This document shows, in pieces, positions 1 to 33,067 of a DNA stretch of 33,067 nt. The notes beneath the pieces were generated by a model, which saw only the letters and a list, made by a program, of their open reading frames with translations, did no database searches and was not told where the DNA came from. The stretch is from Pseudomonadota bacterium (GTDB lineage Bacteria; Bdellovibrionota; Bacteriovoracia; Bacteriovoracales; Bacteriovoracaceae). The stretch spans positions 1-33,067 of the forward strand of contig JAIYDC010000132.1 in the NCBI GenBank assembly GCA_027487685.1, written 5' to 3'. Position numbers and translations under genes: made by a program. Positions within the stretch are counted from its first letter, which is position 1, and the number at the start of each line of letters is the position of its first letter.

Positions 1-445
1 AGGAGGATACTAGGGATGAAATTTGACATAACGGACTCGTGAGCGGAAACGGGTTTGGGATTTTTCTGTGACGGAGCTGTCACATAGGTTGGCTTGAAGT
101 GCTTAGTGAAGGATTTGGGATGAATAGTGACTTGCTAATTTTTATTGATAGGAATGAGTTTGATGAGCTTTGGAAAAAAAGATCGAGATATTTCTGAATA
201 AATATTTAATATGTTTGTGAAAATTTGAAGCTCTTGCCTCTCATCACAAAAATTTTCGGAAGAAGCGATTTCAAAAAGAACAAATCAGACTCATAAATTT
301 CGTCATTTTTAATTCTTGAAGAAAGGCCGATATAATTCTGGAATTGATTTTTAGAGCGCTGTTTGAGCGAGATTAAGCCCGCTACGAGCGTTTTAGCAGT
401 GTTGTTGATGGTCTTATCTTTATTGAAGATTGTGAGTTTATAAAG
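1..445. other. AT-rich stretch without a supported gene
   Basis: I see no convincing gene here. The stretch is visibly richer in A and T than the rest of the window and lies directly downstream (in the direction of transcription) of tRNA-Leu. A minus-strand open frame crosses it, but its first part is only the tRNA read as protein and the remainder matches nothing I recognise. A short palindrome, TGTGAC-6 nt-GTCACA, lies at 67-84. No integrase, clear terminator or duplicated tRNA end is visible. Confidence 0.5.
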
Positions 446-531
446 TGGTGGCTCCCCCGAGACTCGAACTCGGACGTTGTTGCCAACGGCGGATTTTGAA
501 TCCGCTGCGTCTACCATTCCGCCAGGGAGCC
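446..531 (-). tRNA. tRNA-Leu (anticodon CAA)
   Basis: The reverse strand folds as a class II tRNA. The 7-bp acceptor stem pairs 525-531 with 450-456, followed by an A discriminator and an encoded CCA end (446-448). The anticodon stem pairs 501-505 with 489-493 around the loop TTCAAAA, giving anticodon CAA at 496-498, which reads UUG leucine codons. A long variable arm (CGTTGGCAACAACG) and a T-arm with GTTCGAGTC are present; the long variable arm is typical of tRNA-Leu. It lies 42 bp downstream of the SDR-protein gene on the same strand. Confidence 0.95.
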
Positions 532-573
532 ATAAGTTCACTATTTTAGTCAAAAGACTTTGTGGTCGTCAAT

Positions 574-1530
574 CTACTTAAGCCGAATCAGCTCTAGGGC
601 TTCGCGGACAGTAAACCTTAGAAAATCAGGACCTAGATGCTTTTTTAGCTCTTTGTTAGAGATTAAGCATGAGAACTTCAGGTAGTCGAGGAGGTAGTCT
701 GGTACGTTGATGCTGAATTTTTTCAAGAAATTGTTCACGCCTCCAGCTAGAAAGATGGGGAACGGAAGGGATTTGGTTTCTACAACCCTTAGTGCTTCGT
801 GGAGAGCGATGAATTCATCCCCTGCAACATTGTAAGTGCCCGTGGGTAGGGCATCGAGTGACCGGTAGAGTACGCTGGCCATGTCGAACTCGTGAATGAA
901 TTGGAAAAAGGGATTGTAGTCAACTGGCCTTAGGGACAGAGGTCCTCCAAGGAACTTGGTCATAGAGTTTTGAATCTGTGTGCCGACGATATTGCAGGGT
1001 CTCAGCACGATGGTGGAAATGCTGTTTTGATTTTTCCACATCCAATTGGTACAGATCTGATCCATTTCGATAACATCTCGGAGTTCAGGATGGCGGATGC
1101 TGGCGCGCAGGGGTGAGTCTTCGGGAAGAAAGATTGAGTTGTCGGGTAACGCTCCGTAGACGTGAAAGGTAGAAAGAATCACGACTTTCCGGACCCCCGA
1201 GCGTTCGCACATTTCGAGAATTCGATTCGTCCCCATAACAGAGAGGTCGATTCTTTTGGCCAGCAAGTTTTGCTCATTTGCGACATGGCTAATGCGGCCC
1301 AAGTGATAAACGGCGTCGAACTTGTGAAGTCGGAAGAGATTCTCAAAATTTCCTCGCGAATATTTCATATTCAAGGCGGTCATGCCCTGGAGAGGTGGAA
1401 CTTCTGTCACACTCCTGGAATCGATTCCGATGATTTCCCAAGTTGCATGTTCCATGAGGATAAGTCGTGCTGTCATCTGGGCAAGACCTCCAGCTATACC
1501 GATGATGAGGATCTTCTTAACTGAACTCAT
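574..1530 (-). CDS. NAD-dependent epimerase/dehydratase-like protein (extended SDR fold), probably lacking the usual catalytic pair
   Basis: This 318-residue protein begins with a Rossmann nucleotide-binding motif, GIAGGLA at residues 11-17. It keeps other landmarks of the extended SDR family: YHLGRISH after beta-4, the STFHVYG strand, and LRPCNIVG in the second half. The family's catalytic YxxxK is expected between HVYG and LRPCNIVG. That part reads RDVIEMDQICTNWMW and shows no Tyr-xxx-Lys, so the protein may bind NAD(P) without standard SDR chemistry. Its start codon overlaps the stop of the PlsC-like acyltransferase gene by 4 bp, which implies translational coupling and a joint role, perhaps in lipid metabolism. 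Substrate unknown. Confidence 0.8.
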   Translation of the reverse strand: MSSVKKILIIGIAGGLAQMTARLILMEHATWEIIGIDSRSVTEVPPLQGMTALNMKYSRGNFENLFRLHKFDAVYHLGRISHVANEQNLLAKRIDLSVMGTNRILEMCERSGVRKVVILSTFHVYGALPDNSIFLPEDSPLRASIRHPELRDVIEMDQICTNWMWKNQNSISTIVLRPCNIVGTQIQNSMTKFLGGPLSLRPVDYNPFFQFIHEFDMASVLYRSLDALPTGTYNVAGDEFIALHEALRVVETKSLPFPIFLAGGVNNFLKKFSINVPDYLLDYLKFSCLISNKELKKHLGPDFLRFTVREALELIRLK

Positions 1531-2414
1531 CGCTGGACCTTTTTCCGAAACTCTTTTATCACGAACCGCGAGATCGGTTTTCGAATGGGGTCCAGAAAAG
1601 GTCTCCGGGTTTTAAGGCCCGCAACGATCATTCGCTTGATAGTATTCTCAATATGAAAAACGTTTTCCTTCACTTCTTTATCTGACGCCTCCTCTCCTAG
1701 CTGGGCCGGGATGGATATCTCCTTGCCGATGTGGATATCAATGGGTGAGGGGAGAGGAAATACGTTAGCAGTTAGAGGGAGTGCTGGAAGTCGTAGGAGA
1801 CTAGCAAGGCGCTTCGAATGTAGCACAAACGGAAACATTTCTTCGGCACCGATCACGCAAATAGGAAGAACTGGGGTCTTTTTTTGAAGGGCTATGCGGT
1901 AGAAGCCCTCTGAAAAGTGACGGAGCTTATAGTAATCAGGGGTGTTCTTCGATATCCCTCGAACGCCCTCAGGAAAAACCAGGATCGATTCACCATGATC
2001 AATAAGGAAAGCACAGTTCGTCCGGTCTCCGAGGATTGAACCTGTGCGAGCTGTAAAGTCTCCGATGAACGGAAGCTGCGCCATAAAGCGCTCCACCATC
2101 GCCCGAAGGATCCGAGGCTTATCGCTCTCCATAAGAAACGCCATGGTGATCAGCATACTGTCGATGGGAAGCTGGCCGGTGTGATTTGACGCCACGATAT
2201 AAGGGTGGTCGCCGATATTCTCCGCCCCGAAAACACGGACTTTGAAGTAGGAGCGGTAGATCGGAAAGAGGCGCTTGAGCGCCCGCTCGCAGAGGTCGAG
2301 GTCAAAGCCCCAGGGGTCCCGGTAATTTTGGTACCTGGCCCGGAGGTCCACAAAGATGCGTTCAATTTTCTTTTCATCCTCCGGATCAAGGAGGAGGTGC
2401 TCGAGGCTTCGCAT
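1527..2414 (-). CDS. PlsC-like lysophospholipid acyltransferase family protein
   Basis: A 295-residue protein of the glycerolipid acyltransferase (LPLAT) superfamily, whose members transfer fatty acyl groups to lysophosphatidic acid or other hydroxyl acceptors at the membrane. Block I is SNHTGQLPID (residues 76-85), with catalytic His78 followed by Asp85. The spacing is HX6D rather than the classical HX4D of PlsC, and resembles the MGAT-like branch with NHxGxLPxD. Block III is FPEGVRG (147-153). The start is ATG without a clear Shine-Dalgarno sequence. It lies between engB and the SDR gene on the same strand and overlaps the SDR gene by 4 bp. The acyl acceptor cannot be told from sequence. 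Confidence 0.85.
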   Translation of the reverse strand: MRSLEHLLLDPEDEKKIERIFVDLRARYQNYRDPWGFDLDLCERALKRLFPIYRSYFKVRVFGAENIGDHPYIVASNHTGQLPIDSMLITMAFLMESDKPRILRAMVERFMAQLPFIGDFTARTGSILGDRTNCAFLIDHGESILVFPEGVRGISKNTPDYYKLRHFSEGFYRIALQKKTPVLPICVIGAEEMFPFVLHSKRLASLLRLPALPLTANVFPLPSPIDIHIGKEISIPAQLGEEASDKEVKENVFHIENTIKRMIVAGLKTRRPFLDPIRKPISRFVIKEFRKKVQR

Positions 2415-2484
2415 AGTCTGGATATTTTACCTTGGCCGGGTCGGTTCCACTAGATAAACTCTGTTTCCAGACGATAACGGTCGG

Positions 2485-3147
2485 TCAGTTAAAACCCTTG
2501 AGGTCGCTGTTTCTCTTTACGAAGTTGATGATGGATTCTTCGACTCCCGGGATGCCGTCACCCTTCTCGGCCGAAGTAAAGTGGATCTGCTTGACCCATT
2601 TGAACTTCCTGTAAATCTCAGGCATCTGGGCCTTGAGCTTCGCCCGTTCACTTTGAGTTTTGAGTTTATCAATCTTGTTTAACAGGAGGTAAGTCTCGAG
2701 ATCGAAGGCCTTAATATACTTGTGGAACAGAAGATCGCTCTCCTGGAGAGGGTGCCGAGAATCCTGAATATTCAGGAGGAGGACTTTGCTGCTACAGAGG
2801 TGGAAAAAAGTATCAAGAAGCTCTTGCCAGTTTCTGGCCATCTCCTTAGATACCTCGGCAAAGCCATAGCCGGGAACATCGAACAGGTAGAAGTGCTCAA
2901 GAGACTTCGTCTCATGATTTTCCACGATGAAGTCGAAGATGTTCACTTGCCGTGTTCGACCGGGGATCTTGGAGACTCTGGCTGTAGTCTTTCCAAACAG
3001 CGCATTGATGAGAGAAGATTTTCCGACATTGGAGCGGCCAATGAAGGCGATTCCATTTGCGAACGGGTGCTCATTCAACCACTGCTGAAGTTGCTCAATG
3101 GTATCGATGCCCATGAGAAATTCGGTTTTTCCCTTCTGAATGTTCAT
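2485..3147 (-). CDS. engB: Ribosome biogenesis GTPase EngB (YsxC/YihA)
   Basis: This is a 220-residue TRAFAC GTPase needed for assembly of the large ribosomal subunit in other bacteria. The G motifs are in order: GRSNVGKS (37-44), DVPG within DVPGYGFAE (90-98), NKID (157-160) and TSA (191-193). Length and spacing match the EngB family. The open frame extends upstream to a TTG at 3174, but the ATG at 3147 gives the usual family N-terminus, a short helix before GIAFIGRSNVGKS. The gene diverges from the sigma-54 activator at 3230 and is followed on its strand by the acyltransferase gene after about 70 bp. Confidence 0.95.
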   Translation of the reverse strand: MNIQKGKTEFLMGIDTIEQLQQWLNEHPFANGIAFIGRSNVGKSSLINALFGKTTARVSKIPGRTRQVNIFDFIVENHETKSLEHFYLFDVPGYGFAEVSKEMARNWQELLDTFFHLCSSKVLLLNIQDSRHPLQESDLLFHKYIKAFDLETYLLLNKIDKLKTQSERAKLKAQMPEIYRKFKWVKQIHFTSAEKGDGIPGVEESIINFVKRNSDLKGFN

Positions 3148-3229
3148 CTCGTTATCCCGTCCTTTGAGTTTCAATTCGGGCGATCTTAGCAGAAAAGATG
3201 GTTAGTCGTCTTTAACTTTAGGAGTCCAT

Positions 3230-4519
3230 ATGTACCAGCAAAAATTGATGCAAAAGCAGATTGCGACGAGTGGTGTCCGGATAGGGGATAGCTGTAGTAT
3301 CCTCCCGTTTACTGGTCGGCGACGTGCATTCACGCTCACCCGCTTCCGGATCGATCTGGTTTCACCTAAGTTCCGCCCAACAGGTCTATCGGGTTCTTAC
3401 TTCGAACTTCCAGGCAACGGGACACAACCTTTTCACTACCGTCTCGAGCTCGATGGGGCCGCAGAGGCCGGTCGCTTTGTTCTTAAGGCGCTTCTAGGTC
3501 AGCCTTTCCTGCTGAACGGTTCGGCCGCCCGTGAAGCCTATGTGGAACGTGCAGATCGCCTCTATATTGAAGACAATCGGATAAACTTTGATCCCTTCGA
3601 CCTTGCCGAGCATATAAACCGGCATTTTGACCATCCCGTCCTTCGCGAACAAGCGCTTCTGGAGTCAACGCTCAAGATCCTTATCCAGGGAGAAACGGGA
3701 ACTGGAAAATCACACCTCTCGGCGAAAATTCACGCGGCTAGCGGCAGGCGTGGGAAGTTTGTCTCCGTTAACCTTTCTTCCTTTAACGAGCAACTCATCG
3801 AGTCTGAGCTTTTTGGTCATAAAAAAGGGGCCTTTACCGGGGCGATCGCTGATAAGTCCGGCGCTTTCATCGAAGCGGAAAACGGTACTCTGTTTCTTGA
3901 TGAGATTGACTCACTTCCACTTGAACTTCAGACAAAACTCCTGACGTTCCTCGACAGTAATCGCTTTCGCCGTGTAGGCGACGTCCGGGAGACGGCCATC
4001 AGCGCACGGCTCATCTTTGCCAGCGGCCAGCCGTTAGAGCCCTTAGTAAGAGATGGTAGATTTCGGCGCGATTTCTACTTTCGCCTCAAGTCCGGCCATA
4101 CTCTCGAGCTTGGGGCACTTCGCAATGATTCTGGCCGGATACGAGAGGCGTGCCGGCACTTCTCCCTAAAGGAAGGAGTCATTCTTTCAAACCGGGTATT
4201 AGATTTTTACGAAACACTCCCCTGGCCTGGGAATCTACGTCAGCTCTTTGGGCACCTTGAAAAAAAGAAAGTACTCTCGCGCTCCCCGAAGCTTGACTTC
4301 GATGAGTCCGACGAGGGGCTTCTCTGTGCGAGCTCCGATCTAACGACCATCTCTTCCCGGGACGAGATATTGCCCCTTCAAGAGCTCAAAGAGGAATACG
4401 TCAAACGCGCTCTGGGCCTTTGTGAGGGAAACGTTTCTCTCGCAGCTCGGAAGCTAAGGCTAACGCAGAAGACAGTTAAATCCTTAGTTGGAAAGTCTAA
4501 TTCGCCAGAACGTAAGTAA
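3230..4519 (+). CDS. Sigma-54-dependent transcriptional activator with FHA-like N-terminal domain
   Basis: A 429-residue bacterial enhancer-binding protein, an AAA+ ATPase that remodels sigma-54 RNA polymerase at promoters. Walker A is GETGTGKS (154-161), the sigma-54 contact loop GAFTGA is intact (200-205), Walker B is GTLFLDEID (219-227), and an arginine-rich FRRDFYFRL follows (278-286). WPGNLRQL at 332-339 marks the end of the AAA+ lid. A short Fis-type helix-turn-helix closes the protein (about 390-420). Residues about 35-120 are not a response-regulator receiver. The stretch LLNGSAAREAYVERADRLYI looks like the last strands of an FHA fold, so input may be a phosphothreonine partner. The ATG follows a good AGGAG site. 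The 3' end overlaps the convergent FliL-like gene by 23 bp. Confidence 0.88.
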   Translation: MYQQKLMQKQIATSGVRIGDSCSILPFTGRRRAFTLTRFRIDLVSPKFRPTGLSGSYFELPGNGTQPFHYRLELDGAAEAGRFVLKALLGQPFLLNGSAAREAYVERADRLYIEDNRINFDPFDLAEHINRHFDHPVLREQALLESTLKILIQGETGTGKSHLSAKIHAASGRRGKFVSVNLSSFNEQLIESELFGHKKGAFTGAIADKSGAFIEAENGTLFLDEIDSLPLELQTKLLTFLDSNRFRRVGDVRETAISARLIFASGQPLEPLVRDGRFRRDFYFRLKSGHTLELGALRNDSGRIREACRHFSLKEGVILSNRVLDFYETLPWPGNLRQLFGHLEKKKVLSRSPKLDFDESDEGLLCASSDLTTISSRDEILPLQELKEEYVKRALGLCEGNVSLAARKLRLTQKTVKSLVGKSNSPERK

Positions 4520-5342
4520 TTTTAAGCTCTTCAATTTCTCCCTCAATACCTCGGAGCTTCAGGAAATCGTTTATCTCGATTATGAGCTTTCGACGGATGA
4601 TTTCTTTGCCTTCATCTTCGAGTGGAAAAGTCGCCACAGAAGGCTCAACATGAAGTACTAGGTGGTCCCGAAGCTGAAATTCATGTTGCTCAAGGAAATT
4701 TCGGGCATAGCGGTTAGTGACTGTTGAGGTGAAGTCTATATCAACTGAACGAACCTCATTCACGTTAGCAAAGTGCACCGGTAGCCGGAAGTTTGTAACC
4801 TCAACGTGCCTTGTTTCTTTCTTGTAATAGACAGGCCTCTCGTACGTGACTTCAGCCTCGATATTCGCCGGGGCGCGCCCCTTGGACTTGTCACCGAGAA
4901 GTTTCTGTCCTGAGTATCCGATTCCGATGACTGCGAGGACTGAGGCAAAAGAAAAGCAAAGAAGGAGGAGTGACTGACCAGCAGAGAGGCCTTGGAGCCA
5001 TTGACCGATGATCAGAGCAGGAAGTAATAATGCGGTCTTCAGTTTACTTGTAGGGAGAGAACTTCGGGCCTGGTAGTTCGTCTTGGCCTTTGCGTAGGTC
5101 TCTTGGAGCACTTCCTTTAAGTTTAGCTCTGCCAGGATGATACGCACGCGGACGCTTAGGCCCAAAACCAGATTCTTTAGGACCACGGGAAATGAGCGGC
5201 CAGCTTTGAGGAGTTTGTTTTTGAGGAGAACTATTTTTACGTTTAAATCACGAAGCCACTTAGGCGTACGTGCTGCCACCAGCTCGAAGAGCCGGAGTAA
5301 AAGACCGTTGATGAGGGTTTCAAGTTTTTCAAGTATTCCCAT
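4497..5342 (-). CDS. FliL-like membrane protein with long N-terminal extension
   Basis: The C-terminal part, about residues 180-281 (TVTNRYARNFLEQHEFQLRD to the LKITYVLAN end), resembles the periplasmic domain of FliL, a single-pass protein that supports the flagellar stator. A hydrophobic segment at about 120-143 is the likely membrane anchor. Unlike ordinary FliL (roughly 150-180 residues), about 115 residues rich in Leu, Lys and Arg precede the anchor and probably form amphipathic helices. The frame is open to 5453, but I prefer ATG 5342: the 37 extra residues look non-protein-like and cover a cluster of repeated ATCGG boxes. ATG 5411 is an alternative. No flagellar gene is nearby, so a flagellar role is uncertain. 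Confidence 0.65.
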   Translation of the reverse strand: MGILEKLETLINGLLLRLFELVAARTPKWLRDLNVKIVLLKNKLLKAGRSFPVVLKNLVLGLSVRVRIILAELNLKEVLQETYAKAKTNYQARSSLPTSKLKTALLLPALIIGQWLQGLSAGQSLLLLCFSFASVLAVIGIGYSGQKLLGDKSKGRAPANIEAEVTYERPVYYKKETRHVEVTNFRLPVHFANVNEVRSVDIDFTSTVTNRYARNFLEQHEFQLRDHLVLHVEPSVATFPLEDEGKEIIRRKLIIEINDFLKLRGIEGEIEELKITYVLAN

Positions 5343-5352
5343 CTTACAGCCT

Positions 5353-5469
5353 ATCGGCGCTGCGGTAGTTTTTCTGAGTTCGAACTTCTTCGCTCGGTTA
5401 TCGGAAACCATTGCCTGCTGTAAATTATGGCCTACAGGGGATCGGCAGAGCATCCGATGAGGTTATCGG
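5353..5469. promoter_or_regulatory. Cluster of ATCGG boxes between divergent genes
   Basis: ATCGG occurs at 5353-5357, 5400-5404, 5441-5445 and 5465-5469, and as its complement CCGAT at 5454-5458. Two copies are part of the longer GGTTATCGG, and the pair at 5454-5469 forms the inverted repeat CCGAT-6 nt-ATCGG. Five copies of a 5-mer in 117 bp is well above chance. They lie between the FliL-like gene (minus) and the lipoprotein gene (plus), where a shared regulator could bind. No known regulator is matched. Confidence 0.35.
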
Positions 5470-5496
5470 CGTAATTCAGCAAAGGATGGTTTTATT

Positions 5497-6120
5497 ATGT
5501 CGAAGATATATGCTCTTTCTTTCCTTCTGTTCTCAGTAGGTTGCGCACAATTCCAGACAGGTCGAAGCTACCTGGCCGAAATGGAGCACGACGATTCGAG
5601 TTTTTTTAATCCACGGGAAGATTTTCCCATCGTAGCTGGCGACTCTGGTCGAGATTGGATGAGCGAACAAGAGCGTCGCCAAAGAACGCCTGCCTCCAAG
5701 AAGGATGACTTGGACGCCGGTCCTCATATGCTTAAGCAGGAGCTCCGAACCCTTGAGAGTATGCAAAACGAGGACAGCTCAGCATTCTATGATCAGCATA
5801 AGCATCATCTGAGTTCTATTTCCGAGCGGATTTTTTTTCTTAAGCTGCCTGTCTTCGAAAGACAGGACTATCTGATAAACAGGGGATTCCTTCCTGCGCC
5901 TAAAACCAGAGTCAGTACTCCGGCGCGCATCTCCGCCATCCGAAAGAACGATGTGCTTCTGGGGATGAAGAAAAACGACGTCCTAGATTCTCTAGGTAAG
6001 CCAGTACGGATAGAGGTAGCTGGCAATCCTCGGAATGAAAACGAGCGGTGGCTCTACCGCTTGAATGGGAATCAAAAATTCATCTACTTTGAATCCGGCC
6101 AAGTCCAGGGCTGGGAATAA
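5497..6120 (+). CDS. Lipoprotein with C-terminal BamE/SmpA-like domain
   Basis: This 207-residue protein has a short lipoprotein signal peptide ending in the lipobox FSVGC, with Cys16 as the lipidated residue. The C-terminal part, about 152-207, contains LLGMKKNDVLDSLGKP and ends in a YRLNGNQKFIYFESGQVQGW strand. This is the helix-helix-sheet pattern of BamE/SmpA-OmlA-like domains, which sit on the inner face of the outer membrane. The middle (about 50-140) is charged and helical with no family I know. BamE itself is shorter, so this is a relative rather than a certain BamE. The start is ATG behind an AAGGATGG ribosome-binding site. It is monocistronic and followed by a repeat element. Confidence 0.75.
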   Translation: MSKIYALSFLLFSVGCAQFQTGRSYLAEMEHDDSSFFNPREDFPIVAGDSGRDWMSEQERRQRTPASKKDDLDAGPHMLKQELRTLESMQNEDSSAFYDQHKHHLSSISERIFFLKLPVFERQDYLINRGFLPAPKTRVSTPARISAIRKNDVLLGMKKNDVLDSLGKPVRIEVAGNPRNENERWLYRLNGNQKFIYFESGQVQGWE

Positions 6121-6181
6121 AGGTTCCAAGCTTTATTCAAATAGCCAGTGCTTCCGTAGAAGTGTGTTGGCCGGGAACCTT
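6119..6181 (+). repeat. Palindromic repeat element, copy 1 (possible terminator)
   Basis: AAGGTTCC (6120-6127) pairs with GGAACCTT (6174-6181) and encloses a smaller hairpin with arms GCCA and TGGC. It begins at the stop codon of the lipoprotein gene. The segment 6155-6181 reads CGTAGAAGTGTG, then TTGGC, then CGGGAACCTT. Apart from the 5-nt insert it is identical over 22 nt to the reverse strand of 31579-31600. A terminator role is possible, but no U-tract follows. Confidence 0.5.
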
Positions 6182-6304
6182 CTGGACGTAGTTTCGGGTG
6201 GTTAAGGAATCCGTAGGGTAGGAATTTCGTGCATTTTCTTAGCGGAAAAGGTAATTTAACACCACTTTTTTCGATTCTGCTAAACACCTAACCCGAGGGT
6301 TTTG

Positions 6305-7285
6305 ATGGATTTTACTCTAGATTTTGAACGTCCGGTCTCTGAGCTCGAAAACCAGATTCGTGAACTGAAGCAAACCTCACATCAATCGATTGATATTTCT
6401 CACGAGATTCAAGCTCTCGAGGCGAAAGTCAACCGTATGCTCGAGGACATCTATACAAAACTTTCTCCTTGGGAGCGAACCCAGCTGTCACGGCACCCGG
6501 CGCGTCCCCACGCCATCGATTACATCGAAAAGATCGTCACTGAATTCCATGAGGTTCACGGCGACCGGCGCTTCTCTGACGACCCGTCGATGGTGACGGG
6601 TTTTGGATACATTGACGGTCAGAGGGTCGCGGTGATTGGCATTGAAAAGGGCCGCAAAACTCAGGAAAAGATAAAGCGCAATTTCGGCATGGCAAACCCT
6701 GAAGGTTACCGCAAGGCGCTGCGGGTGATGCAGCTCGCTTCCCAGTTTGGAATTCCTGTCATCACCTTCGTTGACACTCCCGGTGCATATCCGGGAATTG
6801 GCGCCGAGGAACGGGGGCAGGCCCTCGCCATTGCAGAGAACATCGAGGAGATGTTCAATATCAAGGCGCCGATTGTTTCGATTGTTATTGGTGAAGGCGG
6901 TTCCGGCGGTGCACTCGGTATCGCCGTTGCCGATAGAGTTTTTATGATGGAGTACTCGGTTTATTCAGTCATTTCACCGGAGTCCTGCGCCTCGATTCTC
7001 TGGTCTGATCCGAAGATGGCTGAGACGGCAGCGAATTCTCTGCAGCTCTCGCCCAATAAGGCCCTTGAGCTTAAAGTTATCGACGGGATCATCAAAGAAC
7101 CGGCCGGCGGTGCCCACCGACATGCTGATTGTGCCGTGCAACTGGTCAAAGAAGCCATCACTGCGAGCTTCACGGCTCTCTTGAAAGAAGACCTAGATAC
7201 AATGCTGCAGAAGCGCTTTGAGAAATTCCGACAGATGGGGAACATCACGTTGACACTCGACACCTCAGAAGAAGGTCAAGTCTAA
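6305..7285 (+). CDS. accA: Acetyl-CoA carboxylase carboxyltransferase subunit alpha
   Basis: A 326-residue alpha subunit of the carboxyltransferase, which with AccD moves the carboxyl group from biotin to acetyl-CoA to form malonyl-CoA, the first step of fatty-acid synthesis in the cytoplasm. Diagnostic crotonase-fold motifs are DTPGAYPGIGAEERGQ (157-172) and GEGGSGGALG (196-205), and the length is normal. ATG 6305 is chosen over the adjacent TTG 6302 because GAGGG lies at the right distance upstream. It is the first gene of a compact operon with yicC, gmk and rel; the next ATG follows the stop by one base. accD is not in the window. Confidence 0.97.
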   Translation: MDFTLDFERPVSELENQIRELKQTSHQSIDISHEIQALEAKVNRMLEDIYTKLSPWERTQLSRHPARPHAIDYIEKIVTEFHEVHGDRRFSDDPSMVTGFGYIDGQRVAVIGIEKGRKTQEKIKRNFGMANPEGYRKALRVMQLASQFGIPVITFVDTPGAYPGIGAEERGQALAIAENIEEMFNIKAPIVSIVIGEGGSGGALGIAVADRVFMMEYSVYSVISPESCASILWSDPKMAETAANSLQLSPNKALELKVIDGIIKEPAGGAHRHADCAVQLVKEAITASFTALLKEDLDTMLQKRFEKFRQMGNITLTLDTSEEGQV

Positions 7286-7286
7286 C

Positions 7287-8162
7287 ATGACTATTTATTC
7301 CATGACCGGTTTTGGCAAGGGCGAAGCCTCTGGCGAAAACTACACCATCACCACTGAAATAAAGACCGTCAATAACCGATTTAAAGACTACAAGTTTCGG
7401 ATGAGTTCGCTCTTCAATGCCCTCGAACTTGACCTTCGTTCAAGGCTCGAGAACGAATTCCGTCGCGGTAGCTTTGACGTCACCGTCACCTATAAGCGGG
7501 CCGAGCGCGCCACCGCCGATTTTCAGGTTGACCCGAGGAAAGTCGCGGCTTACCTAGAGCTCCTCCGACCGGTATTCGCCCAGGCCAGTTTAAGCCTTCA
7601 GCCTTCACCCACTGAGTTCCTTCGGAGCGAGTTCTACAAAGATGATGACGGCAACCGCGATCAGGAACTCGAGCCGCTCGCTGTCCGCTCCTTCGCAGAG
7701 GCCGTGCTGGCGCTGAAGAGTTCTCGAGCAGCTGAGGGAGAAAAGCTCGCCCAGAAACTTCTTGAGCATCTTGCGGTCTACGAGACTTGTCTCGCGGATA
7801 TTGAGAGGCAGAAGTCCCGCTACCCGGAGATCATGCGCGAAAAACTGACGGCGAAGCTGAATGAAAAGCTAAAAGACCTTAAAATTGACGAGCCGCGCTT
7901 CCTCCAAGAGGTTGTCTACTATCTTGAGAAACTTGAGATAGACGAGGAAATCAATCGGGCAAAAATCCACCTTGAAAAGCTGCGTTCTGTCTTGAAGTCG
8001 ACCGGAGAAGTAGGCCGACAGATCGATTTCCTCTTGCAGGAGCTCGGTCGCGAGACGAACACGATGGGATCAAAATCTGCCGTCCCGGAAATTTCATCCC
8101 AGGTTGTTGAGATGAAAGTACAATTAGAGAAGATACGCGAACAAGCTCTGAACCTGGAATAA
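7287..8162 (+). CDS. yicC: YicC/YloC family endoribonuclease
   Basis: A 291-residue protein of full family length. The N-terminus IYSMTGFGKGEASGENYTIT and the following EIKTVNNRFKDYKFRMSS stretch are the hallmark of YicC/YloC. The C-terminus MGSKSAVPEISSQVVEMKVQ is the second conserved block. E. coli YicC acts as an endoribonuclease in RNA turnover; this is family knowledge, not shown here. It sits one base after accA and two bases before gmk. The yicC-gmk adjacency is common in bacteria and supports the assignment. Confidence 0.95.
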   Translation: MTIYSMTGFGKGEASGENYTITTEIKTVNNRFKDYKFRMSSLFNALELDLRSRLENEFRRGSFDVTVTYKRAERATADFQVDPRKVAAYLELLRPVFAQASLSLQPSPTEFLRSEFYKDDDGNRDQELEPLAVRSFAEAVLALKSSRAAEGEKLAQKLLEHLAVYETCLADIERQKSRYPEIMREKLTAKLNEKLKDLKIDEPRFLQEVVYYLEKLEIDEEINRAKIHLEKLRSVLKSTGEVGRQIDFLLQELGRETNTMGSKSAVPEISSQVVEMKVQLEKIREQALNLE

Positions 8163-8164
8163 AC

Positions 8165-8725
8165 ATGTCCGGAAAGATGATCGTCATCTGTGCCCCCTCG
8201 GGCACGGGCAAATCCACCCTCCTCGGCCGCCTTAAGGCCGATGTGCCCGACCTTGCCTGGTCGGTATCATGTACCACGAGGCCTATGAGGTCCGGGGAAG
8301 TTCATGGTAAGGATTATTACTTCATTAAGCCCGAGAGTTTCGAACGGCAGATCGCCGAAGATGAGTTCATTGAATGGGCGAAGGTTCACTCGAACTACTA
8401 CGGGACTTCTAAACGCTTCGTCACCGAGGGCATTGCGGCTGGAAAGAAGATGCTCTTTGACCTCGATGTCCAGGGTGCAGACGCCATGAAGCGCATCTAC
8501 CGAAGCGACGCTCAGGTCATCTTCATCGAGCCCCCTTCTGTGGCCGAGCTTGAGAACCGACTCCGTGGACGGGGGACTGATTCGGAAGCCGTTATTCATG
8601 AGCGAATTTTGAACGCCCGAAAAGAGCTCCTCCGCAAGGACGACTTCGACCATATCATCATGAACGACGACGTGGAGCTTGCTTACCAGAAACTCAAAGC
8701 ACTGGTGCAAAGGATACTTGGATAA
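8165..8725 (+). CDS. gmk: Guanylate kinase
   Basis: A 186-residue cytoplasmic nucleoside-monophosphate kinase that converts GMP and ATP to GDP and ADP, the precursor step for GTP and hence for (p)ppGpp. The P-loop APSGTGKST is at residues 10-18. The GMP-binding segment SCTTRPMRSGEVHGKDYYF follows, with its conserved Arg and Tyr residues. Length is slightly short but within the family range. There is no clear ribosome-binding site; start and previous stop are two bases apart, so translation is probably coupled to yicC. The rel gene starts one base after the stop. The rpoZ gene that often sits between them is absent. Confidence 0.97.
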   Translation: MSGKMIVICAPSGTGKSTLLGRLKADVPDLAWSVSCTTRPMRSGEVHGKDYYFIKPESFERQIAEDEFIEWAKVHSNYYGTSKRFVTEGIAAGKKMLFDLDVQGADAMKRIYRSDAQVIFIEPPSVAELENRLRGRGTDSEAVIHERILNARKELLRKDDFDHIIMNDDVELAYQKLKALVQRILG

Positions 8726-8726
8726 T

Positions 8727-10928
8727 ATGTACGCGGAACGGATAGATTTTTCTCATGAGGCCAATCTCACCGTCGAGGAGCTAGTCAAACGGGCCGAGGT
8801 GCTCATACCAGACGCCGATCTGGCGCTTCTAAGAAAGTGTTACGAGTTCGCGGAGCGCATGCATGCAGGTGTCAAGCGCTCCTCCGGTGAGCCTTATATC
8901 ATCCATCCATTGAACGTGGCCGCAACGCTGATCAAACTCAAAATGGACCTCGACTCGATCATGGCGGGACTCCTGCATGACACAGTTGAGGACTGTGATG
9001 TTGCCCCTGAGGAGATTGCGAAGCTCTTTGGGCAAACTGTTGCACAGATTGTTGTCGGATGTACCAAGATCTCGAAGATCAAGTTTAAGACCAAAGAAGA
9101 GTCACAGGCCGAAAATTTCCGTAAGATGGTTGTGGCGATGGCGCAGGATCTGCGTGTGATTATCGTGAAGCTCGCGGATCGCATGCATAACATGCGAACC
9201 CTTCAGTACATGACGAAGGAAAAGCAGCAGTCCAAGGCCCAGGAGACACTCGACATCTACGTCCCCCTTGCCTCCCGTCTCGGGATCAACTCTGTGAAGG
9301 CAGATCTTGAAGACCTTTGCCTCCGCTACATTCATCCTGATATTTACTACCGGCTTGCTGAAAAGATCGCGATGAAAAAGCGGGAGCGTGAGTCCTATAT
9401 TGAAGAGACGCTCAGCCTCGTGGAAGAGAAAATGCTCGAATACTCGGTGCAAGGTGAAGTCACAGGCCGGCCGAAGCACTTTTTCTCGATCTACAAAAAG
9501 ATGCAGCAGCGAGGCGTTGACTTCGAGCAAATCCAGGATCTCCTGGCCTTTCGGATTCTCATTAATAACATCACCGAATGCTACAAGGTGCTTGGGATCA
9601 TCCACTCCGCCTTTACACCTGTTCCTGGACGATTTAAAGACTACATCGCCATCCCTAAGGTTAACAATTACCAGTCACTCCACACCACCGTCATAGGTCC
9701 TAAGGCAGAGCGGATAGAAATCCAGATCAGGACCTTTGAAATGCACGAGGTCGCCGAGCGCGGGGTGGCCGCCCATTGGAAGTACAAGGAACGTAATAAA
9801 GGTGATGGCGTCAGTAAGCTGAAGTGGGTTGAAGAACTCATGGAGTTTAACCAGAACGTGGAGAGCTCGTCCGAATTTATGGACGTGGTGAAGAACGATC
9901 TTGATGTCGGAGGTGTTTTCATTTTCACTCCCCAGGGAGATGTGAAAGAACTCCGGTACGGAGCGACTCCTCTTGATTTTGCCTACGCCGTCCATACAGA
10001 GGTTGGGAATAAGACCGTCGGTGCTAAGGTCAACGGTAAGATGGTTCCATTAAAGTACCGCCTGAAGTCCGGCGACACGGTTGAGATCCTGACCAGTAAG
10101 ACGCAAACGCCGTCTAAGGACTGGCTCAAGATCTGCAAAACCTCCCGTGCCATCACCAAGATCCGTCAGTACCTGATGAAGATCGAACGAGATGAACACC
10201 GCCGGCTGGGTGAAGAACTCATCGATAAGGCGCTTCGTAAGTTTGAGACGTCCATTAAGTCGATTGATAAGAAGGGCGAATTGAAGCTCCTCCTCGAACG
10301 GCACAACTATAAAAACTTGGAAGAGCTTTACGTCAACATTGGATCTAAGCACCTCCCGATTAAGGAAGTTCTTTTAGGTATACCATCGGTCAACTTTTTA
10401 GAAACCGATGAGCTGGATTTCAAGGAAGAGGAGAAGGAGCTCGAGAGCTTCTTTAAACAGACCCAGCAGAAGGCGCGAAAGACCACCAGTAATGACAATG
10501 CTGTGATCGTCGATGGTCTTGACGACATCATGGTCAAAATGGGCCGCTGCTGTAACCCGATCCCCGGGGATCCGATCACGGGAATCATCACCCGAGGTCG
10601 GGGAATCACCGTTCACACGATTGGCTGTAACCGGATTCTCGATATGGAGCAATCCCGCCATGTCCGCGTCGAGTGGAACAAGCATTATACTTTCAGTCAT
10701 CCGGTGAATATCAAGGTTACGACCCACGATAAGCCGGGGATTTTGTCTAAGATTTCAAAGTCCATTAACAATGCGGGCATCAACATCCGCTCTGCGATCG
10801 CTAGGTCAATGCCTGACCAAAAAGGTAATTTTATCTTCGAGATCGAGGTGAAGGATTACTCGGAGCTCCTGAAAACCATCAGCTCGATTGAGCAGATGGA
10901 AGAGGTGATCTCCGTTAACCGCGCCTAG
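8727..10928 (+). CDS. rel: Bifunctional (p)ppGpp synthetase/hydrolase, RelA/SpoT family
   Basis: A 733-residue stringent-response enzyme that makes (p)ppGpp from GTP/GDP and degrades it. The HD hydrolase domain is complete, with H60 and HDTVED at 84-89. The synthetase domain carries RFKD at 302-305, the RxKD signature of bifunctional Rel/SpoT rather than the ExDD of RelA. It is followed by a TGS domain (about 396-458), the GRCCNPIPGD cysteine region, and a C-terminal ACT domain (about 660-733). Both activities should therefore be intact. The frame opens at 8679 inside gmk, but ATG 8727, one base after the gmk stop, gives the correct N-terminus. Last gene of the accA operon. Confidence 0.96.
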   Translation: MYAERIDFSHEANLTVEELVKRAEVLIPDADLALLRKCYEFAERMHAGVKRSSGEPYIIHPLNVAATLIKLKMDLDSIMAGLLHDTVEDCDVAPEEIAKLFGQTVAQIVVGCTKISKIKFKTKEESQAENFRKMVVAMAQDLRVIIVKLADRMHNMRTLQYMTKEKQQSKAQETLDIYVPLASRLGINSVKADLEDLCLRYIHPDIYYRLAEKIAMKKRERESYIEETLSLVEEKMLEYSVQGEVTGRPKHFFSIYKKMQQRGVDFEQIQDLLAFRILINNITECYKVLGIIHSAFTPVPGRFKDYIAIPKVNNYQSLHTTVIGPKAERIEIQIRTFEMHEVAERGVAAHWKYKERNKGDGVSKLKWVEELMEFNQNVESSSEFMDVVKNDLDVGGVFIFTPQGDVKELRYGATPLDFAYAVHTEVGNKTVGAKVNGKMVPLKYRLKSGDTVEILTSKTQTPSKDWLKICKTSRAITKIRQYLMKIERDEHRRLGEELIDKALRKFETSIKSIDKKGELKLLLERHNYKNLEELYVNIGSKHLPIKEVLLGIPSVNFLETDELDFKEEEKELESFFKQTQQKARKTTSNDNAVIVDGLDDIMVKMGRCCNPIPGDPITGIITRGRGITVHTIGCNRILDMEQSRHVRVEWNKHYTFSHPVNIKVTTHDKPGILSKISKSINNAGINIRSAIARSMPDQKGNFIFEIEVKDYSELLKTISSIEQMEEVISVNRA

Positions 10929-10940
10929 CCGATTAAGATT

Positions 10941-10968
10941 TTGACTTCCCCGGGAGCTGAGTCATAAT
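10941..10968 (+). promoter_or_regulatory. Sigma-70-type promoter giving a probable leaderless mRNA
   Basis: TTGACT (10941-10946) and CATAAT (10963-10968) are separated by 16 bp. The -10 box is followed by six bases and then the ATG at 10975. A start about seven bases after the -10 box would put the first nucleotide of the RNA on the A of ATG. No Shine-Dalgarno sequence precedes the ATG. Confidence 0.6.
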
Positions 10969-10974
10969 TTGTGT

Positions 10975-11934
10975 ATGACTAAATTCCTTCTATCAATTCT
11001 CCTCCTCATTTCGGCTTCATCCTTCGCTCAGGACTCCCAAGTTTCTGTAACCGAAGGAGAAACTGTGGATCCCTTAGCAGACCTCACGGTACCCGAATCT
11101 GTAACTCCTATTCCTCAGGAGGAGTCGACACCTGTGTCCGTAGCTCCTATAGAAACTCCCGTGCCGGATTCGACTTCACCAGTATTAACTACCGAGACGA
11201 GCCTCGATGGTGATGAAAAGCCCTTTAATCCTCTGGAGAGTCATTGGGTTTCGATCTTTGGTTTCGAGTATTTAAAGTACGATGTTCCTTTTGAGTTCTC
11301 AGGTGAAAAGAAAAGCTTCTCTCCGGAGGGTCAGGGAATGTGGGGAGGGCGTCTGGGGTTTGGCGGCGAGCTCTATTTAGGTCTCGGCTTAGTCACCACC
11401 ACAAGAATTGAGGGTTTTTACGTGGGGACCTTGTTTTCTCGAGTTTTAAACGCTGGCCCCAACGACGAGGATGTTGAGTTTGCTTATACTAAGCGAAACG
11501 GCAATGTGTGGGGCGTGGAAGCGACTCAAACTCTTGGATTTATTTTCGACTTTAAGACCAAGAACCCCATCTTGGACGAATGGTCGTACCTCACGATGGA
11601 GCCCTTTGTTGAGGCAGGAATCGGCAGAGCGTATGCCTATAATCGGATTAATTACGATTACGACACAGGGACCACAACAAACGAAGGGTACAGGCAGCGA
11701 GTTCGTGACGACCTAACAATTGTGAAGTTCGGAGGCGGGATAAATTTCACCTCCTCTTCAGGTTACTTTCTTTACCTCAAAGCATTTGTCAATTCTTTCG
11801 ACATAATTGAAAGAAGGATCCGAACTTACACACGTCCTGACCAGGAGACGGATTCACTGGTGAAAGAAAAACTAAAAGATGTTAACATCGATCCCATCAT
11901 GACCTACGCACTCGGAGGCGGGTATAAGTTCTAA
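10975..11934 (+). CDS. Outer-membrane beta-barrel protein with Pro/Thr/Ser-rich N-terminal linker
   Basis: This 319-residue protein has a typical signal peptide (MTKFLLSILLLISASSFA). It is followed by about 65 residues rich in Pro, Thr, Ser and acids, then a domain of alternating hydrophobic strands with many Gly and aromatic residues (for example GGRLGFGGELYLGLGLV). It ends in YALGGGYKF; a C-terminal Phe is the usual recognition signal for outer-membrane insertion. I cannot assign a named porin or adhesin family. The open frame reaches TTG 10969, but the ATG at 10975 begins the signal peptide cleanly. The following lipoprotein gene overlaps its 3' end, so the two products probably work together at the outer membrane. 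Confidence 0.75.
   Translation: MTKFLLSILLLISASSFAQDSQVSVTEGETVDPLADLTVPESVTPIPQEESTPVSVAPIETPVPDSTSPVLTTETSLDGDEKPFNPLESHWVSIFGFEYLKYDVPFEFSGEKKSFSPEGQGMWGGRLGFGGELYLGLGLVTTTRIEGFYVGTLFSRVLNAGPNDEDVEFAYTKRNGNVWGVEATQTLGFIFDFKTKNPILDEWSYLTMEPFVEAGIGRAYAYNRINYDYDTGTTTNEGYRQRVRDDLTIVKFGGGINFTSSSGYFLYLKAFVNSFDIIERRIRTYTRPDQETDSLVKEKLKDVNIDPIMTYALGGGYKF
11914..11918 (+). promoter_or_regulatory. Shine-Dalgarno sequence for a non-standard start
   Basis: A perfect GGAGG lies inside the last codons of the outer-membrane protein gene, five bases before an in-frame ATA at 11924. There is no ATG, GTG or TTG in that frame between the TGA at 11900 and the TTG at 12008. It is therefore the best candidate ribosome-binding site for the lipoprotein that follows. 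Confidence 0.5.
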
Positions 11935-12766
11935 GCATGGTCTTCTTTTATTAATCTCGCTCTTCCTTGCCCTCTCGTGCGAGGAGCAGGTTGCCGTAGG
12001 TAATAAATTGACACAGGCGGAGCGGGACTACCTGGCACAGATAGGTGTGCGCCGGTGTATCTCTGCATCTGACGATGCCTTTAAAACCTTCGAAGAAACC
12101 TCAAATGAAAAGATGCTGGACTTCGAGGCCGGCAAGGCCTGGAAGTACGAATACAAGAAAGACTCAACCGTGGTCGAAACCTCCTATATTTACGTCTGGA
12201 AAGTTGATCCTCCTAACGTCTATTTCCGGGTTCGTTTGAATAACGCGGGCACCGTCTCGAACCAATTCTGGAAGTTCGATACTTCTGGTAACGCCGATAT
12301 GCTTAGGAACATCCAGGAGAAGCATTGCGCTAAGACTCTCACGGTCACCGTCGGTAGCTCGGCGATGAAGGTGGTGATAGAAACTGACCGCACACGGGAA
12401 GATTCGGATAATCTGGTTGAGAATTCTACGGATTACCGCTTTAGCTCAAGCTTCCCAGTTTACTTCGCCGATCTGAATTTAAAGCGAACAAAAAAATACT
12501 ATGATAATGACGGAAAACTGAAGAAGACTGAGACTTATGATTATTCGCTTACCGCCATCAGTGACGTCACGCAACCGGCGGATTACACGGATGCCTCAAT
12601 TGTGAACCGAACCTACTGTGTTCCGCGCTACACCACTGCCACGGGTGCCGACACTCTCGATAACTACGCTTTCCCGTTGGAAGAAAACTGCGAGACTTCT
12701 GATGTAGGGACTGTTGATGCCAATGCAGATGCGACGCCGGATTTTGCTCCGGCCAGTGAGCTTTAG
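11924..12766 (+). CDS. Lipoprotein of unknown function, probable ATA start
   Basis: Reading from ATA 11924 gives a 280-residue protein with an ideal lipoprotein signal: a short n-region with Lys and His (xSSKHG), a hydrophobic core LLLLISLFLA, and the lipobox ALSC with Cys19 (codon 11978-11980). The only standard start codon available, TTG 12008, lies after the lipobox and would leave a cytoplasmic protein. The ATA is preceded by GGAGG and overlaps the stop codon region of the upstream barrel gene, which favours re-initiation. A single-base sequencing error after the out-of-frame ATG at 11937 is the main alternative. The mature part is mostly beta-strand-like and rich in Tyr, Thr and Asp, with conserved-looking Cys residues. 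No family recognised. Confidence 0.6.
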   Translation: MSSKHGLLLLISLFLALSCEEQVAVGNKLTQAERDYLAQIGVRRCISASDDAFKTFEETSNEKMLDFEAGKAWKYEYKKDSTVVETSYIYVWKVDPPNVYFRVRLNNAGTVSNQFWKFDTSGNADMLRNIQEKHCAKTLTVTVGSSAMKVVIETDRTREDSDNLVENSTDYRFSSSFPVYFADLNLKRTKKYYDNDGKLKKTETYDYSLTAISDVTQPADYTDASIVNRTYCVPRYTTATGADTLDNYAFPLEENCETSDVGTVDANADATPDFAPASEL

Positions 12767-12775
12767 GGCGCCGTC

Positions 12776-13777
12776 TCACCATTTCACTTTGAGATTTACT
12801 CCATAGTTCCTGGACTTCTGAAGTTCAAAATCATCATATGATCGCTCAAAGGTGAATATTTCAAAGACTATATGAGGCGAGTTAAATGCAAGGACCGCTG
12901 CCGGGTAAAACTTGTCCAAAGTGAAGACATCCAGGGCCATCCAGTCCGAGAAAAGGATGTTTGCTCCCACGCGATAGGTTCTTCCTACGTCATAATTTCC
13001 TCCGTAGAAGGGGGAGTAGCCTGTATAGAGGCTGGCCTCGGTTAGGGAGAGGCCTGCTCCATCCAAAAGGTTTGGGGTTTTATATCCTAAGAAAGTATCC
13101 CAATAGGATATCTCGCTCCCGCTAAGGGGTAGTGAGTTCAACTGAAATAGAATTTGTCCCCAGGAACTCAAACTATACAGTGAATGCAAGCTAAACTCTG
13201 AGAATCCGATGAATGGTATCTCATTTAGTTTAACATCTAGAGATCCATCCACCAGGTCTCCGATACTGTATTTTGCGTCAAGAACTCTTCTGATGCCGTA
13301 GTTGAGCTGTGGTTTCAGAACGAGCCTCGGTGTAGGCTTCAGGATCATTGACGAACTTGCCGTGTAATCGTGGAAGAGGAATCCTTTGAGCTCAGGGAAT
13401 ACTGGATCTGTTGCAAGAAGAACAGCTCCACCATTAGTCGATATGACTTGTGAGAAGTTTTCGAATCGGTAATTGACGCCGATTTTCGCGGAAGCGTCAT
13501 AGGGTTTTCCGTAACTTTCTCCTAGTCTATCCTGAATCTTCTGTTGATCTTTGGACTGAAGGTCCTGGTAGAGATTATATGTATCCTTTTCACCGCTTAC
13601 GAGGACGTTTACCTCAAAGGGAGTCGGAGCTCTCGTTTGGGCAAAGGGAAGAAGCCACTGGGTTGAATTTTGGTGTCCAGAGAGCCGGAGCGAATGGGCC
13701 TCTATGAAGTTTGCCTTTCTCGCAAGGACTGGTGAAGAGAAAAGAAAAAGGAAGAAGACTATATACGATTGTTTCAT
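12776..13777 (-). CDS. Predicted outer-membrane beta-barrel protein
   Basis: A 333-residue protein with a signal peptide (MKQSYIVFFLFLFSSPVLA, cleavage expected after Ala19). The mature chain has repeated amphipathic strands and turns and ends in NYGVNLKVKW, an aromatic C-terminus suited to outer-membrane assembly. No family recognised. The gene follows the TPR-like lipoprotein gene by 21 bp on the same strand and converges on the other barrel/lipoprotein pair with only 9 bp between stops. Its start codon lies in a perfect 13-bp hairpin and lacks a visible Shine-Dalgarno sequence, which suggests translational control or coupling to the upstream gene. Confidence 0.75.
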   Translation of the reverse strand: MKQSYIVFFLFLFSSPVLARKANFIEAHSLRLSGHQNSTQWLLPFAQTRAPTPFEVNVLVSGEKDTYNLYQDLQSKDQQKIQDRLGESYGKPYDASAKIGVNYRFENFSQVISTNGGAVLLATDPVFPELKGFLFHDYTASSSMILKPTPRLVLKPQLNYGIRRVLDAKYSIGDLVDGSLDVKLNEIPFIGFSEFSLHSLYSLSSWGQILFQLNSLPLSGSEISYWDTFLGYKTPNLLDGAGLSLTEASLYTGYSPFYGGNYDVGRTYRVGANILFSDWMALDVFTLDKFYPAAVLAFNSPHIVFEIFTFERSYDDFELQKSRNYGVNLKVKW

Positions 13778-13788
13778 CGTATATAGTC
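13757..13788 (-). promoter_or_regulatory. Perfect 13-bp hairpin over the start codon
   Basis: GACTATATACGAT (13757-13769) and ATCGTATATAGTC (13776-13788) are perfect complements around a 6-nt loop. On the minus-strand mRNA the 5' arm is the untranslated leader, the AUG sits at the top of the stem, and the 3' arm is codons 3-7 of the barrel protein. The structure would hide the initiation site. The same palindrome could alternatively be a DNA operator. Confidence 0.6.
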
Positions 13789-13798
13789 TAATTCAGTT

Positions 13799-15289
13799 CT
13801 AGGATTCTACAAAGTCTATCGTTTCTTGAATAATACGGTTCATCTTTCCTTGGTCGTGATTGGGTGCCTGTGTGCTATCTCGGAGGTCTTCGACCAGGGG
13901 GGAGAGGTAATTTCTTAGCTGTTCGATTTCACGCTCAATCACTTTCTTCCTGTCTTGAAGGAGTTCCTTGGTCCTGTAAGTGATTGCGGCTGCACCCAAT
14001 TGGATGATGAGCGTATCACTATCGAGAGAGTTGGCAATAATCTTTAGCTCGTCCTTCAGGAGTTCTAGATCGATCTTTCTTCGAAGGATTTCAAGCTCGG
14101 CGTTGATATTGGCCTCAAGATCGGATGCTTGGACTTCTCCTTTTAGGAGTAAGTAGTAATTACGGAGAATGTCTAAATCTGGGCGTCGGGAGGCAAGAAG
14201 ATTTTTGAGTGGTTCGGTGTTTTTAACCTCTAGTGACTGTTTGGCAGCACTGATGACACTTTTCTTTAGTTCTTCGTTGAAAATGGACTTTAAGCGTTGC
14301 TCGAGCTCTGGGTTGTTTGTGAGGAAGTTTGTAAGAGTTACCTTAAGGAGGGCCTCAATTCGTCGCTGTGCTTGATTAAGATCCTCCGCTGTTGGAAGGG
14401 TGTTGTTCACAACGACTCCAATTTGTTCTCCATATCCCTCATCTCGGTAAACTTCAACTAACTTACGCACAAGCACGGATGCTGCAGCGATGTTATCCCT
14501 GAGAAGAGACTCATAAAATTCTAGTTCTGTTCTAGCAAGTGTGTTGACTTGAAGTTTGAAAGAATCATTATTTATTGTCTTAGCGATGATCTTATCAATG
14601 CTGGCACTGATTTTGCGAACCTTATCAAAACTGTTACCGAAGAGTTGATAGGCCATGAAAATGTCTTTGCCTATGATGCTTAGGCGGGGAATGATGGCCT
14701 TCTCGATCGCCTTGAGGTCAATCTCATTGCCTTCTTGTGCGGTCACTTTCACATCCTGGACAAGTTCTTTGATACCAATTGCTAGTCGGTAGATGTGGAG
14801 AGTTCCCCATTTGAAGTTATTGTAACGACCTGCGGTCTCAATCTTAAATCCAAGTTCTTGGTAGAGTGCGATCGCCTGGTCGAGGCGCCTCTTCTGTTTT
14901 TTAGTGAGGTTTGGTATTGGACGGAGGAGGTTCTCGATCTCAGAGGCAAGTTTAGGGAGAAAATCCTTCAACGATAGACCTGAATCTTTTTTTATGTTGC
15001 TTTCAAAGAGATCAATGTTTACCTCGAATTCCTTCCAGATCTCGACCACCTTTAGGGCCTCAAAAGATCCTGCTCCCGCGTAAGCGTGGAGAAGTTTAAT
15101 TTTTATCTCGTCGTCCTTGGGATATCGGACTTTGAGTCGTTCAAGGGTTGGGATCGCTTCCTCGAATTTTCGACTATTCATTTGTGCTTCTACTGCAGCG
15201 AGTGTCGACTGGCGGGAATTGTTGTCTACTTTTTCTCCACACCCTGAAAGTGATAGAGCAAGGATTAGGATCGGCAAGCTTACCTTCAT
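13799..15289 (-). CDS. Lipoprotein with N-terminal TPR-like helices
   Basis: A 496-residue lipoprotein. The signal peptide ends in the lipobox LSGC, with Cys17 lipidated. Residues about 25-80 (VEAQMNSRKFEEAIPTLERL followed by VRYPKDDEIKIKLLHAYAGA) look like tetratricopeptide helices, as in BamD-type lipoproteins. The remainder is almost entirely alpha-helical with long charged stretches and likely coiled coils (about 330-470). No enzymatic motif is visible and I cannot name a family. The ATG follows GGAGAG at a normal distance. It is the first gene of a pair with the downstream barrel protein, so a role in assembling or supporting that protein is plausible but unproven. Confidence 0.75.
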   Translation of the reverse strand: MKVSLPILILALSLSGCGEKVDNNSRQSTLAAVEAQMNSRKFEEAIPTLERLKVRYPKDDEIKIKLLHAYAGAGSFEALKVVEIWKEFEVNIDLFESNIKKDSGLSLKDFLPKLASEIENLLRPIPNLTKKQKRRLDQAIALYQELGFKIETAGRYNNFKWGTLHIYRLAIGIKELVQDVKVTAQEGNEIDLKAIEKAIIPRLSIIGKDIFMAYQLFGNSFDKVRKISASIDKIIAKTINNDSFKLQVNTLARTELEFYESLLRDNIAAASVLVRKLVEVYRDEGYGEQIGVVVNNTLPTAEDLNQAQRRIEALLKVTLTNFLTNNPELEQRLKSIFNEELKKSVISAAKQSLEVKNTEPLKNLLASRRPDLDILRNYYLLLKGEVQASDLEANINAELEILRRKIDLELLKDELKIIANSLDSDTLIIQLGAAAITYRTKELLQDRKKVIEREIEQLRNYLSPLVEDLRDSTQAPNHDQGKMNRIIQETIDFVES

Positions 15290-15445
15290 AGTTCTCTCCT
15301 GTTAATTATGAGATAGACTTGAGCAAATCCGTTGCCAAATTCTGAGCAAAGTAGAGAGTTTTGAGCGGATAGAAGTTGTCGGCTGTTTAAGATTTAGGCA
15401 CTTTTTGAAAAGGGCCACCTTATGTGACTAGATTGTAAACAGGGC

Positions 15446-16111
15446 TTAGTCTTCGGTAATGATCTCTTCTCTTAGAATCTTAAGCTGCACGAACGTCCGA
15501 GCGAGCTTGAGCGCCTCCACGAGAAGCTTGCGTGTCTCAGGCCATGACGAGTACTGGCCTGGAACTGAGTCGAAATAGAACTCAGTTTTTGAGCTGTGGA
15601 TTAAGTGAGAAATAATAAGATTCACCCGCATAATATGATAGTCGCTTGAGATGATGAGGACTTTCTTGAGGTCTGGATTCTGGCGCAGGAATTGGACCGT
15701 CTCTCGAACATTTTCAAAGGTGTTCTTGGATTCGTAATCAAGATCGACCTGCATGTCGGGAGAAGAGAGCTCCTGGCTGGTTGCCGGATTCCCCTGATTA
15801 TTCAGCAGGGTTTGAAAAGAGTTAGCGGCATGGACGCCTGAGATGAAAAGCTTGGATGTGGGGTTCTTCTTCAGGAGCTCCATGGCGTAGGAGATCCGGC
15901 CCCGGTCCCCGGTGAAAACGGCAATGGCGTCCGGGGACTTCTGGAAAAAAACACCGGCCGCACGTCCCTTTTGAAGTTTAGCGTAAATTGGGATGTAGAC
16001 AATAAATGTCGCCACTAGCACAAGGCCGATCATTGATATGGCCACGCCGCTGATAAACAGACGGCGCAGACGGGTGGACTTTGTTTCGAATACGTACTTG
16101 CGACCTAACAT
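15446..16111 (-). CDS. YdcF/ElyC-type DUF218 membrane protein
   Basis: This 221-residue protein has one N-terminal transmembrane segment (about 16-38) and a periplasmic DUF218 domain. The domain shows its usual landmarks: DAIAVFTGDRGRISYAMELL, KLFISGVHA, ESKNTFENVRETVQFL and VLIISSDYHIMRV, with the acidic and Asn/Thr residues of the conserved pocket. Family members such as ElyC and SanA affect envelope integrity and lipid-carrier metabolism in E. coli; the exact reaction is not settled. The gene starts 6 bp after ridA and is last in the maeB-ridA-ydcF operon. Confidence 0.85.
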   Translation of the reverse strand: MLGRKYVFETKSTRLRRLFISGVAISMIGLVLVATFIVYIPIYAKLQKGRAAGVFFQKSPDAIAVFTGDRGRISYAMELLKKNPTSKLFISGVHAANSFQTLLNNQGNPATSQELSSPDMQVDLDYESKNTFENVRETVQFLRQNPDLKKVLIISSDYHIMRVNLIISHLIHSSKTEFYFDSVPGQYSSWPETRKLLVEALKLARTFVQLKILREEIITED

Positions 16112-16117
16112 ACTTTT

Positions 16118-16501
16118 TTACTTCGCGGCGATGACCTCGATCTCTACGACCGCGCCCTTCGGGAGTGCAGAGACCTGGACCGTCGAGCGGGCCGGGTATG
16201 GGGGCGTAAAGAACTTGGTATAAGCTTCATTTACTTTTCCGAATTGCGCAAGGTCTGTCATAAAGATCGTCGTCTTTACGATGTTCTCCCGAGTCAAATC
16301 CTGAGAAGAAAGAAGTCCATCGATGTTCTTCAGAACATTTTCGAGCTGGGCATCGAAACCCGCCGCAAGTTCTCCAGTTTTAGCGTCCAGGCCGATCTGG
16401 CCTGAGAAGTAGAAGACTCCATTGAAGAACACGCCTTGGGAGTAGGTTCCAACAGCAGCGGGTGCTTTATCGGTAGAAATCACATTTTTTTTGAACGTCA
16501 T
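16118..16501 (-). CDS. ridA: RidA family reactive intermediate/imine deaminase
   Basis: A 127-residue protein of full RidA (YjgF/YER057c/UK114) length. Family members hydrolyse reactive enamine/imine intermediates produced by PLP enzymes, releasing ammonia. Conserved features are PAAVGTYSQGVFFNGVFYFS, SGQIGLDAKTGEL, and the C-terminal PARSTVQVSALPKGAVVEIE with the substrate-binding Arg. The ATG is preceded by AGGAG. It begins 8 bp after the malic enzyme gene, a pairing that may deal with reactive products of central carbon or amino-acid metabolism, though this is inference. Confidence 0.95.
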   Translation of the reverse strand: MTFKKNVISTDKAPAAVGTYSQGVFFNGVFYFSGQIGLDAKTGELAAGFDAQLENVLKNIDGLLSSQDLTRENIVKTTIFMTDLAQFGKVNEAYTKFFTPPYPARSTVQVSALPKGAVVEIEVIAAK

Positions 16502-16509
16502 AAGGGCTC

Positions 16510-18834
16510 CTATTGTTTTTGTGCCTGGGACCTATGGGCCTTGATCTCCTGAGAGATGAGTGCCGTTAGGTGGGACATATTAACGATTTCGTCGACGGTC
16601 GAGGTGCGCTGGACGATGTTAATGGCGTGCTTCAGAGGGAGAAGAATCGGGCCAATCGGAGTGGCACCACCAAGCTGAGCAAGGAGCTTGTAGCTTATGT
16701 TGGCGGAGTTCAGGTCCGGAAAAATCAGGACGTCCGCTGCCTTATCGAGGGTGCAGAATTCGAAGAGATTTTTCATGATGTCGTGGTTCACGGCAACGTC
16801 GGCCTGCATCTCTCCGTCAGCGATGAGGTTTGCGTCCTTGGACTTGGCGATCTTTACCGCCTCGGCCATCTTCCCTGCTTGCGGATCTCGGTTCGAACCG
16901 AAGTTCGAGTAGGAAAGGAACGCTACCCGCGGCTCCTGCTTCATCACATTCCGGTACAGCTGCGCCGCGGACAAAGCGATGTCGGCCACATCATTGGCGT
17001 CTGGGTTTTGCTGGACAGTACAGTCGGCCATGAAGACCACACGGTGCTTGAAGACCAGCATCATAATTCCCGCAACTTTAGGACGATTGGGATTGTTGGT
17101 ACCGATTGTTTTCATGATAGGACGAATGCACTCTGGGTAGTTCTGGGTTGCTCCAGTGATCATCCCGTCGGCATGGCCCATCTTGACCATCATGGAGCCG
17201 TAGTAGTTTCCTCTTTTGATAGAGTCTCTCGCAGCAGAGTAGGAGACGCCCTTGCGCTGCCTGTGGGTTAAGAATTCTTTGACGTAAGTTTCGTAAGCTT
17301 CAGAGTCCTCAGGATGAATGATCTGAACGTCCTTCAGATTGGTGACTCCGACTTCGTCCATTTTCTTGTGAATCGTCTTCCGGTTTCCAAGAAGCACCGG
17401 CCGAATGAGGCCTTCGTCTTGAAGGATCGAGACGGCCTTGAGGATGCGTGCGTTGGTGCCTTCCGGGAACACGATCTTTGGCTTGTCCGCACCTGGTAGG
17501 CGCGAGCGGATGTTTCGCATGATTGAGCCAGTTTGACCAAGGCGTTCCTGCAGTGATTGAGCGTAGGCGTTCATATCTGGGATATGAATCCGCGCGACGC
17601 CCGAATCCATGGCGGCCTTGGCGACGGCGGGAGAGACTCGAGTCAGAACACGCTTATCGAAAGGCTTCGGGATCAGGTAGTTGCGTCCAAAAGAGAAGTT
17701 CTCGTTCCCGTAGGCCCGTTTCACGTCGTCAGGGACCTCTTCTTTCGCAAGTGAGGCAAGGGCGTAGGCCGCTGCCTTCTTCATTTCTTCGTTGATCTTG
17801 CGCGCTCGAACGTCGAGGGCACCGCGGAAGATGAAGGGGAAGCCGAGAACGTTGTTGACCTGGTTTGGGTAGTCCGAGCGGCCCGTCGCCATAATGGCGT
17901 CGTCGCGGACTTCGGCAACTTCTTCCGGAGTAATCTCTGGATCCGGGTTCGCCATGGCGAAGATGATCGGGTTTTTACCCATGGACTTGACCATGTCTTT
18001 GGACACTAGCCCTTTAGCGGAGCAACCGATAAAGCAGTCTGCGCCTTTCATCGCATCAGCGAGAGTGCGCGCTTTTGTGTCGTTAGCGAAGAAATCTTTG
18101 TACTTATTCATCCCGTCGGTGCGGCCTTTATAGATCACACCCTTCGAGTCGCACATGATGACATTTTCTTTCTTGACCCCGAGTTCGAGGAAGAAGAGTG
18201 CGGTGGCGATCGCTGCCGCTCCGGCTCCTGAGAAGACATCTGTGTTTTTTGAGAGCTCCCGACCCGTGACTTCGCAGGCGTTAATGAATGCAGCTCCACC
18301 AATGATAGCAGTGCCATGCTGATCGTCGTGGAAGATAGGAATATCGCAGATCTCCTGGAGGCGCTTCTCGATTTCGAAGCACTCAGGAGCCTTGATGTCC
18401 TCGAGGTTCACACCGCCGAAGGTAGGCTCTAGTGCCTTGACTGTTGCTACCACCTCGTCGACGGTACGAGAGGAGATTTCGATGTCGAAGACATCGATGT
18501 CAGCGAAGCGCTTAAAGAGCACTCCTTTTCCTTCCATCACCGGCTTACCGGCGAGAGGGCCAATATCACCTAGGCCCAGGACCGCGGTCCCGTTAGAAAG
18601 CACGGCCACCAGGTTGCCCTTAGCGGTGTATTTGTAAACGTCGTCAGGGTTCTTGGCGATTTCTAGGCAAGGGGCTGCGACTCCGGGCGAGTAGGCGAGG
18701 GAAAGATCTCGCGCCGTAAGGCATGGCTTAGTAGGTGTAATTTCTATTTTACCAGCGCGGCCCTGAGAGTGGTAGTCGAGTGCGAGCCGGTACTTTTCTT
18801 CGGCGGACGTTGTTTCATTGTTCGGTGTAGTCAC
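16510..18834 (-). CDS. maeB: NADP-dependent malic enzyme fused to phosphotransacetylase-like domain (MaeB type)
   Basis: A 774-residue two-domain enzyme. Residues about 1-430 form the malic enzyme, oxidising malate to pyruvate and CO2 with NAD(P). Its motifs include [16 protein letters not shown] (45-60), [10 protein letters not shown] (168-177) and a Rossmann region with SGAGAAAIA. Residues about 440-774 form a phosphate acetyltransferase-like domain ([15 protein letters not shown] to the C-terminus), which in MaeB proteins is regulatory and senses acetyl-CoA rather than being strongly catalytic. The start is GTG 18834 behind AAAGGA, with a clear promoter upstream. First gene of the operon with ridA and the ydcF-like gene. 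Confidence 0.96.
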
Positions 18835-18869
18835 ACGTCATCCTTTTGTTTACAGAAGCAAGAATTTTA

Positions 18870-18898
18870 ATTTTAAGACGATAGCAGCTTTGACTCAA
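18870..18898 (-). promoter_or_regulatory. Sigma-70-type promoter for the maeB operon
   Basis: On the minus strand TTGAGT (18898-18893) and TAAAAT (18875-18870) are separated by exactly 17 bp. Transcription would start near 18863, leaving a leader of about 30 nt that contains the AAAGGA ribosome-binding site before GTG 18834. Confidence 0.6.
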
Positions 18899-18924
18899 AA
18901 AGACAGCCTCAATGCAGCTCAACA

Positions 18925-20328
18925 TTAAGCGTTTTTCGAGAGGAAAGAGGGGAGAAGTGGAACAGTTGTCAGAACTAGTCCGATATAAAACTCATCGATC
19001 TCGGAGAAGGGGTGAATTTTATTGATCACCTTCCATGACACAATGCCGATGCAGCCGGCTATGATCGCCCTGCAGAAGGCGCGCTCTGAAATTTTCCCGG
19101 GCCACCATTGTCCCACCAGAAGTGGAAACAATAAGCATGCTGCGGACAGGCTTCCCAGCGTCTTCCAAACTTCGACTACGTCTCCCTCGAATGAGATCCC
19201 AAGCACGATCGAAACAGCGCTGACGGCGATCAAGGCCACATGGTGGTGCCAAAGACGGAATCTTTCTTTAAGTTGGAAGAGATCGTAGCTCACACAGGTC
19301 GCCGCGTTGAAAAGATAGGAGTCCAAGGTTGATAGAATCACCGCGAGGACTCCTGCTAGGATGAGCCCACGGACTCCATGCGGCACAAGCTGGATGGCGA
19401 ACTGTAAGTAGGCGTCTTCCGGGTTTGCAAATGGTAGCGCCACTCTGGCGTAAAGTGCCCCTAAGGTTGTGCAGCAATCGAAGAGAAACCAGATGAGTGT
19501 CGAGATGATAATTCCCCGGCGGGCCGTTTTGTCTGAATCGGCGGCGAGTACTCGCTGGTAGAAGTTTGGATCTACCAACGTCGAAAGTGCGATGAATCCC
19601 CAAACGAAGAGTGTCGCCGTGCTTTCTCCTCCGGTCCAGTCGAGATGGGATGGGGGAAGTTTCTCCATCAGCGTGAGCGGTGACCCCATTTCTGCCCAGG
19701 CAAAGACCACAACCAGAAAAACGGCGACAATCATGAACACGAACTGGACGAGGTCCGAAAACACGACGGCGCGAAATCCACCCCAAAGGGACCAGAGAGT
19801 CACGAGGAGCACTCCAGCGGCGGTGTTCATGAGCAGTGGGCCCCCAAAAAGACTTCGAAGAAAGAGGCCCAGGCTTATGGTATAGGCCAGGGGCAGGAGA
19901 GTGAGAAAGTTAAGGCCTGCAGTCAGGCGCTCGGCGCGGGGACCGAATAAACGCATCGCAAGCTCAGGTATCGTCAAAACATCATACTGTCGAATCTTTC
20001 GGACCAGCACGAGTGCGAAGATCAAGTAGCTCGCGTACCAAAAGAATCCCTGGGTGACGAGGTTATAAATTCCTTTCTCGTAAGCGAGTGCGGTGACGCC
20101 GAAAATTCCTCCGTACCAAGTGGCGACGAGGGTTGCGACGAAGATTGGCAGGGTGAGACGGCGGCCCATGAGAAGGAGTTCTACGGTACTCAGTTGCTCC
20201 TTGGGGGAGAGCTTACGTTTTAAGCGCTGGCCCCAAAGAACGCTCATGAGGGTCAAGAGAAGAACGGCGAAGAATACGAGCCAGTCGTAGAGGTCGAGGA
20301 ATCCGATGAGTGGCGCTTGGGAAATCAT
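18925..20328 (-). CDS. Sodium:solute symporter family protein
   Basis: A 467-residue polytopic inner-membrane protein with about 12-13 hydrophobic segments, matching the SSS (PutP/SGLT) family, which couples solute uptake to sodium entry. Typical features include the first helix LYDWLVFFAVLLLT, ATLVATWYGGIFGVTALAYE in the second, and the central DPNFYQRVLAADS with following helices. The substrate (amino acid, sugar, carboxylate or other) cannot be told from sequence. The ATG lies six bases after a TATAAT box and has no Shine-Dalgarno sequence, so the mRNA may be leaderless. It is monocistronic and divergent from the membrane-anchored protein gene at 20422. Confidence 0.88.
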   Translation of the reverse strand: MISQAPLIGFLDLYDWLVFFAVLLLTLMSVLWGQRLKRKLSPKEQLSTVELLLMGRRLTLPIFVATLVATWYGGIFGVTALAYEKGIYNLVTQGFFWYASYLIFALVLVRKIRQYDVLTIPELAMRLFGPRAERLTAGLNFLTLLPLAYTISLGLFLRSLFGGPLLMNTAAGVLLVTLWSLWGGFRAVVFSDLVQFVFMIVAVFLVVVFAWAEMGSPLTLMEKLPPSHLDWTGGESTATLFVWGFIALSTLVDPNFYQRVLAADSDKTARRGIIISTLIWFLFDCCTTLGALYARVALPFANPEDAYLQFAIQLVPHGVRGLILAGVLAVILSTLDSYLFNAATCVSYDLFQLKERFRLWHHHVALIAVSAVSIVLGISFEGDVVEVWKTLGSLSAACLLFPLLVGQWWPGKISERAFCRAIIAGCIGIVSWKVINKIHPFSEIDEFYIGLVLTTVPLLPSFLSKNA

Positions 20329-20334
20329 GGCATC

Positions 20335-20364
20335 ATTATATGTTTTGGTTTATCCTTTTGCCAT
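20335..20364 (-). promoter_or_regulatory. Promoter of the symporter gene, probably leaderless
   Basis: On the minus strand a perfect TATAAT (20340-20335) is followed by GATGCC and then the ATG at 20328. ATGGCA (20364-20359), 18 bp upstream, is an acceptable -35 box. The spacing from -10 to ATG is the same six bases as at the promoter at 10941-10968. Confidence 0.55.
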
Positions 20365-20421
20365 GAACAAAAGCCGGATGCCGAGTGCTGCGCCTGCCCC
20401 GAAGGGCAGCGGGCGAATCTG

Positions 20422-21207
20422 ATGAAGTACGTCGCCATTGCAGCGATTGTTCTCCTTATGGTGCGAGTCGACTTTATTCTCGACCTCGCGGAACGGGCCT
20501 ATGACAAGATGGCAAACCGGGGGCCAGAGATTGAAGTCAACGAGACTAAAACAAGTCGGGAAATAATCTCTGTTAAAGACGATCAGATCCTTAAGCGAAC
20601 GACGAGACAAAACTTCCTGGCCCTCCTCGATGATTACAACATTTCTCCTGGCCCAGAGCTTCGCGCCCGAGCGATCAATCTTCTGCGGGCCAATCCGAGT
20701 ACTTTTGGGGTGAAGCTCGACCGAGATCTCGAGGCCCGGATCTTTGGATGGCGCGATCTGTTGATCAACAACCGGCCTGAGCTTGTTAAGATGCTGCTGG
20801 ACCTGGGGACCCTTCTGCAAGGTGAAAATCTGGATCTCTTAAACCGCTTTTTCGCACTCTGGATGGACATTCAAATGGAAAACTTTATTGCGGCCTATGT
20901 TCAAACCAAAGACGTGAACTGCGCTATCGCACCCGTTTTTGGAGACACTATTCCTGAGGACGAAAAGCTCTTCGAGTATTACGATCGGGAGGAAGCACTC
21001 AAAGCGTTTCTGGCGAAAGAAAAAATAGACCCTGCTCAAAAGCAGCTGGCCACGAACTGCCTGCTTCAGCTTAGTCTTGTGATTCAGAAGATTGCACCTA
21101 AGGCATCGACCACTGGTGAGGCGACGCCAGCTGAAGGTAACCAGGAGAGTACTGCCACAGAAAGCGTCCCGGTCGTAGTGCCCGTAACGCCGGAGGGCTC
21201 GCCATGA
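20422..21207 (+). CDS. Membrane-anchored protein of unknown function
   Basis: The 261-residue product begins with a hydrophobic signal anchor (MKYVAIAAIVLLMVRVDFIL). A mostly helical, charged domain follows (about 45-225), and the chain ends in a low-complexity Thr/Glu/Pro tail of some 35 residues. I recognise no family. The frame is open upstream to 20317, but ATG 20422 places the anchor at the N-terminus. The gene is divergent from the symporter, and its stop overlaps the ABC-F start by 4 bp (ATGA), so the two are translationally coupled. The short frame at 20363-20422 ends exactly at this ATG. Confidence 0.7.
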   Translation: MKYVAIAAIVLLMVRVDFILDLAERAYDKMANRGPEIEVNETKTSREIISVKDDQILKRTTRQNFLALLDDYNISPGPELRARAINLLRANPSTFGVKLDRDLEARIFGWRDLLINNRPELVKMLLDLGTLLQGENLDLLNRFFALWMDIQMENFIAAYVQTKDVNCAIAPVFGDTIPEDEKLFEYYDREEALKAFLAKEKIDPAQKQLATNCLLQLSLVIQKIAPKASTTGEATPAEGNQESTATESVPVVVPVTPEGSP

Positions 21208-23045
21208 TTCAGGCAGTGGGCCTTGAGAAGGGCTACGGGACTCAACTCCTCTTTCAAAGTGTGACCTTCACTCTGGGGCGCGGTGAGCGCGTAGGCCTCG
21301 TGGGTCGCAATGGCACGGGTAAGTCCACGCTCTTTAAGATTATACTCGGGGAAGAGTCCCCGGACTCCGGAGAGGTGATTTTTCCGAAGGGCTATGTTGT
21401 CGGGACACTTAAGCAGCACCTCGTGTTTACCGAGCCCACAATTCTTGCAGAATGCGTGACCGCTCTGCGAGGGGAGAATGCAGCGTTCGAGCAATATAAG
21501 GCCGAAAAAATGCTCCTGGGCCTTGGTTTTCGGATTGAAGATTTCTCGCGCTCACCGTCAGACTTCTCTGGCGGATACCAGATCCGTTTAAACCTGGCCA
21601 AGGTCCTTGTGAGCGAACCCGACTGTCTTCTTCTTGATGAGCCGACGAACTACCTCGACATCGTTTCACTCCGCTGGCTGGCGAAATTTCTACGAGACTT
21701 TAAAGGTGAGTTGATCCTGATTACCCATGACCGCGGTTTCATGGACGAAGTCACCACCCATACGATGGGGATCTGGCGGCAGAAGCTGGTGAAGATACCT
21801 GGCACCTCGCTGAAGTACTTTGAGCAGATTATTCTCGAGGAGGAAATTTACGAAAAGACGCGACAGAATTCCGAAAAGAAGCGTAAGGACCTAGAAGATT
21901 TCGTCGATCGATTCCGCGCTAAGGCCAGCAAGGCGGCCCAGGCCCAGTCACGTCTGAAACTCCTTGAGAAGATGCCGGAGCTCGAGGCCCTGAGTATGAT
22001 GGCGAGTCTGGATTTCGAGTTCACCTTCCGGGAGTGTCCGGGTAAGGTTCTTCTCGAAGCCCGTGACCTCACTTTTGGCTATGGCGGTGATACGCTGATA
22101 CGAAATCTTAGTTTCTCGATCCTGCGAAATGATAAGATTGCCATCATCGGAAAAAACGGCAAAGGAAAGTCAACGCTCCTTAACCTTCTCTCCGGTGATC
22201 TGGAACCAGTCTCCGGCGGAATTCAGCGCAATGTGAATCTCCTTATAGGTCACTTCGGGCAGACTAACATTAATCGCCTTAACCTCGACAATACGATTGA
22301 AGAGGAAATCATGGCCGCCGACCCGACGATTGGACTTCAGCGGGCCCGCTCCCTGGCCGGCATCATGATGTTCTCCGGTGACCTGGCAAAGAAAAAGATT
22401 AAGGTCCTCTCTGGCGGCGAAAGAGCGCGTGTTCTTCTGGCAAAGCTCCTAGCAAGACCAACGAACCTCCTTCTTTTGGACGAACCGACGAACCACCTTG
22501 ATCAGGAGTCCGTTGAGGCCCTCTCCCTTGAGCTCAGAAGCTACCCCGGAGCTGTGGTCATCGTGACTCACTCAGAGGCCATGATCCGCGAGGTTGCCAC
22601 AAAGCTCGTGGTCTTTCACCACGGTAAGGCCGAGTACTTCCCGGAGACTTATGACGATTTTCTCCGGAAGATCGGTTGGGAGGAGGAGATTGTACCTACT
22701 CCGGCGACGAAGTCTCCCGACTCTAGGCCCGGCCGTCAGGAACTCAAGCGCCTTCGATCAGAGCTCATCATTGAACGGGGCCGGGAACTTAATCCGAAAA
22801 AAAAGAAAATCGAGGCACTCGAAAAAGAGATCATGTCGCTTGAGACGGAGCAGGAGGCGATTGAAGCATCGCTCATTAAATCCGCTGCCGAGGGCGACTC
22901 CAAGAAAATCCAGGATTCGTCTCAGCGTCTTGGGGCCGTGAAGAAGCGCATTGAAGAGGCCTTTGAGGAACTGACAGACCTGACCCTGGTCCATGACGAG
23001 ATTTTCTCGCGCTACGAGGCCCGCCTTCTGGAACTCGAGGGGTAA
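21204..23045 (+). CDS. ABC-F family ATPase (Uup/EttA-like)
   Basis: This 613-residue soluble protein has two ABC ATPase domains and no transmembrane segment, the mark of ABC-F proteins that act on ribosomes. Domain 1 has Walker A GRNGTGKST (34-42), signature FSGGY (121-125) and Walker B LLLDEP (142-147). Domain 2 has GKNGKGKST (316-324), LSGGE (402-406) and LLLLDEP (422-428). The interdomain linker (about 205-275) is helical and basic. A C-terminal coiled coil (about 535-613) makes it more like Uup or YheS than EttA. Family members influence translation or ribosome assembly. An antibiotic-resistance role is not indicated. Confidence 0.93.
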   Translation: MIQAVGLEKGYGTQLLFQSVTFTLGRGERVGLVGRNGTGKSTLFKIILGEESPDSGEVIFPKGYVVGTLKQHLVFTEPTILAECVTALRGENAAFEQYKAEKMLLGLGFRIEDFSRSPSDFSGGYQIRLNLAKVLVSEPDCLLLDEPTNYLDIVSLRWLAKFLRDFKGELILITHDRGFMDEVTTHTMGIWRQKLVKIPGTSLKYFEQIILEEEIYEKTRQNSEKKRKDLEDFVDRFRAKASKAAQAQSRLKLLEKMPELEALSMMASLDFEFTFRECPGKVLLEARDLTFGYGGDTLIRNLSFSILRNDKIAIIGKNGKGKSTLLNLLSGDLEPVSGGIQRNVNLLIGHFGQTNINRLNLDNTIEEEIMAADPTIGLQRARSLAGIMMFSGDLAKKKIKVLSGGERARVLLAKLLARPTNLLLLDEPTNHLDQESVEALSLELRSYPGAVVIVTHSEAMIREVATKLVVFHHGKAEYFPETYDDFLRKIGWEEEIVPTPATKSPDSRPGRQELKRLRSELIIERGRELNPKKKKIEALEKEIMSLETEQEAIEASLIKSAAEGDSKKIQDSSQRLGAVKKRIEEAFEELTDLTLVHDEIFSRYEARLLELEG

Positions 23046-23130
23046 GCGTCTTTCCTAGCATCTTGATTGTGAAATCCTATCGGATCCCAGTTCTTATAAC
23101 TTGAGTGTTTTGCGCGGATTCATTAGAGTA

Positions 23131-23955
23131 TTAAGGGTTTAGGAGCTTATGAAAGTATGTCGAATGCCCTGCTAGGGTCTCGAGGTAGGATTGGATATCT
23201 TCCCGCTGGGGCCCGGGCATTTCCGTCAGCGGATAGATATGCTCTTCAGGAACATAACGGAAGGTGAAGTTTATCCGCCGGGTTCTAAAACCTTCAACCG
23301 ATGGGCCGATGAGTTCTCCTAGTCGGTCTTCCACCCGCTGGACTCTGTGGAAGGTCTTACTCTTCCATTTATCGCCCCCAAAGATCTGTAAGGATGAGTC
23401 CTCAAGCCATTGGGAGAAGACAATGTTGTCATCGCCTAAGGTTGATTTTCCCTGAACGAACTGAAAAAAGGCACGCTCCCCAAGCGAGAGAGAGCCGACG
23501 GGGCCAGGTTCAAAGTCCTTGTGTTCTCCCACTCGCGCGCGATCAACCCATTTTCCGTCTTCAAGCTTGTCACCGTAAAAATTGATCAGGCAGGTGTTGA
23601 GTTTCCATCTGTCGGGAAAAAAGCTCCGCGGGAAGCGCTTCTTAGCGATGAATTCTATCCGGTCTACGAGCTGTTGCAAAAGCTGAGGGTAGGGCTCTGC
23701 GCGCAGGCAGCGGTGAAGAGTCCCCTTAGGTGGATGATAATAGTCGAGGCAGGCGAACTGCCAATTTCCAAGCCAGTAGACTGGTCTTAAGAGAGGCCGG
23801 TGCTCGTCCCCTACAGGGGGTGGGTTATTAACCGAAAATCGCTCTTCCCAGAGGGGGTGGAGTGTCCCAAGCCAACTCAGTAGCTGGCCTCTCTCCTTGC
23901 GGTCAACGAAGGGAAACTGGTAGTGGATTCCGAGGGGATAGTTCGGGGTCTTCAT
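23131..23955 (-). CDS. AlkB-like Fe(II)/2-oxoglutarate-dependent dioxygenase
   Basis: A 274-residue protein whose second half matches the AlkB superfamily. LINFYGD (123-129) resembles the conserved NxY region. The iron ligands are His145 and Asp147 (GEHKDFEP) and His203 (TFHRVQ). The 2-oxoglutarate-binding stretch RINFTFR (227-233) matches the AlkB RxNxTxR signature. AlkB proteins demethylate alkylated nucleic acids, while relatives act on other substrates. The 80-residue N-terminal extension is unusual and I do not recognise it. The gene diverges from the acyltransferase/LuxE/LuxC operon with about 100 bp between starts, so a role tied to that operon is possible but equally it may be an independent repair enzyme. 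Confidence 0.8.
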   Translation of the reverse strand: MKTPNYPLGIHYQFPFVDRKERGQLLSWLGTLHPLWEERFSVNNPPPVGDEHRPLLRPVYWLGNWQFACLDYYHPPKGTLHRCLRAEPYPQLLQQLVDRIEFIAKKRFPRSFFPDRWKLNTCLINFYGDKLEDGKWVDRARVGEHKDFEPGPVGSLSLGERAFFQFVQGKSTLGDDNIVFSQWLEDSSLQIFGGDKWKSKTFHRVQRVEDRLGELIGPSVEGFRTRRINFTFRYVPEEHIYPLTEMPGPQREDIQSYLETLAGHSTYFHKLLNP

Positions 23956-24060
23956 AAGTTTAAGCTTGAAACTACCTCCCCCCTAGATCAGAGTCAAACA
24001 CCTTGTAAAAAGGTGGTGGAGAGCTTGAGCGAAACCCGGGGCAGCGGTACTCTCTGGATC

Positions 24061-25197
24061 ATGAAAGTTCACCTCGCTTCAGAAGACGACGTCTTCCAGA
24101 TTTCGCAGCTCTACTTCGACGTCTATCAGGGACTCTACCCGGACCCTCTAATGAAGGACTTTCACCTTATCCGGGAGTTCATTAGGTCCGACTCGGGCTT
24201 TTGGTTTGTCACCAAAGGTGAGCACAATCAGATCGTGGCTTCAGTCTTGGCCGCCTATGATGTGGAGAACTTGATTGCCAAAGCATTCGGCGCTGTCGTC
24301 CGACCAGATGTGAGAGGTCAGGGGATCATGGAGGAGCTACTCAGCTTCGGGATCAATTACCTACGAGAGAAAACCCCGGGGGTAGACGTTATCTATTCGA
24401 CGACCCGAACGGTTAACGAGGCGGCCCAGACTTTGACGGAGAAGCTTGGTTTTAAGAAGCTCGGAATCTTCCCCAATGCGCACCGGACACTGGAATATGA
24501 GACCCATTGCCTGGCCGCGATCGTTTACCCCTCGGCCCTTGAAAAACGGGTTAACGGCTACATGCTTCATCATGAGTTAGAGTCCCTCTATGGCATCGTT
24601 CGTAACGAAATGGGGCTCAACGAGCTTGAACCCATCATTCCAGATAAGCCGTCAAAAGTTCTCGTTGAACCCGGAGAACTCGAGCTGATCAAATCTCAGA
24701 AATTCGTGGCCTATAGGTACAATAACCTCAAGGCCGAAAAACGGCTCGAGTTTGAGTTCTTCCCGTTTCATCAACCCAACCTTGTGATCATGGCCCCGGA
24801 TCAATCGATCGAGCTTTTCTGCCACCTCTCACCGGTGGACGGCTACAGTGTCATCGTCGGTGGTAAGATGCCCGGAAATCTTAATTTCACTCAGTTGTTT
24901 CTTCGTGCGAATACACTCCTCCGTGATGCCGGTGCACGCTACATCGAAGTCATCGTCCGTGCGGATCGACCTAAAATCCTCGAGAGTATCCTGAAGGCCA
25001 AATTTATTCCCTGTGGCTTCTTTCCAGCGTTCCAGCTTATCGGTACCAAGCGCCATGACTTCGTGGTCCTGAGTCGCTCCTTTGAGATCTTCGACTTTCA
25101 GAACGTACGCCTTAAGGGCAAGAACCAGGTCTATCTTGAAGAGTACTTCAAGGCGTGGAAGCGTATGTCTCTGAACCCTAAGCTCCTCGAGCTATGA
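24061..25197 (+). CDS. GNAT-family acyltransferase with C-terminal extension
   Basis: From ATG 24061 the product has 378 residues. The N-terminal half is a GNAT fold. Motif A, VRPDVRGQGIMEELL (80-94), carries the acyl-CoA pyrophosphate-binding R/QxxGxG pattern, and TEKLGFKKLGIF follows as the motif B end. The C-terminal half (about 160-378) has no obvious match and may be a second, degenerate GNAT-like domain. An earlier start, TTG 24025, sits behind GGTGGTGGAGAG and would add 12 residues; the choice is not certain. Its stop overlaps the LuxE start (ATGA), so it is the first gene of a coupled three-gene operon. It may supply or receive the acyl group handled by the next two enzymes, in the position LuxD fills in lux operons (inference). 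Confidence 0.85.
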   Translation: MKVHLASEDDVFQISQLYFDVYQGLYPDPLMKDFHLIREFIRSDSGFWFVTKGEHNQIVASVLAAYDVENLIAKAFGAVVRPDVRGQGIMEELLSFGINYLREKTPGVDVIYSTTRTVNEAAQTLTEKLGFKKLGIFPNAHRTLEYETHCLAAIVYPSALEKRVNGYMLHHELESLYGIVRNEMGLNELEPIIPDKPSKVLVEPGELELIKSQKFVAYRYNNLKAEKRLEFEFFPFHQPNLVIMAPDQSIELFCHLSPVDGYSVIVGGKMPGNLNFTQLFLRANTLLRDAGARYIEVIVRADRPKILESILKAKFIPCGFFPAFQLIGTKRHDFVVLSRSFEIFDFQNVRLKGKNQVYLEEYFKAWKRMSLNPKLLEL

Positions 25198-26297
25198 AGG
25201 CGACTGATCGGCTCCTCGAGAGCGACCCCTTCGATTTTTCTTCTTCCGCCAAGTCGTTGTTTCGTGAGAGCTTCAGAGAAAACGTGCTCCATCACTACGA
25301 GCGCCACGAATTCACGCGTAAACTTTGGGACAGATTCGGAGTTCACCCTTCAGGGCTCTTAACTGAGGATGATCTCGTGCGGGCCCCGGGGACCATGGTT
25401 CATCTGTTTAAGGAGCATGAGTTTTGTTCCGTCCCTCGGGAATCTCTTGCCCTTGTTCTCACAAGCTCTGGAACGGGAGGACAAAAGTCCCAGCAGTTCC
25501 TCGACTCTGAGAGCCTAGCGAACGTGAAGACGCTAGCTCTTGCGATCCATCGCTCCCTGGGGATGGCGAGTCGCACTGCTTACAATTACCTCTGTTTTAC
25601 CTATGACCCTGCAGTGGCCAACGATCTCGGGACTGCCTTTACCGATGAGCTTTTGACTAACTTCACTGGCAAGCGCGAGGTTTACTACGCCATCCAGTGG
25701 GATCCGATAGCGAAGGCTTTTGCACTCAATGAGAGCGGTGTGGTCGAGACGCTCCGGCGTTTCGAAGCCTCGGGTCATCCTACCAGGATACTGGGATTCC
25801 CAGCATTTTTGTTTGAAGTGATCACTAAGTTTAATCTTCATCTTCAACTGGCCCCGGACTCGTGGCTTCAGACCGGTGGTGGTTGGAAGGGGAAGGCGGA
25901 TAAAGAGATTCCTAAGCGAGAGTTTCGCCGTTTTATCAGCGAGCGGCTGGGAATCCCTGAGGCCAACCAGCGGGATATGTTCGGCATGGTTGAGCATGGA
26001 ATCCCTTACGTGGACTGCGAGCGCGGGAATCTGCATATTCCCAATTACGCTCGGGTTTTTGTCCGCTCGCCTCATGACCTTTCTCTTCGAGCACGTGGAG
26101 AGCGAGGCCTTCTGCACTACCTCTGCTCCTATAACTTCAGCTACCCCGCCTCGAGTCTACTGACGACTGATTACGGGCATATCGGGACCTGCGACTGCGC
26201 ACTCGGGGGTGATGTGCTTTTTCTCACGGGCCGCGCCGGAGTTTCCAAACACAAGGGCTGCGCTTTGAAGGCCCTCGAACTCTTGGAGACAAAATAA
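25194..26297 (+). CDS. LuxE-type acyl-protein synthetase
   Basis: A 367-residue adenylate-forming enzyme of the LuxE family. LuxE activates a fatty acid with ATP, takes the acyl group onto its own C-terminal cysteine and passes it to LuxC for reduction. The phosphate-binding loop is SSGTGGQKS (91-99). TGGGWKGK (227-234) and DMFGMVEH (261-268) are the conserved adenylation motifs. Cys356 lies 11 residues from the C-terminus (HKGCALKA), matching the position of the acylated Cys in Vibrio LuxE. A CDC pair at 333-335 lies near the end. It overlaps the GNAT gene by 4 bp and the LuxC fusion gene by 1 bp. No luxA or luxB is present. Confidence 0.9.
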   Translation: MKATDRLLESDPFDFSSSAKSLFRESFRENVLHHYERHEFTRKLWDRFGVHPSGLLTEDDLVRAPGTMVHLFKEHEFCSVPRESLALVLTSSGTGGQKSQQFLDSESLANVKTLALAIHRSLGMASRTAYNYLCFTYDPAVANDLGTAFTDELLTNFTGKREVYYAIQWDPIAKAFALNESGVVETLRRFEASGHPTRILGFPAFLFEVITKFNLHLQLAPDSWLQTGGGWKGKADKEIPKREFRRFISERLGIPEANQRDMFGMVEHGIPYVDCERGNLHIPNYARVFVRSPHDLSLRARGERGLLHYLCSYNFSYPASSLLTTDYGHIGTCDCALGGDVLFLTGRAGVSKHKGCALKALELLETK

Positions 26298-28690
26298 TGT
26301 ACTGGTTCGGTGAAACGATCGGAGTCGACGGAAGCTGGCGCGAGGACGATCGCTGGAAGGGCATTCCTGCCAGAAAACGAGCGCTGGCGGCAACGTCTCT
26401 CGAGCGGATTCTGGAACTCCTCGATGCATTTTCCCGAGAATCTTTCTCGGAGGCACTGCCAGAGATTATTCGCGATTCGGGTTTCGCTGCAGCCGATGCT
26501 GAGGCGACACTGGGACTTCTGCCCAATCTCCTCTGCCGGGAGTCCTTGGAAAAGAGGCTTCGGGCCGAATTTACCAACATTCGGGTGCTCGATACATTTA
26601 CGAAAATTCCTCATGGTAGCTTTAAGGTTCGTGCAGTTCCTTTGGGGGTGCTGCTACATGTGACCGCTGGAAATGTTTTTTTGAGTGCCATTGATTCTCT
26701 CATCATGGGCTTCATAACGAAGAACGTTTCTATCCTAAAGGTCAGTGGACAGAACCGCTTTTTCCCTCTGTTCTTTGCGGAAAAACTGCGTGCCTTTGAT
26801 CGGGAAGGTATCATCGCCGATAAGTTTGCAGTCCTTCACTGGAAGGGCGGCGATGAGGCGACGGAGAGTTTTCTGAAGAGTAAGGTGGACGCCATCATCG
26901 CATGGGGCGGGGAGGAGATGATTGCTACCTATCAGCGCAATCTCCCGGCCAAGGTGAAGTTCCTGGGATTCGGGCCTAAACTCTCACTTCAGGTTGTGAC
27001 CACCCGAGGCCTCGCGGGGAAAGACCTGGCCGCAGTAGCGAGAAAGATTGTTTCGGACATCGTTCCTTGGGACCAATCGGCCTGCGCTTCCCCCCAGAAC
27101 CTCTACGTGCAGGAAGGGATCCTTGAAACCGAACTCCTCGCAGCACTCGACACTGCCTTCTTGGAAGCCCCTGAGCGGGGCCAGCTAGACGATGATGAGG
27201 CGACTGAGATCTTGAAGGAGCGCTACCGGGGCCTTTATTCGGAACTCATGGACGGGGGCCAGGTGGTCGCCGGTGCTCAGCACCTAGTCCACCTTGAGGA
27301 GAACCGGCACCCGAAGCCATCTCCGCTCCACCGCTCGCTTATCATTAAGCGCTTTCGGGACTTCGGTGAGCTCCACGAACTCTTGACCCCTTTCTCCTAC
27401 TACCTCCAGTCTTGCAGCTATCTCGTGGCAGATGATGAGAAGGAGAGTTTCTTGTGCGAACTTTGCACCAGCGGAGTTAAGCGATTTGCACCTCTGGGAA
27501 CCGTGACTTGGGGAATGGAGGGCGCGCCTCACGACGGACGTTTTGTCCTGAGAGACCTCGTCAATTTCATCGGCGACGAACTCAGGGCCGTGGACTACGG
27601 TGAGGCCCCTGGCCCCACTCACGATGCTTCGATACTCAAGGTGGCCTTCGCTCAGGGCCCACACCCCCGGGGCTACATCTTCTCGTCCGGTGGCACGACA
27701 GGAGAGCCTAAGTTCATCCACTTCAGCTACGAAGAATTCGATTACATGAGCGACATGCTGGCCATTAACTTACGTGCCCAGGGCCTGGTTCCTGGAATGA
27801 CCGTAGCGAATCTTTTCGTCGCTGGTAACTTGTGGTCGTCATTCCTCTGCGTGGAGAGGGCGCTGGAGAAGATCGGCGCTATTCAACTTCCGATTGGAGG
27901 TCTTTGCGCTCAGGAGAACATCCTGTTGTATCTCAAGAAGTTCAGGCCCGATGTGGTGATGGGGATTCCATCCATGCTCGTCGCAACCGCCGAGTTTGCG
28001 CTTTCCCGTGGGGAGGAGCTGGAAGTTCCGCTGGTTTTCTACGCCGGAGAAGCGCTCTCGGAGGCACGAGTGGATTACCTCCGGAAAGTTTGGAACACAA
28101 AAACCTTCGGATCGGCTGGATACGCTTCCGTGGACGCGGGGGTCATTGGTTATCAGTGCGACCGATGCGGGCCCGGAGAGCATCATCTTTTTTCGGATTG
28201 GATAGCTCTGGAAGTCGTAGATGGGGAAGCGGTCGTCTCTTCTCTTGTCCGGGACACGATGCCGGTGCGCCGGTACCGGACTGGCGATCGGGTGGAGTGG
28301 ATCGGGGAGTGCTCCTGCGGGAGGCCAGACAGGCGCTTCCGGCTGCTTGGCAGGATTGATAATACGATTCTTATCTGGTCCTGCCGCCTTCTAACGGCGG
28401 ACATTGAAGAAAGCCTCGCCCATTACGGAGTGTTGACCTACCAGGTTCAGATTTCAGAGGTGGTAGAAAGCGCTTCCGTTCGGGAAGTCCTTTCGATAAA
28501 TTACGAAGCCGGCCATGGCCCCGTCGACCAAGAGGCCTTTCTCTCAGACCTTTATCAGCGCTCACGAGATCTGAAAGATACTATCGATTACCTAACCTTC
28601 AGAAAAAACATTGGCATTATGGCCGTTGAGGCCGTCCCAAGAAACCCGCGGACTGGCAAAATTTCGACGATTGTCGACCTACGGGTGTAA
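26297..28690 (+). CDS. LuxC-type acyl reductase fused to PaaK-type adenylating ligase
   Basis: A 797-residue fusion. Residues about 1-430 are a LuxC acyl-CoA/acyl-protein reductase, an aldehyde-dehydrogenase-like enzyme that makes aldehyde with NADPH. The reactive cysteine is Cys263 in WDQSACASPQ, and GVLLHVTAGNVFLSA (117-131) fits the nucleotide region. Residues about 455-797 are a PaaK/CapK-type adenylate-forming domain: ATP loop SSGGTTGEPK (463-472), RYRTGD (659-664), a probable zinc site from CDRC (621-624), H629 and CSCG (672-675), and the C-terminal catalytic Lys788 in NPRTGKI. The join shows no frameshift. With the upstream LuxE it forms a complete acid-to-aldehyde reductase with two separate activating domains. 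The fusion is unlike the stand-alone LuxC of luminous bacteria. Substrate unknown. Confidence 0.88.
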   Translation: MYWFGETIGVDGSWREDDRWKGIPARKRALAATSLERILELLDAFSRESFSEALPEIIRDSGFAAADAEATLGLLPNLLCRESLEKRLRAEFTNIRVLDTFTKIPHGSFKVRAVPLGVLLHVTAGNVFLSAIDSLIMGFITKNVSILKVSGQNRFFPLFFAEKLRAFDREGIIADKFAVLHWKGGDEATESFLKSKVDAIIAWGGEEMIATYQRNLPAKVKFLGFGPKLSLQVVTTRGLAGKDLAAVARKIVSDIVPWDQSACASPQNLYVQEGILETELLAALDTAFLEAPERGQLDDDEATEILKERYRGLYSELMDGGQVVAGAQHLVHLEENRHPKPSPLHRSLIIKRFRDFGELHELLTPFSYYLQSCSYLVADDEKESFLCELCTSGVKRFAPLGTVTWGMEGAPHDGRFVLRDLVNFIGDELRAVDYGEAPGPTHDASILKVAFAQGPHPRGYIFSSGGTTGEPKFIHFSYEEFDYMSDMLAINLRAQGLVPGMTVANLFVAGNLWSSFLCVERALEKIGAIQLPIGGLCAQENILLYLKKFRPDVVMGIPSMLVATAEFALSRGEELEVPLVFYAGEALSEARVDYLRKVWNTKTFGSAGYASVDAGVIGYQCDRCGPGEHHLFSDWIALEVVDGEAVVSSLVRDTMPVRRYRTGDRVEWIGECSCGRPDRRFRLLGRIDNTILIWSCRLLTADIEESLAHYGVLTYQVQISEVVESASVREVLSINYEAGHGPVDQEAFLSDLYQRSRDLKDTIDYLTFRKNIGIMAVEAVPRNPRTGKISTIVDLRV

Positions 28691-28761
28691 TTCTTTCATC
28701 CCGAACCGTGTAAGAATCGTCCTGAGTTAAAATGGCAGAAATCCATTCCAGAGGACGCTCT

Positions 28762-29871
28762 ATGAAGCTTTTTGCGATTCTAACGGTTTTTGCCTTCCTT
28801 TCTTCCGCACAAGCGCTTGAGCAATTCGGGGGTGTTCGCTTCCACTCTTCGGTGCCTGAAGATCAGCTCACGGCCTTGAAGACCGACCTCTCCTATGTTT
28901 TCACCAACCCAAACCCCAATCCTGACGCCGAATTCCTCCAGGTGACAGGCCTCTCGGATGGCTCAGGGCCTGTGCTTCATAATTGGCTCTACAACCGCGT
29001 CCGCTACATCGTTGGGACGGATTTCAACATTGACCGAGCACTCATCCGCCGACCAAAGCTTGGATTTCGGTACCCGGAAACTCCCATTCCAGAGGCCCTC
29101 CGAGGGATCCAAATGACTTCTATGCAAATCCTCATGGCCAACATTGGAAGCCTAGTTTATCTCATTGGGAAAAAAAGCGACAAGCTCTACGGACTCTACC
29201 TCGATGGCCGCTTTGTGTCTGTCAGGTCAAATCGAGCGGGAATCCTGCAAGTGGGGCCAGGGCTTTTTAGCGAAACTTTCCAGATCAATAAAACTGACCC
29301 TAATGCCCCCGCTAACTCTGTTGCTCGTGGAGGAATCCTCTTCCACGAGGCAAGGCACAGTGATGGCAACGGCGAGGGGACTGGCTTTCTCCATGAGGAG
29401 TGCCCTGCTAACCATATGTTTGCCGGAGCGCGTGCTTGTGAACGCATCGGAAACGGATCTTACACAGTCGGAGGACTGGCGATGCGGCACCTCCTAAAAA
29501 ACTGTACGAGCTGCACGACAGAAGAGAAGACCGTTCTTGCAACCCAAATTGCCGATGCATTTAGCAGGGTTATCCGTGGAATCGACTCTGCAAAGGTGGA
29601 GGCACGGAGAAAACTTGAACTGGAGTGGAATGCCCTGAATCAGGTCAAAAACACGTACCAAAGCCAGGATTGGCCAGAATCACAGCAGGCACAGGTCAAT
29701 GAAGAGTTAGATGCGATATATAAAAGGCTCTACGAACTCGATGAACGAATCAATAGATTTAACGTGACTTCAGATGCTGCTCTCCCGGTCCGCGACGCGA
29801 ACGCCGAAGGCACGTTTGCTGAAGAGCCGGTGTCGAAGACTGCACCCATGATGACGAGGTCACTCCGATGA
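28762..29871 (+). CDS. Secreted HExxH protein, paralogue 1 (probable zinc metallopeptidase)
   Basis: From ATG 28762 the product has 369 residues and a clean signal peptide (MKLFAILTVFAFLSSAQA). FHEARHSDGNG at 194-204 contains HExxH (His195, Glu196, His199), the zinc-binding and catalytic motif of many metallopeptidases. The metzincin third ligand (HExxHxxGxxH) is not present, as position 205 is Glu. Other conserved His residues (211, 218) could serve. Four cysteines (214, 226, 248, 251) probably make disulfides, as expected outside the cytoplasm. A helical tail follows. An upstream in-frame ATG at 28732 lacks the signal-peptide position, and GAGGA precedes 28762. It is closely similar along its length to the product at 30481-31578. 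Family not recognised. Confidence 0.75.
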   Translation: MKLFAILTVFAFLSSAQALEQFGGVRFHSSVPEDQLTALKTDLSYVFTNPNPNPDAEFLQVTGLSDGSGPVLHNWLYNRVRYIVGTDFNIDRALIRRPKLGFRYPETPIPEALRGIQMTSMQILMANIGSLVYLIGKKSDKLYGLYLDGRFVSVRSNRAGILQVGPGLFSETFQINKTDPNAPANSVARGGILFHEARHSDGNGEGTGFLHEECPANHMFAGARACERIGNGSYTVGGLAMRHLLKNCTSCTTEEKTVLATQIADAFSRVIRGIDSAKVEARRKLELEWNALNQVKNTYQSQDWPESQQAQVNEELDAIYKRLYELDERINRFNVTSDAALPVRDANAEGTFAEEPVSKTAPMMTRSLR

Positions 29872-30392
29872 AAAAGCGCTACTTTATCCTGCTTGTTGCT
29901 GTTCTTGCTCTCGGAGCATTCTACCTCAAAAACACCCCGTCTTCCGAGGAGATAAGTGCATCGGACTCTGAGGTCATCAACCGGCCTCAGAGTACCAAAC
30001 AACATCTCGTTGCAAAGACGATTAAGCAGACCGCCGTAAGTGCTGTTCAGTCTACCTCGGTCCCCGAGCTACCTTCCCTGGACGAGTTTCCGACTCTGGC
30101 CGACCTCCAAGACCTCAGCGAAGATGAAGTTCATCATACTCCAGAGGCCGTCATAAATGGTGGTCGCCTGGTGGGCCAGCTCATCGACCGCGCTGAAAAG
30201 AATCCGCCGCTCCGGGAAAAGACATTGCAGCTTCTTAAGTCCTGTGCCGAGAGCGACGAGGTCGTGACTGCTGTTCGTGCTGTCTGCTGGAAGAATACTG
30301 TTAGTCAGATGAAGAATTGGCGTGTCTTCATCCCTCTGAGCGACATGAAGGTGCCTGCAAATGTGCTCGAGCTCAGTTCTCAGCTCCCTTAG
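29868..30392 (+). CDS. Small membrane-anchored or secreted protein between two HExxH paralogues
   Basis: A 174-residue protein with an N-terminal hydrophobic segment (KRYFILLVAVLALGAFYL) that could be an uncleaved anchor or a signal peptide. A low-complexity Ser/Thr/Glu linker follows, then a helical C-terminal domain (about 85-174) with two cysteines. No family recognised. Its ATG overlaps the stop of the upstream HExxH gene by 4 bp, so it is translated together with that protein. That makes a partner, chaperone or inhibitor of the enzyme a reasonable but untested idea. No equivalent follows the second paralogue. Confidence 0.65.
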   Translation: MKKRYFILLVAVLALGAFYLKNTPSSEEISASDSEVINRPQSTKQHLVAKTIKQTAVSAVQSTSVPELPSLDEFPTLADLQDLSEDEVHHTPEAVINGGRLVGQLIDRAEKNPPLREKTLQLLKSCAESDEVVTAVRAVCWKNTVSQMKNWRVFIPLSDMKVPANVLELSSQLP

Positions 30393-30480
30393 GGTGATGA
30401 GCAGATAATCTTTTCATAAACTCTGGTTATTCTGCTGCCACGTGTTAAAAGGCTCCACCTATTATCAATTGGAGCGATTT

Positions 30481-31578
30481 ATGAAATTCCTCGCCGTTCT
30501 TACTGTTCTCAGTTGCCTCTCTTCCGCCCACGCACTCGAGGAGTTCGGAGGCATCAGCTTCCACTCGTCTGTTCCGGCCGATCAGGTGGCAAGCTTGAAG
30601 AACGATCTCCGCTACGTCTTCACTAACCCGGTGACCCAGTCGGATGCGGAGTTCCTTTCCACGACGGGTCTTACTGCAGGAACAGGCGATCACCTCCATA
30701 ACTGGATCTACAATCGGGTCCGCTATATTGTGGGCGAGAACTACGACCTGCGGAGGAACTTCCGGGCCCGGCCAAAACTCTTTTTTAAATACCCTAAGTC
30801 GCCCCTTCCAGACGGAATGTCGGGAAATAGCATTAACGTAGTTCAGGTGGTCATGTCGAACCTTGGAGGAGCGGTCTACCTCACAGGCAAAAAGGAAGAC
30901 GTCCTTTTAGGTTTAGACATGGATGGAGATTTGGTTTCCGTGAAGTCCCCGCGAACTGGAATCTTGCAGGTCGGTTCTGGCCTGTTCTACGAGGGCTTTT
31001 CGATAAACAAGTCGGATGTGAACGCTCCGGCCAACTCCGTCTCTCGCTTAGGGACCCTCTTCCATGAGGCACGCCACAGCGATGGCAACGGTAAGAGTAC
31101 AGGCTTTCTTCACGACATCTGCCCTGCTGGACACCAGTATGAAGGCCACGCAGCTTGTGAAGTTTCCGGTAACGGTTCTTATACTCTTGGCGCACTCTCA
31201 GAGCGTCACATGGTTCAGAACTGTGGCACTTGCACCACCGAAGAGAAGACGATTCTTGTCGCGCGGATTGCTGATTCCTTTAACCGCGTCTTCGATCGAA
31301 GCAAGGCCCAGGCCCGTGCCACACTCCTGGCCGAACTGAAGACGGCCAAAGAGCTTTTGCAGATGTACCAAACGGGTTCTTGGCCCCGGACTATGCGTGC
31401 ACAAGTGGACGGAGAGATCCGCGCTCTTCGGAGTAAGATCACTACCCTCGAAGCTCAGCTTGCCAATTTGACAATCGTTCCGGACGTTCGCCCAGCCTCG
31501 TTGGATCCACGCGCCGAAGGAAACTTCAAAGAAGAATCCGTCCAAAAGTCTGCGGGCCTTATGCGCAAGTCCCTTTAA
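30481..31578 (+). CDS. Secreted HExxH protein, paralogue 2 (probable zinc metallopeptidase)
   Basis: From ATG 30481, behind GGAG, the product has 365 residues with signal peptide MKFLAVLTVLSCLSSAHA. It matches the product at 28762-29871 from end to end: both start the mature protein with ALExFGG, share the NRVRYIVG, ILQVG and NAPANSV blocks, and have LFHEARHSDGNG at the same residue numbers (HEARH 195-199). The histidines and cysteines after the motif (FLHxxCPxxH, NCxxCTTEEK) are also kept. This is therefore a tandem duplication in which both copies keep the putative active site, so both are probably functional. The C-terminal helical tail is the most diverged part. Family not recognised. Confidence 0.75.
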   Translation: MKFLAVLTVLSCLSSAHALEEFGGISFHSSVPADQVASLKNDLRYVFTNPVTQSDAEFLSTTGLTAGTGDHLHNWIYNRVRYIVGENYDLRRNFRARPKLFFKYPKSPLPDGMSGNSINVVQVVMSNLGGAVYLTGKKEDVLLGLDMDGDLVSVKSPRTGILQVGSGLFYEGFSINKSDVNAPANSVSRLGTLFHEARHSDGNGKSTGFLHDICPAGHQYEGHAACEVSGNGSYTLGALSERHMVQNCGTCTTEEKTILVARIADSFNRVFDRSKAQARATLLAELKTAKELLQMYQTGSWPRTMRAQVDGEIRALRSKITTLEAQLANLTIVPDVRPASLDPRAEGNFKEESVQKSAGLMRKSL

Positions 31579-31636
31579 AAGGTTCCCGCACACTTCTACG
31601 TAAGCGCCGCTTAGGCAGAAGTGTGCGGGAACCTTT
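31578..31636. repeat. Perfect 20-bp inverted repeat between convergent genes (palindromic repeat element, copy 2)
   Basis: The 20-nt arm at 31578-31597 (AAAGGTTCCCGCACACTTCT) and its exact complement at 31617-31636 enclose a 19-nt loop, which holds a second palindrome, TAAGCG-C-CGCTTA (31601-31613). It follows the stop of the second HExxH gene, while its right arm codes for the last residues of the YkgJ-like protein on the minus strand. It may terminate transcription from both sides. Its minus strand shares 22 nt with the element at 6155-6181. Confidence 0.75.
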
Positions 31637-32165
31637 CCCAGAGGTCGAGAAGAGCGTTCGGGATCGGGGCCTTCTCCCATTGAAGGCCAAGCTCTTTACG
31701 AAGCCGGGCGTTTTCCTCCAGCTCTTCAGGAAAGAGTTCGTCTCTTTGACGGAGAAGTTCGAGCTCGGAAAAACAGTGCTCCGTCGCCTTAAGCTCTACA
31801 TGATGTGAATTAAAGGCAAGGCACCCGTAGGGTTTAACCGTGCGGGGAAGTGGGCACCCTAGCTCCCCCTGACCGAAAAAGGGACAAGTGTACGTCTTGC
31901 GAAGGTAAGATCGGGCCCCAGAAAACTTCGCTTCCAGCCGGTATCTTTGCACCGTGGACAGGAGATTCTCTTTGAGTTCCGGCAGGAGCTTCCCTGCGTC
32001 TTGAAGATAAACCATGAGTTCCCATGCTTCGAGAGGGGTAACCAGCATCGAATTGGCCTCAAAAGTACAGCAGGTGCCAGGGCAGCCGAGGCAGCTCATG
32101 CCCTGGGCCTCAAGGCCTTCCATTTGGTCCATCAACGTCTGGCGTCTTGTGAGGTCCTTGCTCAT
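31611..32165 (-). CDS. YkgJ family cysteine-cluster protein
   Basis: This 184-residue protein carries the CxxCxxxCC cluster of the YkgJ (Zn/Fe-chelating) family: CLGCPGTCC at residues 25-33. Further cysteines occur in TCPFFGQGELGCPLP and KPYGCLAF, which complete the expected metal site. The biochemical role of the family is unclear; binding of a zinc or iron-sulphur centre is inferred from the cysteines. The ATG follows AAGGTGC. The C-terminal residues (about ERFPHTSA) are encoded by one arm of the large inverted repeat at 31578-31636. It is divergent from the potassium channel gene, whose promoter lies over its start. Confidence 0.85.
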   Translation of the reverse strand: MSKDLTRRQTLMDQMEGLEAQGMSCLGCPGTCCTFEANSMLVTPLEAWELMVYLQDAGKLLPELKENLLSTVQRYRLEAKFSGARSYLRKTYTCPFFGQGELGCPLPRTVKPYGCLAFNSHHVELKATEHCFSELELLRQRDELFPEELEENARLRKELGLQWEKAPIPNALLDLWERFPHTSA

Positions 32166-32186
32166 CCTGCACCTTGTACTTACAAT
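32158..32186 (+). promoter_or_regulatory. Promoter of the potassium channel gene
   Basis: TTGCTC (32158-32163) and TACAAT (32181-32186) are exactly 17 bp apart. The ATG of the channel gene follows the -10 box by eight bases, so the predicted leader is at most a few nucleotides. No Shine-Dalgarno sequence is present. The -35 box overlaps the first codons of the divergent YkgJ-like gene. Confidence 0.5.
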
Positions 32187-32194
32187 AGTGTTTC

Positions 32195-33028
32195 ATGAAA
32201 AGACCTTTTAACGTTGAACGAAAGAATCTCCCCGCGCGGGCGCGCAGTGACCTCTACTACGACCTCCTGGCCATGGGCTGGGCCCGATCGCTCGCTCTCT
32301 TTCTGGTGGCGATTTTGCTCCTGAATTCGATTTTCGCAACTCTCTACTGGCTTGACCCAGGCGCCATTCAGAATTCCGATGGGTCATGGGCATCTGCCTT
32401 CTTTTTCAGCGTCCAGACCCTCGGCACAATTGGATATGGCTACCTCGCACCTGCCTCAACCTACGCCAATATCCTCGTGACCGTTCAGTCCATGGTGGGC
32501 CTCGTAATCCTTGCGATACTCACAGGTTTTTTCTTCACTAAGTTTTCGCGCCCCACCGCCCGCATCGACTTCACAGACAACATCATTGTAACTGACTTTG
32601 ATGGCCAGCGCGTCCTGATGTTTCGGATTGCGAACACCAGGAGTAATCAGATTATCGATACCCGGATTCACCTCACGGGCATGAAGCGTGTGACGACCGC
32701 CGAGGGGAAACCCTTCCTACGCTTCATTGACCTCAAACTCCTTCGAAACCATACGCCGATGATCGCGATCAGTATGACCGTTATTCACGTCATTGATGAA
32801 ACGAGTCCGCTGCATGGAATGAGCGAGACCGCCATGCGTAATTGTCAGATCGAGTTTCTGGTTACCACCATCGGAACCGACAGCACCTTTGGACAAACGA
32901 TTCACGAGATTCACACCTACATGCCGGAAGACTTGGTCTGGGACAAGAAATTTGCGGATATGCTGACCTTTGGAGAAAGCGGTCTGCGCATCGTGGACCA
33001 CGGAAAGTTTAACCTTTTAGTAGATTGA
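32195..33028 (+). CDS. Inward-rectifier potassium channel (KirBac type)
   Basis: A 277-residue two-helix potassium channel. TM1 spans about 31-52, the pore helix and selectivity filter TLGTIGYGYLAP include TIGYG at 78-82, and TM2 spans about 91-115. The remainder, from about 118, is the immunoglobulin-like cytoplasmic Kir domain (IIVTDFDGQRVLMFRIAN, then TGMKRVTTAEGKPFLRFIDL). An N-terminal amphipathic slide helix (about 15-28, including DLYYDLLAMGW) is present as in KirBac1.1. It would conduct K+ across the inner membrane as a tetramer. Gating ligands cannot be told from sequence. Length and motif order are normal. Monocistronic so far as visible. Confidence 0.94.
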   Translation: MKRPFNVERKNLPARARSDLYYDLLAMGWARSLALFLVAILLLNSIFATLYWLDPGAIQNSDGSWASAFFFSVQTLGTIGYGYLAPASTYANILVTVQSMVGLVILAILTGFFFTKFSRPTARIDFTDNIIVTDFDGQRVLMFRIANTRSNQIIDTRIHLTGMKRVTTAEGKPFLRFIDLKLLRNHTPMIAISMTVIHVIDETSPLHGMSETAMRNCQIEFLVTTIGTDSTFGQTIHEIHTYMPEDLVWDKKFADMLTFGESGLRIVDHGKFNLLVD

Positions 33029-33067
33029 TTTTTATCGCGACGCGCACGGCCATAGACGCTCTTAAAT
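33029..33067. other. Window end, no feature seen
   Basis: The last 39 bases after the channel gene contain no start codon with a convincing reading frame and no clear terminator hairpin. Confidence 0.4.

Follow-up and report, generated by a model that had tools for sequence, protein, structure and literature searches.

What can a LuxE-LuxC gene pair be for when no luciferase-family gene is found in its genome bin, and when LuxC continues into a PaaK-like adenylating domain? This question is raised by an operon in a 33,067-nucleotide stretch of DNA (the window), which corresponds to contig C61 in a metagenome assembly from Bdellovibrionota; its named relatives place it near Bacteriovoracaceae. 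Our best explanation, to which we give about an even chance (roughly 0.5), is a conserved biosynthetic cassette that reduces a carboxylic acid and probably yields a small, secreted molecule, either a specialised metabolite or a signal.

A three-gene operon and its setting

Three genes on the + strand overlap head to tail, by 4 bases between GNAT and LuxE and by 1 base between LuxE and the fusion. The genes lie where a preliminary description of this DNA had put them, and Pfam and NCBIfam searches located their domains. The features considered here are as follows.

24061..25197, + strand: tandem-GNAT N-acyltransferase, 378 aa (Pfam Acetyltransf_1, AlphaFold2, Foldseek, VIA-align)
25194..26297, + strand: LuxE-type acyl-protein synthetase, 367 aa (PF04443, profile match to 7xc6 chain E)
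26297..28690, + strand: LuxC:PaaK fusion, 797 aa (Pfam, TIGR02155 and fold; frame kept across genomes)
26384..27580, + strand: LuxC acyl reductase domain of the fusion, residues 30-428, nucleophile Cys263 (PF05893, 7xc6 chain A)
27677..28687, + strand: PaaK-like adenylating domain of the fusion, residues 461-797 (TIGR02155; alignments with 2y4o, 2y27 and 4r1l)
23131..23955, - strand: 2OG-Fe(II) oxygenase, divergent neighbour (PF13532, E 7e-23)

The synteny of the 2OG-Fe(II) oxygenase gene is kept within the genus; elsewhere it usually does not adjoin the operon, and it therefore probably lies outside it. Otherwise, the genes around the operon in the window have mostly housekeeping roles (accA, gmk, relA/spoT, YicC, malic enzyme). 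The window's own three-gene operon type has neither an exporter nor another pathway gene next to it, and the window has no glycosyltransferase cluster and no glycan or flagellin island around the operon. Thus, the neighbourhood gives no support to the lipid or envelope product that had been suggested. A role in envelope or glycan modification would have a precedent in enterobacterial flagellin glycosylation islands, which are reported to carry LuxE and LuxC genes (PMC4875605). We consider it improbable here, given the mostly housekeeping neighbours and the fact that, besides the genes of the operon itself, only an MFS transporter recurs across phyla.

A second copy of the operon was found on contig C80 of the same assembly, with 79.5% identity to C61 over 14 kb. 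The identity is about 79% in both compared stretches of the window (446-12000 and 19126-33066), and the contamination of the bin is 3.7%. Since the synteny with C80 at this level runs far beyond the operon, an in-genome duplication is less likely, and by sequence the two contigs probably represent two related species binned together.

Downstream of the operon, the window encodes two paired related proteins (28732-29871 and 30442-31578) with signal-like N-termini and a HEARH (HExxH) motif; neither has a Pfam match, and the pair adjoins the operon in some relatives only. Further on, 32195-33028 encodes a homologue of inward-rectifier (KirBac-type) potassium channels. A promoter scan, uninformative in itself, found no sigma-70-like site, and a PHROGs search returned no match for LuxE or the fusion.

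LuxE and the LuxC domain without luciferase

LuxE matches PF04443 over the whole protein (E 8e-33) and chain E of the solved LuxC-LuxE complex of Photobacterium phosphoreum, 7xc6 (profile match, E 9e-43). The LuxC domain matches PF05893 over fusion residues 31-422 (E 1e-62) and chain A of the same complex (profile match, E 4e-62). The C-terminal Cys356 of LuxE and Cys263 of LuxC, both pointed out earlier, align with their counterparts in 7xc6. Cys356 and Glu267 of LuxE are each present in 47/47 aligned relatives, and Cys263 is present in 48/48. Judged by these residues, the LuxE-LuxC pair keeps what is expected of an active pair. The operon shares with 7xc6 both folds, both active cysteines and adjacent genes; it differs in that its LuxC is 22% identical over the LuxC fold match, is fused to PaaK, and is accompanied by an extra tandem GNAT.

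The luciferase family (PF00296, luxA/luxB) was not found in the bin, from which 2-3% of the genome is missing, while the control search was positive in 10 of 14 genomes. The reported absence of luxA and luxB is thereby upheld for the bin. The homology of LuxC and LuxE would by itself allow the operon to be a relict light system, making aldehyde for a luciferase that is encoded at another place in the genome. This reading is largely refuted by the luciferase search, positive in 10 control genomes, and by scores far from those of luminous Lux enzymes. A predicted acid-to-aldehyde function apart from luciferase is well supported, since the cysteines of LuxE and LuxC are conserved and the luciferase family is missing.

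Could the pair be a long-chain fatty acid reductase, in which LuxE and LuxC provide the fatty aldehyde or alcohol from which a lipid or wax-like product is made, with GNAT as the acyltransferase of that lipid? The best match of both enzymes is indeed the luminous complex 7xc6. However, the curated long-chain models score far below their cut-offs (NF052244 for LuxE, 69.5 bits against 550; NF052251 for LuxC, 107 bits against 750), so a fatty-acid substrate specificity cannot be transferred. Furthermore, PF02273 (LuxD) has no match in the bin, as it has none in the control genomes, and lipid genes do not recur near the operon across phyla. We therefore regard a fatty acid reductase as unlikely. 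The operon is set apart from the Lux fatty acid reductase by a bin in which no luciferase-family gene was found; the LuxD search gave no match either, but its control was silent too.

The PaaK-like half of the fusion

The presence of LuxC and PaaK in one chain was borne out by PF05893 and by the PaaK model TIGR02155, which matches fusion residues 461-796 clearly (E 2e-23), although the Pfam AMP-binding match is weak and under the cut-off (E 0.0017). An AlphaFold model of the fusion (pLDDT 90) gave fold matches to 7xc6 LuxC and 2y27 PaaK1, and in Foldseek the two halves go separately to the luminous LuxC-LuxE complex and to PaaK structures. In more than 70 genomes the fusion is encoded as a single open frame, about 730-900 aa long.

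The second half keeps the motifs of the PaaK family (2y27, 2y4o, 4r1l): the adenylating fold, the P-loop (SGGTTG), TGD, GR and the C-terminal catalytic lysine, Lys788, which is present in 48/48 aligned relatives. Cys263, Cys356 and Lys788 are invariant across phyla. In contrast to PaaK proteins, the domain sits behind LuxC, and pairwise matches start only at PaaK residue 94-97, the first 90 residues or so having no counterpart. The PaaK moiety had been called complete; the fusion stands and the completeness does not.

The second departure concerns catalysis. In alignments with 2y4o, 2y27 and 4r1l, the A5 adenylation Glu column is occupied by Ser611, and the YGLSE stretch of PaaK is aligned with GYAS in the fusion. 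Among 48 aligned relatives this column holds Ser in 41 and Thr in 7, and Asp613, two residues on, is present in 47/48. The YASVD motif is also found in most of the free second PaaK proteins (PaaK2) of operon type B. The earlier statement that all key residues are visible was therefore wrong for the adenylation Glu, which is replaced in 48/48 relatives, and right for Cys263, Cys356 and Lys788. Lacking this residue, the fused PaaK domain may be non-activating, and whether one polypeptide both adenylates and reduces, as was proposed, becomes uncertain since the adenylation Glu is lost.

This residue also bears on the possibility of an aryl or other small-acid reductase with its two halves fused. 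In grixazone synthesis, GriC (adenylation) and GriD (reduction) turn an acid into an aldehyde (PMC10179220), a split of labour that the fusion would join in one chain, and the PaaK half matches the aryl-acid ligases PaaK and, weakly, EhpF. However, the PaaK half is without the A5 Glu, a separate LuxE is nearly always present too, and the likeness to GriC/GriD, an AMP-binding protein with a reductase, is one of description. We find this reading slightly less likely than a fatty acid reductase. By description, GriC and GriD are also set apart as two separate proteins, whereas the operon adds LuxE and GNAT. Classical carboxylic acid reductases (A-T-R) place a carrier between the adenylation and reductase domains; in the fusion, the LuxC-type reductase comes first with PaaK after it, and Pfam found no phosphopantetheine carrier (PP-binding) domain.

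The tandem GNAT

The first gene product matches Pfam Acetyltransf_1 (E 6e-11), and its AlphaFold2 model (pLDDT 93) shows the GNAT topology twice. The first half is of the active type, and the second is GNAT-like and degenerate by sequence. With VIA-align, both halves were covered mainly in a few tandem GNATs (a histidine acetyltransferase and a Kribbella GNAT), at rmsd 4 to 8.

GNAT is retained and LuxE and the fusion are absent in three genomes of one genus (L130, L131 and L132, that is G109, G116 and G204). In L130 and L131 the genes on either side of it are those that flank it in a fourth genome, which has the full set (L139, G129). Thus, LuxE and LuxC:PaaK were lost or gained as one unit: the reductase pair is a module, and GNAT is separable from it. 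Side by side with L139, L130 and L131 have LuxE and LuxC:PaaK cleanly missing between GNAT and the same downstream gene. These three genomes led us to reject the idea that GNAT and the reductase are fixed partners. GNAT had been said to stand in the place of LuxD; its tandem N-acyltransferase fold and its survival without LuxE and the fusion count against this, and its persistence in the three sister genomes means that it may serve another process.

Distribution, linkage and selection

A named-genome scan with the fusion returned 132 relatives, of which 80 were kept as named loci. In a six-frame profile search of these loci, LuxE was found at 75/80 and GNAT at 72/80, the remainder being mostly contig ends; since the loci were selected by the fusion, these counts are uninformative on LuxE or GNAT elsewhere. 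GNAT and LuxE are thus conserved neighbours of the fusion, and the predominant order is GNAT-LuxE-LuxC:PaaK. The apparent lack of GNAT at many loci was largely an artefact of ORF calling in GC-rich DNA, and the six-frame search recovers the gene. Counted from genome lists, 291 genomes of the phylum include 85 with GNAT, 83 with LuxE and 80 with both.

Hosts of the fusion include Bacteriovoracaceae, Oligoflexia, Elusimicrobiota, and cultured Kitasatospora and Herbihabitans. It is also present in metagenome-assembled genomes labelled Riflebacteria, Muiribacteriota, Wallbacteria, Chloroflexi, Eremiobacterota, Cloacimonadota and Obscuribacterales, labels that may be wrong, a doubt that does not touch the Kitasatospora and Herbihabitans isolates.

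Pairwise distances of GNAT, LuxE, LuxC and PaaK correlate at 0.82-0.87, a level reached in 0/300 permutations, which is the mark of co-inheritance. Compared with the sister copy, GNAT has a dN/dS of 0.023, LuxE of 0.034, the fusion of 0.083 and its short linker of 0.104, all rough values with dS near saturation. These ratios point to strongly purifying selection on the operon.

Operon subtypes

Three subtypes were distinguished. Type A, that of the window, has the three genes only. In type B, a free PaaK2 follows the fusion, and an MFS transporter lies ahead of GNAT in some loci. Type C comprises PaaK2, a longer tandem-GNAT protein, LuxE, the fusion, sometimes an MFS transporter, and GNAT. The transporter adjoining the non-window subtypes matches PF07690 and in some cases also PF05977. 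In a tree of PaaK domains, the fused PaaK1 and the free PaaK2 of type B fall in separate clades. One Kitasatospora locus has, on one strand, an AMP-binding/carrier (NRPS-like) gene followed by GNAT, LuxE and the fusion. Apart from the operon's own genes and the MFS transporter, no neighbour family recurs across phyla, and no lipid gene does.

The longer tandem-GNAT proteins adjoining type C operons have about 480 aa (L126-L129; L140, 12048-13505, + strand). The L140 protein carries an N-terminal RsbW-like HATPase domain, and a gene for a SpoIIE-type phosphatase comes after it.

A proposed pathway

The conserved biosynthetic cassette is favoured by gene order and linkage, correlated distances, invariant catalytic residues, low dN/dS, and the LuxC-LuxE and PaaK folds. 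Against it stand a window type with no adjoining exporter, a PaaK domain without the adenylation Glu, and a GNAT that persists alone. From these observations we infer the chemical steps, their order, the substrate and the export. LuxE would adenylate the acid and hold the acyl group on Cys356. The acyl group would then move to Cys263 of LuxC, where reduction by NAD(P)H would yield an aldehyde or, further on, an alcohol. The fused PaaK, with PaaK2 where present, may bind or activate a second acid by an altered adenylation chemistry; alternatively, PaaK and PaaK2 may pass on the same acid. The tandem GNAT would N-acylate an amine, as substrate or as intermediate. That the metabolite is small and exported is suggested by the MFS transporter of other subtypes and by the NRPS-like gene at the Kitasatospora locus, and the signal that had been put forward as one possible product is slightly favoured by the same transporter; the rest of that suggestion, a lipid or envelope product, is not.

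A narrower version is tentative: a hitherto undescribed class of specialised-metabolite or signal pathways, common to Elusimicrobiota, actinomycetes and bacteria related to predators, where LuxE and a LuxC:PaaK with the unusual Ser/Asp motif would make a secreted N-acylated aldehyde.

An open-access literature search found no paper describing the fused operon. A use of LuxC and LuxE that involves no luminescence is already known from the flagellin glycosylation islands, where, in the portion of PMC4875605 available, the Lux genes accompany ACP, FabG and glycan genes and neither a fusion nor a tandem GNAT is mentioned. An AMP-binding protein working with a reductase to turn an acid into an aldehyde is likewise known (PMC10179220). 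As far as our tools could show, what is new is the LuxC:PaaK fusion as a unit conserved together with LuxE and GNAT, along with the breadth of its distribution and the Ser/Asp motif.

If the proposed pathway holds, the aldehyde chemistry best known from bioluminescence would also serve a widespread, unstudied biosynthetic route. With the Ser/Asp motif, the ways in which adenylating enzymes can change their chemistry could be put to a sharp test. Since cultured actinomycetes carry the operon, a search for its product is feasible.

Near the Herbihabitans operon we also noted a radical SAM protein (L114, 12296-13603, + strand), which, judged by eye, is like lysine 2,3-aminomutase.
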